From: Proteobacteria bacterium UBA1844
GTDB lineage: Bacteria > Pseudomonadota > Gammaproteobacteria > Steroidobacterales > Woeseiaceae
Direction of reading: 5' to 3'
Assembly: GCA_002338615.1 (NCBI GenBank)
Contig: DDIS01000177.1
Location: 6,133-70,132 of the forward strand
Length of the DNA stretch: 64,000 nt
Shown here in pieces: positions 1 to 64,000 of the stretch. Within the stretch, counting starts at the first letter, position 1. Every line of letters starts with the position of its first letter. A program made the translations under genes and the position numbers. A model generated the notes under the pieces. It was given only the letters and a program-made list of their open reading frames with translations. It did no database searches and was not told the origin of the DNA.

Positions 1-3000
1 TGTTGACATCCATCAGGTCCGCGCCGAAGGAATTACGCACGGTAATGACGTAGGGCACCATCTGGCCCCGCGTGACGTTCAGCGCCGGCGTGGTCTTCGT
101 GACTGCGACGGCGCCACCCAGTTGCGGGTCGACCGGGATGTGGTTGTTAAAGAGCTGACTCGACCCCGGCTTCTGGCTGTCACTCAGGATCAGGTGTGCG
201 TGGTACACGGTTCCCTGGCTGCGGGCCGGCTGCGATGTCGGCGGCGCAAACTCCGAGGGCTGTATTTCGCAATGTGCACTGGTCGCAAAGATTGCGTCGT
301 CGGTGCCACCCGGGCAGGACGGCACATTGAACGGCAGCGTGGTCGGACCGGTGGTCGGCGGTATCAGTTGCGATGCGCCCGGCACATAGCCGTTCGTCGG
401 CGGTACGATTTCAATCGTGTAATTCGCACCGCTCGGGCAGGCCGGGTCCGAGAAGTTCATGTCGAACTTGTAGTAACCGTTCGAGACCGTGACCTGGCCC
501 TGCTGCGCCGGATCATCAAAGCAGCTCGCCGGTATCGATGTGTTACGTCGTGCGTCGAACATCGTGAGCGTGGCACCCGCAACCGGCGAGCGCGTAACCG
601 CATCGTAAACGACACCGTTCGGATCGATCGGCAGGTTCAGGTCGCGCAGGTTACTGCCGCCCTGTACCTCGATGAGATCAATGCGCTGCAGGCCGTCAGT
701 AAAGTCGGAATCAGTCACACCGAGCAGCGCCGTACGAGAACCTGCGCCGGGTGCTCTGAACAGCAGCGAGTATTCCTGGCCGAGGGCGTAGTTCGGCTGC
801 ACGCCCATGAGCACGTAAGTGCCATCGGCCGTGGTCTGCATCGTCCGTATCGGCGTGTCGTCGAGCAACAGTGTCACGGTCCAGCCCTCGAGACCGAGCT
901 CGCCGCCATCGAACGTGTTGTCGTAATCCGAGTCGTGGAAAATCTGGCCGCTCAGGATGCCCGTGTTCGGCATGCCGCCAACGTCGATATTCACCGTTGC
1001 CGACGCCATTTGCTGCGGATCGTTCCAGTACACCGTTGCGGTGTTGCTGATCGTTGTCCCGTCGTCGAGGTTCGGGTTGATGATCGCGCGAAAGCGCAGC
1101 GTGATCGTCGCGCCCGGTTCGAGCGCACCGTAACTGGTCGAGTAGTCCGCCGTGATTAATGCGCCCGTAACGGTGATGCCGTTCATCTGCCCGTTCAGCG
1201 TTGCGGACTGATCGACGTAGGCGAGGTAACCGGGTATCGGGTCGTCGAGATTATCCAGCAGCGAGATATACAAGGCAGGGACCGGGCCGATGTTCTGCAC
1301 GGTCACCTTGTATTCGAGGGTCGCGCCCGCAATGGCCGGGCCGCCGCCAACTACCGCGACTTCCTTGGTGATCGACAATTGCTGCGCATCGCCAACGACC
1401 ACCACGGTCGGTTCCGGGCCGGTTGCCGGATTGCCGTCACCATCGGTCAGGAGGTTCGGTGCCTCGGCGCTGTAGACGGTTGCCTGGTTGGTGATCAGCG
1501 TTCCCGTCGGCACATTGTCATCGACGAGGAGGTCGAACTGCACTACGGCTGCCTCGCCCGGTGACAGCACGCCGTCATTGCCCGCGGGCAACGGTGGCGT
1601 CAGGTCTGCCGAACTTATCGGTATCTGGGCAGCAAGCGGGAACGCGCCACCATCGGGTTGCCCTACCGGGTAGCCATTCAGCGTCGTCGTGTCGGGTACA
1701 TAACTCGTATTCAGCGGCACGTTGTCCGACAACTCGGTATCGGTCGCCGGCACCGCGCCGTTGTTGTACACGGTAATGGTGTAGCGCAGCACGTCACCCG
1801 GGTCGACAATGCCCGGCGAGCCCGCGTCCACCTGCAGCACGGCAGACTTGGTCGCGAACAAGAGCGGGTAATTGCCCACGACATCGCGGGTCGGATCGTT
1901 TGCAACCGGTGTGCGCGGATCATCCGATGGCTGGTTCGAGATGCCATAGCCCACGGCATCGAGGAACGCCTGGTTCTCGATGATGGTGCCGTCGGGCACA
2001 TCCGGGTACACGACTACGTCAAAATTGATCGTGGCCGTGTTGTCCGCGATCGCCGCGTTCATGACGCCGGGCGTCGTGTCCTGCGGCGCATTGACATCGA
2101 TGCCGTCGGCGAGCGGCGTACCGCCGTTGCCCGCATCCGGCAGTGCGACGCCGTTTAATAGTGTGCTGCCCGCGACGTAAGTCGTGTTCTCCGGCAGCTG
2201 GTCGAAGATCTCGACGCCATTGGCATTGTCGGTACCGACGTTCTGCACCGTGATCGTGTAGCGCATCGTTTCGCCGGCCAGCAATACGTTCGGGTCGCCC
2301 TCGAGGTAGCTCGAGATCTTCTCGATTCGGAACGCGGGCGCCGATTCGATCAGCACCTGGGTCGGGTCTTCGTCACCGACCACGTTCGGGTCAGCGGCGC
2401 CGTTCTGGTACGGGTCGTCACTCAAGCCCACCGTGTAACCGGCGAACAGGATCTCGGACTGGTTGCTCACGTAGCTGCCGTTCGCGATAACCGGTGCAAG
2501 ATCGACCTCAAACTCGATCTGGATGCTGTCGCCGATACCGCCAAGACTCAGGTTGCGGATATCCAGCAAACCGGTGCCGCTGGCGCCGCCGTTCGCATCG
2601 GTGTTGGTGATATCCGCGCCGTCCGGATAGGTCAGCAGGTTCAGCGAACCGGGCAGGAAAGCGGGCACCGCGTTCAGCGCATCGAGCGTATCCACGATGC
2701 TGAAACCGGCAAGCGGTGTATCGCTGACGTTCTCGACATGCAGCGTGTAGCGCAAGCGCTCGCCCGGTGTTGCCAGCGTTGCCGGGTTCTCGCCCGTGCT
2801 CATGTTGACGACCGTCTTCTCGAACACCAGCAACGGTGTGAAGACGACGACCGTGTGCGCATCCTCATGGTCGAGCACATTAATGGTGCCGTCCGTCAGC
2901 GCGCGCGTGTAGCTGCGCGCATAGTTGAGCTGGTCCGGGTCAGTTACGTCGATGCTGAACCACTCGGTGGCAGCCGCGACGTTGGTGAGGTTCGCGGACT

Positions 3001-6000
3001 GCTGGCTGTCAGCATCGAGATAGGCCGCGTAGTTGACGATCAGGCGCTGGTCGGCGCCCACGGCGGCGGCCGGTGTCAGCGTTGTAATCGTCAGCGTACA
3101 GTCGGGGTCGCCGACAAACGCAACCGAATAATCCGCACCTTCGGCGAGCACCGGCGATATGGCTGTCGTGCCATCAGCGGCGAATATCTGCGCCGTGAAA
3201 TTCGCGGGCGCTGCATCGCAGGTACCGCCATCCGCCTGGTTCGGCAGCACGTCATACAGCGTCAGGTTGTAGGCCGGCGAGTCGCCGGTGTTGTGCACGT
3301 TCAGCGTAAAGTTGCCCGGCACGCCAAGCTGCATTTGCGGTGGGCCGGATTTTTCCAGGGTGAGCTCGTCGGGTCCGACAATCGTCATGGCAGCCGTCGT
3401 GCCCGGATCCCCCGGCAGTACGGTTGCGGGTGCGTTGTCCAGGCGGTTGTAGGTATAGGCTGCCGTGTTCGTAAAGTTCAGTCCGCTGACGTTGCTTGCC
3501 GTGTCGTCGAGGCGCACCGTGATATCGAGCACGACCTGCTGGCCGATCGGGATGTCGATGCCGTTCGTTACGTCTTCGATGACGAGATTGGTCGCATCGC
3601 CCGTGTTCTCGGGCGCGAAAACACCGGGGCCTGAGACCTGCGTGACCGCGACGTAGCTCATGTTCGCGGCGGACGCGCCGAGATCGTCGAGTATGCGCAC
3701 GTCGTATATCGGTACCGGATGTGGCGTGCCCGGCACGGTAATCCGGTAACGGAATTCTTCACCGATAGCCGCCGTCGCCTGCGTGTTCGCTTTTACCAGC
3801 GCCGCGGGGGGTCCGACCGGGTACGGCGTTCCGTCTGCGGTAGCAGGACCGTAGCAGTAGTCATCAGGCTGCGTGACGTTCGGGCAGCCGGCGCCGGTAC
3901 GCTCGTAGACGTCGACGGTATCGCGCGAGGTCCAGTCGACCCAGACAATATTGGTGAGTGCGATGTTCTCGTCGGCCGGTTGATCCAGGCGTACCCGGTA
4001 GGTGACTTCGAGCGTCGCACCCGGTGCGATATCGAGGCTGCCGTCGTTGTTACCGGCGCCCCAGAGCAACGGCCCATCCGGTGCACCGGTGGGAATGCCG
4101 ACGAAACCGGCGACGGGGACTCCGTCAATTTGTGCGGTTGGCGTGTACGAGACGTCAAGTGTCAGTTCTGGCGGCAGCGTGTCGGTGATATTCGTGTCGT
4201 ACGCGATGGCATTGCCAGGGTTCGGGATGGTCAGCACGTACTGCACGAGGTCGCCAAGGGCGATCGGGTCGCCGGGCTGTTTGCCCGGTGTCACATTGCT
4301 GATCGCCTTGGCGGCGGTCAGCGAAGGTTCCGTTGCCTGGATGGCAGCCGTCGTATCGTTCAACGCCTCCTGCAGGTTCGTATCGCCGTTTTCAAAGTAC
4401 AGCGTCGCGGAGTTTTGCAGGGTGCTGCCGACGTTCGTATCCAGATCATTATTGAGGCGAGCGCGGTAGCTGATGCGGATATACGGATTGATGTCCTGCA
4501 CCGCAGTGTCGTCTTCGGTTTCGGTCGTGACCGAGCCGATATCCCAGCTGATATTGTTTGCGGCGCCATCGGCGGGGACCGCGTTGAATGCTGCAACGTC
4601 TGGTGCCTGGCCGTTGATGCTGGCAATGCCGGCGAACTCGTAGGTGACATCGAAATCGGCGTTATCGGCGAGCACGTAACTCGCGTTGCCGAATGCCAGG
4701 TTGTCGTCGAGCGACACCGTGTTGCTCACGCCCTCCGGCAGGTTCAGCAGCACTTCGAATGCCTTGTGCGCACCAATCTCCGGCGCCATCGCCGGGTCGA
4801 GGTCGGTCTTGTCGATGGTCAACGGCGTTACATAAACCGAGTCACTTGCTTCTGCTTCGTAATTGTTCAGCGTGTCTGCGGCATTCGGCAGCGCGCCAAT
4901 GCGCATACCATCGACGTCTCCGTTCACACCGATCGTGCCACCCGTGTTCAGTGCCGTGTTTTGATCCGGCAGGGACGTCCAGTCGGCTTCAATCGTGTTC
5001 TCGAGCACCTGCAGTGGTTCGACATCGGCGCCGACTTCGACGACAAACGTAAAGCTGACCGTGGCTCCGGGAGCGATCGCGTAGCCGGGGTCATAGCTGA
5101 ACAGCGGACTGTCGGGCCCGTACGTTGTCGTATCGACGTTCGGCGGGTTCGTGCCCGCAACGTCGCCAATGTAGGTCAGGTCGACACCCGTCAGGTCGTC
5201 AAGGAAGCGCGGGTTGTACGCAGTCGCCGTGCCGTTGTTAGTGGCGGTGACGGTGACCGTCAGGCGATCGCTGGCGTCCGTCTCATCGACTGAAAATTCT
5301 TTCGTCAACTCAAGAAGTGGTTCTGAAATGACGACCTCGGCCGCGTCGAAGTCGATGACGACGGTATTCGAGGCCTGGTCCACGTAGCTGACGTAGGTTT
5401 GCGTGTAGGTACCACCGTTGCCGATAACGTAGCCGTCTCTGCTCGCGTCAACGTTCTCGATGCGGGCAATGAACTGGATACCGAAATCGAAACGGCGATC
5501 GGTTCGCGGTGACTGCGTTACCGTCTGGTTACCGAAACTCCACTGGACTTCCGTATCGGTACAGGTGGGCGTAAACGTGCCACCTGGCATAAAGCCGGCC
5601 CCGTCGTAGGGCGGTGCGTCCAGGTTAATGTCCGGCGCATCGGTACAGCGCATGCCCGCCGGAAGTTCGTCACGAATGGTAAAATTGCGCAGCTGTGCAA
5701 CCGGGATCAGGGTGCGCAACTCGAATTCCAGTTCTTCACCGATTGAAACCGGCTGCGGGCCGGTCACGACGGCCGGTGTATTCGACAACCTGAGGATTGT
5801 TTTCGGCTCCACTTCGACCGGAATGATCTGGATCGTTGCATCGCCTGGCGCCGACACGTATTGACGGGCACCGCCGATCTCGCCGTTCGCGCCGAGCGGA
5901 TTGGTCTGGCTGCCGGATGCGCCTTCGAGGCTGTCATAGCTTGCGACGGCCGAGTTGGTCAGCATCTGCAGCGGTGATACATCGTCGTACGGGTCAACGC

Positions 6001-9000
6001 GGTAATAGAAAACCACGCTGTCGCCCGCATCGATGCGCAGCAACGGGTCGCTGTGCGTGTAGTCGGTGATGATCTGCGCCGGCGTACCATTCAGGAAAAT
6101 ATTGTCCGGCACGATCTGGCCTTCGCCGGCCGCCTCGTCAATTTCGGCGTTGCCGTCGTTGTCGAGGCCATCGGTCTCGAGCGGATCGACGATAACGAGA
6201 TCGGACGGGTCGGTGTCGGTGGTGACGGTGACGTCATACGCAGGCGCGCGGTTCACACCACCAGCAGCCGCTTCGTTGGCAACCGTTACGCGATAGATAT
6301 AGGTGTCGTACGCATCGCCGTCATCGGCGAGCGGAACGAAGTTGCTACAGGCCGGTCCGGCGCCATAAATGGTTTCGTTGCAGACTTCCTGCACCACGGT
6401 CAGCCGTGGCTCGGTCACGGCCAGGTCAACGCGACGACGGAATTCGGGTGGGTAGCCGAAGGTATTCGGATCGAGATCGTAGATCTGTTCCGCGCCGGTC
6501 AACTGGTTCAAAAAGACCGCCTGGAAATTCGACGTCAGTACGTTTCTTGACTGTGCGGCGTGCACATTCGGCGGCGCACGCTGGTCCTGCGGGTCGTTGA
6601 GCAGCCGCGTCGTTACGTCGACGCGGAACCAATGGTCTTTTTCGAAGATACGTTCGTTGACGACGTCCGAGTTATGGGTCCAGTCGAATGCCGCCTCATC
6701 GAGCGGCAACGGCGGAGGATTCAGTACCGCGTTCTTGATCTCGGGTGTGCTGTAACCCGGCGCGAACGGATCGGTGGATGAAATGTAACCCTGGCCGTCG
6801 GGAATATTGTCGATAACCTGTATGTCCTGGACGGCGATGTAGTCGAAGCCCAGGGTTTCGAAACCGAACCAGCCGCCGGACTCGATATGGAACTCGCATT
6901 CCTCACCGATCTGGATCAAAGCATCGGGGCTGCCCGGGGGCGGATTGTTTTCGGTACAGATGCCCTGTTGCGTCTTGACCAGGTTGTAGCCGACGACCCG
7001 GGACCAGAGCGTATCGACCGTGTAGTCGTTGGCTCGCGGCAATACACCGTCACCTCGATTGGTCGGCGCCGGGAACGTGAGCAGCGTACCGTCGGAGAGC
7101 GTGATTTCACCGATTACATCGACCCGGTAGGTCAGGTCATCGTCAATCGCACCCGGATTCTTGACGACCTCGAAATCCAGGCTGCGGGTCGAGTGCGGAC
7201 CGATGCGACCCGGGCTGCAGCGATAGACTGTCGCCGATGTCGGCAGTACCACAGGATCTGTCCAGACGGGCTGCGGCGGCGGGTTCGTCTCGAGCGTACA
7301 GCTGCCGGGCGCGGTCTGTACCGTCATCGCCTCGCCAAAGGTCACGTAGGCGAAGTAGTTGTCGGCATCGTGGCCGCCGTTGTTGTTGAGATCGACCCTG
7401 AGTGGGAGTACGTCCGTATTGGTCAGGATGAAGATCAGTTCGCCGCCCGTGTTGTCGGGGTCGATGTCTTCAGGTTCCGCCGTGTCCGTCGAATTGAATA
7501 GTTCGTTGTGCACGGTGCCCGGGTTGCAAAACTCTTCGAACCAGACTTCCAGCTCGTTCTGGATATCGAAAGTCTCGGTCGGGTCGGTGTTCGCCGGGGT
7601 GCTGCCGGGGCTTTCGACGCGAACGTCGAGGTACGCCTCGCGGTCGTAATACTGGGGATCGATCAGCACTGCGCCAAAGATGACGGTCAGCGTATCGCCG
7701 TTGCGCAGCATGTGTTTCTGGTCGGGAAATTCGGCGTTGGTGGTGCTGCTCGTCACCAGGAACTCGGGCTCAGTATTATCGAGCGGATTGGCCGGCAGAG
7801 CCGGGTTGGTCCACACGATCGTATCGAGCATGCCGGGATAGGCATTGCCGTAGGCAGGCGTGACCGTTGCTGTTGGTACGAAGGTCGCGTCAACGACATA
7901 CTCGACAGGCAGCAGATTTCTGAGTTTGAGCCCGTCGACTAAGTCGCCCTTGATCGTACCGCCGGAATTGTTCGTAATGCGGATGCGTACCCGGCCCCTG
8001 CTGCCGATCGGCTGAGTGCTCGAGTTGGCGCCGATAAAGTCCACATCGAAATCGAGGTCCTGGTCGGACAAGGTGTTGAGGTTGGCATTATCGAGCAGCG
8101 CCATTTGCCCCGTTGATGTCGCGTTCAAACCACCGGGAGGTGCTTCGACTTCGCAGCCCCACTCGGCCGAGGTCACCGTGTTCGTCCGGTTCGTGCAGGA
8201 GTCGGTTACACGACCGACGAGATAGAAGGAATTGGTGCCGCCCGCCGGCGCCGCTATGTACGGATTCGGGCCGCCACCGAACAGGCCTGCAACGTTGACG
8301 TTGTTGACCTGTGTTACGCCACCCACTGAGCTACAGTCTCCGGGACCGCCGGTATTCGTTGCGACCGCATTCGCATCTGCGCCACTGTCACAAATGTAGT
8401 CGATGACATAGTTGCCGGGATTCATCACGTCGCTGAATGTGAAATCCTGCAGATCTGCATCGCCGTTGTTCTGCACCTGGATGCGCCAGATGACATCGTC
8501 ACCCTCGTGCCCGTAAACGGTATCGGTGTAGCTGCCGGTGCCCTGGCCAGCGTCGACGTTGCGCCCGGTCTTGATGATGTTGAGTTCGGGTTCGTCCAGC
8601 GGCAACACCCCGGGCCCGGTTTCACTGGTGTGGCGATAGCTGGTTTCGCAACTCGGTGCGAATTCGATCTCGGCAGCGATCGTGCGATCGGCCCCGACCA
8701 GGCCTTCTTCGCCGACTGATGCATGGCGACGAACCTGGAACTGGACCGTCAAGGTTCGCGAGTTGCCAATACCGTTGGGGGCTGTTTCGAGTTCGAACGC
8801 GTTACTGAGTGTCCAGGTAAGGTTTGACCCTGCCGCGCCGCTGACTACGGGTTCTACTGCCGGCGGAGTCGCCTGGTTGCTTGCGGAGAACGTCGTTGTA
8901 CCAGGAACGTAGGTGAGGCCGGATGCTGCAAGGTCTTCGCGAATGACGATGTCGGTGAAGTCTGCATCGTCCGCGTTGCGATACGGATTCTCGATTTCAA

Positions 9001-9235
9001 TCCGGACCGTACCGGTGCCGCACAGCTCGCAGAAGCTGACCGAGAAATCGTGGTTGATAATGTTCGCTGTTGGCAGGTCCGCCGGACAATTCGGCGGCAC
9101 CTGGGCCGCTGCATTTTCGCTTGCGGCGAACAGTGCAAGGGCGACCAGCAAAGACGCACACCACGAGCGCAGACGCCGCCCACTGGGTGCGGCACCGAAA
9201 CCCGGATTTCGTGCGGATTCGTGCGAGTAGGCCAT
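1..9235 (-). CDS. Giant exported DUF11-repeat surface protein (3' end outside window)
   Basis: One frame stays open on the minus strand from an ATG at 9235 to the window edge, at least 3078 codons. The frame is the same throughout, so there is no frameshift. Residues 1-45 are a signal peptide: basic stretch, the core SLLVALALFAA, then a likely cleavage near NAAAQ. The rest is a chain of immunoglobulin-like modules with the DUF11 pattern (E-K near the start, RYTITVxNxG in the middle, then DxLP and TYVxGS), for example at about nt 2330-2080, 1870-1480 and 1380-1020. A Cna-B/SdrD-B-like module follows at about nt 966-780 (GQIFHDSDYDNTFD, then GLEGWTVTLL), then another carboxypeptidase-regulatory-like module and a further DUF11 start. 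Such proteins are normally secreted or surface-attached; adhesion is inferred. The C-terminus is not in view, so the anchoring mode is unknown. A riboswitch-like leader lies upstream. Confidence 0.93.
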   Translation of the reverse strand, partial: MAYSHESARNPGFGAAPSGRRLRSWCASLLVALALFAASENAAAQVPPNCPADLPTANIINHDFSVSFCELCGTGTVRIEIENPYRNADDADFTDIVIREDLAASGLTYVPGTTTFSASNQATPPAVEPVVSGAAGSNLTWTLSNAFELETAPNGIGNSRTLTVQFQVRRHASVGEEGLVGADRTIAAEIEFAPSCETSYRHTSETGPGVLPLDEPELNIIKTGRNVDAGQGTGSYTDTVYGHEGDDVIWRIQVQNNGDADLQDFTFSDVMNPGNYVIDYICDSGADANAVATNTGGPGDCSSVGGVTQVNNVNVAGLFGGGPNPYIAAPAGGTNSFYLVGRVTDSCTNRTNTVTSAEWGCEVEAPPGGLNATSTGQMALLDNANLNTLSDQDLDFDVDFIGANSSTQPIGSRGRVRIRITNNSGGTIKGDLVDGLKLRNLLPVEYVVDATFVPTATVTPAYGNAYPGMLDTIVWTNPALPANPLDNTEPEFLVTSSTTNAEFPDQKHMLRNGDTLTVIFGAVLIDPQYYDREAYLDVRVESPGSTPANTDPTETFDIQNELEVWFEEFCNPGTVHNELFNSTDTAEPEDIDPDNTGGELIFILTNTDVLPLRVDLNNNGGHDADNYFAYVTFGEAMTVQTAPGSCTLETNPPPQPVWTDPVVLPTSATVYRCSPGRIGPHSTRSLDFEVVKNPGAIDDDLTYRVDVIGEITLSDGTLLTFPAPTNRGDGVLPRANDYTVDTLWSRVVGYNLVKTQQGICTENNPPPGSPDALIQIGEECEFHIESGGWFGFETLGFDYIAVQDIQVIDNIPDGQGYISSTDPFAPGYSTPEIKNAVLNPPPLPLDEAAFDWTHNSDVVNERIFEKDHWFRVDVTTRLLNDPQDQRAPPNVHAAQSRNVLTSNFQAVFLNQLTGAEQIYDLDPNTFGYPPEFRRRVDLAVTEPRLTVVQEVCNETIYGAGPACSNFVPLADDGDAYDTYIYRVTVANEAAAGGVNRAPAYDVTVTTDTDPSDLVIVDPLETDGLDNDGNAEIDEAAGEGQIVPDNIFLNGTPAQIITDYTHSDPLLRIDAGDSVVFYYRVDPYDDVSPLQMLTNSAVASYDSLEGASGSQTNPLGANGEIGGARQYVSAPGDATIQIIPVEVEPKTILRLSNTPAVVTGPQPVSIGEELEFELRTLIPVAQLRNFTIRDELPAGMRCTDAPDINLDAPPYDGAGFMPGGTFTPTCTDTEVQWSFGNQTVTQSPRTDRRFDFGIQFIARIENVDASRDGYVIGNGGTYTQTYVSYVDQASNTVVIDFDAAEVVISEPLLELTKEFSVDETDASDRLTVTVTATNNGTATAYNPRFLDDLTGVDLTYIGDVAGTNPPNVDTTTYGPDSPLFSYDPGYAIAPGATVSFTFVVEVGADVEPLQVLENTIEADWTSLPDQNTALNTGGTIGVNGDVDGMRIGALPNAADTLNNYEAEASDSVYVTPLTIDKTDLDPAMAPEIGAHKAFEVLLNLPEGVSNTVSLDDNLAFGNASYVLADNADFDVTYEFAGIASINGQAPDVAAFNAVPADGAANNISWDIGSVTTETEDDTAVQDINPYIRISYRARLNNDLDTNVGSTLQNSATLYFENGDTNLQEALNDTTAAIQATEPSLTAAKAISNVTPGKQPGDPIALGDLVQYVLTIPNPGNAIAYDTNITDTLPPELTLDVSYTPTAQIDGVPVAGFVGIPTGAPDGPLLWGAGNNDGSLDIAPGATLEVTYRVRLDQPADENIALTNIVWVDWTSRDTVDVYERTGAGCPNVTQPDDYCYGPATADGTPYPVGPPAALVKANTQATAAIGEEFRYRITVPGTPHPVPIYDVRILDDLGASAANMSYVAVTQVSGPGVFAPENTGDATNLVIEDVTNGIDIPIGQQVVLDITVRLDDTASNVSGLNFTNTAAYTYNRLDNAPATVLPGDPGTTAAMTIVGPDELTLEKSGPPQMQLGVPGNFTLNVHNTGDSPAYNLTLYDVLPNQADGGTCDAAPANFTAQIFAADGTTAISPVLAEGADYSVAFVGDPDCTLTITTLTPAAAVGADQRLIVNYAAYLDADSQQSANLTNVAAATEWFSIDVTDPDQLNYARSYTRALTDGTINVLDHEDAHTVVVFTPLLVFEKTVVNMSTGENPATLATPGERLRYTLHVENVSDTPLAGFSIVDTLDALNAVPAFLPGSLNLLTYPDGADITNTDANGGASGTGLLDIRNLSLGGIGDSIQIEFEVDLAPVIANGSYVSNQSEILFAGYTVGLSDDPYQNGAADPNVVGDEDPTQVLIESAPAFRIEKISSYLEGDPNVLLAGETMRYTITVQNVGTDNANGVEIFDQLPENTTYVAGSTLLNGVALPDAGNGGTPLADGIDVNAPQDTTPGVMNAAIADNTATINFDVVVYPDVPDGTIIENQAFLDAVGYGISNQPSDDPRTPVANDPTRDVVGNYPLLFATKSAVLQVDAGSPGIVDPGDVLRYTITVYNNGAVPATDTELSDNVPLNTSYVPDTTTLNGYPVGQPDGGAFPLAAQIPISSADLTPPLPAGNDGVLSPGEAAVVQFDLLVDDNVPTGTLITNQATVYSAEAPNLLTDGDGNPATGPEPTVVVVGDAQQLSITKEVAVVGGGPAIAGATLEYKVTVQNIGPVPALYISLLDNLDDPIPGYLAYVDQSATLNGQMNGITVTGALITADYSTSYGALEPGATITLRFRAIINPNLDDGTTISNTATVYWNDPQQMASATVNIDVGGMPNTGILSGQIFHDSDYDNTFDGGELGLEGWTVTLLLDDTPIRTMQTTADGTYVLMGVQPNYALGQEYSLLFRAPGAGSRTALLGVTDSDFTDGLQRIDLIEVQGGSNLRDLNLPIDPNGVVYDAVTRSPVAGATLTMFDARRNTSIPASCFDDPAQQGQVTVSNGYYKFDMNFSDPACPSGANYTIEIVPPTNGYVPGASQLIPPTTGPTTLPFNVPSCPGGTDDAIFATSAHCEIQPSEFAPPTSQPARSQGTVYHAHLILSDSQKPGSSQLFNNHIPVDPQLGGAVAVTKTTPALNVTRGQMVPYVITVRNSFGADLMDVN

Positions 9236-9299
9236 TGTCAGCTGCTATGCATCCCTTGCTTGGCTCGTGCACGGCGACTACTCGATGGATTCTCGAATC

Positions 9300-9400
9300 T
9301 CGAGCAGTCCCGCTGCCTGGGAGCCCCTTCCCTTTCGGCCGGTAACTTTGCGACACCGCCTCTGGTGCGGGCGAAGTGGTGCTGCCTTTTGTCTAGTCGA
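9300..9400 (-). promoter_or_regulatory. Candidate cyclic-di-GMP class I (GEMM) riboswitch in the leader of the giant DUF11 gene
   Basis: Read on the minus strand, the leader contains the ordered landmarks of the GEMM-I aptamer: GGCAGCACC (9386-9378), a paired arm returning through GGTG to GTCGCAAAG (9354-9346, compare the family's GACGCAAAG), ACCGGCC (9343-9337), and then CCAGGCAGCGGGACTGC (9320-9304). The last segment matches the AGGUAGCGGGGUUACC hairpin and folds as GCAG/CTGC around CGGGA. The aptamer ends about 65 nt before the ATG at 9235. I see no T-tract terminator behind it, so control of translation is more likely than attenuation. The first hairpin lacks a clear GNRA loop and the pairing of the second arm is imperfect, so a covariance-model search is needed. 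Confidence 0.62.
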
Positions 9401-9606
9401 AACGCGACTATGGCGCATCGCATGAAAAGGGATGTTGACCTGCTTCACAGCTTCGAAAGCCTGCGTCGGCAGACGGCGACAAGCGTGAAACACACAGCAT
9501 TCGCGGTGTCGGGCGAGGAGGGTATAAGCCGCGGTTGCCGCTTATGTAAGGTGAATACGCATGATGCCAATCGCCGCGGCGTATCGCTGCTTATGTCAAC
9601 TTCATC

Positions 9607-9627
9607 GCGGCAGGATGCCGCTCCTAC
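9607..9627 (-). repeat. REP element, single copy
   Basis: On the minus strand this is GTAGGAGCGGCATCCTGCCG plus C, the same core as the element at 25655-25681. It lies in the 441-bp gap between the TonB/AgmX-like gene and the giant DUF11 gene. The rest of the gap (9401-9606 and 9628-9676) shows no convincing gene and must hold the promoter of the giant gene. Confidence 0.7.
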
Positions 9628-9676
9628 GGTCAAGCGGGACCGGGTTACGTTTTCTTATTGACGACGCTGAACCAAA

Positions 9677-11431
9677 CTATGCGGTGGGCAGGAAGTCGAT
9701 CGGATAGATGATCGTCATCGCAACGATGTCTTCTTTCGCGCCGAAGTCGAAGCTGCGAATGCGCTCGACAACCTGCTCTGCGAGCGCAGGCGCATCCATA
9801 TCCGAGGACTGCAGCGCGCACATTGACACCGTGCCATCGGGTTCTATGGTCAGGCGTAAAATAATCTGGCCACGCAACGTCGGGTCTTTGCGCAGCTCAC
9901 GGTTGTACAGGCGGTATAGCGCGGACTTGTAGCGGTCAAACACGATCTGAATTTCTTCGTCGGTGCGTCCGGCATTCGATCCGGCGCTGAGTGGCCGGTC
10001 CGGTCCTTCCGCGCCGCCAATGGAACTGGCGACGCGCGTTACCGCCACGCTATCCAGTGCCTGGCCACCACCGCCAACGTCGCGACTGATATCCGCGAGA
10101 TTGATGCCGCCGCTGGAGCCCGGTGCCGATGTTGCAACCATCATACGTTCCGGCCGGCCAGTCGCATCTTCTCCGGCGGTCGTAAGGCGCGCCTGGGAGC
10201 CGAGGTGAGCGTTCGTCTTCATGTTCGCGCGACTTGCAAAGCTGTCGCGAAACGCGAGTATGCCCTTGGTCTTGACCTGCTCGCGGGTTTCTTCCTGCGC
10301 CACCGCCGCGGCTTTTTCAGCAACCTCCGGTAGCGGCACCACTTCTGGAGTCACTTCCGGCGGCTTCTCTTCCGCGAGCATGGGTTCTGGCTCGGGCAAG
10401 GGCACGTCGGGTTCGACAATCTCGGGCTCGGGTTCCGCCGCCTGCACAGGTGGCGGTGGAGGTGGCGGCAATTCCTTGCGCACGAGGCTAACAACCCGTT
10501 CCGGTATCTCGTTTACATGGGACCGTTCCGGCGTCGGCAGGACGATCTCACCCACCAGCCAGCCAAGCAGGATCGAACAGAGGAGCGTCGCGGCCAGGGA
10601 GTGACGGAACCGCTGGTCCTCTTCGAAGCCGCGCGCCCACGGCATGACCATCGCGCGGGCGGGCAGGTCGTCCGGTTCGCGCTCGACTTCCCATTCATTG
10701 CGTTGATTCTCGACAATCTCGATCGCTTCAAGCAATTCGTAGTGCACGCGATCGAGCTGGTCATTTTTGCCGGCGATTTTCTCAATAAGCGCCGCCTGCC
10801 GCTCCTCGAGGAGTCGCACATCGCCGGAGTATTTCTCGATATTGCCTCGGGCAACAGCGAGTTGCTCCGCTGCAGCGGTCCTGGTTTTTCCTGCACCCCA
10901 GAACAGATCGGCATCGCCGGCCTCATCGAGATCCTCAAGCGATTCGCAAACCAGGGATAATGTCTGGTAAGTCTCTTTCCTGGCAGCAAATTCCGCGTGT
11001 TCTTCGTTGACCTCACTCAACTCCCACTCGAGCGCAGCCAGTTCCTGCTCGGCCTCTTCGAGTTTCAGCTCCAGCGCGCGCTGTTCGGCTTCGGTGAGTG
11101 CTTGCGCTTCTTCAGCAACGATTGATAGCTGCTCCTCTGTGCCCGACGATTGCTGTTCGCCGTCGGCAGACGCAGGCTTTACATCCTGTTCTGGCGTGGG
11201 CTGTCCGTCCTCGGCAGATGCGCACTGTTCGTCCCGGGAAAGCGTGGACTGCTCGTCGTCGGCCGACGCGCACTCGTCGTCCTGGACGGGCACAGGCTCT
11301 GCATTTTCGGCAGAGGCATGATCTTCATTCCGGGCAGGTGTGTACTGCTCGCCGTCGGCAGCTGCAAGTACTTCGGCTTCGTTCAGCTCGCCCGAAGGTT
11401 CCTCAGTCTCGTCCATGACTTTGTTGTCCAT
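9677..11431 (-). CDS. TonB/AgmX-like energy-transducing protein with PglI/AgmX C-terminal domain
   Basis: 584 residues. Residues about 20-95 form a cytoplasmic, very acidic, degenerate repeat region (units such as CASADDEQ, CASAEDGQ, PASADGEQ). About 100-250 is a Glu/Gln-rich coiled coil. A single membrane helix lies near 275-297 (LAATLLCSILLGWLVGEIVL). It is followed by a periplasmic Pro-rich arm (PPPPPPP, then EPEPEIVEP), and the last ~95 residues are a TonB-like AgmX/PglI fold (RGQIILRLTIEPDG, then IVERIRSFDFG-type ending). It is last in a four-gene operon after ExbB and two ExbD, so it is the likely partner that carries motor movement to the outer envelope. In Myxococcus the comparable proteins are GltG/GltJ. 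The homology class is clear; the biological output here is inferred. Confidence 0.85.
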   Translation of the reverse strand: MDNKVMDETEEPSGELNEAEVLAAADGEQYTPARNEDHASAENAEPVPVQDDECASADDEQSTLSRDEQCASAEDGQPTPEQDVKPASADGEQQSSGTEEQLSIVAEEAQALTEAEQRALELKLEEAEQELAALEWELSEVNEEHAEFAARKETYQTLSLVCESLEDLDEAGDADLFWGAGKTRTAAAEQLAVARGNIEKYSGDVRLLEERQAALIEKIAGKNDQLDRVHYELLEAIEIVENQRNEWEVEREPDDLPARAMVMPWARGFEEDQRFRHSLAATLLCSILLGWLVGEIVLPTPERSHVNEIPERVVSLVRKELPPPPPPPVQAAEPEPEIVEPDVPLPEPEPMLAEEKPPEVTPEVVPLPEVAEKAAAVAQEETREQVKTKGILAFRDSFASRANMKTNAHLGSQARLTTAGEDATGRPERMMVATSAPGSSGGINLADISRDVGGGGQALDSVAVTRVASSIGGAEGPDRPLSAGSNAGRTDEEIQIVFDRYKSALYRLYNRELRKDPTLRGQIILRLTIEPDGTVSMCALQSSDMDAPALAEQVVERIRSFDFGAKEDIVAMTIIYPIDFLPTA

Positions 11432-11444
11432 TGACTTAACAGGC

Positions 11445-11951
11445 CTAGTACGCGGCCGCTACCCGCGACTCTTTCTGGGTGACGGCGAGTGATACATTCT
11501 CGTACCCCTGATCGGTGCAGGTTGACATGATCTTGCGCACAACGACGAATGGCACCGACTTGTCGGCAAGTACGGTAACCTCCTGGCTTTCCGCCACCAA
11601 CGCCGTATTCAGGCCGACAATATTTTCTTTCAATAGTGCCAGTTCCGCGGCGATCGGTTCGATTGTCGCGGCCTCGCTCTCGAGTATGTCAGCAACATTG
11701 GTGACGGCGCGGCCCTGTACCAGAACCTGGTCGGGGCTTACGAATATGACTACGGTTTCACGCGGCTTGGACTCAACACGCGACTCCGGTAACGTCATGT
11801 TCTTGGGCGCGTCCATGATCTCGACAGAACCCGAGTTTACGAGCAGGAAGAATACAAGAATTGTGAACACGTCCATGAGTGACGTCAGGTTCATCTTCGC
11901 AATCTTCGTGCGATTACGCGCCATTCGTTTGATGCGGCGCGTATTCCTCAC
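11445..11951 (-). CDS. ExbD/TolR-type biopolymer transport protein (second copy, Asp retained)
   Basis: 168 residues, one N-terminal membrane helix and a periplasmic domain. The helix has the motif NLTSLMDVFTILVFFLL, with Asp27 at the position of the proton-carrying Asp25 of E. coli ExbD. A GTG start overlaps the stop of the preceding exbD by four bases (GTGA), which implies translational coupling; ATG 11924 is the alternative start. With ExbB and the first ExbD it should form a proton-driven motor like AglRQS or TolQR. The periplasmic part is longer than in TolR and has a helical insert (about residues 80-120). Confidence 0.85.
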   Translation of the reverse strand: MRNTRRIKRMARNRTKIAKMNLTSLMDVFTILVFFLLVNSGSVEIMDAPKNMTLPESRVESKPRETVVIFVSPDQVLVQGRAVTNVADILESEAATIEPIAAELALLKENIVGLNTALVAESQEVTVLADKSVPFVVVRKIMSTCTDQGYENVSLAVTQKESRVAAAY

Positions 11952-12445
11952 GGTGCGTCTCCGACGGAAATGTCCGTAAACAGGGCCAGCAGCTCATACT
12001 CTTCTTCAGATCCTTCCACCGGCATTTCCACGCTGCGCACGATATCCATGACCTGGATCAGATAATCGTAAGGAATCTGGGCTTCCATCAGCACCGACGC
12101 ATTGTCGAGCTCGGGATACTCCTGCTTGAGCGAGTAGACAAACTCCGCAAGCGTGTCGAGATCGTATTCCTCATCCTTCTTGGGGATTGAGGCGATGATG
12201 TCGGTGCCATTGCTGATTTCGATGCCCACCTCGCGCACAATAACTTCCACGCGAAATGTATCGAGGTTCGATGAAGGCCCACCTGCTGAGCTCGGCAGAT
12301 CAAGCTCGACGATCGTCATGCGCGAGAAGACTGCTGTGATCAACAGGAACGGCACAAGTACCACCATCAGGTTGAGAAAGGTGGTTACATCGATCTCGTG
12401 CGCGTCACCCTTGGTACGGCGCTTGTAGTGGTGCCGCCTGGCCAT
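11948..12445 (-). CDS. ExbD/TolR-type biopolymer transport protein (first copy, Asn in place of the key Asp)
   Basis: 165 residues. The N-terminal helix reads EIDVTTFLNLMVVLVPFLL. Aligned on the usual EINMTPLVDVV motif of ExbD, the protonatable Asp is replaced by Asn25 (codon AAC). The downstream partner keeps its Asp, so a mixed motor would carry one protonatable and one silent helix. The periplasmic domain is rich in Asp and Glu. It starts five bases after exbB. Confidence 0.84.
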   Translation of the reverse strand: MARRHHYKRRTKGDAHEIDVTTFLNLMVVLVPFLLITAVFSRMTIVELDLPSSAGGPSSNLDTFRVEVIVREVGIEISNGTDIIASIPKKDEEYDLDTLAEFVYSLKQEYPELDNASVLMEAQIPYDYLIQVMDIVRSVEMPVEGSEEEYELLALFTDISVGDAP

Positions 12446-12450
12446 CGTGC

Positions 12451-13104
12451 TTACGCCTCTGCGACTGTACGCTTGGCCCGTTTGGAAAATACGTTCAGGG
12501 CTTTGACTGTTGCCATTTCAAGGCTGTCAACGATGTCACCTGTCTTGCTGGTCAGGATAGCGTGCACGACCAGCAACGGGATGGCGACCATCAGGCCGAA
12601 TGCGGTCGTGTTCATCGCGACCGAAATACTTGCTGAGAGCAAGTCGGCTTTCTCGGCCGGGTTCGCGTTAGCGACGGCGGTAAACGCCTGAATCAGGCCC
12701 ATGATGGTGCCGAGCAGGCCGAGCAATGTCGCGATGCTTGAGGCCAGCGCCACGTACGGCGTGCGCTTCTCGAGCCGTGGCACGATTTCCATCATGCTTT
12801 CTTCCATCGCGATTTCGATATCTTCGCGACGGCGGACAGCGCCTTGCAGCGACAGGCCCATGTTGAGTACCTGCGAGATTGTTGACTGGTCTTCGCCAGT
12901 CATCTTGCGTGCTTCGTCGAACTCACCATTGGACAGCAGTGGCTGCACCTTCTGCCACACGGCCTGGTTTTTGTTCGTCACGAGTGCGAGTGTTACATAG
13001 CGTTCGATTGCAATCGCGAGCCCGATGGCGAACACCACCAGTATCGGATACATGAACAACCCACCCGATGAAAAGAATCCTACAATCGAATAGAGAAGGT
13101 CCAT
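12451..13104 (-). CDS. MotA/TolQ/ExbB-family proton channel subunit
   Basis: 217 residues from ATG 13104, chosen because AAGGA sits about nine bases upstream; a start 12 codons earlier at 13140 lacks this. Three membrane helices are visible: FMYPILVVFAIGLAIAIERY near the N-terminus, then VALASSIATLLGLLGTIMGL and TTAFGLMVAIPLLVVHAIL near the C-terminus, the usual ExbB topology with a large cytoplasmic loop. The TLLGLLGTIMGLIQAF motif is the family signature. First gene of the exbB-exbD-exbD-agmX operon. Other family members (TolQ of the Tol-Pal system) are unlikely because tolA, tolB and pal are absent. Confidence 0.9.
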   Translation of the reverse strand: MDLLYSIVGFFSSGGLFMYPILVVFAIGLAIAIERYVTLALVTNKNQAVWQKVQPLLSNGEFDEARKMTGEDQSTISQVLNMGLSLQGAVRRREDIEIAMEESMMEIVPRLEKRTPYVALASSIATLLGLLGTIMGLIQAFTAVANANPAEKADLLSASISVAMNTTAFGLMVAIPLLVVHAILTSKTGDIVDSLEMATVKALNVFSKRAKRTVAEA

Positions 13105-13346
13105 TTCCAGTTCCTTATTTGACAGAATGTCCTGAGCCAAGCCTCAGACAAGTGCAGAGAATAGTCGCGGATTACAGACAGCGATGTGATATAGCGCACG
13201 TTCAAGGAGGGTCGCTGGAAAAAGAAATTCGCTTTGAGTGCAGAGGCTTAGCGGCTTTGTTGCTGAGAGCCATACTGGGCGCGGGAGGTGAGGCTGCCTG
13301 GGATGGACAATGATCCGGGAAGCTCGGCTGCCTGACTGCCTGGGCA
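13105..13346. other. Intergenic stretch upstream of the exbB operon
   Basis: About 240 bases between the cold-shock gene terminator and exbB. I see no gene. The promoter of the exbB operon must lie here; a TTGAAC at 13205-13200 on the minus strand has no well-spaced -10 partner, so I do not call one. Confidence 0.5.
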
Positions 13347-13381
13347 ACAAAAAAGGGCAAGACCAACAGGTCTCGCCCTTT
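13347..13381 (-). terminator. Rho-independent terminator of the cold-shock gene
   Basis: On the minus strand GGGCGAGACC, loop TGTT, GGTCTTGCCC and then TTTTTTG. The stem is near perfect with one G-T pair, and it lies about 70 bases behind the stop of the cold-shock gene. Confidence 0.9.
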
Positions 13382-13449
13382 CTGGCCTCAACTCCGAAAG
13401 AGTGTGCGGCTGGCCTGCAATGACTGCATTGCAGGCCGAATCGCGCTGC

Positions 13450-13653
13450 TTAAACCGCTACGATATTCTCTGCCTGAGGACCCTTCTGGCCCTGGGTAAG
13501 AGTGAACTCGACTTTTTGGCCCTCGGCCAGGGTTTTGTGCCCATCGCCTGTAATAGCGCTGAAATGTGCAAAAACGTCGGGGCCAGATTCTTGCTCGATA
13601 AAGCCAAATCCTTTGGCATCATTAAACCATTTAACGGTTCCGGTAGTAGACAT
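13450..13653 (-). CDS. Cold-shock domain protein (CspA family)
   Basis: 67 residues, the standard length of a single cold-shock domain. Both nucleic-acid-binding motifs are present: KGFGFI (RNP1) and DVFAHF (RNP2, usual form VFVHF). It is expected to act as an RNA chaperone in the cytoplasm. It is monocistronic with its own terminator, and the 250-base gap upstream leaves room for a long 5' leader of the kind used for cold regulation, though I cannot define it. It separates the two halves of the Glt-like cluster. Confidence 0.97.
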
Positions 13654-13906
13654 AGTCTTAATCCTGTTTATTCAAGAGTATTGGGAGCCTTCGTGTGAAG
13701 GCAATATTGCTGGAAGCGCTACTATTACTTATGAAAAACAGGACGAGGCGTTACAGAAAGACTTCGAAATGAGGTACATAAATATCAGACGTACTTTCAA
13801 GCTGGGTGAAGCATAACAGCTTTACCCTGTCGTAAATGGGCATTTGCAAGCCGTTTCGCCGCTGGTTTGGCGGTATTATTGTCGTTTGCTCGATAAACTA
13901 GCCGGT

Positions 13907-14275
13907 ATGGGACAATTGGAACCAAGACAAGTCGTGAAGAACTGGGTAGCGGCGTTCAATCGTGGTGATGCGGATGAACTGGCAAGTTTTTATTCTGACG
14001 ATGCAGTTAATCACCAGGTTGTGCAGGATCCGGTAGCAGGACGCAATGCGATTCGGGAAATGTTTGCGCGCGAGTTTGGTCGCGCCACGATGGTTTGCCA
14101 GATAGAGAATATCTTTCAGGATGGGGAGTGGGCGATTCTTGAATGGAAGGATCCAAAGGGACTACGTGGTTGCGGATTCTTCAATATCGTTAACAACCTG
14201 ATCGTTTTTCAGCGCGGCTATTTCAACGAGCTCTCATTCTTACGTCAGCAAGGATTGCCGCTGCCAATCGAGTAA
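13907..14275 (+). CDS. SnoaL-like (NTF2-fold) protein
   Basis: 122 residues from ATG 13907; the frame extends to a TTG at 13844 but the added residues are not family-like. The pattern VVKNWVAAFNRGDADELASFY, followed by DDAVNHQV and a GRNAIREMF motif, is typical of the SnoaL/NTF2-like alpha-plus-beta barrel. These proteins bind small molecules or act as isomerases and hydrolases; the sequence does not say which. It stands alone, convergent with the envelope operon at 14366. Confidence 0.75.
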   Translation: MGQLEPRQVVKNWVAAFNRGDADELASFYSDDAVNHQVVQDPVAGRNAIREMFAREFGRATMVCQIENIFQDGEWAILEWKDPKGLRGCGFFNIVNNLIVFQRGYFNELSFLRQQGLPLPIE

Positions 14276-14365
14276 TAATCGAACCGTTCCATTCGATCGC
14301 AGGTGTTCGGCAGTGGTGACTTTGAGCGCTTGATTTGAGAGTGGCTGGATTAGCCGCACGGGACA

Positions 14366-14722
14366 CTAGCTGCCGGAGCGGATCTCGTAGAACCGCAGCT
14401 CGCGCAAAAAGACTTCTTTGTCGACCGGACGAGCTCGATCGTCCAGTGTGTCGGACAGGCTGATTGCCTCGCCAAGCTCCGAGGATTTCCATGGCACGAT
14501 GACCAGCGCCTTTGGTGCTTCCTCATTGCCGAGAATCGACATACCGGACATCGCCTTCGGGCTGTCTATACCGTCGCCGTTCGGCGTTTTCTCGGCCGTC
14601 GCTTCCGTTACCGGGGATTCAGTGACCTCAGTCGTATCGTTCGCATCGCTTGCCGGCTCTTCCGCCACAACGATCTGGGGCAGAAACAACACGACGCCGG
14701 AAATAAGTAGAGACTTCAGCAT
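14366..14722 (-). CDS. Small exported protein, last gene of the TPR envelope operon
   Basis: 118 residues with a cleavable signal peptide (MLKSLLISGVVLFLPQIVVA, then EEP). The mature part has a Thr/Glu/Asp-rich linker to about residue 65 and a short C-terminal region ending VFLRELRFYEIRSGS. The ribosome binding site AGGAACGG overlaps the stop of the TPR lipoprotein gene in front, so the two are probably co-translated. I do not recognise the family. The position suggests an accessory periplasmic part of the same machine. Confidence 0.75.
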   Translation of the reverse strand: MLKSLLISGVVLFLPQIVVAEEPASDANDTTEVTESPVTEATAEKTPNGDGIDSPKAMSGMSILGNEEAPKALVIVPWKSSELGEAISLSDTLDDRARPVDKEVFLRELRFYEIRSGS

Positions 14723-14730
14723 GACCGTTC

Positions 14731-15348
14731 CTATTGATTCATCCGGTTACGAATATCGGCAACCCACATGGATGCTTCCTCGTCGCTCTTCACCGTCGCA
14801 AGATAAGCCTCGTAGTTATCAAGTGCACAGGACAGGTCGGCAAGGTACAGATCGCAAAGGATGGCAAGATTTCTGCGCGCGAAATGATAGCCCGGGTAAA
14901 TTTGCAGCGCTGCTTCGTAGCTCTTGCGAGCTTCGGCAAAGCGTCCGCGCTCACGGTAGACTATACCGAGTTCATTGTAGGCAATCGGGTGCGCCGGGTT
15001 GAGTGCCAGCGCGGCCTGCAGGCTTTGTTCAGCACGATCGAGATCGCCCCCCTGGTGATAGGCAATGCCAAGGTCGATGCGCGGTGCACTGAGTTCGGGC
15101 GCGGCAGCCGCAACCGATTCCAGTAGTGCCACACCTTCGGCATTGCGGCCCTGTTCAAGCAGTGACAGTGCGTGCTGGTAATCCGCACGGACATCATTGC
15201 TGACGCGCGCTTCCTCCGTGATCGTAAATCCGACCGCATCCTGGATTTCAAGGTGCGCCGTACTGCGCGGCTGTTGCGGACTCGTGGCGCAGGCACATAG
15301 CGCAGAGGCAAGCCCCGCCAGCAACAGGAAGCGAAACGTCGTGTGCAT
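14731..15348 (-). CDS. TPR-containing outer-membrane lipoprotein
   Basis: 205 residues from ATG 15348. The frame runs further upstream, but that part is translated REP sequence, and MHTTFRFLLLAGLASALCAC is a good lipoprotein signal with the modified Cys at or near residue 20. Residues about 60-185 hold three to four TPR units (for example ELSAPRIDLGIAYHQGGDLD, AYNELGIVYRERGRFAEA). It resembles the small TPR proteins of Glt/Nfs clusters (GltE type); that link rests on context. A paired REP separates it from the TPR gene in front. Confidence 0.85.
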   Translation of the reverse strand: MHTTFRFLLLAGLASALCACATSPQQPRSTAHLEIQDAVGFTITEEARVSNDVRADYQHALSLLEQGRNAEGVALLESVAAAAPELSAPRIDLGIAYHQGGDLDRAEQSLQAALALNPAHPIAYNELGIVYRERGRFAEARKSYEAALQIYPGYHFARRNLAILCDLYLADLSCALDNYEAYLATVKSDEEASMWVADIRNRMNQ

Positions 15349-15350
15349 CC

Positions 15351-15407
15351 GCAGAAGCGCCATCCTGGCGCGATCCATCCTGAATCGTGACTGGCAGCCG
15401 CTCCTGC
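15351..15407 (-). repeat. Paired REP (BIME-like) inside the TPR operon
   Basis: On the minus strand GCAGGAGCGGCTGCCAGTCA leads through GATTCAGGATGGAT to CGCGCCAGGATGGCGCTTCT and GC. The two half elements face each other, as in BIME units. It fills most of the 91-bp gap between 15440 and 15348 and could form an mRNA-protecting hairpin between two operon genes. Confidence 0.75.
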
Positions 15408-15439
15408 GAGCTTGTGTTGGATTCATTGTCATAGTCGGA

Positions 15440-18400
15440 TTACCGCGTCTCATATGCCGCGGAGTGTTCCCACTCTGCTTCGGTTTCTGCCGGTGCTTGC
15501 GACTCGTCCTGCGCGACGTCCGGGTTCGGCACTTCCTCGACACCAATAGGCGGTGCGCCCGGCATGCGATACGCGTACGAATCGATGGAACCGACATAGC
15601 CTTCACTGATCTCGCTTTTCGCGTAGCGGCCCGGCATCAGGTCGGCAAGTTTGTCGAGGCTCTGTTGCACCCAGGGGTTGTAGACGCCCGCAGCAAGTAA
15701 CTCGAAGTTCTGCTCGTGCACGCCAATGGCCTTCTCTTCGAAGGGGTATGCCTCTTCCTCGATAACCATCTCGTAGTCGGTTTTTTCGGCACTTGTGAGG
15801 CCGGCCGGCCGCTCCGAGTTAATCAGCGCGTTGCTGAATTCGAGATAAGTCTCGGCGATGTAGAACGTCGCTGCAGCGGTGACATCGGCAACTTCGTAGT
15901 CGACCAGTTTTTCAAGCGACGCCATGGCCGTGTCCATGCGCTGTTGCTTTTCGGCGAGGCTTTTCTCAAACGGCTGATCAAGCGGCAGTTGTGCAAAGCG
16001 ATCGAAATCCTGTTGTGCGAGCACGAGCGCCGCTTTGGATGCCAGGAAGCGGCTGCGATCCGTACGGTCACCGCCGGAATCGCGATCGGTCGCGACAATA
16101 GCGGCGAGTTCCGCGTTGTAACGAGTGTAGTCACTCTCCTGCTTGAATAATTCAGACAAGCGGGTTCGCGTTTCCATAGCGATGTCGAGCGGGCGTGGAT
16201 ACAGGCTCACGTACTGGTCGTATACACGAATCGCTTCGGCCGTGACCTTTACTTCGTCGTACAGCTCGCCCGCCGTCAGCATCGCCTGGCGACTGAGTTC
16301 CGGATCGCTTGCTTCGGCTGCAATACGTTCGTACTCGACAGCCGAGCGTTCAATCTGTCCGGCTTTGCGGTAAACCGTGGCAAGTTGCTTGGTTGCCTCG
16401 GTCTCGAGTTCGTGGTCCGGATTGTTGATCCGGAACTCCTCGAGAACCGTCGATGCCATTGCCCAGTCCTCGAGTTTCATCAATGCGGCAGCACCATCGT
16501 ACTCAGCCGCGGTGCGAATCGACGAGGTCGGTGCGACGTCCTTGATGCGCAGGAAGTGATTTGCAGCCGTCCGGTAATCTCCGAGCAGGTTCGCTTGCTC
16601 ACCCTGCTTGTAGATGGCGGCGGCCAGGCCATCGATTATGGCGGGACGGGTTTCGTCATCGGCCGGTGTCAGCGCGAGTACATTCTGGTAAGCAAATTCG
16701 GCATCTACGTAGCGGGCAAGATCGATGGACGAATGTCCAATCACAGCCCAGGCTGAACGCAACAGGTCCTGGTCCGCCGACGGGTAACGGTCGATCAGCT
16801 TCTGTGCCGAGTCAATCGCGACCGTGAATTCCTGCATGTCGTAAAGATCATCGGCCGCGGCGCCAAGCACAACGGCGGCCTGCGGATGGTCGCGAAAGCT
16901 GTCAGCGAAACGTAAAGAGCTGGCGACCGTGGCCTGCTTGACAATGAGCTGGTTCGCGCCCGTGGCCGCCTCGAGTTCCGATCGATAAGCGTACACAGCC
17001 GCATAACCCGCCGCAGCAGCCTGCTCGTGCGGTGCGTAGGCATAAGCTGTTTGCTCGTAGGCGCGCGCAGCCTCGCCGAAGTTTTCGTTCTCCAGCAACA
17101 GGTCGGCGAGCTGGTAGTTGATCTGCGGTGAATCGTCATCGGCCGGGAACGACGCCAGGAACTCACCGTACCAGCGCTCTGCCTCCAGAAAATGTTCCGG
17201 TCGCTCGTCGGCCAGTTCCTCGTCCTGGTAGAGCGCGTGGTAGTGATTGGCAAGGTCCGTCAGGTTCACCTTCAACATCGCGACGGCTTCCGGCGCCTCG
17301 TCGATGTTGAAGTACTGCCAGTATTCCGCGGAGCGAGCGTAGCGTGATGCGAATTCCTTTTTCGATTCGACCACGAGCTGCGGGAAGCCGGCCTCACCGT
17401 ATATCTCGATGACACGCTGGTTAAAGCGCGGCGCTACCCTGTGAAAGGGATTCAGGTCCGTGAAGGACTTGTACACCGCCGCCGCATCTTCGTAACGCAG
17501 CTTCGAGAAATAGAACTCGCCGAGATTGCCGTAAATCTTGTCAGCGTAGCTGCGCTGGCCACGTTCGGCAAAGTACTCGTCAACAACCTCGGGCCCGCCG
17601 AGGTTCGAGAAACTCAGGCTGATAACGCGAAACGTGTCGGCAATCCGGTGTTCCTCGTTTTCGTCGAGCAGCTTGTCGAAGTCGTAGCCGATCGACTCAC
17701 GATGATCGAGCATCGCAACGTAATTGTTGAGCGCCTGCTCGTAAAGTTCCTGCTTGTACAAGGTCCAGCCCATCTTGTACAAGGCGAGTTCGAAGTAGTA
17801 CGAGTCGTCGCCCATGCCGATGATTGCGCCGTAGGCATCTTCGGCATCCAGGTAGTTCTTGCGCACGAAGTAGTATTCGCCGCGCCGAAACTGCACCTCA
17901 TCGATAAATTTCGAGTAAGGGTATTCCGTGATCAGCCGGTTCATGACCTCCATGGCGTCATCGGGCTGGCCGATTTCGTCGTAGGCACGCGACATCTGGT
18001 ACAGGACCTGGTCGTTGCGCTCGTAGTCCGGGTAGTTTGCGAGAATCTTCTGGTAGGTCTTGATCGCTTCGCGTGGACCGGACGGCACGGATTCAGCCGT
18101 CAGTTCGGCGAGGCCGGTATCCTGTGCTGCATCGGTCGCGAGCAGCTGTTCCCGCTCGCTGGCTCGTTGCTCAAATGCGTGGTCGGATTCACGGTCGGCC
18201 TGGGTCATGGCCGAAGGTGCAGTGCCGGGTGCTTCGACGCGCGCTGCCGCCTGCGGTTTCGCGGCAACCGGTGCCCGCATTTCGATGATGTCGGTCTTGC
18301 CGCCAAGCACGCCGTATTCCTGCTCGACCTGCAAATCGGCGAGGCGCCGCATGGCTTCCGGTGTCAGCGAGCTTTCCGGCGTCTTCTCGAGGTAATTGCG

Positions 18401-18562
18401 ATAGCTTTCTGCGGCGCGCTCGAGGCTGTCGTCGAGATACACCTCGTCCACATCGGGTGCGACCTGGTGCAATTCGGCAAGCGTGCCTTGCTGCGGCGCG
18501 GTGGAGCAGGCGCCGAGCAAAAGTGCCACGCAGCCAATAAAAAGTGCTTGCCGGCTGTTCAT
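15440..18562 (-). CDS. Large TPR lipoprotein of the envelope machine (GltE/GltD-like class)
   Basis: 1040 residues. The signal MNSRQALFIGCVALLLGACS has a clear lipobox (LLGAC), so the mature protein is lipid-anchored. Nearly all the rest is helical TPR-type repeat (for example DQVLYQMSRAYDEIGQPDDA, YSKFIDEVQFRRGEYYFVRK, ANHFLRIKDVAPTSSIRTAA). The last 60 residues are an acidic, Pro-rich tail. The ATG overlaps the stop of the upstream TPR gene by four bases. Proteins of this build act as periplasmic scaffolds; in Myxococcus, TPR proteins of this class link the inner-membrane AglRQS motor to the outer membrane. I infer the same role here from the neighbouring motor genes. Confidence 0.85.
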   Translation of the reverse strand: MNSRQALFIGCVALLLGACSTAPQQGTLAELHQVAPDVDEVYLDDSLERAAESYRNYLEKTPESSLTPEAMRRLADLQVEQEYGVLGGKTDIIEMRAPVAAKPQAAARVEAPGTAPSAMTQADRESDHAFEQRASEREQLLATDAAQDTGLAELTAESVPSGPREAIKTYQKILANYPDYERNDQVLYQMSRAYDEIGQPDDAMEVMNRLITEYPYSKFIDEVQFRRGEYYFVRKNYLDAEDAYGAIIGMGDDSYYFELALYKMGWTLYKQELYEQALNNYVAMLDHRESIGYDFDKLLDENEEHRIADTFRVISLSFSNLGGPEVVDEYFAERGQRSYADKIYGNLGEFYFSKLRYEDAAAVYKSFTDLNPFHRVAPRFNQRVIEIYGEAGFPQLVVESKKEFASRYARSAEYWQYFNIDEAPEAVAMLKVNLTDLANHYHALYQDEELADERPEHFLEAERWYGEFLASFPADDDSPQINYQLADLLLENENFGEAARAYEQTAYAYAPHEQAAAAGYAAVYAYRSELEAATGANQLIVKQATVASSLRFADSFRDHPQAAVVLGAAADDLYDMQEFTVAIDSAQKLIDRYPSADQDLLRSAWAVIGHSSIDLARYVDAEFAYQNVLALTPADDETRPAIIDGLAAAIYKQGEQANLLGDYRTAANHFLRIKDVAPTSSIRTAAEYDGAAALMKLEDWAMASTVLEEFRINNPDHELETEATKQLATVYRKAGQIERSAVEYERIAAEASDPELSRQAMLTAGELYDEVKVTAEAIRVYDQYVSLYPRPLDIAMETRTRLSELFKQESDYTRYNAELAAIVATDRDSGGDRTDRSRFLASKAALVLAQQDFDRFAQLPLDQPFEKSLAEKQQRMDTAMASLEKLVDYEVADVTAAATFYIAETYLEFSNALINSERPAGLTSAEKTDYEMVIEEEAYPFEEKAIGVHEQNFELLAAGVYNPWVQQSLDKLADLMPGRYAKSEISEGYVGSIDSYAYRMPGAPPIGVEEVPNPDVAQDESQAPAETEAEWEHSAAYETR

Positions 18563-20445
18563 TGCAAAACACTCCGTGCCTGCGCCTGGGTTGCACGGTC
18601 GTAGCTGTCAGCCAGCGCAAAGCGGGCTTTTTCCCGGTAGTTCTCAAGACGGGACCGGCGCGCGACGAGTTCGTCGATCGCGAACAATTCGAGTTCGTGA
18701 CCCTGCCGTTTCATCAGGCTCTCGACCCGTACGATCGAGTCTTGCACCTCGGTACGCAGCTGCCGGATTGGCGTGTCGTAACCAACATAACTGTGCGTCG
18801 CGGCTTGCCGCGAGCGCACGAATTCGTCGTATTCAGCCTGTGCCGTTGCCATTGCGGCGTCCAGGTTGCGCAAATTGCGATCGAACTCGGTCAGGCGTTC
18901 GTGGTACTCGGTGTTGAGCGTCCAGACCAGCAGACCACGGAGACGCTGGATACGTTCCAGCAGCATTTTCTCGGACGTTCTGAGTTCGCCGCCGCCGAAG
19001 CGCGACTCCATGGCATCGAGCTGGTTCAGAAGGTCCTGTTCCTCGCGGGTGGCGAGAAATTCGGGACGCGGTGTCGTCAGAAGATCGTCGCGACGCTTGA
19101 CTAGCATCTTGTGTTGTTCGATGCGCAGGCGAAAGCGTGAATCCAGTTCGCGGAACTCCGTATCAATCTCCGGCAGCAGCGGCGTGTAATGCTCACTGCG
19201 GATCTCGACCATATCGTCGAACGCGTCGAAGCTGCTTTGCCAGCTGACGAGTTTGCGATGCAGGTCTGCGAGGTCGAGATAATTCTGCAGAACGGTCTGG
19301 AAATCGTTGCTCGCGAGCAGCTGCATCAGGTAGTAGGTTTCGGGTGTTTGTGGTAACGACCGCAGGCGAATCACCCAGTCCTTGTTCTGGCGGATTTCTT
19401 CACGTACCAGCGCGTCCAGAAAACGGCCATCACGGATGCTTTCGATTGAGCCATTCAGCTTTTCGACTTCGGTGCCAAACGCGTCCAGCGCCTGGCCGTA
19501 GTAGACGGCCGCGCGACCATGGATATCGAGTTTGCCGTAGGCGTACGGCAGCGCGAGCATTGCTTCCTGGGTTGCGGCGTCAGTTACTTCGCGCTGCGCC
19601 AAAATGCTCCAGGGCACCACCGCGCGTGCGTAGTGTTCACCGGACATGTTCGCCCAGCCGGCGCTAAGCAATGCCTGGTTGGAAAAGGGACCGTCCAGGC
19701 GGACACGGTCGAGGAATTGTGCAGATGTCGTGTAGTCGCCACCTTCGAGCAACAGCGTACCCAGCACCAGGTTGGCTTTGTCGCGAATAGCGAGGTCGGC
19801 AGGATCGCTGGTTTCGAAACGACCGGCACGATCCAGCTGCTCGATCGCGAGTTGTCGCTCGCCAGCCTGCAGATGGGCAATGCCTAGGTTGTACGCGGCG
19901 AACGCGCCGTAACTTTTCGAATCCTGTAAACGTTTGAACGTGTCGAACGCGTCCGCCGGCCGGTCAAGGGCGAGATAAATATTGGCGCGCAGGAACTCAA
20001 TGTCGTCGCGGATCTGTTCGGGAACCTTGCCTTCGATACGGGAGAGCGCAAGCAGCGCATCCTCCATCTGACCTTTCTGGAATTGAATGCGCGCCAGCCG
20101 ATAGGCCGCATCGTTACGCACCTCGTCGTCAACCGCACCCTCGAGCACCGCGGTGATGGCGCGACCGGCGCGCTGGTGCATGCGATAACGCAGTTCAAAG
20201 TCACCGAGTGAAAACTCGGCATCGTCCATGTACGGGTACAAGGTATCCCGCTCCGGCTCGTCGACCTCGTCATGCTGGAGGACTTCGGCATCGAGGCGTT
20301 CCAGTGCTTCGAAATACAGGCCCTGGTGGGCGTAGTAGAGCGCCTCACCGAAATACAGGTCTTTCAGTTCTTCACTGTGACAGGGGCCAGTCGCCAGTGA
20401 CGCCCACACGAGGAGCCCCGTCGCCGTAAACGGCGCACGATTCAT
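18559..20445 (-). CDS. Exported TPR protein with C-terminal coiled coil
   Basis: 628 residues. An N-terminal signal (TGLLVWASLATGPCHS) is followed by TPR-like helices to about residue 330 (EALYYAHQGLYFEALERLDA, AAYRLARIQFQKGQMEDALL). A long helical, coiled-coil-prone region rich in Arg and Glu runs from about 400 to the end (EIDTEFRELDSRFRLRIEQH). It starts three bases behind the first gene of the operon and is translationally coupled to the next. Likely periplasmic scaffold of the same complex. Confidence 0.82.
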   Translation of the reverse strand: MNRAPFTATGLLVWASLATGPCHSEELKDLYFGEALYYAHQGLYFEALERLDAEVLQHDEVDEPERDTLYPYMDDAEFSLGDFELRYRMHQRAGRAITAVLEGAVDDEVRNDAAYRLARIQFQKGQMEDALLALSRIEGKVPEQIRDDIEFLRANIYLALDRPADAFDTFKRLQDSKSYGAFAAYNLGIAHLQAGERQLAIEQLDRAGRFETSDPADLAIRDKANLVLGTLLLEGGDYTTSAQFLDRVRLDGPFSNQALLSAGWANMSGEHYARAVVPWSILAQREVTDAATQEAMLALPYAYGKLDIHGRAAVYYGQALDAFGTEVEKLNGSIESIRDGRFLDALVREEIRQNKDWVIRLRSLPQTPETYYLMQLLASNDFQTVLQNYLDLADLHRKLVSWQSSFDAFDDMVEIRSEHYTPLLPEIDTEFRELDSRFRLRIEQHKMLVKRRDDLLTTPRPEFLATREEQDLLNQLDAMESRFGGGELRTSEKMLLERIQRLRGLLVWTLNTEYHERLTEFDRNLRNLDAAMATAQAEYDEFVRSRQAATHSYVGYDTPIRQLRTEVQDSIVRVESLMKRQGHELELFAIDELVARRSRLENYREKARFALADSYDRATQAQARSVLQ

Positions 20446-20448
20446 GAA

Positions 20449-20988
20449 TCACCAGTCCCCGACAAGAATCGGGCTGCCACCGAGAGACGGTCCGGCGAGT
20501 GTTATACCGAGCGCTTTGGGCGCGATACCCTTTGCGAAACTGAAGTCGTCGGTTTCGCTGAAGTCCTTGCCGTTCTTCAGCTTGCCGTGCATCGTGACCT
20601 TGAGTTGATGGTCGCCGGTCGGCACGTTGCCGGTGTACAGGCGTTGCACGCCACCTTTCTGTAGCGCCTCGAGTTCCTTGAAACTGTAGATGTGTTGCGT
20701 CGCGACTTCGCCATTGATCACCACCTGGATCGAGTCGAGACGAAAATCCTCGCTGTCATGAAACGCGACAAACAGCGCGAGCTGCGTATTGGAAGGATAG
20801 AGCAGGCGTTCTTCGAGATTGCCGAGTTCGGAGGCAATGCTCAGAACATCCGATTTTATTTCCTGTACCTGGCCGTCGAGGCTGCGTGTGTCCTCACTCG
20901 CAATCTCTTGCGCAAAGCCGGGCGCACAGACCGCACCCACGAGTATCGTAAATACCGCGAGTACCAGAAACCGCATGAATGTTGGCAT
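20449..20988 (-). CDS. Small exported coiled-coil protein, first gene of the envelope operon
   Basis: 179 residues. Signal peptide MRFLVLAVFTILVGAVCAPG with cleavage near FAQ, then a short coiled coil (VQEIKSDVLSIASELGNLEE) and a beta-rich domain (LFVAFHDSEDFRLDSIQVVI to the end). The start is set by AGGACGG seven bases upstream. The beta domain reads like those of small periplasmic Glt-cluster proteins (GltC class), but this is recognition by type and context, not a firm family call. Confidence 0.75.
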   Translation of the reverse strand: MPTFMRFLVLAVFTILVGAVCAPGFAQEIASEDTRSLDGQVQEIKSDVLSIASELGNLEERLLYPSNTQLALFVAFHDSEDFRLDSIQVVINGEVATQHIYSFKELEALQKGGVQRLYTGNVPTGDHQLKVTMHGKLKNGKDFSETDDFSFAKGIAPKALGITLAGPSLGGSPILVGDW

Positions 20989-21219
20989 CTTGACCGTCCT
21001 TTGTTCATGCCCGTAGACATCGCGCGTTCATCCACTGGGCGCGACACCGCACATGTCGGCGGTGAGCGACAAGTCTTAGGCAAAAGGGCCGGCTAATCTG
21101 TGATCCAATCCGCAAATCCGCCCGCGGGTGCCGAAAGGCAGGGAAATAGCGGGGTCCGGGGCTTATTGTCCTCGCGTTAAATAAGTGTGCGGAACCTGGC
21201 TATTGTAGCGTTTTGGCAG

Positions 21220-22521
21220 CTACTGGCCGCTGCCGATGTCGGTACGGTAATACATACCGTCAAACTGAATTGCTGCAATACCACCGTAGGCGGACTTAAG
21301 TGCTCGCGACAAGGTGTCGCCGGTGGCCGTTACCGCAAGAATTCGGCCGCGGGTCGTAACGAGACTGTCTTCGTCGCTCGCGGTGCCATGGTGGAATACG
21401 AGTACGCCGGGCAACGATTCGGCTGCTTCCACGCCGAGAATCGCCCGCCCCACCTCGTGCGACTCGGGGTAGCCGGACGAGGCAAGCACGACTGTCGCGG
21501 CGCTCTGGCTGCTCATGCGCACGTGTCCCGGCGTCAGCCGACCGTCGATGCAGGCTTCAATCGCTTCGTAGAAATCGCTTTCCAGCAGCGGCAGTACCAC
21601 GAGTGCTTCGGGATTGCCGAAGCGTGCGTTGAACTCAAGCACCCGCAAGCCGCTGTCTGTCAGCATCAGGCCCGCGTACAGAATGCCGACGAAAGGGTTG
21701 CCCTCCCTGGCCATGCCATCGACGGTACGCTGCAGTACGTTGCTGACAACGTCTTTCATCATGCGCGAATCAAAGTCGACTGGCGGTCCAAACGCGCCCA
21801 TGCCCCCGGTATTCGGGCCGCAGTCGCCGTTGCCGAGGCGCTTGTAATCGCGTACTGCGAGAAGAGGAACGACCGTACGTCCGTCTGCAAGCGCAAACAA
21901 GGATAACTCGGGCCCCTGGAGACGTTCCTCGATGATCACGGTAGAGCCCGACTCCCCGAATGCGCCGTCGATGAGGTAACTGCGCAGCGCCGCGAGCGCC
22001 TCCGCACGTGTATCGCATACGGATACGCCACGACCGCGTCGCCCGAGTCCACTGATTTTTACAACCACGCGCGGCGTGCTCATTTCGTCCAGGTAGGCCA
22101 CCGCCTGCTCGTAATCCGTGAACGCGCGGTACTCGGCGGTCGGAATCGAATGTCGCTGCATGAATGCTTTCGCAAATATTTTCGACGACTCAAGGCGCGC
22201 GGCCGCCCGGGTGGGTCCGAAAATTCGGAGCCCGGATGCCTGGAATGCATCGACAACGCCGAACGCCAGCGGAAAATTTGGGCCAACCACTGTCAGGTCG
22301 ATCTTGTTGTCGAGGGCGAACGCGACAATTTCCTCGGTCGACTCCTCATGGAGCGGGACATTGGTACCGATCTTTGCGGTCCCGGCGTTGCCAGGTGCAA
22401 TGAACAGCCGGCCGACTTTTGGCGACTGCGCAATCTTCCAGGCAAGACAATGCTCGCGAGCACCATAACCGAGCACGAGCACGGTATGGCGTGGGTCACT
22501 ATTCTTTGCAGACTGATTCAT
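21220..22521 (-). CDS. purD: Phosphoribosylamine-glycine ligase (GAR synthetase), somewhat divergent
   Basis: 433 residues, the usual length. It joins glycine to phosphoribosylamine with ATP in purine synthesis. The N-domain starts VLVLGYGAREHCLAW where most PurD have GxGGREHAL. The ATP-grasp part shows KISGLGRRGRGV (usual KxxGLAAGKGV), IIEERLQGPELSLFALADGR, GDCGPNTGGMGAFGPP and LEFNARFGNPEA (usual FGDPE). The fold and ligand loops are recognisable, but several glycine-loop positions are changed. It is not next to purH, its common partner, so a specialised paralogue is possible. Confidence 0.85.
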   Translation of the reverse strand: MNQSAKNSDPRHTVLVLGYGAREHCLAWKIAQSPKVGRLFIAPGNAGTAKIGTNVPLHEESTEEIVAFALDNKIDLTVVGPNFPLAFGVVDAFQASGLRIFGPTRAAARLESSKIFAKAFMQRHSIPTAEYRAFTDYEQAVAYLDEMSTPRVVVKISGLGRRGRGVSVCDTRAEALAALRSYLIDGAFGESGSTVIIEERLQGPELSLFALADGRTVVPLLAVRDYKRLGNGDCGPNTGGMGAFGPPVDFDSRMMKDVVSNVLQRTVDGMAREGNPFVGILYAGLMLTDSGLRVLEFNARFGNPEALVVLPLLESDFYEAIEACIDGRLTPGHVRMSSQSAATVVLASSGYPESHEVGRAILGVEAAESLPGVLVFHHGTASDEDSLVTTRGRILAVTATGDTLSRALKSAYGGIAAIQFDGMYYRTDIGSGQ

Positions 22522-22681
22522 CGGTGCGCACTATGCAGTGCCGCCCGTGTGCGGTAAAGCGGGTAATACGACATTGTACAAGTGGTCGAAAGCCTTGCTT
22601 AGCCCTGGCTCCGTCCGGATGGCGCCGCTACCGTCGTTTCGCTACAGTGTTGTGTCAATGTCACCGGTCCCGGATGTAACA

Positions 22682-23812
22682 ATGAAAAAGCTACTTGCAG
22701 CAAGCTGCGGCATTTTTTTGATGGCAACTGCCTGTGCGCAATCGAAATTGCCATTCGACGTCGAAATTGTTGCCTCATTCGATGAGCCCTGGGCACTTGC
22801 GTTTCTTCCCGACGGGCGCATGCTGGTCACCGAGAAAAAAGGCAATTTGCTGGTCGTTACACAGGATGGCGAGATATCCCGGCCTGTCCGTGGTATGCCG
22901 GATGTGGACTATGGTGGACAAGGCGGTTTTGGTGACGTCGCGGTGCACCCCGATTTCGACAACAACCGCCTCATCTACCTGAGCTACGTGGAGCCCGGTG
23001 TTGGCGATACACGCGGCGCTGCCGTCATGCGCGCTGTGCTCAATTCTACTGACTCGGGCGCCAACCTGAGCGATGCTGAAGTGATCTGGCGCCAGTACCC
23101 GAAAGTTGTCGGTCGAGGTCATTACGGACACAAGCTGCTGTTCGGCGCGGACGGTTACCTGTGGATCTCCTCCGGAGACCGGCAGAAGTTCACGCCGGCC
23201 CAGGACATGCAAGCGAATCTCGGCAAGATTCTGCGCCTCAATGACGACGGCTCGGTGCCCGATGACAATCCCTTCGTTGCCTATCGCGACGAGAATCCGT
23301 CCGTTGATGACGAAGGCGTATACGGGCAGATCTTCTCACTCGGTCATCGCAATCCGCTCGGTCTCGCCTTTGATACGCATGGGCAACTCTGGGAAATCGA
23401 AATGGGACCGAGAGGTGGCGACGAGTTGAATCGCATAGTGAGCCGTGGCAACTACGGTTACCCGATTGTTTCGAATGGCGATCACTATGACGGTCGTGAA
23501 ATCCCCGACCATGATACGCACCCGGAATTCCTGCCGCCGGCGATCTCCTGGACGCCGGTGATCTCGCCGGGCGACCTGATGGTCTACAACGGCACACTGT
23601 TCCCGGACTGGCGTGGCGACTTGCTGGTCGCGGGTCTTTCAGCGCGGGCCATCATTCGGATACGCGTTGCAGGAGAGAGCGCGCAAGAGGCCGAACGCTA
23701 CCCGATGGGTGCACGGATTCGCAGTGTTGCAGAAGGTCCTGACGGGGCGATCTGGGTACTGGAAGACGAAAGCGACAGCAGTGAAGGTCGACTGTTGAAG
23801 TTAACGCCGTAG
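22682..23812 (+). CDS. Soluble PQQ-type aldose sugar dehydrogenase family lipoprotein
   Basis: 376 residues from ATG 22682, chosen because it opens a lipoprotein signal (MKKLLAASCGIFLMATACAQ, lipobox ATAC). The rest is a six-bladed propeller of the glucose/sorbosone dehydrogenase family: EPWALAFLPDGRMLVTEKKG, GGQGGFGDVAVHPDF, GHYGHKLLFGADGYLWISSG, QIFSLGHRNPLGLAFD and WEIEMGPRGGDELNR, the last two being hallmark motifs around the cofactor and calcium site. It would oxidise sugars in the periplasm using PQQ. No PQQ synthesis genes are in view. recQ follows ten bases later. Confidence 0.92.
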   Translation: MKKLLAASCGIFLMATACAQSKLPFDVEIVASFDEPWALAFLPDGRMLVTEKKGNLLVVTQDGEISRPVRGMPDVDYGGQGGFGDVAVHPDFDNNRLIYLSYVEPGVGDTRGAAVMRAVLNSTDSGANLSDAEVIWRQYPKVVGRGHYGHKLLFGADGYLWISSGDRQKFTPAQDMQANLGKILRLNDDGSVPDDNPFVAYRDENPSVDDEGVYGQIFSLGHRNPLGLAFDTHGQLWEIEMGPRGGDELNRIVSRGNYGYPIVSNGDHYDGREIPDHDTHPEFLPPAISWTPVISPGDLMVYNGTLFPDWRGDLLVAGLSARAIIRIRVAGESAQEAERYPMGARIRSVAEGPDGAIWVLEDESDSSEGRLLKLTP

Positions 23813-23822
23813 GCCCCTGGAT

Positions 23823-25658
23823 ATGAGTGTAGGAATGCCTGGCTCAATTGATGACGTGCTGCGTGATGTGTTTGGCTTCCACGAATTTCGCGGGCCACAA
23901 CAGGCCGTTATCGAGTCTGCAATGGCCGGCCGGGACACGTTGGTCATCATGCCAACAGGCGGTGGCAAGTCCTTGTGTTACCAGGTTCCCGCACTCCTGC
24001 GGGACGGCGTCGGGCTCGTCATCTCGCCGCTGATTGCATTGATGCAGGACCAGGTGCGGGCACTCGGCGAAGTCGGTATCGATGCGGGTTTCTTGAATTC
24101 CAGCCAGAGCGCGAATGAACAACGCGCTGTTATTGCGCGATTGAAAAGCGGCGCGCTCAAGTTGCTCTATGTAGCACCGGAGCGCCTCGCTGGCGAACAC
24201 ACGCGTGACCTGCTCGCCGGTGTACCCCTGTCGTTGATCGCGATCGACGAAGCACATTGCGTTTCGCAGTGGGGTCATGACTTTCGGCAGGAATACCTCG
24301 CGCTGGACCAACTCGGCGCGCTGTTTCCCGGCGTGCCGCGCATGGCACTGACTGCCACGGCGACCGAGAAAACGCGCACCGAAATTATTGCTCGTCTTGC
24401 GTTCGACAAGCCGGACATATTCGTGGCGCCGTTCGACCGACCGAACATCCGCTACCTCGTGCAGCCAAAAACCGACGCAAAGCGGCAACTGCTGCAGTTC
24501 CTGAAGGATCACCGCGGTGTGGCCGGTATTGTTTATTGCCTGTCGCGCAGGAAAACCGAAAGCACTGCCGCATGGCTGAACGATAGCGGTATGAGAGCAC
24601 TGCCGTATCACGCCGGTCTGGACGCCGAAACGCGTCACGAACATCAACGTCGCTTCCTGGCTGAAGATGGCTTGATTATCGTTGCGACCATCGCATTCGG
24701 CATGGGCATCGACAAACCCGACGTGCGCTTTGTTGCGCACCTCGACCTGCCGAAAAGCCTGGAAGCCTATTACCAGGAAACCGGGCGCGCGGGACGCGAC
24801 GGCCAGCCCGCGGACGCGTGGATGGTCTACGGCCTGCAGGACGTGGTGCGCCTGCGGCAAATGCTCGAGGAATCGAGCGCGGGTGAAGAACATAAACGCC
24901 ATGAACGCGCGAAACTGGACGCGTTGCTGGGCTGGTGCGAGGTCACGGGCTGCCGCCGCCGCCCCCTGCTCGAATACTTCGGCGATTCGCCCACCAGGGA
25001 CTGTGGTAATTGCGACGGTTGCCTGACGCCGGTCGATACCTGGGACGGTATCGAAGCCGCGCAAAAACTATTATCTGCCGTGTACCGCACGGGGCAGCGT
25101 TTCGGCGCCGTGCATATCATCGATGTGCTGCTGGGGAAGTCCACCGACAAGGTTGCACAACACGGGCATGCCAGGCTGGCTGTGTTTGGCGTCGGCAAAG
25201 ATCTTGCGACACAGTCCTGGCGCTCGGTCTTGCGTCAACTGATTGTAATGGGCTATGTGCGCGCCGATGCGGAACGTTTTGGTGCGCTGGTGCTCACTGA
25301 AAAGAGTCGCAGTTTGCTACGCGGTGAAACGCCGGTCCGCTTCCGCAAAGATCCGCAACGGCCGATAGCGTCCAAGGCGAAATCGGTCCGTATAGAGGCG
25401 GTGATTGCCGCAAAAGATCGCGATCTTTGGGAGGCACTGCGCGAATGCCGGCAGGTGCTTGCCAGTGAGCACGGTGTGCCTCCGTACGTGATCTTCCACG
25501 ACTCGACTTTGCGACAGATGATCAGCGATCGCCCCGCCAGTGAAGCCGACCTGCTCGACCTCAACGGAGTTGGCCAGACCAAGCTAGAACGCTACGGCAA
25601 GCCCTTCCTGGGTGTGCTGCGAGAATTCTCGCCGCCACGGCAGGCCGCTGAATCGTAG
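23823..25658 (+). CDS. recQ: ATP-dependent DNA helicase RecQ
   Basis: 611 residues. Helicase core with Walker A MPTGGGKSLCY (Lys49), DEAH box IDEAHCVSQWGHDFR near 140-156, motif III ALTATAT and motif VI YYQETGRAGRDGQP. The RQC zinc site follows (GWCEVTGCRRRPLLEYFGD, then CGNCDGC), then a winged helix and a C-terminal HRDC-like domain (ending LNGVGQTKLERYGKPFL). It unwinds DNA 3' to 5' in recombination and repair. The stop codon TAG is part of a REP element. Confidence 0.98.
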   Translation: MSVGMPGSIDDVLRDVFGFHEFRGPQQAVIESAMAGRDTLVIMPTGGGKSLCYQVPALLRDGVGLVISPLIALMQDQVRALGEVGIDAGFLNSSQSANEQRAVIARLKSGALKLLYVAPERLAGEHTRDLLAGVPLSLIAIDEAHCVSQWGHDFRQEYLALDQLGALFPGVPRMALTATATEKTRTEIIARLAFDKPDIFVAPFDRPNIRYLVQPKTDAKRQLLQFLKDHRGVAGIVYCLSRRKTESTAAWLNDSGMRALPYHAGLDAETRHEHQRRFLAEDGLIIVATIAFGMGIDKPDVRFVAHLDLPKSLEAYYQETGRAGRDGQPADAWMVYGLQDVVRLRQMLEESSAGEEHKRHERAKLDALLGWCEVTGCRRRPLLEYFGDSPTRDCGNCDGCLTPVDTWDGIEAAQKLLSAVYRTGQRFGAVHIIDVLLGKSTDKVAQHGHARLAVFGVGKDLATQSWRSVLRQLIVMGYVRADAERFGALVLTEKSRSLLRGETPVRFRKDPQRPIASKAKSVRIEAVIAAKDRDLWEALRECRQVLASEHGVPPYVIFHDSTLRQMISDRPASEADLLDLNGVGQTKLERYGKPFLGVLREFSPPRQAAES

Positions 25659-25681
25659 GAGCGGCATCCTGCCGCTCCTGC
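25655..25681 (+). repeat. REP element that supplies the recQ stop codon
   Basis: GTAGGAGCGGCATCCTGCCG followed by CTCCTGC is a palindrome with arms GGAGCGGCA/TGCCGCTCC around TCC-type loop bases. The TAG of its first four bases is the recQ stop. Without a T-tract it is a weak terminator candidate, but it lies between convergent genes and could do that job. Confidence 0.8.
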
Positions 25682-25712
25682 AGCCAGAGAACACGCTTTG
25701 CCGATTCGGATG

Positions 25713-26438
25713 TTACTGAATCGCATACACCACGTGCACGCGCACCTCGGCGCTTATCTGGCCCTCCGAGATGCTGGGCTGTGGCGCTGCGCTTGCCATT
25801 TCGAAACGTGCGCTCGCAAGTGGCATCGGATACCCAGCATCGCTCGACATCGAGATAAGCAACACCTCGCCAAGTTGTACGCCGGCGAGTTTCGCGAGCG
25901 CGTCGGCTTTCCTCTTGGCATCTGCCATTGCCGCGGCGCGTGCACTTTCCTGCAGCGCTTCATTGTTTTCGATCAGGAACTCGATGCTGCCAATCGAGTT
26001 GGAGCCTGCATCCGTTAATGCGCCCAGTATTTCGCCGAGGCGATCGATTTTCCTCACGAGGACACTAATGGAATTGCTTACGCGGTAGCCGGTGATTACA
26101 GGCTCGCTGTTGCCACCCGGCTCGTGTCGCCGTTCGGGCCAGATTCTGTAGTTCGAGGTCTGGATGTCCTTTTTATCAATTCCTTTTGCGGCAAGTGCTT
26201 GCATCACCTGCGCGACGGCGGCCTGGTTTTGTTTTGATGCTTCGATAACCGTCGCTGCCATCGTCTCAACGCCCGCATCGAACATAGCTTGATCCGGAGT
26301 TCCGGACGCAAAGCCGCTGCCGTCGACCGTAATACTGCGGCGCTCGCTGACGTCACCGTCGGCTGCCGCGGGCCCGGCGAGCCCCAGGACGAAAACGCCC
26401 AGTAAGGCCGCTGACTTCATTGCACCTGATCGTTGCAT
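25713..26438 (-). CDS. SIMPL domain (DUF541) periplasmic protein
   Basis: 241 residues. The start at 26438 has GAAGG ten bases upstream. Signal peptide MKSAALLGVFVLGLAGPAAA, then the SIMPL pattern: ITVDGSGFASGTPDQA at the start of the domain, QALAAKGIDKKDIQTSNYRI and GYRVSNSISVLVRKID in the middle, and AAAMADAKRKADALAKLAGV near the end. Family members (YggE/BP26 type) are periplasmic and often linked to oxidative stress; the molecular role is not established. Confidence 0.92.
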   Translation of the reverse strand: MQRSGAMKSAALLGVFVLGLAGPAAADGDVSERRSITVDGSGFASGTPDQAMFDAGVETMAATVIEASKQNQAAVAQVMQALAAKGIDKKDIQTSNYRIWPERRHEPGGNSEPVITGYRVSNSISVLVRKIDRLGEILGALTDAGSNSIGSIEFLIENNEALQESARAAAMADAKRKADALAKLAGVQLGEVLLISMSSDAGYPMPLASARFEMASAAPQPSISEGQISAEVRVHVVYAIQ

Positions 26439-26565
26439 GTTGGTTATCCCTTCTTAAGTTGTGCAAACCCCAAGTATAAAGCACGCGCGGCGCGAAACCG
26501 TATCCGGGGCCAGGGCGCTTTCGCGCACAGTCCGGCAACAGGGATTGCGCTGCGATCGCCGCGCA

Positions 26566-26589
26566 GTCGCGCCGGGACGGCGCTCCTAC
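26566..26589 (-). repeat. REP element that supplies a stop codon
   Basis: On the minus strand GTAGGAGCGCCGTCCCGGCG followed by CGAC. The TAG in the first four bases is the stop of the small lipoprotein gene at 26586. It is a sequence variant of the copies at 9607 and 25655 (GCCGTCCCGGC instead of GGCATCCTGCC). Confidence 0.78.
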
Positions 26590-26951
26590 TCAGCCGCGCA
26601 CTTTGTGTGCGGCAGGTAGTGCCGGGCGCCATCGCGCGACTCTATGAGAACGCAGGCATCGCCGTTTTTTACCAGCCGGAACTGTATCGGCGTGTCCATG
26701 TTGCGGCCCTGGGCTGGCTGGCCGTCGATACGGCGTGGAATATTGCGTTCGATCGTCAATACGCTGCTGTTGGTTAACGCATCGTCTGCGAGCAAAACTT
26801 CGGTTCGTAACACTTCATTGACGACCTGCTGCAACGCGGCGCGACTTTCATCGCTTGCATCGACGATGCGTGCTGGCTGGTCGTCGGCCACGGCCAGGCT
26901 CTCGCAGCCGGCTAAAGCGCATAGCAAGACAGCGAAACTACGCCGCCTCAT
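26586..26951 (-). CDS. Small putative lipoprotein coupled to the S41 protease
   Basis: 121 residues from ATG 26951, preferred over 26960 because it overlaps the protease stop as ATGA. The signal MRRRSFAVLLCALAGC has a lipobox (LAGC). The mature part (VVNEVLRTEVLLADDALTNS, then LVKNGDACVLIESRDG) is not a family I know. Tight coupling suggests a role with the protease in front. Its stop codon is inside a REP element. Confidence 0.72.
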   Translation of the reverse strand: MRRRSFAVLLCALAGCESLAVADDQPARIVDASDESRAALQQVVNEVLRTEVLLADDALTNSSVLTIERNIPRRIDGQPAQGRNMDTPIQFRLVKNGDACVLIESRDGARHYLPHTKCAAE

Positions 26952-28567
26952 TTCGGCCACCGTTTCATGATCCGGTTCATCAGCAGCGGCGACTTTGGAA
27001 CGAAACCATCAACGGCAGTGCCCGGCGTGCCGGTCTTGCTGAAGCCCGGTGGTGCGGAGCCACTCGCCGAAGGGCAGGACTGTGTTTCCCGATAGGTCAA
27101 TGCGGCGGCCAGGCGTGCCTCGCCGGGATCGCCGAGCAAGTGATCGAAGTCATCACCTACCGAGCAGCCGGGCAGCACCTCGCCCGGATTGGATTGATTG
27201 GCGGCTGAGAAGCCGTCCGTGTAATCGCCAAAATTCTTCTGGTTTACGCCGCGGAACTGGATCGTGAAGTAGGTCGTACCACAGTTTTCCTCCGCATAGA
27301 ACCCGTAAGGTTTGCCGCAGGTAGTGGAACCGATCTGAATGACCTCGACATCAACACCGCGCAGTCCGTTCATAATGGCCTCACTGGCGGAACAGGTGCC
27401 CGGGCCGGTCAACACGAATACGCGTTGCAGGTCGAGGGTGGGCAATGGCTGGTTCGCGGGTGCGGCATCGAAACCCGACGTGGTGTTGTAGAAAGGTGTC
27501 GGTTCGATGGCGCTGCCGGTCACCGGATTGGTGCTCGGATGCTTGTCATTGAACTGGGTCAACTCAAAGGTACGGCCAGCCGTCGGTGTATTGCCGGCTA
27601 TCATGTAAGCAAGCTGGCTGGCGATGAACAAATAGCCGCCGCCGTTGTAGCGAATATCCAGCACCAGGTCGTTAATACCCTGGCCGGCCTTTAGCTGGTT
27701 GACGGCATCCACCAGTGCGCCTTCGGCCGTAATGATGTGGTCATTGAATACGAGGTAGCCGACGCGCCCGCTGGTCGTCTCCAGCACCGACGTTTCCAGC
27801 ACCGGGCTGGATGTCACGTTAGCAGCCGTCATCGTGATCGAGCGAACACCGCCGCCAAGGTCCATTACAGTAAACACGTGTGGGTCGCCGACGGCTGGTG
27901 CAAAAAGTCCCTCGTTCAATGTATCGATTCCCGCTTGTGTTCCGTCGTTGATATCAACGCCGTCAACCTCGAGAATGGTTGCACCCCGTTCAAGCAGCAC
28001 GTTCGCGGCAGGCGAGTCCGGTTCGGTATAAGCAACCCGAATGTCGCGCGGCGGGGTGGATGCCAGTACCGCCCACTGTGCACCGTAGCCCGCGGAAATC
28101 CCCGATTGCGACAGCTGGTACCACTCAAAGCTGTCGTAGGTGAAATGAAACTTGTCTTTCGGCGCCCCGGAGCTTGTGGTTGCGGTGGTTTTCAATACAT
28201 CGAAATAGTCCAGCGGGTTGTTATACAAAGCCGGGTCGCGGTCAACAATCTCCGCGTACCAGAGATAGGTATCGTTGGCATGTGAGCGCAGGAAATAGTT
28301 CTCATCAAGCGTCGTGCCCTGCACATCGGGGTACGCGGACCCGGTTGCCGGATCAGTGCCGCTGCGCGGCGCCGCGCAGCGTGCGGCGAAGGTCGATTTG
28401 TCGAGGAAGACCCCCTGCTGCCAGTTGCCGGACTGTGAGCCATTGCCATTTTCGTCGTCGCGACCGCCTCCCCCGCAGGAGCCGAGCGCTGCCAGCGTGG
28501 CCAGCAAAACCGTGGCGCGCAGGCAGGTTGCAAGTATCAATCGCGGTTTGCGGGTAGCAGCGGGCAT
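26948..28567 (-). CDS. S41-family (C-terminal processing type) protease lipoprotein
   Basis: 539 residues from ATG 28567 (a GTG at 28576 adds three residues). Lipoprotein signal ending ATLAALGSCGGGG, then a Gly/Asn linker. A PDZ-like part is visible (AVLASTPPRDIRVAYTEPDS, GATILEVDGVDI). The S41 catalytic domain follows: VGYLVFNDHI, INDLVLDIRYNGGGYLF, GPGTCSASEAIMNGLRG with the likely nucleophile Ser, and GSTTCGKPYGFY with the likely general-base Lys. It would cut envelope or secreted proteins. Its partner is the small lipoprotein behind it. Confidence 0.9.
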   Translation of the reverse strand: MPAATRKPRLILATCLRATVLLATLAALGSCGGGGRDDENGNGSQSGNWQQGVFLDKSTFAARCAAPRSGTDPATGSAYPDVQGTTLDENYFLRSHANDTYLWYAEIVDRDPALYNNPLDYFDVLKTTATTSSGAPKDKFHFTYDSFEWYQLSQSGISAGYGAQWAVLASTPPRDIRVAYTEPDSPAANVLLERGATILEVDGVDINDGTQAGIDTLNEGLFAPAVGDPHVFTVMDLGGGVRSITMTAANVTSSPVLETSVLETTSGRVGYLVFNDHIITAEGALVDAVNQLKAGQGINDLVLDIRYNGGGYLFIASQLAYMIAGNTPTAGRTFELTQFNDKHPSTNPVTGSAIEPTPFYNTTSGFDAAPANQPLPTLDLQRVFVLTGPGTCSASEAIMNGLRGVDVEVIQIGSTTCGKPYGFYAEENCGTTYFTIQFRGVNQKNFGDYTDGFSAANQSNPGEVLPGCSVGDDFDHLLGDPGEARLAAALTYRETQSCPSASGSAPPGFSKTGTPGTAVDGFVPKSPLLMNRIMKRWPK

Positions 28568-28811
28568 TGATATCACGATATTTCACTGCTCAATACATTC
28601 GAGGAACGCTGAATATTAACGCATGAGCAGCCCGGTATTGTTCGATTGTGTCCCAGTCCGGACACGGTTTGAGAATCCTGACGGCGGGAATGGACGAGAC
28701 CGACCTGCGCATCTCTGGCGGCTTCTCCGGCAAAGGAGTCTCTCAAAGCCGGCAATCACCCCCGGCCCGGCCGCTGGCAAGGCCAGTGATCACGCAAGGC
28801 AAAACGAGGCA

Positions 28812-28839
28812 TTGACATTGCAGCGTGTCCGTATATAGT
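28812..28839 (+). promoter_or_regulatory. Sigma-70 promoter of the TrmB-type regulator
   Basis: TTGACA (28812-28817), 16-base spacer, TATAGT (28834-28839), close to consensus. The -10 box runs into the inverted repeat at 28835-28860. Confidence 0.8.
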
Positions 28840-28860
28840 AGTTGTTCTAACAACTACTAT
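28835..28860. promoter_or_regulatory. Perfect 12-bp inverted repeat, probable autoregulatory operator
   Basis: ATAGTAGTTGTT, spacer CT, AACAACTACTAT: two perfect 12-bp arms. It covers the -10 box and the expected transcription start, 13 bases before the ATG of the TrmB-type gene. A bound dimer here would block the promoter, so negative autoregulation is likely. Confidence 0.8.
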
Positions 28861-28872
28861 GTGGTTTGTGCC

Positions 28873-29712
28873 ATGGATGCCCATGCTTTGCTCAAGGAAC
28901 TCGGTTTCGGCGACTACGAGGCGAAAGCCTACGTAGGCCTTGCGAACGCCGGACAATGCAACGGTTATGAGCTGGCCAAGGCAACAGGTATGCCGCGGGC
29001 CAATGTCTATGCGGTACTCGAACGCCTGGTCGAGCGCGGCGCGGCGCAGCGATTCGACACGGCAGAGGGCGTGCGCTACGCCGCCACGCCGCCGGAACTG
29101 CTGCTGGCTCATCTCGATCAGCAACATCAGCGCACGCTGGCCGCGACACACGAAGCGCTCACTGCGCTGGCGCAGCCCGAAGGACCTACACCTGCATTCA
29201 ATCTTCACAGTCAGCAGGAATTGTTGGCTCAGGCCCACGCGGATATCGACGATGCTACTGAATCACTGTTAGTCGCCATCCAGCCTGCCGAGGCTGCACA
29301 GCTGGCCGAACCACTGCGCGCGGCTCATAAACGTGGCGTCAGCATTACCTGCCTGTGCCTGCAAGCGTGCGAACACGAGTGCGGCGGTTGCCAGGGCGAT
29401 ATACATCGCTTCCAGCTCGCGCCTGCCGACAACGTACGTTGGTTGCTGCTGGTTGCGGACCGGCAGCTGGCGCTGCTCGGTCGATTTGACGGCGCAAACG
29501 GCGAAGGCCTCGCAACCGCGCAGCGGCTGGTGGTCGAACTCACCAGCGCCTATATCCGACAAAGTCTTACTCTCGCGATGCTCGCCAGGGAACTGGGCGA
29601 GCGCTATGAAAGCCTGCTGACCAGCGAGACGCAGCAGATTCTGAATCGTTTTTACCCGGGCGGGGATTTCCTCGCCCATTTCAAGAGCCAAAGCGACACC
29701 GAGTTACATTGA
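28873..29712 (+). CDS. TrmB-type winged-helix transcription regulator
   Basis: 279 residues from ATG 28873; a longer frame would start inside the operator. The N-terminal winged helix has the TrmB signature (LLKELGFGDYEAKAYVGLAN, GMPRANVYAVLERLVERGAA). A coiled linker leads to a C-terminal region that resembles the PLD-like/effector part of TrmB (ELLAQAHADIDDATESLLVA, RWLLLVADRQLALLGRFDG). A Cys-rich stretch CLCLQACEHECGGC at about residues 163-176 could bind metal or sense redox. It is probably co-transcribed with the secreted protein 40 bases downstream. Confidence 0.88.
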   Translation: MDAHALLKELGFGDYEAKAYVGLANAGQCNGYELAKATGMPRANVYAVLERLVERGAAQRFDTAEGVRYAATPPELLLAHLDQQHQRTLAATHEALTALAQPEGPTPAFNLHSQQELLAQAHADIDDATESLLVAIQPAEAAQLAEPLRAAHKRGVSITCLCLQACEHECGGCQGDIHRFQLAPADNVRWLLLVADRQLALLGRFDGANGEGLATAQRLVVELTSAYIRQSLTLAMLARELGERYESLLTSETQQILNRFYPGGDFLAHFKSQSDTELH

Positions 29713-29752
29713 CACGATGGACGAACGGCCCGCATCCAAAGGAGAAATTATC

Positions 29753-30370
29753 ATGTTCAGGAATAGATTATTGACAACGCTGGCCGCAGGGCTCGTCCTG
29801 TCATTCGGGGGCGCTGCTTTCGCCGACAATTCGGCAAGCAACGCGATCAATATGTTTGGCGGTCCGGTTTACGACGGCGCGCCCGCGCTCGAAGTGACCG
29901 CGGCACTGGTCGAGGCCGGAGGTGGCGCCGAGAACTTCACGTTCGCGGCGGCGCTGGTATCGATGCTGGGTGAGGACACCGTCAATGGCGAAGTGGCAAA
30001 GCTGAACAAGCAGTATGGCGAGGAGGACGTCACCGACTTCATCAATGGCATGACATTTGCCGTCAAGGACGGACTCAAACGGGCTACCGAGGCCGGTGTC
30101 AGTTTGCCGGCTGCGCCTGAAAACCTGACCGGCGTGGAGCTCGCGAAGACGCTGGTACAAGCTGGCACTACCGCCGACGGAACATTCTGGTCCGGCTACC
30201 TGTTTGACAAAGCACTGTCACACCCGATCCACAACCAGGTCATGGGTGATATCGAAGTGAAATTTGGCCACGCTACCGACGAGAATACCCACAAGATCCT
30301 CAATCAGGCCATGTACGATGTAGCCCAGGCACTGGGCATGACGGACGTCAAACTGGCGTCACTGCACTGA
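29753..30370 (+). CDS. Secreted protein of unknown function, paired with TrmB-type regulator
   Basis: 205 residues. The start is set by AAAGGAG about eight bases upstream of ATG 29753. Signal peptide LLTTLAAGLVLSFGGAAFA. The mature part is mostly helical (ALEVTAALVEAGGGAENFTF, VNGEVAKLNKQYGEEDVTDF, ELAKTLVQAGTTADGTFWSG, HPIHNQVMGDIEVKFG) with two His near 160-165. I do not recognise the family. It sits directly behind the TrmB-type gene and before a strong terminator, so it is likely a regulated target. Confidence 0.75.
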   Translation: MFRNRLLTTLAAGLVLSFGGAAFADNSASNAINMFGGPVYDGAPALEVTAALVEAGGGAENFTFAAALVSMLGEDTVNGEVAKLNKQYGEEDVTDFINGMTFAVKDGLKRATEAGVSLPAAPENLTGVELAKTLVQAGTTADGTFWSGYLFDKALSHPIHNQVMGDIEVKFGHATDENTHKILNQAMYDVAQALGMTDVKLASLH

Positions 30371-30417
30371 GCGCTAGCATCTGACAAGGCCCGGCCAGAG
30401 CCTGCCCGCGCGCACCG

Positions 30418-30450
30418 CGGACCAGGAACACGAGGTTCCTGGTCCGTTTT
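30418..30450 (+). terminator. Rho-independent terminator of the trmB-like operon
   Basis: CGGACCAGGAAC, loop ACGAG, GTTCCTGGTCCG, then TTTT. A perfect 12-bp stem 47 bases behind the stop at 30370. Confidence 0.92.
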
Positions 30451-30479
30451 GCGTTAGTGGCCACGAATGGTCGCCAAAT

Positions 30480-30784
30480 CGACCTGCGCCTCGCCGCAAG
30501 TCGTTGATTGATGCGCTGACCAACTGCGAAGCACTTGACCGGGTGCGTACACGGCGGTCGTGCGACCACAAATGCTTGCATTTACCTGGACCACAGGAAC
30601 AGAATCCGCTGTGCAAGAACTGGTCACCATCAAGCTCTCCACAGCTGGTGCCGAAACAGCGATCGAAATACGTCATGACCGCATTCCCGATAATGATAAA
30701 AGGACACAACACCGCGCCGGATGGGATGCTTGTCTTGCAGGACTGAACCAGTACCTGCAGCGCCGTAATAGTTTCGACACCTGA
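30480..30784 (+). pseudogene. Broken SRPBCC/AHSA1-like gene with internal deletion
   Basis: Two pieces of one family in different frames. In the frame of 30504 the codons read RPAPRRKSLIDALTNCEALD, the start pattern of AHSA1-type SRPBCC proteins (APR, then DALTDPEAL). In the frame of 30560 the codons from 30539 read GAYTAVVRPQMLAFTWTTG and end HRAGWDACLAGLNQYLQ, the family's second half up to the normal end. About 55-60 residues between them are missing, and a stop (30536-30538) separates the frames. No start codon or ribosome site fits. The 30451-30877 gap holds nothing else I can support. Confidence 0.6.
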
Positions 30785-30877
30785 CCGGCCCATACGCAAT
30801 GCGGCGCGTGGAGAATCATGTGGCTGGTCGGTCTGCGGCTTCGGCCGCGCGAGGCACAGAGAGGTTGTCACCCTCCC

Positions 30878-32668
30878 ATGTCACTATCGTTGCATGCTAT
30901 CGCCGCAATCGTGCTAACGGTTGGTGCGTTGATCCTGATTTCGCGCGACAAAGTCCCGCTGGAATATTCCGCAGCCGCGATCCTGGTGGTAGCTGTTGTC
31001 GGCTTCGAGCTGTTTCCTGTACCGGAGCCGAGCAAATTGCGCGGCGTCAATTTCCTCGCGGGCTTCGGCAATGAAGCGCTGATTGCGATTTGCCTGTTGC
31101 TGATGCTTGCCAAAGGTGTTGAGGCGAGTGGTGCTTTGCAGCAAGTAGGCCGGTTTCTGACACACATCTGGCTCAACAACCGTTCACTCGCCCTGCTCGC
31201 GACATTAGTATTTGCCGCAAGCGTCAGCGCATTCGCCAATAACACACCGATCGTCGTCATGCTGTTGCCGATTCTCGTTGGCGTTGCACATCGTATTGGC
31301 ACTGCGCCATCGAAAATGCTGATGCCGGTTGGCTTTGCAACCATCATCGGTGGCATGTCAACCACGATCGGCACATCCACAAACCTGCTGGTCGTTTCCG
31401 TTGCAGAAGAAATGGGCCTGCCGCGCATCGGCATGTTCGACTTCTTCGTGCCGGCCCTCTTCGCGACATTTGTGGGCATCCTCTACCTTTGGTTGTTTCT
31501 GCCGAGGATCCTGCCTGAGAGGGCGACGCCACTCGAGGGTACGGAGTCACGTGTATTCGAATCGAGTGTCGTGATCGATGCCGGCAGTGCGCTTGTTGGC
31601 ATGAAGCTTCCGGACGCATTGCGCCAGATTGGCGGCGGAATCCGCGTACTTCGGGTCCAGCGAGGCACCAGGCATGAGTTGGTACGTCTGCCGACACTTA
31701 CGCTTAAAGCGCAAGATCGCCTGTTCATCCGTGGCACGCCAGAGTACATCGAGGCAGTGCAGCGTGCCGCCGGGAGCCCCGTTACCGACAGCGAGCTGAA
31801 ACGTGCGCCGGATGAACGGCTCATCGAAATCGTCGTAACACGGGATTCACCGCTGCATCGTAAGCACTTGTCAGAACTGCAGCCGGACCTGTTGCGCGGA
31901 TTGTATCCCGTTGGCTGGTACCGGCCAGGACAACAAACCATGACCCGTATCGAGCAGAGCAGTAATCCCTTGTTGCGCACCGGGGATGTACTGTTGTTGC
32001 AGGGGCAGCGACAGGATGTGCAGACGCTGATGGAGAAAGCGAACATGCTGGTGCTCGCAAGAACAATCCACGTGCCTCGTGTTTCCAAAGCGCCGTTGTC
32101 CGTCGGCATCATGGTCGGCGTCGTCATCGTGGCCGCACTCGGTATCCTGCCGATCGTCGCGAGCGCGCTTTGCGGAGTGGGACTGATGCTCGTCACGCGT
32201 TGCCTGACATGGGGCGAGGCCTGGCAAGCCATAGATACGCGCCTTGCGTTGGTGATTGTTGCGAGTCTTGCGCTGGGGACTGCCCTGGTTGGGACCGGCG
32301 CGGCAGCGTTTTTGGCACAGAGCTTCGTGCTACTCATCGAGGGCCTGCCAGCACCCGTCGTCCTGAGTGCACTGTTGTTGCTGATTGCGCTTCTGACCGA
32401 AGTCGTCACCAATAATGCCGTAGCAATTATCGGCACACCGATAGCCATCGGCGTTGCTCACCAGCTCGGTTTGCCGCCGACGCCGTTCGTACTGGCGGTG
32501 CTTTTCGGCGCCAACATGAGCTACCTGACTCCGATCGGTTACCAGACGAATTTGCTCGTGATGAGTGCGGGGGGCTATCGGTTTTCGGACTTCTTTCGCG
32601 GTGGATTGCCGTTGCAGATACTGATGTGGCTCGTATTATCGATGATACTCACCTGGCTGTATCTATAG
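30878..32668 (+). CDS. SLC13/DASS-type transporter with two RCK_C domains
   Basis: 596 residues from ATG 30878 (the upstream extension is Arg-rich and not membrane-like). Membrane helices make up residues about 1-200 and 390-596. The paired SNT-like motifs of the family are visible: SAFANNTPIVVMLLP with STTIGTSTNLLV in the first half, TEVVTNNAVAIIGTPIA with YLTPIGYQTNLLVM in the second. Between them are two TrkA_C-type domains (VVIDAGSALVGMKLPDALRQ, then IVVTRDSPLHRKHLSELQ). Such proteins import dicarboxylates, sulfate or other anions with sodium; the substrate is not readable here. Confidence 0.92.
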   Translation: MSLSLHAIAAIVLTVGALILISRDKVPLEYSAAAILVVAVVGFELFPVPEPSKLRGVNFLAGFGNEALIAICLLLMLAKGVEASGALQQVGRFLTHIWLNNRSLALLATLVFAASVSAFANNTPIVVMLLPILVGVAHRIGTAPSKMLMPVGFATIIGGMSTTIGTSTNLLVVSVAEEMGLPRIGMFDFFVPALFATFVGILYLWLFLPRILPERATPLEGTESRVFESSVVIDAGSALVGMKLPDALRQIGGGIRVLRVQRGTRHELVRLPTLTLKAQDRLFIRGTPEYIEAVQRAAGSPVTDSELKRAPDERLIEIVVTRDSPLHRKHLSELQPDLLRGLYPVGWYRPGQQTMTRIEQSSNPLLRTGDVLLLQGQRQDVQTLMEKANMLVLARTIHVPRVSKAPLSVGIMVGVVIVAALGILPIVASALCGVGLMLVTRCLTWGEAWQAIDTRLALVIVASLALGTALVGTGAAAFLAQSFVLLIEGLPAPVVLSALLLLIALLTEVVTNNAVAIIGTPIAIGVAHQLGLPPTPFVLAVLFGANMSYLTPIGYQTNLLVMSAGGYRFSDFFRGGLPLQILMWLVLSMILTWLYL

Positions 32669-32723
32669 GGCCCAGCAGATTCAGGTGCCTGGCAGGCAAG
32701 CGACGTCATCATGAACCTGCACA

Positions 32724-33602
32724 CTACTGATCAAACAGTGAAGAAAAGTACAGCCGGAATCCCTCGAACTTTGCTTTGTTATCCGCCGGGTTCGCATCAT
32801 TTCCTGCCCCGCGCCGGTACGCGATACCAACGCGCTCCAGGCTCAAACGCCAGAGCTGGAATGGCTTGCTCGGATAAATTGCAAAGCCGATTTCGAGATC
32901 GTTGCGGATTTGCGAACGGACTTCGTCAATTGCATTGAGGGAAAGCTCGTCCAGGTAGTGCGACGCGGAAATATGGGTTACGAGCCGGGTAGGGCCTGCC
33001 TTCATTGCCCAGGCATCGATGCCGAGTTCAAATTCGACGGCAAGCGTCAGTGGCAGGAGTTGCCGCTGGCGGTCACGGTCACTGTCATAGCCAATGTAAT
33101 CGAGCGCCGCAATCAGGTTCCAGCGCCGAGCAGGGGGTCCCAGTCTATAGCGGGTCCGAACGCCGGCCCGATATATCAATGCCTTTTCCTCGCCATCGAG
33201 TCTCGCGCCGCCGCCGAGGTTGGCCGTTCCGCGCAGAGTCCAGCGCTCGTTCATCTCAAACGTTGCCTTGATACCGGGTACCAGTGAAAACGTTGCGATG
33301 TTGCCGGGATCGAGGGATTCCGGGAGGTCACCAAGGTCGAAGTTGCTGAGGCCAAGTGCCGCCGGAAGAAGCAGTTCAAGCCTGGCGCGGCGTGGCGATG
33401 CGCCGGGCAGGGAGCCCTCGCGCAAGATCCAGGTCGGCGCGTACTCAATGAGAAACACGCTTTCCTGATTGTCAAAATTGTAAACGCCGGTACCGAGAAA
33501 GGGTGCGAGCGCCCAGTGCTGGACAGCGACGTCGGCACGTTCCTGTGCCGTCGCCGCGCCAGCCAGAAGGGCCAACAAAACCGCTGGTACGAGTGATTTC
33601 AT
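32724..33602 (-). CDS. Probable outer-membrane beta-barrel protein in the ABC operon
   Basis: 292 residues from ATG 33602; the longer frame would overlap the permease. Signal peptide SLVPAVLLALLAGAATAQ. The mature part alternates hydrophobic and polar residues with many strands ending in aromatic residues (FLIEYAPTWILR, ERWTLRGTANLGGGARL, RTRYRLGPPARRW, ISASHYLDELSLN) and ends FRLYFSSLFDQ with a terminal strand. It starts 31 bases behind the permease stop, so it is in the same sigma-54-linked operon. I do not recognise a specific family; it is much smaller than TolC. Confidence 0.72.
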   Translation of the reverse strand: MKSLVPAVLLALLAGAATAQERADVAVQHWALAPFLGTGVYNFDNQESVFLIEYAPTWILREGSLPGASPRRARLELLLPAALGLSNFDLGDLPESLDPGNIATFSLVPGIKATFEMNERWTLRGTANLGGGARLDGEEKALIYRAGVRTRYRLGPPARRWNLIAALDYIGYDSDRDRQRQLLPLTLAVEFELGIDAWAMKAGPTRLVTHISASHYLDELSLNAIDEVRSQIRNDLEIGFAIYPSKPFQLWRLSLERVGIAYRRGAGNDANPADNKAKFEGFRLYFSSLFDQ

Positions 33603-33633
33603 CGCCCAAGTATGGACGATATCTGCGCTGTGG

Positions 33634-36072
33634 CTACTCGTAGCGTAATGCAAGTACCGGACGCGAACGAGCGGCCTTGCCTGCCTGGAGCGCAATGGTT
33701 ATCCAGGCAGCTGCGAGTGCGACCAAGGCGCTCGCAACAAACAACCAGGCCCAGTCCGCAAAAGGCGCCTGGTATGCGAAGCGCCCGAGCCAGCGTTGCA
33801 TGAAGAAGTACGCTACTGGCCAGGCAATGACGTTGGCAATCAGAACGAGTCGTGTGAAGTCCGCAGTCAGGAGCAGGATGATGTCCTTGACCGACGCACC
33901 CATGACTTTGCGAATGCCAATTTCCTTGGTCCGCCGCTCGGTGGTGAATGATGCCAGTCCAAACAGACCAAGCGTTGCGACGAACACTGCAAACAGGGAG
34001 AAGATCGCAAACATTCTTGCCTGTTTTGCTTCAGCGCGATAGCGCGCCTCGAACTGGTCATCCAGAAACTGCCAGTCTATTGGCGAATCCGGTACCAGGC
34101 GCGCCCAGGTCTTCTCGATGTGTTCGATCGCCGCTGTCGGGTCGCCCGGCGCGATCCTGATAGAGAGATTGCGTGCGTAATTCGGGTTTGGTTCGGCGTA
34201 GACCGTGGCCTTCATTTTATCGTGCAGTGACGAAAAGTGAATGTCCGGAATGACGCCGATGATCTCGCGGTCGATAAACAGGTCGAGGTCGCGGCTCATC
34301 GGCTGGCGGATTACCTTGCCAATCGCTTCCTCTGGTGTCCAGTTGAAGCGACGTGCGGCGGATTCGTTGAGGACCGCATAACCCTTGACCACCGGATTCT
34401 CTTTACTGGGTGTTTCTATACGCACTTCGTTCGGGCGAAAAGTGCGGCCCGCGAGGAACTTGATCTTGTAGTGATCGAACCAGTGCGCATCCACTTTTAT
34501 ATCCGCGATACCAAGGACACTATCCGGTGTTATCTGCTCCCCTTCGGCAACATAGCCGGAACCATCGAGGTTCTGCATGCTTGGCACACGTGACGAAAAA
34601 ACAACCGACTCGATATCCGGGTGCGCTTCCAGCTCGGTCCGAAGCGGCTCGTAGGTTTGCCACAGATCCGAGAAGAAAGGCAGCCCGGTGACGATGTTGC
34701 GGGATTTGTCATAGCCGAGGTCAACATTTTTCGCGTAGTGCATCTGCGCCATGACAACACCGGTGGCGATCAGCAGTACTATCGATGTTGCAAACTGGAA
34801 GACCACCAGCAAGCGGCGCAGCAGCGCAGAACTGCCTGCCTCCGAGGCACCCTTCAGCACCGCCGCCGGTCGAAAATGCGAGAGGTAAAATGCCGGGTAG
34901 CTGCCCGCCACCAGGCCGACCAGCAATGTCCCACCGAGCAGCCAGGCAAGGCTTTCTGGCTCGGCGAGCGAAAAGTGCAGCGGCTTCTCGAGAAAGGCTG
35001 CGAACGACGGTAAGGTCAGCTCAACGATAGCGACCGCCAGCAGCATGGCCAGGGCGCTCATCAGGATGGACTCACCGAGAAACTGCATAATGAGCTGGCG
35101 TCGGCTTGCGCCGACGACTTTGCGAATGCCGACCTCTTTCGCCCGCTGCGTTGAACGAGCCGTCGTCAAATTCATGAAATTGACGCAGGCGATGAGCAAC
35201 ACTACGAACGCGACGGCCGAGAAGGTATAGACAACGGCATAGCTGCCGTTTACGCGCCACTCCGCATCCCGATTTGACGTCAGGTAAATCTCGGTCAAAG
35301 GCTGAAGATGCAATGCACCGTCTTTTGCTGCGTCTTCCCCCCTATGTTTGATCAAAAAATCCGGCAGCCGTTCCTCCAGGTGCGCCGCGTTATAGCCAAC
35401 CGGTAACCTGATATACGTGTAGTAGTTGTTGCTGCCCCAGCTCTCGAACTCGTCCTCGCCCAGGATCATCGGGATCGCTGCCGAGGAAAGCAGCGCTTCG
35501 AAACGCATATGTGTATTGTCCGGAATATCCTCGATGATGGCCGTTACGGTCAGGTCCATCTGGCCCATGATATTCAGGGATTTGCCGATTGGATCTTCAT
35601 TGCCGAACAGACGCTTTGCCATACGTTGCGACAGCACCAGGTCTGTCGGTCGCGCCAGCGCCGTTCCAGGGTCGCCAATAATGAATTTCAGATTGAAGAA
35701 GTCAAAAACGTTCGGGTCTGCGATCGCGAAGTTATCTTCCTGAATAAGCTCGCCGTCCTTCCTCAGCGTTACATCGCCAACATCCATGATGCGGGTGACG
35801 TCTTCGATTTCGGGAAAGTCTTGCTTCAGTAACGGGCCAATCGGAGGCGCGATGGGCGCCAGCCGCAGATCATTGCCGTAAAAATCACGGGTTACGCGAT
35901 GGATGCGATCGGCATTCGTCCATTGCTTGTCGTACGATAATTCGTAGCCGACGAACACTGTGATAATGATGCAGCAGGCGAGGCCAATCGCTAGCCCGAG
36001 AATATTGATCGAGCTGAACAGCGGGTTTCCGGCAATATTGCGCAGCGCAATTTTCAGGTAGTTCCTAAACAT
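33634..36072 (-). CDS. MacB/FtsX-type ABC transporter permease
   Basis: 812 residues in a two-half layout. An N-terminal helix ([19 protein letters not shown]) is followed by a MacB_PCD periplasmic domain (40-270), three helices near 285-425 including [20 protein letters not shown], a second periplasmic domain, and a last FtsX block near 690-800 with the repeat motif [17 protein letters not shown]. Double-FtsX proteins of this size move lipids, lipoproteins or peptides from the inner membrane by a mechanical stroke rather than by classical import. It overlaps the ATPase gene by eight bases. Confidence 0.93.
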
Positions 36073-36772
36073 GGCGGGCCTCGCTTTTCTGTTTCAGGTC
36101 CACAACGTTTTCCGACAGAATCCGGCCATCGAGCATGTGTACGACGCGGCTGGCGTGTTCAGCATGGCTCGGGTCATGGGTCACCATGACAATGGTCGTA
36201 CCATCCGCATTGAGTTTGCCGAGCAGGTCCAGCACTTCCTCACCGTTTCTGGTGTCGAGGTTGCCGGTAGGCTCATCCGCCAGGATCAGTTTTGGACCGG
36301 TAACCACGGCACGTGCCACGGCGACGCGTTGCTGCTGACCGCCACTAAGTTGCTGCGGACGATGGGTCGCCCGGTGCGCGATATTCACGCTTTCCATCAC
36401 TTCCTGGACACGCTTGTCCCGGTCCGCCAATGGTATCTTGTGATAGAGCAGCGGCAACGCCACGTTCTCCGCGACCGACAGCTCGTCGATGAGGTTGAAG
36501 CTCTGGAATATGAAGCCGATGTTGTGTTTACGCACATTGGCGAGGTGGCGTTCCGAGCTCTTCGAAATATCTTCGCCGAGAAAACGGTAGGAACCTGAGC
36601 TCGGCGTATCGAGCATGCCCAGCACGTTAAGCATTGTCGACTTGCCACAGCCCGACGGCCCCATGATCGCAATAAATTCGCCGCTCATAATTTCCAGGTT
36701 GATGTCGTTCAGTGCCGTGGTTTCAATATCGGCTGTGCGATACGCCTTGGAGATATCGTGTAGTTCAATCAT
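36065..36772 (-). CDS. ABC transporter ATP-binding protein (MacB/LolD class)
   Basis: 235 residues, a single nucleotide-binding domain. Walker [10 protein letters not shown] near 38-46, Q-loop [16 protein letters not shown], signature [14 protein letters not shown], Walker [13 protein letters not shown] and H-loop VMVTHD. It powers the permease it overlaps. The QSFNLID and [10 protein letters not shown] motifs are typical of the MacB/LolD group. Confidence 0.96.
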
Positions 36773-36818
36773 GGTCTTGCCCCCTGGTATTGGTGTTAGC
36801 TATTGTCGTGATCGAAAA

Positions 36819-38069
36819 TCAGCGATCGATAAACAGGCGATCGACGGAGATAAATGAGGAGTACGACGAAATGATGACTTCGTCGCCGTCCTGGAGCCCG
36901 GCAAGGACCTCAATGCTGTTCGGATTACGGCGCCCAAGCTGCACGGTGCGGCGTTCCGCCACGCTGCGATCGCCATTCAGGACAAAGACCCATGCGCCAC
37001 CGGTGTCGTTGAAAAAAGGTCCGTTGGGCAACAGCAACGCCTGCTCCGAGGTATCGCCGAGCACGAGCCGCATTTGCAGCGTCTGGCCACGCCGGATGTT
37101 CTTCGGGGCCTCACCAACAAAGCGCAAATCGACGCGGAACTGCGACGACTGCACCTCGGGATAAATCTTGTTGACCTCCAGCAGATAGTCTTCGCCACGG
37201 GATTCGAGTTGCGCCTGCTGCCCGATCCGCACCCGTCCGAGGTAGAACTCGTTGACCAGCGCCGATGTCTTAAAGTGTTCGACATCATCGATCTGGCCAA
37301 GGCGTTCGCCGCGCGCCTTCGATTCGCCAATCTCTGCATTCAGCGATGTGAGCTGACCGGCACGCGGTGCCCGCACCAGGAGGTTATCGAGATTCGATCG
37401 CGCCAGCGCCAGGTTCTTCTCGAGTTGCTCCACGGAGCCCTGCAGCTGTTCTATCTGCGCAATACGGATCTTCTCGTCCTGTTGCTGGCTTTCGCGCGTA
37501 ACGACGCGCCGCCCCTTCCAGTAGTCGAGTTCGTCAACCGCATCCTGGTATTCATTCTTCGATATAAACTGTTTGCCATTGAGTTCTTCGTAGCGTTCGA
37601 CCAGGCGCGTGAGGCGTACGATCTGGTAATCGAACTCGATGAGTTCCGCTTTCAGGCTCAGCCGATTTTGCTCGATGGCGAGTTGCGTATTGCGCAGATT
37701 ATTGAGCTGCTCACTCACCTCGGCTTCGCGCGCGATGACATCCAGCTGCAGGCTGGTATTCGACAGCTCCACCAGTGGTTGACCCTGCTCCACAACGGCG
37801 CCTTCCTCGACCAGTACCGCCTCCACACGCCCGCCCTCGATAGCATCCAGGAACACGGTGCGTTCGGGTTCAACCGACGCGCGCAGCGGAATGAAATCCT
37901 CGAATGTGCCATTCGCGACCGTGGCCGTGCGAATGCGTTGCCCGTCAAGCGTGAAGGACGTGGAGCGGTCCGTGGCGAGCCATGCAAACGCGGCCACCGC
38001 CAGGGCCACGGCAATGCCACCTGCAATGTACAGCGGTCGCCGCTTGGGCCGCTCGATAACCCGGTCCAT
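36819..38069 (-). CDS. HlyD/MacA-type periplasmic adaptor protein
   Basis: 416 residues from ATG 38069. An ATG nine codons earlier (38096) would start about two bases behind the expected transcription start of the sigma-54 promoter, so the internal ATG (MDRVIERPKRRPLYIAGG) is preferred; it also fits the usual start of this family. One N-terminal membrane anchor, a barrel/lipoyl half-motif (GRVEAVLVEEGAVVEQGQPL), a long helical hairpin (about 90-235), the second half-motif LLVRAPRAGQLTSLNAEIGE, and a beta-barrel domain. It bridges the ABC permease to outer-envelope parts. First gene of the operon. Confidence 0.92.
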   Translation of the reverse strand: MDRVIERPKRRPLYIAGGIAVALAVAAFAWLATDRSTSFTLDGQRIRTATVANGTFEDFIPLRASVEPERTVFLDAIEGGRVEAVLVEEGAVVEQGQPLVELSNTSLQLDVIAREAEVSEQLNNLRNTQLAIEQNRLSLKAELIEFDYQIVRLTRLVERYEELNGKQFISKNEYQDAVDELDYWKGRRVVTRESQQQDEKIRIAQIEQLQGSVEQLEKNLALARSNLDNLLVRAPRAGQLTSLNAEIGESKARGERLGQIDDVEHFKTSALVNEFYLGRVRIGQQAQLESRGEDYLLEVNKIYPEVQSSQFRVDLRFVGEAPKNIRRGQTLQMRLVLGDTSEQALLLPNGPFFNDTGGAWVFVLNGDRSVAERRTVQLGRRNPNSIEVLAGLQDGDEVIISSYSSFISVDRLFIDR

Positions 38070-38108
38070 GCCCGGCGTCGGTTGTCGTTCGCTCATGGCT
38101 TCATTGGC

Positions 38109-38124
38109 AGCAAGGGGCGTGCCA
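38109..38124 (-). promoter_or_regulatory. Sigma-54 promoter of the HlyD-ABC operon
   Basis: Minus strand TGGCACGCCCCTTGCT, which matches the -24/-12 consensus TGGCACG-N4-TTGCW at every position. The -12 C is at 38110, so transcription should start near 38098, about 29 bases before the preferred start codon. The divergent gene encodes an NtrC-type activator, the class needed to open such promoters. Confidence 0.9.
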
Positions 38125-38194
38125 ATCCCTGATACAAATTAAATCAACAGCTTACAAGTCGTCTTGACGCAAGCGGTGTACGATTTCGCAAAAA

Positions 38195-38216
38195 AAGTGA
38201 TCGATTCCGGACACTT
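38195..38216. promoter_or_regulatory. Inverted repeat, candidate activator (UAS) site
   Basis: AAGTG, 12 bases, CACTT, with partial symmetry continuing inward (TGATCG / CCGGACA). It lies about 100 bases upstream of the sigma-54 start and 20 bases before the regulator gene. That position suits an NtrC-type enhancer and would also allow autoregulation. The symmetry is imperfect. Confidence 0.45.
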
Positions 38217-38235
38217 CAGGGACTAGAGTTCGCGT

Positions 38236-39570
38236 ATGAGCAACACGGCCACCATCCTGATCGTCGATGACGATCGTGACGTCCTGACGGCTGCGCGGCT
38301 GCTGCTCCAGAGCCATTACGGTCGCGTACTCACGACCAGCAATCCCGAAGACATTCCTGCCCGGATGCGGGCGGAAAAAATTGACGTGTTCCTGCTCGAC
38401 ATGAATTTCGCGATCGGCCGCAACACGGGCGCCGAGGGTTTGCATTGGCTGCAAGCCATCCTGCAACGCGATCCCGATGCCGTGGTGGTGTTGATGACGG
38501 CTTTCGGTGACCTGAATACAGCAGTGACCGCAATGCGCGAAGGCGCCGCCGATTTCGTACTTAAGCCCTGGCAGAATGACAAACTGGTCGCGACCCTGCG
38601 GGTCGCCTCGGAGTTGCGACGCAGTCGCGCGCGCGTCGCTGCTCTCAGCGAGGCAAGCCCTGCCGGTGAAATGATCGCCGAGTCAGCGGCAATGCGGTCC
38701 GTGCTGAATGTCATTGCACGTGTCGCGCCGACGGATGCAACCGTTCTGATCCGCGGTGAAAACGGTACCGGCAAGGAACTGGTGGCGCGTGCGTTGTATC
38801 AACAGTCGCGGCGTGCGGACAAGGTACTTGTTGCGGTGGATCTCGGTGCCATTTCGGAATCGCTGTTCGAAAGCGAACTCTTCGGCCACCGTCAGGGCGC
38901 GTTTACCGGTGCCGAGCGGGATCGAGCCGGCCGCTTCCAGGCGGCCGACGGTGGCACACTGTTTCTCGACGAAATTGGCAACCTGTCTGCCGCCCTGCAA
39001 ACGCGGCTGTTACGCGCACTGGAAGCGAAAGAAGTAACGCCACTCGGCGCCGACCGGCCTGTCGCGGTTGATGTGCGACTGATTGCGGCGAGCAACCAGC
39101 CACTCGAGGCGCTGGTACAGCAAGGCCGGTTTCGCGAAGATCTGCTGTACCGGATCAATACCATTGAAATACACCTGCCACCGTTGCGCGACAGGCAAGA
39201 CGACCTCAGGCCGCTGGCGGAACATTTTATTCGACGAGTGGCGCAAAAACACCAGCTGCCGATGCGGCCACTGTCCGCCGACGGCCTGGCAGCACTGCGT
39301 CAACACAACTGGCCCGGGAATATTCGCGAGTTGTCGCACACAATCGAGCGCGCGATGCTGCTGGGCGAGGGCGACGTGATCGGTGCCGACGACCTCAATT
39401 TGACAACAGCCAGGCGTGGCAAACCGGCAGCACTGAACCTTGAGGCTAACGAACGCTACCTGATCGAATTCGCTTTGAGAACAGCGCAGGGCAATATTTC
39501 GCACGCGGCCACGGCGCTCGGCATAACACGCGCTGCGCTGTACCGACGCATCGAAAAATTCGGCTTGTGA
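38236..39570 (+). CDS. NtrC-family sigma-54-dependent response regulator
   Basis: 444 residues. Receiver domain 1-125 with phosphorylation site Asp55 (FLLDMNF) and acidic pocket DDD near 11-13. AAA+ domain with Walker A GENGTGKE, the sigma-54 contact loop GAFTGAER, Walker B GGTLFLDEIGNL and sensor II region. C-terminal Fis-type helix-turn-helix (ISHAATALGITRAALYRRIE). It should activate the sigma-54 promoter at 38109-38124. The histidine kinase gene overlaps its stop by four bases. Confidence 0.97.
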   Translation: MSNTATILIVDDDRDVLTAARLLLQSHYGRVLTTSNPEDIPARMRAEKIDVFLLDMNFAIGRNTGAEGLHWLQAILQRDPDAVVVLMTAFGDLNTAVTAMREGAADFVLKPWQNDKLVATLRVASELRRSRARVAALSEASPAGEMIAESAAMRSVLNVIARVAPTDATVLIRGENGTGKELVARALYQQSRRADKVLVAVDLGAISESLFESELFGHRQGAFTGAERDRAGRFQAADGGTLFLDEIGNLSAALQTRLLRALEAKEVTPLGADRPVAVDVRLIAASNQPLEALVQQGRFREDLLYRINTIEIHLPPLRDRQDDLRPLAEHFIRRVAQKHQLPMRPLSADGLAALRQHNWPGNIRELSHTIERAMLLGEGDVIGADDLNLTTARRGKPAALNLEANERYLIEFALRTAQGNISHAATALGITRAALYRRIEKFGL

Positions 39571-40889
39571 AGCAACAGCTGCGCACACGATTTCGCTGGC
39601 TGACCGCTCTGCAGGTGCTTCTGCTGGTCGCAAGTATTGCCTTTCTGGTGGCTTCGCTGTTCCTGACTCGCTTTATCGCGGTGCCGATCGTGCTTGCGGC
39701 AGTGGTCGTCATGCAGACGCTGGTGCTGCTGCATTCCGTGTATGCGCACGTCAAAGCGCTCGAAGAATTTTTCACCGCCGTACAACACGAGGATTTTACG
39801 CGCCGCTTCGTGGCCGATGATCTAGATGCCGAATTGAAAGTTGCGTTCAACAAGGTCATTGAACGTTTTCGGAATACGCGGGCCGATCGCGATCTTTACG
39901 CAAATTATCTCGACACGGTGATTCACCATGTTCCCGTGCCGTTCATGGCGGTACAGGCTGATGGGTCTGTGACGCTGGCTAACAAGTCTTTGTATCGGCT
40001 TACAGGTTTGAACAGAATGTCGGATATTCGCGATCTCGAAAAGCTGGATGCAACATTGCCCGCTCGGCTCACTGCCGTCCGCGCGGGGGAGAAGCAACTA
40101 TTGCAGACGATGATTCGCGGCATACCGGTCGAGTTGCGGGTCTCGGTGGCGGAAATGCGCATTGCAGGCAAGGTCGAACGCCTGTATTCGATAGAGAACC
40201 TGTCCGGTGAATTATCCGCGCGCGAGTCGACCGCATGGCGCAACCTGATCCGCGTGCTGACACACGAAATCATGAATACACTGACACCTGTGACATCGCT
40301 GGCGCACACTACGAAGGATCTGCTCGAGCAGTCGACCGAACTCGGCCCGGAAGCCGATGACATTCGTGAAGCGGTATCCACCATTGGCCGACGCAGCGAG
40401 AGCCTGATCGATTTTGTCTCGCGCTATCGTGAGCTACTGCAGGTACCCATCGCGAAATGCAACGATATCCCGGTGCACGAGCTGTTTGTTGATGTCATTG
40501 CGCTGCTGCAATCGCCGCTCGACAAAATCGACGTGACAATTAACGTGCGCCCTGCATCGCTCGAGGTTTTCGCGGACCGCCAGCTCATCGACCAGGTGCT
40601 TATCAACCTGGTCACGAATGCCATCGATGTGCTTCATGACCGGCCCGATGCACGAATTGAACTCTCGGCGCAGCTTGACTATGGCAGGGTTGTTATCAGC
40701 GTCACCGACAATGGGCCGGGCATACCCGTGGCAGACCTCGAACAGGTATTTATTCCTTTTTTTACGACCAGGCGCGGCGGCAGCGGCATCGGTTTGACCG
40801 TCTGCCGCCAGGTCATGCTGGCGCACGATGGGGAAATTGCGCTGGACAGCAGCACCTCAGGCACGACCGCCCGGCTGGTGTTTCGCTAG
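39567..40889 (+). CDS. Sensor histidine kinase partner of the NtrC-type regulator
   Basis: 440 residues, GTG start overlapping the regulator stop (GTGA). Two close membrane helices (residues about 12-58) leave almost no periplasmic loop, so the signal is probably sensed in the membrane or cytoplasm. A PAS-like domain (VPVPFMAVQADGSVTLANKS) precedes the H-box RVLTHEIMNTLTPV with His233. The ATPase domain has NLVTNAIDV, DNGPGIP and GGSGIGLTVCRQV. The layout matches kinases often found next to MacB-type export operons. Confidence 0.95.
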   Translation: MKQQLRTRFRWLTALQVLLLVASIAFLVASLFLTRFIAVPIVLAAVVVMQTLVLLHSVYAHVKALEEFFTAVQHEDFTRRFVADDLDAELKVAFNKVIERFRNTRADRDLYANYLDTVIHHVPVPFMAVQADGSVTLANKSLYRLTGLNRMSDIRDLEKLDATLPARLTAVRAGEKQLLQTMIRGIPVELRVSVAEMRIAGKVERLYSIENLSGELSARESTAWRNLIRVLTHEIMNTLTPVTSLAHTTKDLLEQSTELGPEADDIREAVSTIGRRSESLIDFVSRYRELLQVPIAKCNDIPVHELFVDVIALLQSPLDKIDVTINVRPASLEVFADRQLIDQVLINLVTNAIDVLHDRPDARIELSAQLDYGRVVISVTDNGPGIPVADLEQVFIPFFTTRRGGSGIGLTVCRQVMLAHDGEIALDSSTSGTTARLVFR

Positions 40890-41130
40890 CGCCTGGCGAC
40901 ATTGCTCCAAAAACCGAGTGGCGGCCAGGCAAGGGCGCTGACGATTCGCGAGCGAGCTTATCCGCTGCACGTGCGCCGACGGGCCATGAATTGCTCCGCA
41001 AGCAGATGTGCGTAAGACTTCAGCAATTCCTAGGATTTGCTGAGCGTTGATTCTCGACGTGGCACTTACTCCGGAGCGCAGCCGCCGGAGGATATTCTGG
41101 GAACACAATTCGCGTAGAGAGGAGATCATC

Positions 41131-41607
41131 ATGGGATTTGCACTATCTGAAATGCAGCTTGCAAGCTCGGCATTCAACAGCGGCGAAGCGATTCCGCATA
41201 GACACACAGGTACCGGAGAGGATGTGTCGCCGGCACTATCCTGGTCCGCTGCACCCGCGGGCACGAAATCATTTGCGATCATTTGTCACGACCCGGACGC
41301 GCCGCTGGTGAAACCCGGTAGCTACGGCTTCGTGCACTGGACGCTCTACGGGATACCCGGGGACATAAGCAAACTACCCGAAGGCGTCGCTAGCTATACG
41401 CAGGGAGTGAATGATTTCGGCAACCGTGGCTACGGCGGACCGATGCCACCCGAGGGCCACGGTCCGCATCACTATTTCTTTTGGTTGTTCGCGCTCAATG
41501 CGACGCTGGACCTGCCCGCGGGGCTCACGATGTGGGAGCTTTTCCGGCACATCGAGCCGCAGGTAATCGGCATGAATCGGCTGGTCGGAGTCTACGAACG
41601 CAAGTAA
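41131..41607 (+). CDS. YbhB/YbcL-type PEBP family protein
   Basis: 158 residues from ATG 41131 with AGAGGAG in front. The phosphatidylethanolamine-binding fold shows DVSPALSWSAAPAGTKSFAI, CHDPDAP, FVHWTLYGIPGDI and a GPHHYFFWLFALNATLDL strand, all family landmarks (DPDAP and HW-type motifs line the anion pocket). No signal peptide. The role of bacterial members is poorly known. The 241-base gap in front holds an 8-bp inverted repeat (GAATTGCT 40988, AGCAATTC 41022) and no gene. Confidence 0.93.
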   Translation: MGFALSEMQLASSAFNSGEAIPHRHTGTGEDVSPALSWSAAPAGTKSFAIICHDPDAPLVKPGSYGFVHWTLYGIPGDISKLPEGVASYTQGVNDFGNRGYGGPMPPEGHGPHHYFFWLFALNATLDLPAGLTMWELFRHIEPQVIGMNRLVGVYERK

Positions 41608-41657
41608 TGTATTCGCGACTTGCCAGGTGTTCTTGCCTGACTACCTGCGGCACCGGT

Positions 41658-42845
41658 TTACGGTAACTCGATCCGGCTGATGCGGCCTGGAAAAATCTCG
41701 GTTACGAGCAAATCGCCCGTAGCGGGGTCCCGGGCAATGCTGGTCGGCGAGATGAGGGTGTCGGATATCACCGTGGGTGGCTGGCCGGCACCATCAAAGC
41801 GCTGCAGCCGGCCAGGTGCACCCGCCAGCAGGTTACTACTGATTTCCAGTGTGTAGACCGTGTTACTGAACAGGTCTTTGGCAACCGGCAACACGTCAAT
41901 CGCCGTCGTGAGCCCGTCTATCACCACCGAATCCACGCCACTGTCGAGGTCAAACTGGTGTACGTCTGCGACGCCGGCGTTAAACGGAAATCCGGTCAGG
42001 AACGTGACCAGCAAAGTGTTGCCAAAAAGGCGCAGGCTGTCGGGGACCGGATCCACCACTGGCGGACCGAACGGCGCGCTCGGGTTGGGGCGCGGCGGGT
42101 AGACGATCAGGTCGCCGCGCATACCGCCACCCGATGTCAGTTTGCGAATGCTGTTCTGCGCGGCATCCGCGACATACAGCGTGTTGGCGTGTAACACGAT
42201 GCCAAACGGGTTTGAATTCCTCACGAGGTCCGGGAAGCCGGGTCTCGGTGCCGGCGTATAGTTCGGGAAATTCGCAAGCATCTGCAAGGTGCCTCGTGAA
42301 TGACCGTATTTTCCAATGCGGACCGACCTGCCGCGTGCAAGGCGGGTATGATCTTCCGGATAAAGAATATTCGTGTCCGAGTGTTCCGGCTGGAATCCCT
42401 TCCACGCGAAGGTGTACTTCAGCACCGAGCTTAGCAACGGCGAGTTCGGGCTCGGATTCGGTATCTCCGAGGATGGCACGGGACCCGGCAAGGTGGCGTT
42501 TCCGGTACCGATTGCGATGTATAATTGCCTGCCCTCTATCCAGAGCCCGCTCGGTCCGGAAGGCGCGTCATCCGGTGGTGCATTGCCGGATGGCAAGCCG
42601 TCAATCAGGGTAAATCGGTCGCCGTCGTTGGTGATTACTGACACGCGTCCGCTGTTTGGCAAGGTTGGAATGCCGGCTTCCGTGACGAGAAAGAAGTCTT
42701 GCTTCGGAGCATAGATAATTTTTTGCGGTGCTTTCAGGCCTTCTACGAATACCGTACTGGATTGAGCGTGGACGGCTGTAGATAAAAGGAGAAATGCGAC
42801 CACGGCGGTGGTGGCGCCACGACAAATACTGATTCGGCGGAACAT
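41658..42845 (-). CDS. Exported ScyD/ScyE-like beta-propeller protein
   Basis: 395 residues from ATG 42845, which opens a signal peptide (GATTAVVAFLLLSTAVHAQ). The repeats are NHL/ScyD-like propeller blades: GLKAPQKIIYAPKQDFFLVT, GPSGLWIEGRQLYIAIG, NPFGIVLHANTLYVADAAQN, and the end DPATGDLLVTEIFPGRISRI. Family members are secreted or periplasmic, with no single known reaction. It is divergent from the CadC-like regulator, with 164 bases between. Confidence 0.8.
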   Translation of the reverse strand: MFRRISICRGATTAVVAFLLLSTAVHAQSSTVFVEGLKAPQKIIYAPKQDFFLVTEAGIPTLPNSGRVSVITNDGDRFTLIDGLPSGNAPPDDAPSGPSGLWIEGRQLYIAIGTGNATLPGPVPSSEIPNPSPNSPLLSSVLKYTFAWKGFQPEHSDTNILYPEDHTRLARGRSVRIGKYGHSRGTLQMLANFPNYTPAPRPGFPDLVRNSNPFGIVLHANTLYVADAAQNSIRKLTSGGGMRGDLIVYPPRPNPSAPFGPPVVDPVPDSLRLFGNTLLVTFLTGFPFNAGVADVHQFDLDSGVDSVVIDGLTTAIDVLPVAKDLFSNTVYTLEISSNLLAGAPGRLQRFDGAGQPPTVISDTLISPTSIARDPATGDLLVTEIFPGRISRIELP

Positions 42846-43009
42846 GATTGTACTCCCTGATTCTTGTTTCCTGGCTGCCGGTCTGACCGGCAGGTGTGCG
42901 GGGCCTGTGCTCGTGCAGACCCGGAAGTGCACAATCTGGCACGACGCCGAGGTCAATGTCCTTGCGGTGTGCTTGTAGTTTCCTTGCAAAAAGTTTGGAG
43001 CACCTGGAA

Positions 43010-44935
43010 ATGCCTTCGGCAATTGATGAATCGGCCCGAATTTTATCGTTTGGCCGTTTTGAACTCGATCGCGCTAAGCGCCGCCTGGCGCGCGACGGCA
43101 AACCCATTGCCCTGACGCCCAAAGCGTTTGACCTACTGATGCTGTTCGTCGAGCGCAATGGCCAGCTGCTGGCCAAAGACGAAATCATGCAAGCTATTTG
43201 GCCCGACTCGTACGTCGAGGAAACCAACCTCACGTCCAATATTTCACGACTCAGGAAAATTCTCGATGTAGATGGGGTGCGCTATATCGAAACGCGCTCA
43301 AAGCATGGCTATTGCTTCACCGCTGATGTTGAATCCAGGCCATCGGGCGACAACACGATGGAAGACCCGGGAGCCGACGAGCGTTCCACAACGGAACGAA
43401 GTACGGCGAACAGTCGCATGCGGCGGATTGCTCTTGTTTCGCTCCTCGTGCTTGCGTGCACTATCGCCGCATTGCTCACCTGGCAATGGCCGATAAGCAA
43501 GGGCGGCGCGGTCGCTGGCGGGCCTATTCGTTCGCTCGCGATTCTGCCACTCAAACCACTGGTCGCCGACCAACGCGACGAAGCGCTCGAGATGGGCCTC
43601 GCCGATACCTTGATTACCCGGTTTGCGGCGGAGGGATCCCTGGCAGTACGGCCGTTGGCGGCGGTGCGCCGCTTCGCCGGGTTACAGCAGGATCCGCTCT
43701 CTGCGGGCAGAGCGCTCGGCGTCGATTCGGTGCTGGATGGCAGCATTTATCGCTCGGGCGACAGAATCCGCGTCAACGCACGGCTTATCCGGGTTATCGA
43801 CGGCAGCACGATCTGGGCCGCGACCTTCGACGAGAAAATGACCGGCCTGTTTGACGTGCAGGATACAATCGCGGAAAAAGTTGCCGCCGCATTGTCATTC
43901 GAATTCAGCAGCGACAAGCGCGCACAAGAGGCGCGGCGTTCGACGGATGACACAGAAGCTTACCAACAGTATCTCAGGGGCCGCTACCATGGTGCCAAAC
44001 TGACTTTGGTGGACAATGAAAAGGCCATCGAATACTACCTGCGCGCCATCGAAATTGACCCGCAATACGCGTTGGCTTATGCGGGCCTCGCTGATGCGTA
44101 CCTGACCTTACCGTTATCAAGTGACCTCGCGCCGAATGAGTATTTCCCGAAAGCAAGAGCAGCTGCGCAACGGGCAATCGAAATCGATGACCAGCTGACA
44201 ACGGCGTACGCAACGTTGGGCTGGGTAGCCCTTTGGTACGACTGGGATCTCGAGGAAGCCGAGATGCTGAATCGTGAAGCAGCGAAGGTCTCACCGGACG
44301 ACCCTGATGTTCGCCGCTTTTACGCGCATGTCCTGTCAAACTCCGGGCATCACGAAGAAGCGCTTGCCGAAATGGAACTGGCTCTCAAGGCGGACCCACT
44401 CAATTTGCGGACGCTCGCGTTGTACGGGCAGTTCTTGTTACACGCCGGAAAGCTTGATGAATCGATTGCCAGCCTGAGGGCCACGGCCGACCTCGAATCA
44501 CAATTCTGGTTGACGCACCTGTTTCTGGCTAGCGCTTATATCGAGAAGGGCCTGTTCACCGACGCTATTGCGGAGACCAGACTTGCAGGCCAGTTGTCGG
44601 TCAGTTTGGCGCCGCGTGCCTTCGAAGCTGTTGCACTGGCAAAGATGGGCAAACCCGACGAGGCCCAGGAAATTTTAAAGCAGTTGATCGAGCTGCGCTC
44701 TGAGCGATTCGTGCCACCTCATTACCTCGCGATGATCAGCAACGCACTGGGCAACACCGACGATACCTTTCGCTGGCTGGAGGAGGCGTACGCGAGTCGC
44801 GATGCAAAGATGTCGTTTCTCCTCGTCGAGCCGAAATGGAAGAACCTGCACTCTGACGCACGCTACCAGTCGCTGCTGCTACGCATGGGCTTCGAGCCGC
44901 AGGCATCTGGATATGTCCGGGTCGGACCTCGGTAA
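43010..44935 (+). CDS. CadC-like membrane regulator with winged helix and TPR domain
   Basis: 641 residues from ATG 43010. An OmpR-type winged helix fills residues 8-105 (ILSFGRFELDRAKRRLARDG, NLTSNISRLRKILDV, RYIETRSKHGYCF). One membrane helix follows near 134-158, then a TolB-amino-terminal-like domain (AILPLKPLVADQRDEALEMG) and TPR repeats from about 300 (KAIEYYLRAIEIDPQYALAY, AHVLSNSGHHEEALAEMELA). Such one-component regulators bind DNA from the membrane. The last five residues and the stop codon lie inside the RAYT-bearing element, so the natural C-terminus may be lost. Confidence 0.9.
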   Translation: MPSAIDESARILSFGRFELDRAKRRLARDGKPIALTPKAFDLLMLFVERNGQLLAKDEIMQAIWPDSYVEETNLTSNISRLRKILDVDGVRYIETRSKHGYCFTADVESRPSGDNTMEDPGADERSTTERSTANSRMRRIALVSLLVLACTIAALLTWQWPISKGGAVAGGPIRSLAILPLKPLVADQRDEALEMGLADTLITRFAAEGSLAVRPLAAVRRFAGLQQDPLSAGRALGVDSVLDGSIYRSGDRIRVNARLIRVIDGSTIWAATFDEKMTGLFDVQDTIAEKVAAALSFEFSSDKRAQEARRSTDDTEAYQQYLRGRYHGAKLTLVDNEKAIEYYLRAIEIDPQYALAYAGLADAYLTLPLSSDLAPNEYFPKARAAAQRAIEIDDQLTTAYATLGWVALWYDWDLEEAEMLNREAAKVSPDDPDVRRFYAHVLSNSGHHEEALAEMELALKADPLNLRTLALYGQFLLHAGKLDESIASLRATADLESQFWLTHLFLASAYIEKGLFTDAIAETRLAGQLSVSLAPRAFEAVALAKMGKPDEAQEILKQLIELRSERFVPPHYLAMISNALGNTDDTFRWLEEAYASRDAKMSFLLVEPKWKNLHSDARYQSLLLRMGFEPQASGYVRVGPR

Positions 44936-45844
44936 GTCGCTGGATGCAAAAGAAATACTTTCCTATACAGCCTGCGTACCCATCCTTAATTCGGTGATTC
45001 CATCCCAATTTGTACGTCATAACGAGGCCGCTCCTCTCTCAGATATTCGCCGTGTTCGCTGCGGTAGCACCGCTTGCGAATGCCGGCAGGCCCAAGCGAT
45101 CGCTGGAATTCGGCCAGGAAACCGGCATTTCCGACCGCAGCTGATGAAGACCAGATTGCCCGGCGACTCGAGTAGGCAATTTCGCCATTGATCGCACGGT
45201 CTCGCGCAGCGAGAAGTTGCTGAACCGAAGTTACGCGATATAGCTCGCAAAGCACCGGGACATCGACAACGGACTTGCGCTGTGGGGGATTACAAAGCTC
45301 ATGATAGCCACTGAAACGCCAGTCGCGCGGATGATCGACTACATCCGCCCGAACCATGTTCAGATCTATATACGTAATGCAACGCGCGAGATGCTCGTCC
45401 GCCTGAACCGCGGTCGCATGATAACGGTCTTCCCAAAATGCGCCTCGTCGGTGTTCGCGACGATTGTATTCCTGCGCGGTACGACCGGCCACCAACTGCA
45501 TGGATCGCGCAATTTCACCGTTGCCGCGATCTTTTACCAGTAGGTGGATGTGATTGCAGGTAACGATGTAATTGAGAATACACAGCCCATGACGTCGCTG
45601 GGCGACATACAGCCAATGCCGCCAGCGCTTACGGTCGCGCAGCAGACGCAACAGATACTCTCGCTGATGGCAGCGATGTGTGATGTGCCAAACCAATCCA
45701 GGCGAGTAGTGACGATGAGCACGTGGCACAACCGGACTCCAGATATCCAGAAAGCGACGACGAATTTACGACATTAGAGCCGCGCTGGGCGCCGTCTTCG
45801 ATACGAATATTTAGGGAAATCGACTGGTTATCGAGGTCCGACCC
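44919..45844. mobile_element. RAYT-bearing unit with 17-bp inverted ends
   Basis: GGGTCGGACCTCGGTAA at 44919-44935 and its inverted copy at 45828-45844, which reads GGGTCGGACCTCGATAA on the minus strand. 16 of 17 bases match and the outer 13 are identical. The only gene between is the Y1 transposase. The left end overlaps the last codons and stop of the CadC-like gene. I find no target duplication outside the ends (left flank TATGTCC, right flank TATCTCA), as expected for HUH enzymes. Confidence 0.72.
44986..45729 (-). CDS. REP-associated tyrosine transposase (RAYT, Y1/HUH family)
   Basis: 247 residues, GTG start. HUH motif NHIHLL with His60 and His62, and catalytic Tyr120 in CITYIDLNMVRADV. 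The opening MPRAHRHYSPGLVWHITHRC and the block RRGAFWEDRYHATAVQADEH are typical of RAYT proteins, which cut and join single-stranded REP hairpins. It is full length with no frameshift. The window has several GTAGGAGCGGC REPs, but none directly beside the gene; instead it has its own 17-bp inverted ends. Confidence 0.93.
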   Translation of the reverse strand: MPRAHRHYSPGLVWHITHRCHQREYLLRLLRDRKRWRHWLYVAQRRHGLCILNYIVTCNHIHLLVKDRGNGEIARSMQLVAGRTAQEYNRREHRRGAFWEDRYHATAVQADEHLARCITYIDLNMVRADVVDHPRDWRFSGYHELCNPPQRKSVVDVPVLCELYRVTSVQQLLAARDRAINGEIAYSSRRAIWSSSAAVGNAGFLAEFQRSLGPAGIRKRCYRSEHGEYLREERPRYDVQIGMESPN

Positions 45845-45852
45845 TATCTCAA

Positions 45853-46380
45853 CTACTTACTGGATATCTTTACTTTTTTTGGAGTCTGCCTTTTTGTGCG
45901 CCTGATTTTTTTCGGCGCTTTGATATCGAGCATTCCCTGCTCAAAATTTGCTTCTATCTTCGAGACGTCCACAGCAGAAGGAAACTCGATTTGTCGGTAA
46001 ATATCGTTGCTGTGAAACTCGCTCCAGCAAACCTTCGAACCATCCTTTGCCTTGTCCTGCCTGGTTTCGTTCTTGCGCGAGGCTTTGATTATCAGTTCGC
46101 GCGGCGTCGCCGTTATAGAAATATCGTCGGCTGCAAAGCCAGCGAGTGCCACGTTAACTGCGAAATCATTATCCCTTTCCACTAATTCTGCCGCCGTCCA
46201 GTTGATTTCGCGCTGCGCCATCAACCAATCGTCGACTTCGTGGCCTTCAGTGTATCCTCGTCCAGCGAAAAGATTGAATGCTCGAATACGGATCTGGTCA
46301 GCCAGTTCCTCAAGTTCTGCAAAAACAGGAAGCCCGCGATCCTCAGAACGCGGTACTTTTTGAACGTTTAGTCTAGTCAT
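45853..46380 (-). CDS. DUF2934-Hsp20 fusion, small heat-shock protein
   Basis: 175 residues. Residues about 28-58 match DUF2934 (IRAFNLFAGRGYTEGHEVDD, then WLMAQREI). From about 65 comes an alpha-crystallin domain: VERDNDFAVNVALAGFAADD, ISITATPRELIIKASR and YRQIEFPSAVDVSKIEANFE, ending LDIKAPK. The tail is Lys/Arg-rich (KKIRRTKRQTPKKVKISSK) and lacks a clear IxI motif unless VKI is read as one. It probably holds unfolded proteins under stress. It lies next to the RAYT unit and before a WxPGxW protein. Confidence 0.88.
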   Translation of the reverse strand: MTRLNVQKVPRSEDRGLPVFAELEELADQIRIRAFNLFAGRGYTEGHEVDDWLMAQREINWTAAELVERDNDFAVNVALAGFAADDISITATPRELIIKASRKNETRQDKAKDGSKVCWSEFHSNDIYRQIEFPSAVDVSKIEANFEQGMLDIKAPKKIRRTKRQTPKKVKISSK

Positions 46381-46536
46381 CGGAATCTCCCGAGCAGTTT
46401 TCAGTTCTCATCTATGCGGGCCGAAACCAGCAGCTGCCATCATGCTCGCTACCGGTTTCGGACCTATCGGCCGGTACGCCTGCATGACATCGAGGTGATG
46501 TATGCAGAACGCGCAGGCTCCTCGTGTTGGTGAACC

Positions 46537-46884
46537 TTAGAACCAGTAGCCTGGTATCCAGGTTTCACCCCACCAGCGTTCTGCCCAGTGACCAGGAACC
46601 CAAATTGCGCCTTCAAAGGGCTGATCGAGCCAGTAGCCGTCGGCCCACGCCCAGTCGTCATCGTCCCAGTACCAGTCACCCGGTATCCAGTAGACGTCTT
46701 CTTCTACTGTCACGGGTTTCGTTTCCTTCTTGGGCGCCGGCAGCGGTTTGGCAGGTTTCACCACGGTCTTCGCACTTGTCGTCGCATTTGGGTGATTTGC
46801 CGTCGCCGCAAATGCAGTGCCGGCCATAGGTAGAACAGCGGTAGCCATAAAAAATGACATCGCCAATATCGGTAATTTTTTCAT
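46537..46884 (-). CDS. Exported WxPGxW-repeat protein
   Basis: 115 residues from ATG 46884 with GAGGAG in front. Signal peptide (LPILAMSFFMATAVLPMAGT, cleavage near AFA). A Lys/Pro linker leads to a Trp/Tyr-rich C-terminus with three units: YWIPGDWYW, IWVPGHWAER and TWIPGYWF. These short repeats are like those of YXWGXW-type envelope proteins, whose function is unknown. The frame also runs upstream to 46962, but the signal peptide fixes the start. Confidence 0.82.
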   Translation of the reverse strand: MKKLPILAMSFFMATAVLPMAGTAFAATANHPNATTSAKTVVKPAKPLPAPKKETKPVTVEEDVYWIPGDWYWDDDDWAWADGYWLDQPFEGAIWVPGHWAERWWGETWIPGYWF

Positions 46885-47040
46885 GGTCTTCTCCTCAAAC
46901 ATATGATTCGACATGCGGCGCTTATTTCGCTCGCGTCGCGTGCAGTCAGTATAGGAAGACACTGTGAGCAGGCTATTAAGGCTCCGTTAACAGCTTGCCA
47001 AGAAGAGATATTCCATGCGGTACGAGAACACACGATTGTT

Positions 47041-48219
47041 CTAGGCGCCGGCCATGACCTTTGAGATATCGTTGATGAGGTGTTTCAAGCTGTAGAACTC
47101 CATCAACTTGTCGCGCGCCCATGCGGCGGGCGCCGAATTGACAAACATAAGCTTCGACAAATCGCGGGAATTTTTTTCCGTCGCCTCGACGCGATGACGC
47201 TGCCGTTTCTCATACAGCTCCAGGGCAAAATTCATACGCGCCGATTCGGCGCGCGAAAGTTCATCGGCAAGTGCAGCTGCGGAGTCCATCGCGGCGGAAG
47301 CGCCGACGCCAGCCGTCGGGAGGAATGCGGCTGCCGCGTCTCCAAGTAGTACCACACGGCCACGTGACCAGATGCTGGACCTGTAGTCGACCATCCGCCA
47401 GTAGGTTGGCCTTATGGTCGCGTCGCGCGCCTGCAAAGCATCGAGAAACGGGCCGGCTGCAAGTCGCTGTTCCAGTTCGGCGGCATAAGCCTCACCGTCG
47501 GTTTCGCTCAATTTTCCATCGCGGCCCGCCAGGAACATGCCGACCCGGCCGGGCACGGGATAAAGTCCGAGGCCCCAGCCCGTGGACCAGAGTTCCGAGT
47601 AAGTACCGCCGGCAAAATTCTTCGGCGTACTCCACATTACGAAACCGCCCCAGCCGGTATCAAATTCCTCGACCTTGTCATCTGGCACGATCCGTGCCCG
47701 TGTTGATGAATGAATTCCGTCCGCACCGACGATCAAGTCGAAGCCGGCGCGAGAACCATCCGGGAATATTGCTGTGACAGATTTTTCCCTTTCAATGATG
47801 TCCTTGACGGTCGTTTCGAAACATATCGGGCCGCAGGCATCGCGCAGCAAAGACAGCAAGACACCCCGTTCGACGCCTCGCCAGGATCCGAAGCGATCGA
47901 CCAGGTCGGCGAGCGAATAAGACCGTATGAGTCCGCCATTGCGATCGAACGCTTCGTAGGTCGTCACAGCGACACTCGCTCGCTGGTAGGCTTCTGTAAG
48001 TTGCAGGCCATGTAGCACCCGTGCACCCAGTGGCATCAGCCCGAGCATGTAGCCGCCGTCCGCTGTATTCGATCCGCGCTCGATAATGGCCGGTCGTTCT
48101 CCATGCCGATGCAGCAGCGCGGCCAAGGTGGCCCCGGCGATGCCGGCGCCGACAATGAGGATGCGCAGGCGGCAGCCGTTCATCTGAGTCTCAAGGCGAG
48201 CGGCGACGGTTTCCGGCAT
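47041..48219 (-). CDS. FAD-dependent aromatic-type monooxygenase
   Basis: 392 residues (ATG 48183 is an alternative start that removes 12 residues before the fold). N-terminal dinucleotide site ILIVGAGIAGATLAALL, the DG motif region FDLIVGADGIHSSTR, and the GD motif GRVVLLGDAAAAFLPTAGVG, the three landmarks of class A flavin monooxygenases. It adds an oxygen atom to an organic substrate that cannot be read from sequence. It follows the cyclopropane synthase gene by 108 bases. Confidence 0.9.
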   Translation of the reverse strand: MPETVAARLETQMNGCRLRILIVGAGIAGATLAALLHRHGERPAIIERGSNTADGGYMLGLMPLGARVLHGLQLTEAYQRASVAVTTYEAFDRNGGLIRSYSLADLVDRFGSWRGVERGVLLSLLRDACGPICFETTVKDIIEREKSVTAIFPDGSRAGFDLIVGADGIHSSTRARIVPDDKVEEFDTGWGGFVMWSTPKNFAGGTYSELWSTGWGLGLYPVPGRVGMFLAGRDGKLSETDGEAYAAELEQRLAAGPFLDALQARDATIRPTYWRMVDYRSSIWSRGRVVLLGDAAAAFLPTAGVGASAAMDSAAALADELSRAESARMNFALELYEKRQRHRVEATEKNSRDLSKLMFVNSAPAAWARDKLMEFYSLKHLINDISKVMAGA

Positions 48220-48327
48220 CAGCGGCGTTCCGGCTCAAATCCAAAAGCAGCAAAACCCGGCATGGTCATCTCAGAATGTCCTGCATGTCGCTACAGCTAT
48301 CGTTGAGCACATCAAGCGTTGAACGCA

Positions 48328-49506
48328 CTAGCGACCGTAATTCGAAAAGCCACCAGGCACTCCGTTCGGAGACAGAACCAGTTGCCACAACTGCAGTGTC
48401 CGGGCACGAAACGCGCCTGCGCAAGTCAGCAGGTAATATTTCCACATGCGGAAAAAGGTCTCATCGTAGCGACTTTTCAGATCGGGCCAATTGCGTTCGA
48501 AGTTCTGGTACCAGGCCATCAGAGTGCGATCGTAATATGCGCCGAAATTGTGTATATCTTCAATAACAAACAGATCTTCGAGTGCAGTGGTCAGGCGACG
48601 CAGTGATGGCAACTGGCCCGCCGGGAAAATGTAGCGCTCGATCCAGGGATCCGTCGCGCGCTCGCTGACGTTGGTGCCGATTGAGTGCAGCAGGAACAAT
48701 CCCCCGGGACGAAGGCAACGCCGCACTACACGAAACAGCTCGCGATAATTCTTTTCGCCGACATGCTCGACCATGCCGACCGAGGCAATGTGGTCGAATT
48801 TTTCATCGAGATCGCGATAGTCCTGGAGTCGAATCTCGATCGGCAACCCGGCCGTGCGCTTGCGCGCCAGGGCAAGCTGTTCTTCGGACACAGTGATCCC
48901 GGTACATTCAACACCGTAGCGCTCGGCTGCAAACTGGCACAGGCTGCCCCAGCCACAGCCGATATCCAGCAGACGTTGCCCTGGCTTGAGATCGAGTTTG
49001 CGACAGATCAGGTCGAGCTTTTTCTCCTGCGCAGCATCGAGATTGTCTACTTTGTCCCAGTAAGCGCAGCTGTACACCATGCGCTTGTCGAGCATCGCGG
49101 CAAACAGCTCATTGCCCCTGTCGTAATGCGCGGCGCCGTTCGCGAACGCGCGCGAGGGCGTCTGTGGATTTGACAGCCAGGCGCGAATGAGCAGTGCTGC
49201 CTTGCCGGCGTGACTGAGACGGTCGTCGACACTGGCACGCAGCAAGCGATAGACACACTTATCCAGAGCATCAACGTCCCACCAGCCACGCATGTAGGCT
49301 TCGCCGGCGCCAAGCGTGCCGCGGCGCAGGATTTGGTCGAGGGCACGGTGGTCGCGAATAACGGGATCGAATTCGCGGTTGCCGTTAAGGCGTACATCGG
49401 CCGGCGCAATGAGCTTGTTCAGCGCCGCCAGGCGATGGTCGTCGGAATTCTTGTGGGTACGAGGGAACCAATTTGTCGGGGTGGGGCCAAAATGCCGTGC
49501 AAACAT
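48328..49506 (-). CDS. cfa: Cyclopropane-fatty-acyl-phospholipid synthase family methyltransferase
   Basis: 392 residues, start set by AGGAG nine bases upstream. SAM-binding motif LLDIGCGWGSLCQFAAERYG, followed by GITVSEEQLALARKR and YRDLDEKFDHIASVGMVEHV, all CFA synthase hallmarks. The C-terminal part has the expected IFPAGQLPSLRRLTTAL and WYQNFERNWPDL. It methylates double bonds of membrane lipids to cyclopropane, usually at stationary phase or under stress. Confidence 0.95.
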   Translation of the reverse strand: MFARHFGPTPTNWFPRTHKNSDDHRLAALNKLIAPADVRLNGNREFDPVIRDHRALDQILRRGTLGAGEAYMRGWWDVDALDKCVYRLLRASVDDRLSHAGKAALLIRAWLSNPQTPSRAFANGAAHYDRGNELFAAMLDKRMVYSCAYWDKVDNLDAAQEKKLDLICRKLDLKPGQRLLDIGCGWGSLCQFAAERYGVECTGITVSEEQLALARKRTAGLPIEIRLQDYRDLDEKFDHIASVGMVEHVGEKNYRELFRVVRRCLRPGGLFLLHSIGTNVSERATDPWIERYIFPAGQLPSLRRLTTALEDLFVIEDIHNFGAYYDRTLMAWYQNFERNWPDLKSRYDETFFRMWKYYLLTCAGAFRARTLQLWQLVLSPNGVPGGFSNYGR

Positions 49507-49701
49507 GATAGTTCTCCTGCTTTTTAAGCCAGCGGTCTGTCTGGCTGCGTTCTCCTTTGGAAACCTTGAGTGCTATCGAATAACTCTTTTTAGGATACTG
49601 ATTGTCTTTGCAACGTTAACGCCGGTAAAACAGTATGTAAAATTCATGGCTGCATTTCCTGCGCCGATGTCCAAAGGCGCCTGAGATTATCCAGGCGGTA
49701 A

Positions 49702-51366
49702 ATGAAATTAATGAACAATGCTATCGATTCAGTCAATGCTGTCCTGAACCAGTCCACCCCCTTGCTCGACGACGACCGGTACCACGCTGATCTCGCGCTC
49801 CGGGAGGCCACTGCACGTTACGGCGCAGGATGGGCGCACGATGAACTCGGCGAGGCCGGGCAACTATTTGCGAGTTCTCGACTGATGCGCCTCGCCGTGG
49901 ATGCAAACCGCTTCCGCCCGGAACTCAAGCGCTTCGATGCCCAGGGACGGCGCATCGACCGGGTGGATTTTCATCCAGCCTGGCACGAACTCCTTGGCTG
50001 CTCGATAGAGCGCGGCATCGTGTCCATGCCCTGGGACAATCCGCGTCCTGGCAGCCAGGTAGCGCGCGCCGCGCTGTTCTATCTTTACTCGCAGACAGAA
50101 ACCGGTACTCAATGCCCGATTGCAATGAGCACGGGTACCATACAGGTGCTCGAACGCCTGGCCGATCAGTTGCCGGAGATCGGTGATCTGTGGTTGCCAA
50201 AGCTGAAAAGCCGCTCCTACGACGGACGGTTCATGCCCGCGCGTGACAAGAGCGGCGTCCTGTTCGGCATGGGCATGACCGAGCGCCAGGGTGGCTCGGA
50301 TGTGCGGCGCAACATCACCCGGGCTCGAGCGCTTGATGCAAGCGGTCCCGGCCGTCGCTACGCGATCACCGGCCACAAATGGTTTTTCTCGGCGCCGATG
50401 TCTGACGCCTTCCTGATCCTGGCACAGACCAGCGCCGGCATTGCTTGCTTTCTTGTGCCAAGGTTTCTCGAGGACGGTGAGCTGAATGCACTGCACCTCG
50501 TGCGACTCAAGGACAAGCTCGGCAACCATTCGAATGCCAGCTCCGAACTGGAGTTACATGGCGCCACCGGCTACCTGCTTGGCGACGAGGGCCGCGGAAT
50601 ACACACCATCATTGAGATGGCTACCCATACCCGGCTCGACTGTGTCCTTGCTACGGCGGGTATGCAGCGCCGCGCTTTGTGCGTCGCCCTGAACCATGCC
50701 GGGCAACGCGAAGCCTTTGGTGCACGCCTGATCGACCAGCCCATCATGGCCGCGGTACTCGCGGAACTGGCTATCGAGTCCGAAGCGGCCACGGTGCTCG
50801 CGATGTTTCTCGCACACTGTTTTGCCGCAGAGGCCAGCGACGGCGAACGCCTCATTGGTCGCCTGTTGACGCCGGCGGCCAAGTTTCATGTCTGCAAACG
50901 CGGCCCTCAATTTGCGGCGGAAGCGATGGAGGTACTGGGCGGCAACGGCTACATAGAGGAACTGGACCTTGCGCGCATCTACCGGGAAATGCCGCTTCTT
51001 TCTATCTGGGAGGGATCCGGAAATGTGATGTGCCTCGACGTGCTGCGCGTATTGAGCCATGAACACGAGTCGCGTGCTGTCCTGCTCGAATTTGTTCGCA
51101 AGGCGCACGGGGAGAATGCTGCTTTCGATGCATATATCGACCAGCTCGACGCTTTGTTGCAACAAGCGGAGGAAAGTGACGGCCGTCGCGTTGCGCATGC
51201 AATTACATTGGCAATACAAGGGTCACTGTTGATTCGGCATGCGCCCGCCTGCGTCGCGGATACTTTCTGTGCCACGCGCCTGTTACACGAGTTTGGCAAC
51301 GCAAGCTTTGGTGTCCTGCCGCGCGGCGCACCTGTAAAAGAACTCCTGGCACGGGCCTGGCCGTGA
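49702..51366 (+). CDS. AidB-like acyl-CoA dehydrogenase
   Basis: 554 residues, longer than ordinary acyl-CoA dehydrogenases and equal to the AidB group. FAD-site motifs GMGMTERQGGSDVRRN and GHKWFFSAPMSDAFLILAQT; LKDKLGNHSNASSELELHGA; AEAMEVLGGNGYIEEL; and the AidB-typical LLSIWEGSGNVMCLDVLRVL. In E. coli AidB binds DNA and is induced by alkylation, though its true substrate is unsettled. No ada or alkA is nearby. The 195-base gap in front shows no gene. Confidence 0.92.
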   Translation: MKLMNNAIDSVNAVLNQSTPLLDDDRYHADLALREATARYGAGWAHDELGEAGQLFASSRLMRLAVDANRFRPELKRFDAQGRRIDRVDFHPAWHELLGCSIERGIVSMPWDNPRPGSQVARAALFYLYSQTETGTQCPIAMSTGTIQVLERLADQLPEIGDLWLPKLKSRSYDGRFMPARDKSGVLFGMGMTERQGGSDVRRNITRARALDASGPGRRYAITGHKWFFSAPMSDAFLILAQTSAGIACFLVPRFLEDGELNALHLVRLKDKLGNHSNASSELELHGATGYLLGDEGRGIHTIIEMATHTRLDCVLATAGMQRRALCVALNHAGQREAFGARLIDQPIMAAVLAELAIESEAATVLAMFLAHCFAAEASDGERLIGRLLTPAAKFHVCKRGPQFAAEAMEVLGGNGYIEELDLARIYREMPLLSIWEGSGNVMCLDVLRVLSHEHESRAVLLEFVRKAHGENAAFDAYIDQLDALLQQAEESDGRRVAHAITLAIQGSLLIRHAPACVADTFCATRLLHEFGNASFGVLPRGAPVKELLARAWP

Positions 51367-51462
51367 TCGATGCACTCTTGATCACGAACAGACTCAGTCC
51401 AGGAGAGAGGTTGGATGCATTGGCTGGTCATCACTCATGAACGCGCAACCGGAATTCAAACG

Positions 51463-52086
51463 ATGAGTAACCCCTGGCTCGAACGCTGGCGGAACGGTCA
51501 CATCGGCTGGCACGAGCCGGACGGGAACCAGAATCTGCAAAAATTCTGGCGTGCCAGTGGCAAGCGCGTGCTCGTGCCGCTGTGTGGTAAATCACCGGAT
51601 CTGTTGTGGCTTGCGGCGCAGGGCAACGAGGTCGTTGGTATCGAGCTCGCGGAAATTGCCGTGCAGGACTTCTTTGCAGAGCACGACATACGTTTTGAAC
51701 GCCGTGAGGGCAGGTTGGTCGAGTACCGGGCCTTGGATGCCGGCATCACTCTATATTGCGGCGACTACTTCGAATTCGACATGCCCGGTTTCGATGCACA
51801 CTACGATCGCGGTGCGCTCATCGCATTGCCGCCAGAACTCCGTGCGCGGTATGTACAACACACAAATTCACTGCTTACCGAAAATGCCGAACAGCTCGTC
51901 ATCACCGTCGAGTACGACCAGGCCGTGTGCAAAGGGCCACCATTTTCGGTGAGTTCGTCGGAAGTGCTGGCTCATTGGCCGAAGCTCGGTCGTGTCGCGT
52001 CTATTGACGATATTGAAAATGCACCGCCGAAGTTTCGACAAGCGGGCCTCACCGCCATGCGGGAAGTCGTCTGGCGCACTATATAG
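51463..52086 (+). CDS. tpm: Thiopurine S-methyltransferase
   Basis: 207 residues from ATG 51463 (MSNPWLERWRNGHIGWHEPD is the usual family start). The SAM pocket shows RVLVPLCGKSPDLLWLAAQG and VVGIELAEIAVQDFF; YDRGALIALPPELRARY and PPFSVSSSEV complete the set. In bacteria the enzyme also methylates selenite and tellurite compounds. It stands 96 bases behind the acyl-CoA dehydrogenase gene and convergent with a transporter. Confidence 0.95.
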   Translation: MSNPWLERWRNGHIGWHEPDGNQNLQKFWRASGKRVLVPLCGKSPDLLWLAAQGNEVVGIELAEIAVQDFFAEHDIRFERREGRLVEYRALDAGITLYCGDYFEFDMPGFDAHYDRGALIALPPELRARYVQHTNSLLTENAEQLVITVEYDQAVCKGPPFSVSSSEVLAHWPKLGRVASIDDIENAPPKFRQAGLTAMREVVWRTI

Positions 52087-52100
52087 GTTACCGGGCGGCA

Positions 52101-53018
52101 TTACAGTTTTGCCCGCACCCGGTCACCCGTGATACGACGAATACGGCTTTCCCGCCAGATGATCAGTACGTTCGAAGCAATAACGATCGTCGCCCCGGCA
52201 AGCACCATTGGCAATGGCCAATCATCCCAAATGAGCCAGCCGAAGAACGTTGCCCAGACGATACCGCTGTAGTTGAAAACAGTGACGATGACGGCCGGCG
52301 CATGACTGAACGCTGTTGAGAAAAGCCACTGCGCTGCCGCTCCGGAAAGGCCAATGCCGAGCAGCAACGGTATTTCCGCAAGCGTAGGTTTCACAAAGAT
52401 GAATGGTAGCGGCAGAGCAGTGATGAGGGTGCCGATAAGAAAGAAGTAAAACGTAACGGTTTCGGGTCGTTCGTAGCGGCCGATATAGCGCAGGACTATT
52501 TGCAGGATCGCCTGCAGGAAAGCAGCGCCGAGCGCGATCGAGATGCCGAGCGCGTACAGGTGGCCGGTAGGGCGCACCATGATTAACACCCCGGCGAAGC
52601 CGACCAAAACCGCAGTCCAGCGCCACATGCCGACGCGTTCACCGAGGAAAATGATGCCAAGAATTGGTATGAACAGTGATGACGTGAATAGCAGTGCAGT
52701 CGTGTCTGCCATCGGCATCAACGAGAAAGCCCAGAAGGTCGCTGTTAACGAAACAGTGCCAAACACCGCACGAAAAGCGATCCAGCCGCCCTTGCCATGG
52801 GTGACTGCAATATCCCGATGTCCGAATACGAAGATAGCAATGAGGAATGGCACCAGTGCAACAACATTTCGGTAAAACGAGATTTCGATGACCGAATGAT
52901 TGACGCTAAGCAACTTGGCCAATGCATTCATGACCGTAAACATCAGGAAAGCGCCCAACGCTGTGGCCATGCCGAGTACGACATGGTCTTTGTTTGCCGT
53001 TGGTTCACTGTCCGACAT
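52101..53018 (-). CDS. EamA/DMT-family transporter
   Basis: 305 residues, ten predicted membrane helices in two EamA halves (for example GAFLMFTVMNALAKLLSVNH, TALLFTSSLFIPILGIIFLG, LVGFAGVLIMVRPTG, TVFNYSGIVWATFFGWLIWD, VLAGATIVIASNVLII). The PTG and GERVGMWRW motifs are common in RhaT/S-adenosylmethionine uptake type members. Substrate unknown; most relatives export metabolites. Confidence 0.93.
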   Translation of the reverse strand: MSDSEPTANKDHVVLGMATALGAFLMFTVMNALAKLLSVNHSVIEISFYRNVVALVPFLIAIFVFGHRDIAVTHGKGGWIAFRAVFGTVSLTATFWAFSLMPMADTTALLFTSSLFIPILGIIFLGERVGMWRWTAVLVGFAGVLIMVRPTGHLYALGISIALGAAFLQAILQIVLRYIGRYERPETVTFYFFLIGTLITALPLPFIFVKPTLAEIPLLLGIGLSGAAAQWLFSTAFSHAPAVIVTVFNYSGIVWATFFGWLIWDDWPLPMVLAGATIVIASNVLIIWRESRIRRITGDRVRAKL

Positions 53019-53188
53019 GCGGCGCTAATGTACAGGTGATCCACCTTCAGGAACAGCGATGTCGATTAGTATACGGAGAACGTTCATGGAAGCGCCGGAA
53101 TCGTTTCCGGTTCGGGCACAGGCTGTTTCCGCCGTAGCGCGATTCGACTAGACTGGAGGTTCTCACGACTCTGCGCGGATAAATCATT

Positions 53189-54124
53189 ATGAGCTTTTAC
53201 AGGTTGGTATTGCTTACGCTCGTCCTGCTTTCAGAATTCACGATTGCGGCGGATTTGAGAGCCGCGGATACACCAAAAGCCGTACTCGTCACTGGTGCCA
53301 GTAGTGGTATTGGCAAAGCAATTGCAGAGGACCTGGCATCGCGCGGTTATTTTGTCTATGCCGGCGCACGCAAAGACGCGGATATTGCGGCACTCAGCAA
53401 GGTCCCGAATATCGAAGGCATTCGGCTCGATGTGACGATCCAGCAGGACATCGATGACGCCGTCGCGACGATCAGCAAGGCCGGACGCGGACTCTACGGG
53501 CTGGTCAACAACGCGGGGGTCGGGTTCGTGGGAGAAGCGAGCAAGATGCGCGAGGAAGATCTGATATCCACCATGGACGTAAACGTCTACGGACCCTTTC
53601 GAATTACCAAGGCCTTCGCGCCACTCATTATCGAATCCAAAGGCCGGATCACTACCATAGGTTCCATTTCCGGCATCCTGTCGAGCCGCAGGCTGGCGGC
53701 CTACAGCATGAGCAAACACGCTATTGAAGCGTATGTCGACGCGCTTGCTACGGAGATGGCTGACTACGGTGTCGCGGTCAGCGTCATCGAGCCCGGCAAT
53801 TACCAGTCGAGGATTCGTGACAAGGTACTGGAGCACGCAAGGGAGAACGGAGCGGGTGAAAAGGAACTGGCCGCTCTACAAGCCTGGGCGGACACGGACT
53901 ACAAAGAGCCGGATGAAGTCGCCAATGCGGTCTATGACGCACTATCTTCGGCACATCCTAAGCATCGCTACATGGTTGTACCGAACGCTAATGAAGCTGA
54001 GATCACAATAAGGAAAGCCATGCAGGAAATGCTTGAGTTGAACGAGGATCAACCGTACAGCTACGACCGGAATGCACTGGTAAGCATGCTGGATGACATG
54101 CTGGCTGCCGATACCCCCGATTAG
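53189..54124 (+). CDS. SDR oxidoreductase with an N-terminal export signal
   Basis: 311 residues. The Rossmann fold starts at AVLVTGASSGIGKAIAEDLA (about residue 32), with LVNNAGVG, a Ser in ISGILSS and the catalytic YSMSK. In front of it is a clear signal-like segment (LVLLTLVLLSEFTIAADLRA). SDRs use NAD(P), which is scarce outside the cytoplasm, so export or membrane anchoring is unusual. The CocE-type hydrolase gene follows 81 bases later and is also exported. Confidence 0.9.
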   Translation: MSFYRLVLLTLVLLSEFTIAADLRAADTPKAVLVTGASSGIGKAIAEDLASRGYFVYAGARKDADIAALSKVPNIEGIRLDVTIQQDIDDAVATISKAGRGLYGLVNNAGVGFVGEASKMREEDLISTMDVNVYGPFRITKAFAPLIIESKGRITTIGSISGILSSRRLAAYSMSKHAIEAYVDALATEMADYGVAVSVIEPGNYQSRIRDKVLEHARENGAGEKELAALQAWADTDYKEPDEVANAVYDALSSAHPKHRYMVVPNANEAEITIRKAMQEMLELNEDQPYSYDRNALVSMLDDMLAADTPD

Positions 54125-54205
54125 CCGGGGAAGCAATTCGAACAGACAGTCTGTCGCGGCGCGTGCAAGCTGGCAACAACAAAAACAAGAAGAAGGAAAC
54201 TACGC

Positions 54206-56113
54206 ATGAAACGCGAGCAAAGAGTCAAGACCAAGCGTAAACAAGCAATCATATATGCATGGCTCCTGGTTGTTGTATCGCTCCTGCAGTTTGCGACTAC
54301 GGCGCGCGCTGCCGATGCAATACTCGCAGACCTCGAACGAATCTCCATTTCCGACACGATGCTGATGATGCCCATGCGCGATGGCGTGCGCCTGGCATCT
54401 GATATTTATCGGCCGAAAGACGCCAAAGGCAAAGTGCCGATTATTTTTATCAAGACGCCATACAACTTCAACAAGCTTGCCGGTGCGAGCCTGCAATGGA
54501 CGTATGACGCGGTGCAGCGCGGCTATGCGGTAGTCATGCAGAACGAACGCGGGCGCTATTACTCGGAAGGTGACTGGACGTTGCTCGGCGATCCTCGCAC
54601 AGACGGCTATGACGCGATGACCTGGATGGCCAATCAGCCCTGGTCGAATGGCAACGTCGGTACCCTCGGGTGCTCTTCCTCAGCCGAGTGGCAGCTGGCG
54701 CTCGCAGCGCAGCATCACCCGGCGCACAAGGCGATGGTGCCGATGTCGGCCGGCGCGGGTATCGGCAATGTTGGCGAATTCATGGAACAGGGCAATTGGT
54801 ACAAGGGTGGCGTACATCAAACTTTATTTTCAGTATGGCTTTACAGCGTGCAGCAAACGACCTACCCGCGATTTCCGGTGGGACTGCCACAAGAAGAGCT
54901 GCAGCGGCTGCGAAAGATGTATGACCTCGCACCCGACATGCCGGAGGTGGACTGGAAAAAGCAGTTGGCAAGCTTGCCAATGATTGACTGGCTGGAATCG
55001 GCCGGCGGCAACACGGGACCCTTTCGGGAAATGATAGCGCGTACCCCCGCCGACCCGGCCTGGAGCGAGGGCGGCCTGTATCATGAAAAGGAAACTATCG
55101 ACATCCCCGCTTTTTGGTTCAATACCTGGTTCGATGTAAGCCAGGGCCCGAACATTGCCCTGTATTCGCATGTGCGGGAGAAGGCACCGAGCAAAGGGGC
55201 AAGAGACGGCCAGTACATGTTGATCGCGCCGACCCTGCATTGCGGCTACTACCGCATCGAGGAGCACGAAGACCTTGTGGTGGGTGAGCTCAATGTGGGC
55301 AATCCCTGGTTTTCGGTTAACGACAATATTTTCACGTTCCTCGATCACTATCTGAAAAACGAGAAAAGCGATGCCTTCAAAAAACTGCCGCGGGTGCAGT
55401 ACTACACTTTGGGTGAAAACAACTGGAAAACAGACGAGGACTGGCCGCCCGCACATGCAAAAGCGAAACGCTATTATCTTGCTTCCTCGGGAGAGGCAAA
55501 CAGCTTGTTCGGCGACGGCCGGCTCGAGGACAAGCGGGTTTCAGGCGAACCCTCCGACAGCTTTCAATACGATCCGATGAACCCGGTGCCGGCACTTGGT
55601 GGCGGCGTTTGCTGCAATAGTGACGCGGCCAAAGGCGGCAGTTTCGATCAGCGCGGCATTGAGGCGCGGGCCGACGTCCTTGTTTATACCTCCGAGCCGC
55701 TTGGCAAGGATCTCGAGGTGACGGGCAGCATTCATCCGGTCCTGTATGTGTCATCCAGCGCGAAAGACACCGACTTTACGGTGAAACTGGTTGATGTGTA
55801 CCCGGACGGTACCGCCTACAACGTGGACGACACCATTTTTCGCGCACGGTATCGCAACGGCTATGACAAACCGGAGATGATGCAATCAGGCGAAGTCTAC
55901 GAAATCAGGCTGACGGCGATGACGACCAGTTACCTGTTTAAGGAAGGGCATCGCCTGCGCGTGGAAGTGTCCTCCAGCAAGTTTCCGCAGTACGCGCGTA
56001 ATCTGAACACGGGCGGCAACAACTACGATGAGACCGAGGGCGTCGAGGCATTGAATACGGTCTGGCACAGCGCGGAGCATCCGTCGTACATCGAGTTGTC
56101 AGTCGTGCCTTAG
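54206..56113 (+). CDS. Exported CocE/NonD (X-Pro dipeptidyl-peptidase S15-like) hydrolase
   Basis: 635 residues, AAGGAA upstream of ATG. Signal peptide AWLLVVVSLLQFATTARA. The S15 fold opens MPMRDGVRLASDIYRP; the nucleophile loop is GTLGCSSSAEWQLALAA (GxSxxA type rather than the commoner GxSYxG). The oxyanion region GRYYSEGDW, a FNTWFDVS segment with the likely catalytic Asp and PTLHCGYYRIEEHEDL with the likely His follow. The C-terminal jelly roll ends FKEGHRLRVEVSSSKFPQYA. Members hydrolyse acyl esters or amides; the substrate is not readable. Confidence 0.92.
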   Translation: MKREQRVKTKRKQAIIYAWLLVVVSLLQFATTARAADAILADLERISISDTMLMMPMRDGVRLASDIYRPKDAKGKVPIIFIKTPYNFNKLAGASLQWTYDAVQRGYAVVMQNERGRYYSEGDWTLLGDPRTDGYDAMTWMANQPWSNGNVGTLGCSSSAEWQLALAAQHHPAHKAMVPMSAGAGIGNVGEFMEQGNWYKGGVHQTLFSVWLYSVQQTTYPRFPVGLPQEELQRLRKMYDLAPDMPEVDWKKQLASLPMIDWLESAGGNTGPFREMIARTPADPAWSEGGLYHEKETIDIPAFWFNTWFDVSQGPNIALYSHVREKAPSKGARDGQYMLIAPTLHCGYYRIEEHEDLVVGELNVGNPWFSVNDNIFTFLDHYLKNEKSDAFKKLPRVQYYTLGENNWKTDEDWPPAHAKAKRYYLASSGEANSLFGDGRLEDKRVSGEPSDSFQYDPMNPVPALGGGVCCNSDAAKGGSFDQRGIEARADVLVYTSEPLGKDLEVTGSIHPVLYVSSSAKDTDFTVKLVDVYPDGTAYNVDDTIFRARYRNGYDKPEMMQSGEVYEIRLTAMTTSYLFKEGHRLRVEVSSSKFPQYARNLNTGGNNYDETEGVEALNTVWHSAEHPSYIELSVVP

Positions 56114-56146
56114 CAGCAGACTTTGTGCGTAAACGAGGACGGTTGA

Positions 56147-56989
56147 CTATTCGTCCGCCCACTGCTCGACAAGAAACGAAGCGCTGGCGTCGAGTGCCAG
56201 CGCTTCGGCCAGCCAGGGTAGCGCAAGCGACATTTCCTCGCGCAAAGTCCACGGCGGGTTGATGACAATAACGCCGCAGCCGTACATGCCGGACTGAGGG
56301 CTGCGTGCGGCGACCCGAAGGGCCAGGTGCAATACCTTGCGCACGCCTGTTTCCGCAAACAGTTTCTCGATTGTCCCGGGCTGATGTTCATTCAGAACCG
56401 GATACCACAGTGCATAAACGCCGGTTGCAAAGCGGCGATGCATCGCTGCAATCGACGAAACTGCGGTTTCGTATTCGCCGCGCAGCTCGTATGACGGATC
56501 CATGAAAATCAGGCCGCGGCGTTCCCGTGGTGGGAGCAGGCTTTGGGCGAACTGATAGCCGTTTTCCTGGTAACAATGCGCGCGGCGATCCGTCGCAAAT
56601 TGTGTTTCCAGGAGCGAGATATCACTACCGTGCAACTCACACAGCATCATACGATCAGCCGGCCGCAGTATTTGTGCGGCGAACCAGGGTGAACCCGGAT
56701 AGAGCTTGAGTTCACTGCCGATGTTAAGGCGCCGCACAAGCCCCAGGTAATCGGCGACCGGCGCCGGCGCATCGGTGGCCTGCCACAAGCGAGCTATGCC
56801 CTCATTGTGTTCCGCATTCTTGCGCGCATACGTGGAATCGAGTTTATACATCCCGGCCCCTGCATGCGTATCGACATAGCAGAGCGCTGCATCCTTCTTT
56901 GCGAGGTAGCGCAGTATTGCTGTGAGCACAACATGCTTCATCACGTCGGCAAAGTTGCCTGCATGATAGGCATGACGGTAGCTAAGCAA
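56147..56989 (-). CDS. rlmJ: 23S rRNA (adenine-2030-N6)-methyltransferase
   Basis: 280 residues, the usual length. The start MLSYRHAYHAGNFADVMKHV is diagnostic for RlmJ, and DTHAGAGMYKLDS and LYPGSPWFAA follow. The catalytic motif IV reads FMDPSYELRGEYE, with Ser where the N6-adenine methyltransferase motif usually has Pro (DPPY). It acts on 23S rRNA during ribosome assembly. Confidence 0.95.
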   Translation of the reverse strand: MLSYRHAYHAGNFADVMKHVVLTAILRYLAKKDAALCYVDTHAGAGMYKLDSTYARKNAEHNEGIARLWQATDAPAPVADYLGLVRRLNIGSELKLYPGSPWFAAQILRPADRMMLCELHGSDISLLETQFATDRRAHCYQENGYQFAQSLLPPRERRGLIFMDPSYELRGEYETAVSSIAAMHRRFATGVYALWYPVLNEHQPGTIEKLFAETGVRKVLHLALRVAARSPQSGMYGCGVIVINPPWTLREEMSLALPWLAEALALDASASFLVEQWADE

Positions 56990-57087
56990 GATCCACCTCG
57001 CTATTTCTCACGCAAAACACGGCCCTCATGGATCAGCGTGGAAGTTGATGATGCAATTCGGGATAGGCAAGCGGAAATGTTGGGCAG

Positions 57088-58386
57088 CTAAATGCTTTGC
57101 GCCAGCGCCTGCAAACCCTTCACCAGCCGATCACAATCGGCGGTGCTGTTGTAGATGGCGGGCGTTACGCGGACACACGCGCCTTTGGCCACGCCGGCGC
57201 GATGCACAGTGAGGACACCGTGGTCTTTGAGCAAGCGTTCGACGATCGCCTTGTTACCGGGTACATCGGTGACGTTCTGAAACCGGAACGATGTAATGCC
57301 TCCGTGCATGCGCGAGTCATCCGGTGTCAGAATGTCGAGCTTCCTGATACCGCGTGCTGCGGCGACCCAATAGTCGCGCAAGTAGCGCAATCGTGCTTCC
57401 TTGTTCTGGCGGCCAACGTATTCGTGGTAGTCAAGCGCGTCCGGGGCACTGAGCTGCGCCGCAAAATTGACCGTGCCTGTATGCACGCGCCCTGTTATTT
57501 CCGTGCGTTCTTCGGCATAAGCACCGGGGTTCAAGGCCATGTCCCCCAGGCGTTGCCGCTTTATGTACATCGCGCCGACGCCTAATGGCGCACCAATCCA
57601 TTTATGCAGGTTGAAACCAACGAAATCCGCGCCGAGTGTATCTACCTGGAAGTCCAACTGGCCCCACGAGTGAGCGGCATCAACGATAACGTCCACATCA
57701 AGTGCCCTGGCGCGCTCGGTGATTTCCCGTACCGGCACAAGCAAGCCCGTACGATGGCTGATGTGGGTCAGCAACAACAAGCGAACGTCCGGGTGTTTCT
57801 GCAGCGCGTTCACGTAAAATTCGACCAGCTCGTCGTGCGCCACCGGTTCCGGTATTTCCAGGCGAATGACCTTCCCGGCGGCGCGCTTCGCGACCCAGTC
57901 CATTGTTCGTTGCATTGCGTCGTAGTCGAGATCGGCATACATCACGGCAGCACCCTGTTGCAGGCCACGATAGTTTTCGATCAGGTTCTGCAGCGCCTCG
58001 GTGGCGTTCCGGGTGAGCGCAATCTCATCGGGCTGTGCGCCAAGCGCATCGGCAACCCGCGCAACAATTTTCGGGTAATCATCGTAATAGGCGCGGCGTG
58101 CGTAGTAGGAATTTGCGCGGTTTACCATTTCGGTGTGTTCGACATAGCGCTCAAGTACCGGGCGCGACATAACGCCCCAAAAGCCATTTTCGAGGTTGGC
58201 GTAGCGTGTATCGAGGTCGAAATCGGCGGCGATTGCGCGCCAGTAGTCGCCGTCTATAGCGATGTCAACCGCACCATCCTTCGCCGTTGCACGTACCTGG
58301 CTGCTGGCTATTGGTGCTAATAAGCTCGCTGCGGCAAATGCGGTAGCGCGTAGTATCGATCGTCGGGAAATCGGCTGCGGGTTCAT
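57088..58386 (-). CDS. Tat-exported class V aminotransferase-fold PLP enzyme
   Basis: 432 residues, AAGGAG upstream. A twin-arginine signal (SRRSILRATAFAAASLLAP) marks export in folded form with cofactor. The class V fold shows EIALTRNATEALQNLIENY, VDVIVDAAHSWGQLDFQVD and the PLP lysine in GFNLHKWIGAPLGVGAMYIK. It resembles isopenicillin-N-epimerase and cysteine desulfurase relatives; the reaction cannot be named. It is the gene in front of rlmJ on the same strand, 98 bases away. Confidence 0.9.
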   Translation of the reverse strand: MNPQPISRRSILRATAFAAASLLAPIASSQVRATAKDGAVDIAIDGDYWRAIAADFDLDTRYANLENGFWGVMSRPVLERYVEHTEMVNRANSYYARRAYYDDYPKIVARVADALGAQPDEIALTRNATEALQNLIENYRGLQQGAAVMYADLDYDAMQRTMDWVAKRAAGKVIRLEIPEPVAHDELVEFYVNALQKHPDVRLLLLTHISHRTGLLVPVREITERARALDVDVIVDAAHSWGQLDFQVDTLGADFVGFNLHKWIGAPLGVGAMYIKRQRLGDMALNPGAYAEERTEITGRVHTGTVNFAAQLSAPDALDYHEYVGRQNKEARLRYLRDYWVAAARGIRKLDILTPDDSRMHGGITSFRFQNVTDVPGNKAIVERLLKDHGVLTVHRAGVAKGACVRVTPAIYNSTADCDRLVKGLQALAQSI

Positions 58387-58514
58387 CGAGCAAACTCCTT
58401 CAAAGCTGCGATCTTGCTGCGCCGAATCGGGCGTCGGCGGTGCAGTAAGCGATGCCGGAGTATATCAGTGTTCCACTGAGCCCCCGCAGGGTCGACAGCG
58501 AGCCAAACAGAAGA

Positions 58515-58543
58515 GGGCTGCGGCCTCGCGTGCGCCGCAGCCC
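58515..58543 (-). terminator. Strong hairpin behind the vWA operon
   Basis: Perfect 10-bp arms GGGCTGCGGC and GCCGCAGCCC around a nine-base loop. On the minus strand the stem is followed by TCTTCTGTTTGG, a poor T-tract, so termination is likely but perhaps not fully Rho-independent. Confidence 0.65.
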
Positions 58544-58585
58544 CGGGGGCATGCCTGTCATGGAGCCAGGCACGCGTCGTTGTAA

Positions 58586-59782
58586 TCAGTAAGTCGGACC
58601 GTCTTTGTACTCAAGACCGACTGCACGCGCTTGCTCCTTTACTGCATCAAACAGTTGCTGGTCGAGCGAATCCTTGAGACCGCCTGCTTCCTCGACTTTC
58701 TTCGCGAGGTACTCGTCGCGGTCTTTTGCCCGCTCCGCAATTTGCCGCGTGAGGTCATCGCGCTTTTCCGCGAGTTCGGCGACATAGGCTTTCTGCGCAG
58801 GCGCTGACATTGGCTTGAGCACCTCCGGCAGGGCGTCCTCTTCCAGCGAGGCAACATCGACGGCACCACTGGCTACCGCAGCCACCAGCTCTTTTTCCCC
58901 GAGCATATTGGATTTACCAGCCGCACTTGCGTTAAAGGTACCGCGCCGCGCGAGTGAGCTTGTCGAGGCACTGTCATGCAGCTTGGTTGTTGCAGCCATC
59001 TTGTCGTGCATTTTCTGTTGCTCCTCGCGGCTGCCGTAGTACAAACGCGTATCGTCCAGTTGCGCCGACAATTCCGCGATCTCCGCGTCAAAGGGCGTTG
59101 CAAACGCGACGGCACCGCCTGCCTGTTCTACCTGAAAGTAACTGCCGTGTCCGAGGCTCGCAATCTGTGTCCAGGGTTCGACGGTCATCGCAAGCTCGCC
59201 GCACTGAATTGCGTTGATCACGATACCTTTTTTTCGTGCTTCGGCGACAATCTCCGGGTAACGGACTTCGTTGTAGTCCATGTGCGGTGGCGCATCGCCG
59301 ACCAGGAATATGGCCTGGTAAGCCTGCTTGTCCTGGCTCCAGGACATGCTGTGCACGGCATCGTAAAGCGCTTTGTTAACGCTTTCTGGGCCGTCGCCAC
59401 CTCCGTTGGCCTCGAAATCCATCAGCGTCGCGTACACGGAGTCGAGATCGGACGAGAGGTCGACGACCTTCGTTACGTAAGCATCGCCATGGTCACGGTA
59501 GGCGACCAGCCCGATGCGGATGTCAGGCGTCTGCTGTGCCGATGCCATTGTGCTTGCGATCGACCAGATCTTTTCCTTCGCGGTCTGGATCAGGCCGCCC
59601 ATGCTGCCCGTGGTGTCGAGTACGAACACGACATCAACCCTGGGCCGCTGATTGGCAATAACGTGGGTGAGCGACGTGTCAACAGGGTCTGGAGTCACAT
59701 TCTTCGCCATCAGGTGCGGATAGTAGATAACCGTTGCAAGTGTGATCCCGAAGATAGCAATGCCTAATAGTCTTGTTTTCAT
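58586..59782 (-). CDS. Membrane-anchored von Willebrand factor A protein
   Basis: 398 residues. An N-terminal helix (LLGIAIFGITLATVIYYPHL) is followed by a vWA domain at about 45-240: MIDAS motif VFVLDTTGSMGG, then YRDHGDAYVTKV and ANGGGDGPESVNKAL, which give the other metal ligands. The C-terminal part is helical and charged (ELAEKRDDLTRQIAERAKDR). It is the last gene of the pspA-membrane protein-vWA operon. Such proteins work as metal-dependent adaptors; an envelope stress role is inferred from pspA. Confidence 0.92.
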   Translation of the reverse strand: MKTRLLGIAIFGITLATVIYYPHLMAKNVTPDPVDTSLTHVIANQRPRVDVVFVLDTTGSMGGLIQTAKEKIWSIASTMASAQQTPDIRIGLVAYRDHGDAYVTKVVDLSSDLDSVYATLMDFEANGGGDGPESVNKALYDAVHSMSWSQDKQAYQAIFLVGDAPPHMDYNEVRYPEIVAEARKKGIVINAIQCGELAMTVEPWTQIASLGHGSYFQVEQAGGAVAFATPFDAEIAELSAQLDDTRLYYGSREEQQKMHDKMAATTKLHDSASTSSLARRGTFNASAAGKSNMLGEKELVAAVASGAVDVASLEEDALPEVLKPMSAPAQKAYVAELAEKRDDLTRQIAERAKDRDEYLAKKVEEAGGLKDSLDQQLFDAVKEQARAVGLEYKDGPTY

Positions 59783-59787
59783 GATGA

Positions 59788-59849
59788 ATGTCCTTTTTTC
59801 TGGGTCAAAAGAAGTGGATGTCCTTTTAGAAAGGTGGATGTCCTTTTAG
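59788..59849 (-). repeat. Tandem copies of the vWA ribosome-binding site
   Basis: GTGGATGTCCTTTTAG occurs at 59814-59829 and 59834-59849 with a 20-base period, and ATGTCCTTTT again at 59788-59797. On the minus strand each reads AAAAGGACAT, which is the ribosome-binding site of the vWA gene (the last copy, five bases before its ATG). The first copy contains the stop of the upstream gene. Confidence 0.85.
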
Positions 59850-60424
59850 TGGGTTCGCTGCTGGGTGAACAGCTGGCGCAGGGCCCGGTCGGCCTCGCGT
59901 TTCGCGCGTTCGAAGCGGGTGTTCTCGTTCGCTGCGTCTGTGCATGTCCGGTTTCGGGCGCCGATTGCGGGCGGTATCGCAACGAACAAGGCCTGCACGA
60001 GAAAGAAACTCCAGGTCGCGAGGAAAACGCTGCCCGATTGAGTAGCTGCCCAGGCCGCAGCGGAAATACTCAATGCAGAGAGGCCGAGGTCGAGGACCGA
60101 AGGCAGTACGCCCGAGTAGAAATAGAGCGATCGCAACAGCCAGATGGCTGCTACGTGGATCAGGAGATAAAGCGCCAGTGGCGGCACGAACCACCAGCCG
60201 AGAGCGGCGATAACTGCCCAGGCGGCGAGCGCCGTAGCGCGGCCCGTGCGTTCCTTGCTGCGGCTGAACAGGTACAGGATATAGACAAGCCCGAGCAGGG
60301 GGATAAGCAGGCGCAGCGTTGTGCCGAGGCCGAGCAGGGGTGCCAGCATTGCCACGATCGAGCCGGCACCGAGCGCAAGCAGCCCTGCAACAAGAACACC
60401 CTGGAAAAACGTAGGCCGCTTCAT
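59846..60424 (-). CDS. Polytopic membrane protein between pspA and vWA genes
   Basis: 192 residues with about five membrane helices (FQGVLVAGLLALGAGSIVAM, LLIPLLGLVYILYLF, ALAAWAVIAALGWWFVPPLA, AALSISAAAWAATQ-type, LATWSFFLVQALFVAI) and a short charged cytoplasmic tail. The ATG overlaps the stop of the PspA-type gene by four bases, so the two are coupled. I do not recognise the family. It may anchor the PspA-type protein at the membrane (inference). Confidence 0.85.
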   Translation of the reverse strand: MKRPTFFQGVLVAGLLALGAGSIVAMLAPLLGLGTTLRLLIPLLGLVYILYLFSRSKERTGRATALAAWAVIAALGWWFVPPLALYLLIHVAAIWLLRSLYFYSGVLPSVLDLGLSALSISAAAWAATQSGSVFLATWSFFLVQALFVAIPPAIGARNRTCTDAANENTRFERAKREADRALRQLFTQQRTH

Positions 60425-60975
60425 GACACGCTCCTTGCATCTTTCTCGCGCAAGTAGGCAATCTCGACTTCTTCATCGCCGACAGTCAGTTCACGTGCCA
60501 TCCAGGCGGCATCATCAAAATTGCCGTGGTTTCGATTCCTGGCTGATGCCTGGTGCGCGACTAGTTCCGCCTTTTGCCGCAGGCTCTCGAGTGTTGCGCG
60601 ATTCTCTTCATAGAACTTGCGCTGCTCTTCGAGATATTTTCCATTTGCGACCTGGTTTGCTGCGATACGCTTTACGAAGCGCTCGGCCTCCAGCTTTTTG
60701 CGAATCAGTTTCTTCGCAAGCTCGTCTTTTCCCGACTTGAAGCAGAGGTCCAGCTGACCATCGAGATCGACAATTGCCGATTTGAGTTCCTCACGCCGAC
60801 CGTCAAGTGCCTGTTGCTCAAGGGCAAGAGCGGCTATGCGTTGTTCCGTGCCACCCAGTTCGTCCTCCATATCGCGGACGGCCTGCCTGAGCATTTGTTC
60901 GGGCTCTTCGATCTGGTCCAGCACAGCGTGAAAGTCCGCTTTGAAAAGTCGTGCGACGCGATTGACAAGTGCCAT
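60421..60975 (-). CDS. PspA/IM30-family envelope stress protein
   Basis: 184 residues from ATG 60975 with AGGAGA upstream. Nearly all helical and coiled coil with the family start VNRVARLFKADFHAVLDQIE, PEQMLRQAVRDMEDELGG and the central KLEAERFVKRIAANQV region. It is shorter than E. coli PspA (about 220), missing the last helix. These proteins coat damaged inner membranes and keep the proton gradient. First gene of the operon, divergent from an OmpR-type system. Confidence 0.9.
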   Translation of the reverse strand: MALVNRVARLFKADFHAVLDQIEEPEQMLRQAVRDMEDELGGTEQRIAALALEQQALDGRREELKSAIVDLDGQLDLCFKSGKDELAKKLIRKKLEAERFVKRIAANQVANGKYLEEQRKFYEENRATLESLRQKAELVAHQASARNRNHGNFDDAAWMARELTVGDEEVEIAYLREKDARSVS

Positions 60976-61079
60976 GATGTTGTCTCCTGATATATTCGAA
61001 GATGGTTTCGATGAGGCAATACTAGGCAGGCGCCGCACGCCGGATAAGACACCGACAGGTAAAATAGAAGACGAAAAAT

Positions 61080-61095
61080 TTACAAAAACCTTACA
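61080..61095. promoter_or_regulatory. TTACA direct repeat, candidate OmpR-type regulator box
   Basis: TTACA at 61080-61084 and 61091-61095, an 11-base pitch (one helical turn), in an AT-rich stretch between the divergent response regulator and pspA-type genes. On the minus strand this is GTAAGGTTTTTGTAAA, close in form to CpxR-type boxes. The paired spacing is typical for OmpR/PhoB proteins that bind as head-to-tail dimers. Confidence 0.5.
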
Positions 61096-61157
61096 GAGGC
61101 CGGAGCCTGGCCGGCCGCGATGGTGCTAATGTTTGCGTTCCGCTCACGAGGCAACGC

Positions 61158-61859
61158 ATGAAGCGACGAATTCGCATTCTGGTAATTGAAGATGAAGAGG
61201 CTATTCGCACCGGCCTCGTCGACGTCCTCATCTTCCATGGCTACGAAGCCGAGAGCGCCGTGACCGGCCCCGACGGGCTTAAACACGCCTTAAGCGGACG
61301 CTTCGACCTGGTCTTGCTGGATGTCATGTTGCCCGGAATGGATGGCTACGAGATCTGTGACCGGATTCGTGCGGTGGACCGCAGGCTGGCAATCATCATG
61401 CTGACGGCAAAAAGCTCGGACGAAGAAATTGTCGCTGGCCTGAAGCTTGGTGCTGATGATTACGTACCCAAACCATTCTCCATCCAGCAACTGGTATTGC
61501 GCATCGAGGCCGTGCTGCGGCGCACTCAAGCCGGAGAGCAGCAAGCGAGAACCCTGCAACTCGGCACGCTTGAAATCGATACAGAAAATTTCACGGGCAG
61601 GAACGGCAGCGATGAAATCGCGTTTACCAAGCGAGAAATTGAAATCCTTAGCTACCTCGCGGAGAACGCCGATAGACCGGTGTCGCGGGAGGAGTTACTG
61701 ACCAAGGTATGGGGCTATGCGCGCGACCTCGGCATCGAAACCCGGACCATCGACATTCACGTCGCGAAATTGCGGCAAAAGATCGAGACCGACAACAAAA
61801 ATCCGAAGTGGCTCATAACGGTTCGCGGTGCCGGGTATCGTCTCGTGCTGGAGCACTAG
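61158..61859 (+). CDS. OmpR/PhoB-family response regulator
   Basis: 233 residues. Receiver with Asp55 (LVLLDVMLPGMDGYE), acidic pair in VIEDEEA and Lys in DDYVPKPF. The C-terminal winged helix has EIAFTKREIEILSYLAENAD, RPVSREELLTKVWGYARDLG and TIDIHVAKLRQKIE. It probably controls the divergent pspA operon and itself. The kinase gene starts three bases after the stop. Confidence 0.96.
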   Translation: MKRRIRILVIEDEEAIRTGLVDVLIFHGYEAESAVTGPDGLKHALSGRFDLVLLDVMLPGMDGYEICDRIRAVDRRLAIIMLTAKSSDEEIVAGLKLGADDYVPKPFSIQQLVLRIEAVLRRTQAGEQQARTLQLGTLEIDTENFTGRNGSDEIAFTKREIEILSYLAENADRPVSREELLTKVWGYARDLGIETRTIDIHVAKLRQKIETDNKNPKWLITVRGAGYRLVLEH

Positions 61860-61862
61860 GCC

Positions 61863-63974
61863 TTGTTGCCGCACAAACTCATCAAGCGCTTCAACCAGCG
61901 AAGCCTCGCCTGGTTGTTGCTGTCATTGTTCCTGGCGCTGGCGGTGCCAACGACGTTGCTGGTCTGGCAGGCCTGGACGCAACTCAAGTGGGAGGCCTTT
62001 CACCAGTCCAGCGGCAGCGCGGAGGAGCTGACCAATCGAATCGATTCTCGCCTGCAGGAGATGGTCAATAGCATAGAGCGACGCAGTTTTGCAGACTACT
62101 CGTTTCTGCTCAATGCAGGCGATTCGAACGCCACGACAAAACAACGCTCGCCGCTGTCGAGCTACCCGGTCGAAGCAGCCTTGCCCGGGCTGCTCGGATA
62201 TTTCCAGGTGGATACAAATGGCGAGTTCAGCACGCCACTGCTGCCGGTGAGCAGGTCGGCGGCAAGCGAGCTTGGTATCAGCGCGTCTGAGTACGACAAG
62301 CGACTGGAGCTTGCAAAGCACATCAGGACGGTACTTGCAGAGAACCGTCTCGTTCAATCACGCCCGGGGCCGGCTGCCGTGCAGAGCATTGAAGAGTCGG
62401 TTGCCGCACCCTACGCAGGCGCGGAGGAAGTTCTGATCGCCGCCGACAAGGATGCTTACAGCCAGCAGATATTCGACGAGCTCGACCAACGCCGACAAAA
62501 CGAGCCATCGCGATCGAAGTCGGCTGGCGCGGCTGCGAAAGACGGTGCGCGCGCCGAGGCGAAGAGCTCGGCGCAACGCTCCAACACGATCGGCAAGGTG
62601 AGTGATCTCAAGCTGGACGCAAAGCTGCAGAATAAAAGCGAACAAATCGAGCGCGAGGCGGCGTTACAGAAAAGTCGCGTCAATTTCGCGGACGATGCCC
62701 CGCTTGAAGTCGTCGACAAAAAAGAAGCCGCACGACCAGCATCGGCTGCGACTCGACGTGTCAGCGCCGATTTGCTTGCAACTGCATCGTCGCAGGATCG
62801 AATCAGCACGTTCGAAAGCGATATCGACTCCTTTACTTTCAGTATCCTGGGCAGCGGCCAGTTCGTCCTGTTTCGCAAAATCTGGCACAACGGCGAGCGC
62901 TATATACAAGGGCTGCTCATTGACAACGATGCTTTCCTCAAGGATGCCGTCGGTACGGCCTTCAGTGAAACCTCACTGTCCAGCATATCCAACCTGATTG
63001 TTGCCTACGGTGACGACGTCATTGAAAGTTACGGCGCGCGCGACGCGACAAGCCGGTCTGTGTATTCCGATGTGGCAAAGGATCTGAGTGGCTCGCTGCT
63101 GTACCGCAGCCGCCTTGGCGCACCGCTCGACAGCCTGGAACTCATCTACAGTGTCCAGCGTCTGCCGCCCGGCCCCGGTGCACGTATTCTCGCGTGGCTA
63201 ACCCTGATCCTGGCGGTCGTGTTTACCAGTGGCTTTTTCATCCTGTACCGACTCGGCATCAGTCAGCTAAGGCTTGCACAACAGCAACAGGACTTCGTAT
63301 CCGCGGTCAGCCATGAACTCAAGACGCCGCTGACCTCGATCCGCATGTACGGGGAGATGCTGAAAGAAGGATGGGCGGATGATTCGAAGCGACAGAGCTA
63401 CTATGAGTTTATTCACGACGAAGCGGAACGTTTGTCGCGACTGATAGCCAATGTGCTGCAGCTGGCAAGCATCACGCGCGATGAACCGCAGTGCAATCCG
63501 AAGCCAGTATTGCTCGGCGAGTTGATGGACAATGTCGAGTCGAGAATCTCGAGCCAGGTTGAACGTGCTGGCTTCGCCCTGCATCTTCAGCGAGTCCCGG
63601 CGGCAGGACAAACCAGCGTTGATGTCGACGTTGACTGCTTTTTACAGATCGTCATCAATCTGGTCGACAATGCGATCAAGTTTTCAAAGAACGCGACTGA
63701 CAAGTCGATTGACATTGAATGCAAGGTGCTGGGAACCAGCCAGGTACAGTTTTCGATTCGCGATTACGGTCCCGGCATTCCCAAAGACCAGATGCAAAAA
63801 ATCTTCCAGCTGTTCTATCGTACGGAATCCGAGCTGACACGGGAAACGGTGGGCACGGGCATCGGACTCGCAATCGTGCACCAGCTGACACTCGCCATGA
63901 GTGGCAGCGTCGACGTGGTCAACGTGGGGCCCGGCGCGGAGTTCCGGTTGCTGTTTCCCGTTTCCGAGACCTAA
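61863..63974 (+). CDS. Sensor histidine kinase with large periplasmic domain
   Basis: 703 residues, TTG start behind GGAGCAC. Helix 1 near 19-37 (LAWLLLSLFLALAVPTTLLV), about 400 periplasmic residues with an Ala/Lys/Glu-rich low-complexity part (200-290), helix 2 near 442-464 (LAWLTLILAVVFTSGFFILY). HisKA has VSHELKTPLTSIRMYGEML with His484. The ATPase domain shows IVINLVDNAIKFS, DYGPGIPKDQ and GTGIGLAIVHQLTL. The large sensor suggests detection of an envelope signal. Partner of the regulator just upstream. Confidence 0.95.
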   Translation: MLPHKLIKRFNQRSLAWLLLSLFLALAVPTTLLVWQAWTQLKWEAFHQSSGSAEELTNRIDSRLQEMVNSIERRSFADYSFLLNAGDSNATTKQRSPLSSYPVEAALPGLLGYFQVDTNGEFSTPLLPVSRSAASELGISASEYDKRLELAKHIRTVLAENRLVQSRPGPAAVQSIEESVAAPYAGAEEVLIAADKDAYSQQIFDELDQRRQNEPSRSKSAGAAAKDGARAEAKSSAQRSNTIGKVSDLKLDAKLQNKSEQIEREAALQKSRVNFADDAPLEVVDKKEAARPASAATRRVSADLLATASSQDRISTFESDIDSFTFSILGSGQFVLFRKIWHNGERYIQGLLIDNDAFLKDAVGTAFSETSLSSISNLIVAYGDDVIESYGARDATSRSVYSDVAKDLSGSLLYRSRLGAPLDSLELIYSVQRLPPGPGARILAWLTLILAVVFTSGFFILYRLGISQLRLAQQQQDFVSAVSHELKTPLTSIRMYGEMLKEGWADDSKRQSYYEFIHDEAERLSRLIANVLQLASITRDEPQCNPKPVLLGELMDNVESRISSQVERAGFALHLQRVPAAGQTSVDVDVDCFLQIVINLVDNAIKFSKNATDKSIDIECKVLGTSQVQFSIRDYGPGIPKDQMQKIFQLFYRTESELTRETVGTGIGLAIVHQLTLAMSGSVDVVNVGPGAEFRLLFPVSET

Positions 63975-63981
63975 TTTTGCC

Positions 63982-64000
63982 GTAGGAGCGGCTTCCAGCC
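63982..64000 (+). repeat. REP element cut by the window edge
   Basis: GTAGGAGCGGCTTCCAGCC, eight bases behind the histidine kinase stop. Same family as the copies at 9607, 15351, 25655 and 26566. Confidence 0.75.

What the first reader, a model, noticed from the sequence alone, without database searches (positions are those of the whole stretch)
9677..20988. Agl-Glt/Nfs-like trans-envelope machine in a gammaproteobacterium, split into two operons
Seen: ExbB, two ExbD and a TonB/AgmX protein in one operon; a small coiled-coil protein, two large TPR proteins, a TPR lipoprotein and a small exported protein in another, same strand. Known: this combination (AglRQS-type motor, GltG/J, TPR Glt proteins) drives gliding and spore-coat assembly in Myxococcus, and reduced sets were reported outside deltaproteobacteria. 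Here it lies beside a giant surface protein, which suggests that protein or a polymer as cargo (inference).
Basis: partly seen in the sequence, partly recalled or inferred. Interest (0 to 1): 0.8.

Follow-up and report, generated by a model that had tools for sequence, protein, structure and literature searches.

The report
Motor-driven giant surface protein machine
A marine gammaproteobacterium carries a proton-driven, envelope-spanning protein machine related to the gliding motor of Myxococcus, and in many bacteria this version travels together with a giant repeat protein and a very large outer-membrane barrel protein, which suggests what this long-known machine of unknown purpose works on.

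Summary
Nine minus-strand genes (9677-20988) encode an ExbB/AglR-like channel, two ExbD, an AgmX/GltG-like TonB protein, three TPR proteins matching or placed like GltC/D/E, and two small exported proteins. This is the Agl-Glt 'core complex' that Luciano et al. (2011) reported in Gammaproteobacteria with unknown function, so the kind is known. The 'split into two operons' is local: the gap is 1225 bp here and 48-210 bp in 24 class-1 relatives.

What looks new is a monophyletic subtype (class 1). It differs from a second, contiguous copy in the same genome by a long N-terminal segment of AgmX and by two linked genes: a giant DUF11 protein (1.3-5 kaa) and a protein with OmpA domains and a large beta-barrel, just outside the window. 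One or both flank 59 of 60 evaluable loci, in two gene orders. Among 274 genomes of the class, full-length barrel and class-1 GltD occur in the same 8. In one genome giant and barrel share one open frame.

Best reading: a proton-driven machine dedicated to a giant surface protein held by its own outer-membrane barrel. Whether it moves or exports that protein is open.

The parts
20449..20988 (-). A: 179 aa exported protein (signal peptide, helix 37-63, transthyretin/Ig-like beta-sandwich); perhaps the extra gene of the non-myxobacterial core complex (inference)
   Evidence: first gene of class 1 and class 2 loci; a weak hit, E 4.1e-6, in one Myxococcota-type locus (L202) speaks a little against 'no myxobacterial homologue'
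18559..20445 (-). B: 628 aa exported TPR protein, GltC position
   Evidence: TPR_21 E 1.4e-7; profile hit E 1.9e-12 to a TPR protein in the same gene order in L197; no direct hit to NCBIfam GltC and no hit of our profile to the L203 protein that NCBIfam matches to GltC
15440..18562 (-). C: 1040 aa TPR lipoprotein (lipobox LGAC read by eye), GltD homologue
   Evidence: profile match E 6.4e-81 to a 1183 aa protein between GltC- and GltE-like genes in L197; matches in 115 of 140 genomes of a Myxococcota-titled phylum
14731..15348 (-). D: TPR lipoprotein, GltE homologue (lipobox LCAC read by eye; mechanical ORF starts at 15606)
   Evidence: NF033758 GltE E 2.3e-7 in the TPR part; profile hit E 6.5e-34 to an L197 protein that NCBIfam matches to GltE
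14366..14722 (-). E: 118 aa exported protein, no family; lies where gltF lies in Myxococcus (position only)
   Evidence: conserved position
13141..14365 (.). 1225 bp spacer with an opposite-strand SnoaL-like ORF (13844-14275 +): local insertion that splits the operon
   Evidence: the same gap is 48-210 bp in 24 class-1 relatives; SnoaL_2 E 1.4e-14
12451..13140 (-). F: ExbB/AglR-like proton channel (229 aa)
11948..12445 (-). G: ExbD-1 (165 aa), Asn where ExbD has the proton-binding Asp (role of the Asp recalled)
11445..11951 (-). H: ExbD-2 (168 aa), keeps the Asp
9677..11431 (-). I: AgmX/GltG-like force transducer (584 aa): long N-terminus (coiled-coil-like by eye, cytoplasmic by inference), hydrophobic segment from residue 280, proline-rich stalk, TonB/AgmX C-terminus
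2..9235 (-). Giant DUF11 protein, 5' 3078 of 3375 codons (signal peptide by eye, DUF11 repeats, SdrD_B, conserved C-terminus); its 3' end lies outside the window at C151:5240. The following OmpA-OmpA-beta-barrel gene (C151:42-5243, 4 nt overlap) is entirely outside

Best explanation
This is a distinct subtype (class 1) of the Agl-Glt core complex. Proton flow through the ExbB/ExbD stator drives the AgmX-type transmembrane transducer. Its periplasmic proline-rich arm, with the TPR proteins GltC, GltD (lipoprotein) and GltE (lipoprotein), passes force across the wall to an outer-membrane platform. That platform is a very large beta-barrel with OmpA domains, which holds and presents a giant DUF11 protein at the cell surface. 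The machine's job is to act mechanically on this giant protein, most likely to move, extend or reposition it as an adhesin or coat filament. Shown by sequence here: homology of the parts, gene linkage, phyletic co-occurrence, giant-barrel fusion. Inferred: physical contact, force transfer, surface exposure, adhesion.
For: Profile homology and shared gene order with Myxococcota-type Glt loci. Giant (phmmer 45 bits or more to the window's giant) directly downstream or barrel directly upstream in 59 of 60 evaluable loci out of 80 fetched (46 and 13), and giant in 19 of 21 evaluable of 25 class-1 loci of relatives, a partly overlapping set; 0 of 15 class-2 loci. The second gene order is confined to one clade. 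In 274 genomes of the class, full-length barrel and class-1 GltD are in the same 8. Giant and barrel share one open frame in G301; other DUF11-OmpA-barrel fusions exist. Barrel C-terminus models as about 25 strands, best matches LptD and MtrB. Giant C-terminus conserved between gamma and Desulfuromonadales loci. The Agl motor moves Nfs complexes and glycan on spores (PMC3858216, passages read). A Fibrobacter ExbB/ExbD/ExbD/TonB cluster is raised on cellulose, and OmpA FSU_2396 and TPR FSU_2397 are reported with a fibroslime protein and cellulases in one complex (PMC6851124, passages read).
Against: No experiment. Gene linkage does not prove contact. Two relatives have the machine without a detected barrel (G026, G035) and one has the barrel without the machine (G034). 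L052, L056 and L144 lack an adjacent giant. Class 2 has no giant neighbour, so the core machine must also do something else. The large barrel could equally mean export rather than movement. In the fused forms OmpA domains, normally periplasmic, lie between the DUF11 part and the barrel, so surface exposure is not proven. The barrel model is poor overall (mean pLDDT 57) and its structural matches have rmsd of 10 or more.
Confidence: 0.55

Rival explanations
1. Secretion machine: the motor powers export or assembly of the giant DUF11 protein through the large barrel, like a type IX system in proteobacteria, rather than moving it once exposed.
For: Giant and barrel ORFs overlap by 4 nt in 13 of the 14 loci where both lie in view, and are fused in G301 and in distant paralogues; about 25 strands, with LptD, MtrB and usher matches; conserved giant C-terminus that could be a targeting domain; GltD weakly matches the T9SS lipoprotein PorW/SprE model (E 2.6e-12, 46 bits against a cut-off of 250).
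Against: Distant DUF11-OmpA-barrel fusions lie on contigs with no ExbB match of either class at E 1e-40 (G023:C81, G051:C41), so export need not use the machine; the Agl-Nfs machine acts on surface material (PMC3858216, passages).
Confidence: 0.25
2. Envelope-maintenance machine of Tol-Pal type: the motor couples inner to outer membrane through OmpA/peptidoglycan contacts, and the giant protein is only a structural or S-layer-like component.
For: ExbB/ExbD/TonB-type parts, OmpA domains in the barrel, which also match the Pal model at E 3.2e-9, 37 bits against a cut-off of 125, tol_pal_ybgF-type TPR in GltD above that model's cut-off.
Against: No Pal or TolB family among the hits of the nine operon proteins; class 1 is patchy (8 of 274 genomes), unlike a housekeeping system.
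Confidence: 0.12
3. Ordinary known core complex of unknown function; the giant-barrel pair is a hitch-hiking neighbour kept together by common descent or transfer as a block.
For: The core set is published (PMC3169522); linkage within a genus is not independent; the eight genomes come from six families only.
Against: Linkage survives a change of gene order and spans several phyla by record title; in families f101 and f169 one listed genome has both machine and barrel and another neither; 0 of 15 class-2 loci carry it, four of them from genomes that also hold class 1.
Confidence: 0.08

Closest known systems
Agl-Glt 'core complex' of Gammaproteobacteria and Geobacter (Luciano et al. 2011, PMC3169522; sections 6, 7, 11, 12 and passages read)
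   Same: gltC, gltD, gltE, gltG, aglR, aglQ, aglS clustered, plus one gene without myxobacterial homologue; duplicated in some genomes; function unknown
   Different: The word DUF11 does not occur in its main text and 'surface protein' does not either; class-1 AgmX has a 170-280 aa segment before its membrane helix
Myxococcus xanthus Agl-Glt gliding and Agl-Nfs spore-coat machines (PMC3169522 sections, PMC3858216 passages)
   Same: Motor, GltD/E TPR proteins, AgmX/PglI C-terminal domain, shared gene order in two Myxococcota-type loci
   Different: No GltA/B-type barrel or GltJ match among the nine operon proteins; a giant barrel plus DUF11 protein may take the outer-membrane and surface role instead (inference)
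Class-2 paralogous operon in the same genome (G000:C121, L006)
   Same: Same nine genes in the same order, ExbB 61% and GltD 42% identical
   Different: AgmX 322 aa with its hydrophobic segment from residue 27; no giant or barrel neighbour
TolQ plus paired TolR plus TPR loci with vWA transducers (PMC12204202, passages read)
   Same: tolQ-like gene, a pair of unlike tolR-like genes and a TPR gene beside a proposed force transducer; function unknown
   Different: vWA transducer instead of AgmX; no sequence comparison made here
Fibrobacter succinogenes FSU_2396-2403 (PMC6851124, passages read)
   Same: OmpA, TPR and ExbB/ExbD/ExbD/TonB genes with neighbouring locus numbers; OmpA and TPR products reported with a fibroslime protein in one complex
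   Different: Different surface proteins; not compared by sequence here
Flavobacterium T9SS/SprB gliding and Salmonella SiiAB-SiiE (recalled; SprB and SiiAB only named in listings and passages)
   Same: Proton-driven stator paired with a giant adhesin
   Different: Unrelated outer-membrane parts (recalled); no comparison made, apart from a sub-threshold PorW/SprE hit of GltD

Membership tests
Agl-Glt core complex (Luciano Group B) | AglR-type ExbB plus two distinct ExbD genes in a row | tested here: met
   our profiles hit the ExbB, ExbD, ExbD of L197 at E 7.8e-55, 6.9e-19, 1.3e-20 in the same order
Agl-Glt core complex (Luciano Group B) | GltG-type transducer with AgmX/PglI C-terminal domain | tested here: met
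   NF033768 57.0 bits against cut-off 40; the GltG model matches only 87 C-terminal residues, 33.6 bits against 650; no FHA domain
Agl-Glt core complex (Luciano Group B) | GltD homologue | tested here: met
   (E 6.4e-81, L197); caveat: TPR proteins cross-match
Agl-Glt core complex (Luciano Group B) | GltE homologue | tested here: met
   E 6.5e-34 to an L197 protein that NCBIfam matches to GltE below its cut-off; caveat: TPR proteins cross-match
Agl-Glt core complex (Luciano Group B) | GltC homologue | tested here: inconclusive
   No NCBIfam GltC hit at E 0.1; our profile misses the L203 protein that NCBIfam matches to GltC; hhalign E 7.9e-4, probability 10%; one L197 protein matches both, in its TPR part, and the gene position agrees
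Agl-Glt core complex (Luciano Group B) | One clustered region | tested here: met
   in this window interrupted by 1225 bp
Complete Myxococcus gliding machine (Group A genes) | GltJ, and outer-membrane barrels of the OMP_myx_plus type that precede GltC in L203, in the locus | tested here: not met
   No NCBIfam GltJ or OMP_myx_plus hit among the nine operon proteins at E 0.1; OMP_myx_plus barrels exist elsewhere in the genome, on C61, a contig without ExbB matches
Complete Myxococcus gliding machine (Group A genes) | GltF, GltH, GltI, GltK | not tested
   no model or sequence of these was compared; protein E sits at the gltF position
Complete Myxococcus gliding machine (Group A genes) | Gliding of the cells | not testable with these tools
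   no culture
Tol-Pal | TolB and Pal encoded with TolQR | tested here: not met
   neither among the Pfam or NCBIfam hits of the nine operon proteins; the barrel's OmpA domain matches Pal weakly
Type IX secretion | PorL/PorM/SprA components | not tested
   only a sub-threshold PorW/SprE hit to GltD

The most novel reading that the evidence does not exclude
An undescribed, self-contained eleven-component system in Gammaproteobacteria, Desulfuromonadales and others: a proton-driven Glt-type machine that mechanically moves a giant DUF11 surface filament of up to about 5,000 residues held in its own very large OmpA-barrel. It would be a proteobacterial counterpart of motor-driven adhesins such as SprB, and the first defined cargo for the 'core complex of unknown function'.
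Probability: 0.4. Interest if true: 0.82.

Novelty: new variant of a known kind. Interest (0 to 1): 0.62.

Why it matters
In 2011 the seven-gene core was left as a complex of unknown function in bacteria mostly not known to glide (PMC3169522). A recurrent partner pair, in one subtype and not the other, turns this into a testable claim: delete the motor and look at the giant protein. It would link the evolution of gliding and spore-coat machines to motor-driven surface adhesins, in relatives of the Woeseiaceae and in Desulfuromonadales. The barrel family is large (3569 proteins at E <= 1e-10 among the 7989 candidates scored); where the listed proteins bear a name it is mostly 'flagellar motor protein MotB' or 'OmpA family protein'.

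Tried and rejected

Limits: the 80 loci are the best of 346 matches to a class-1 query, so they favour near relatives. The loci overlap with them in part, so the two tallies are not independent. 'Giant' there means a frame matching the window's giant at 45 bits or more; four of the 46 are fragments of 88-461 aa at contig ends, and DUF11 itself was checked by Pfam in six giants only. In some searches at most two candidates per genome were scored, and the score gaps that separate the classes were read after the search. Eight genomes from six families are not eight independent events. Class labels go by best hit.
Full report
What is there. The minus strand of 9677-20988 reads, 5' to 3': A (179 aa exported), B (628 aa TPR, GltC position), C (1040 aa TPR lipoprotein, GltD), D (TPR lipoprotein, GltE), E (118 aa exported), a 1225 bp spacer, F (ExbB), G and H (two ExbD), I (AgmX/TonB, 584 aa), then a giant DUF11 protein on the same strand. 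In the full contig the giant is 3375 aa and is followed, with a 4 nt overlap, by a 1733 aa protein with two OmpA matches and a long C-terminal part. That second gene lies outside the window.

The split. In 24 class-1 relatives with both genes in view the E-F gap is 48-210 bp; here it is 1225 bp and holds an opposite-strand SnoaL-like ORF. The second copy of the system in this genome (L006, contig C121) is contiguous, 208 bp at that point. The split is therefore a local insertion.

Membership. AgmX passes the curated AgmX/PglI C-terminal model (57.0 against 40 bits) and matches GltG only in that region; GltE matches weakly. A GltD profile built from both classes matches 115 of 140 genomes, G060 itself included, drawn from the phylum of a MAG titled Myxococcota, three of them class-1-like and the rest much more distant; some of these may be other TPR proteins. 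Ten regions were fetched; two are class 1 themselves. Of the eight others two (L197, L202) show GltC-, GltD-, GltE-, ExbB-, ExbD-, ExbD- and AgmX-like genes in our order, while the rest show GltD and GltE with or without the others. NCBIfam matches proteins of L203 and L197 to GltC, GltE, GltJ and GltG, all below the equivalog cut-offs. GltC itself is not settled: no direct family hit, no hit of our profile to the L203 GltC, and a weak profile comparison. The set equals the core complex of Luciano et al. 2011 (PMC3169522, sections read), found clustered in Gammaproteobacteria and Geobacter with unknown function. So the kind is known.

Two classes. The two operons of this genome share 61% (ExbB), 42% (GltD) and 33% (GltC) identity. 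In a FastTree GltD tree of 101 sequences rooted on eight Myxococcota-type sequences, class 1 (78) and class 2 (15) are each monophyletic, local support 0.998 and 0.999. The hydrophobic segment of AgmX starts at residue 169-219 in 15 sampled class-1 relatives (280 in the window) and at residue 27 in the class-2 copy of this genome. The class-1 N-terminus looks like a coiled coil by eye.

The partner genes. Of 80 loci fetched with a class-1 GltD alignment (best 80 of 346), 60 could be judged: 46 have a giant-type frame directly downstream, 13 have the barrel directly upstream (10 of them with a giant fragment in view before it), and one, L144, has neither; 20 end too soon. The 13 form one clade with two loci that could not be judged, support 1.0. 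Record titles include Woeseiaceae, Steroidobacter relatives, Alcanivorax, Thiohalomonas, Gallionellales, Desulfuromonadales, Nitrospirae and Myxococcota; many are metagenome bins whose labels may be wrong. Pfam found DUF11 in all five further giants checked (L115, L132, L141, L145, L215), among them three of the weakest matches. Of the 25 class-1 loci of near relatives, 21 could be judged and 19 have the giant; L052 and L056 do not. Of 15 class-2 loci none has giant or barrel, though L064 shows only 0.6 kb downstream. The genome has DUF11 matches on four contigs only, so neighbourhood by chance is unlikely.

Co-occurrence. In the own genome and 59 relatives, 23 have class-1 ExbB (78% identity or more) and a barrel of 60% identity or more, 2 the machine only (G026, G035), 1 the barrel only (G034), 34 neither (my tally; G025 counted from partial matches). 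In 274 genomes of the class, own included, GltD hits of class-1 type (starting at model position 1-8, at least 1081 bits; the next is 888 bits starting at 141) are in G000, G219, G286, G301, G337, G367, G450 and G465; barrels covering the model from position 52 or earlier to the end are in the same eight and no other (in G450 in two pieces), while 15 further genomes have shorter relatives starting at position 476 or later. If independent, the chance of identical sets would be 1.4e-15, but relatedness makes the true figure much larger. Machine, giant and barrel are contiguous in G000, G219, G337 and G367; in G301, G450 and G465 contig ends fall in or just before the giant; in G286 machine and pair are on two contigs. 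In families f101 and f169 one listed genome has both and another has a GltD of other type and no barrel.

Fusion and size. In G301 one open frame of at least 3046 aa matches both giant and barrel; in G337 overlapping stretches give a giant of about 5,000 aa. Distant paralogues carry DUF11, OmpA and a related C-terminal barrel (26-33% identity) in one protein, such as L161 (2387 aa) and L158 (4790 aa). In G286 a 725 aa frame with 21 CXXCH and MtrC-like matches follows AgmX and runs off the contig, and another multihaem frame precedes the complete 4187 aa giant at the end of the other contig.

Motor detail. ExbD-1 has Asn at the proton-Asp position in 87 of 90 class-1 and 15 of 16 class-2 sequences and in both Myxococcota-type sequences; ExbD-2 has Asp in 89 of 89, 18 of 18 and 2 of 2 (labels by best hit, overlapping sets). 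The stator is thus predicted to carry one protonatable Asp per ExbD pair. [quoted passage not shown]

Mechanism. Shown: homology, linkage, co-occurrence, fusion. Inferred: the stator drives AgmX; the TPR lipoproteins link it to the OmpA-barrel; the barrel presents the giant; force reaches the giant. Agl-Nfs moves its complex and glycan over the spore surface in a proton-dependent way (PMC3858216, passages), which makes movement of a surface protein the nearest analogy; export through the barrel is the main rival.

Verdict. A known machine type, in a subtype with a recurrent and very probably dedicated giant protein and barrel. I found no account of that pairing in nine searches of an open-access library, which misses most subscription papers and all bioRxiv preprints.

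Noticed in passing
L006 4436-13827 (+) (G000:C121): Second, contiguous class-2 core operon in the same genome, without giant or barrel neighbour.
   Followed up: yes
window 11948-12445 (-): ExbD-1 carries Asn instead of the proton-binding Asp in nearly all homologues compared, while ExbD-2 always keeps Asp: a naturally one-sided stator pair; loci L108, L110, L117 have Asp in ExbD-1 too.
   Followed up: partly
L210 2-2176 (-) and L219 15179-16474 (-): Multihaem cytochrome frames (21 and 10 CXXCH; the first MtrC-like) beside AgmX and before the giant at two contig ends of one relative; multihaem frames also in L083 (same contig as L045) and L137.
   Followed up: partly
L158 404-14776 (+), L161 3489-10652 (-): Single proteins of 4790 and 2387 aa with DUF11, SdrD_B, OmpA and a related C-terminal barrel, on contigs without an ExbB match at E 1e-40.
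   Followed up: partly
L164 2-14895 (+): Relative (G034) with tandem giant/barrel genes and no detected class-1 ExbB in its genome (82% complete).
   Followed up: no
L127, L138, L140 after AgmX: A further ExbB gene directly after AgmX in these loci (Desulfuromonadales and Nitrospirae titles).
   Followed up: no
L202 2364-3200 (+): A weak match (E 4.1e-6) to protein A upstream of GltC in a Myxococcota-type locus, although the extra core gene was said to have no homologue in Myxococcales and Bdellovibrionales.
   Followed up: no
L220 7295-8862 (+) (G000:C61): Two OMP_myx_plus-type barrels beside a large exported protein with CXXCH motifs, on a contig without ExbB matches.
   Followed up: partly
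window 13844-14275 (+): SnoaL-like ORF inside the operon gap, opposite strand; the gap is too short for it in the 24 class-1 relatives compared.
   Followed up: no
window 21220-25658: Neighbours on the other side are PurD-type (GARS) synthetase, a glucose/sorbosone dehydrogenase and RecQ-type helicase.
   Followed up: no
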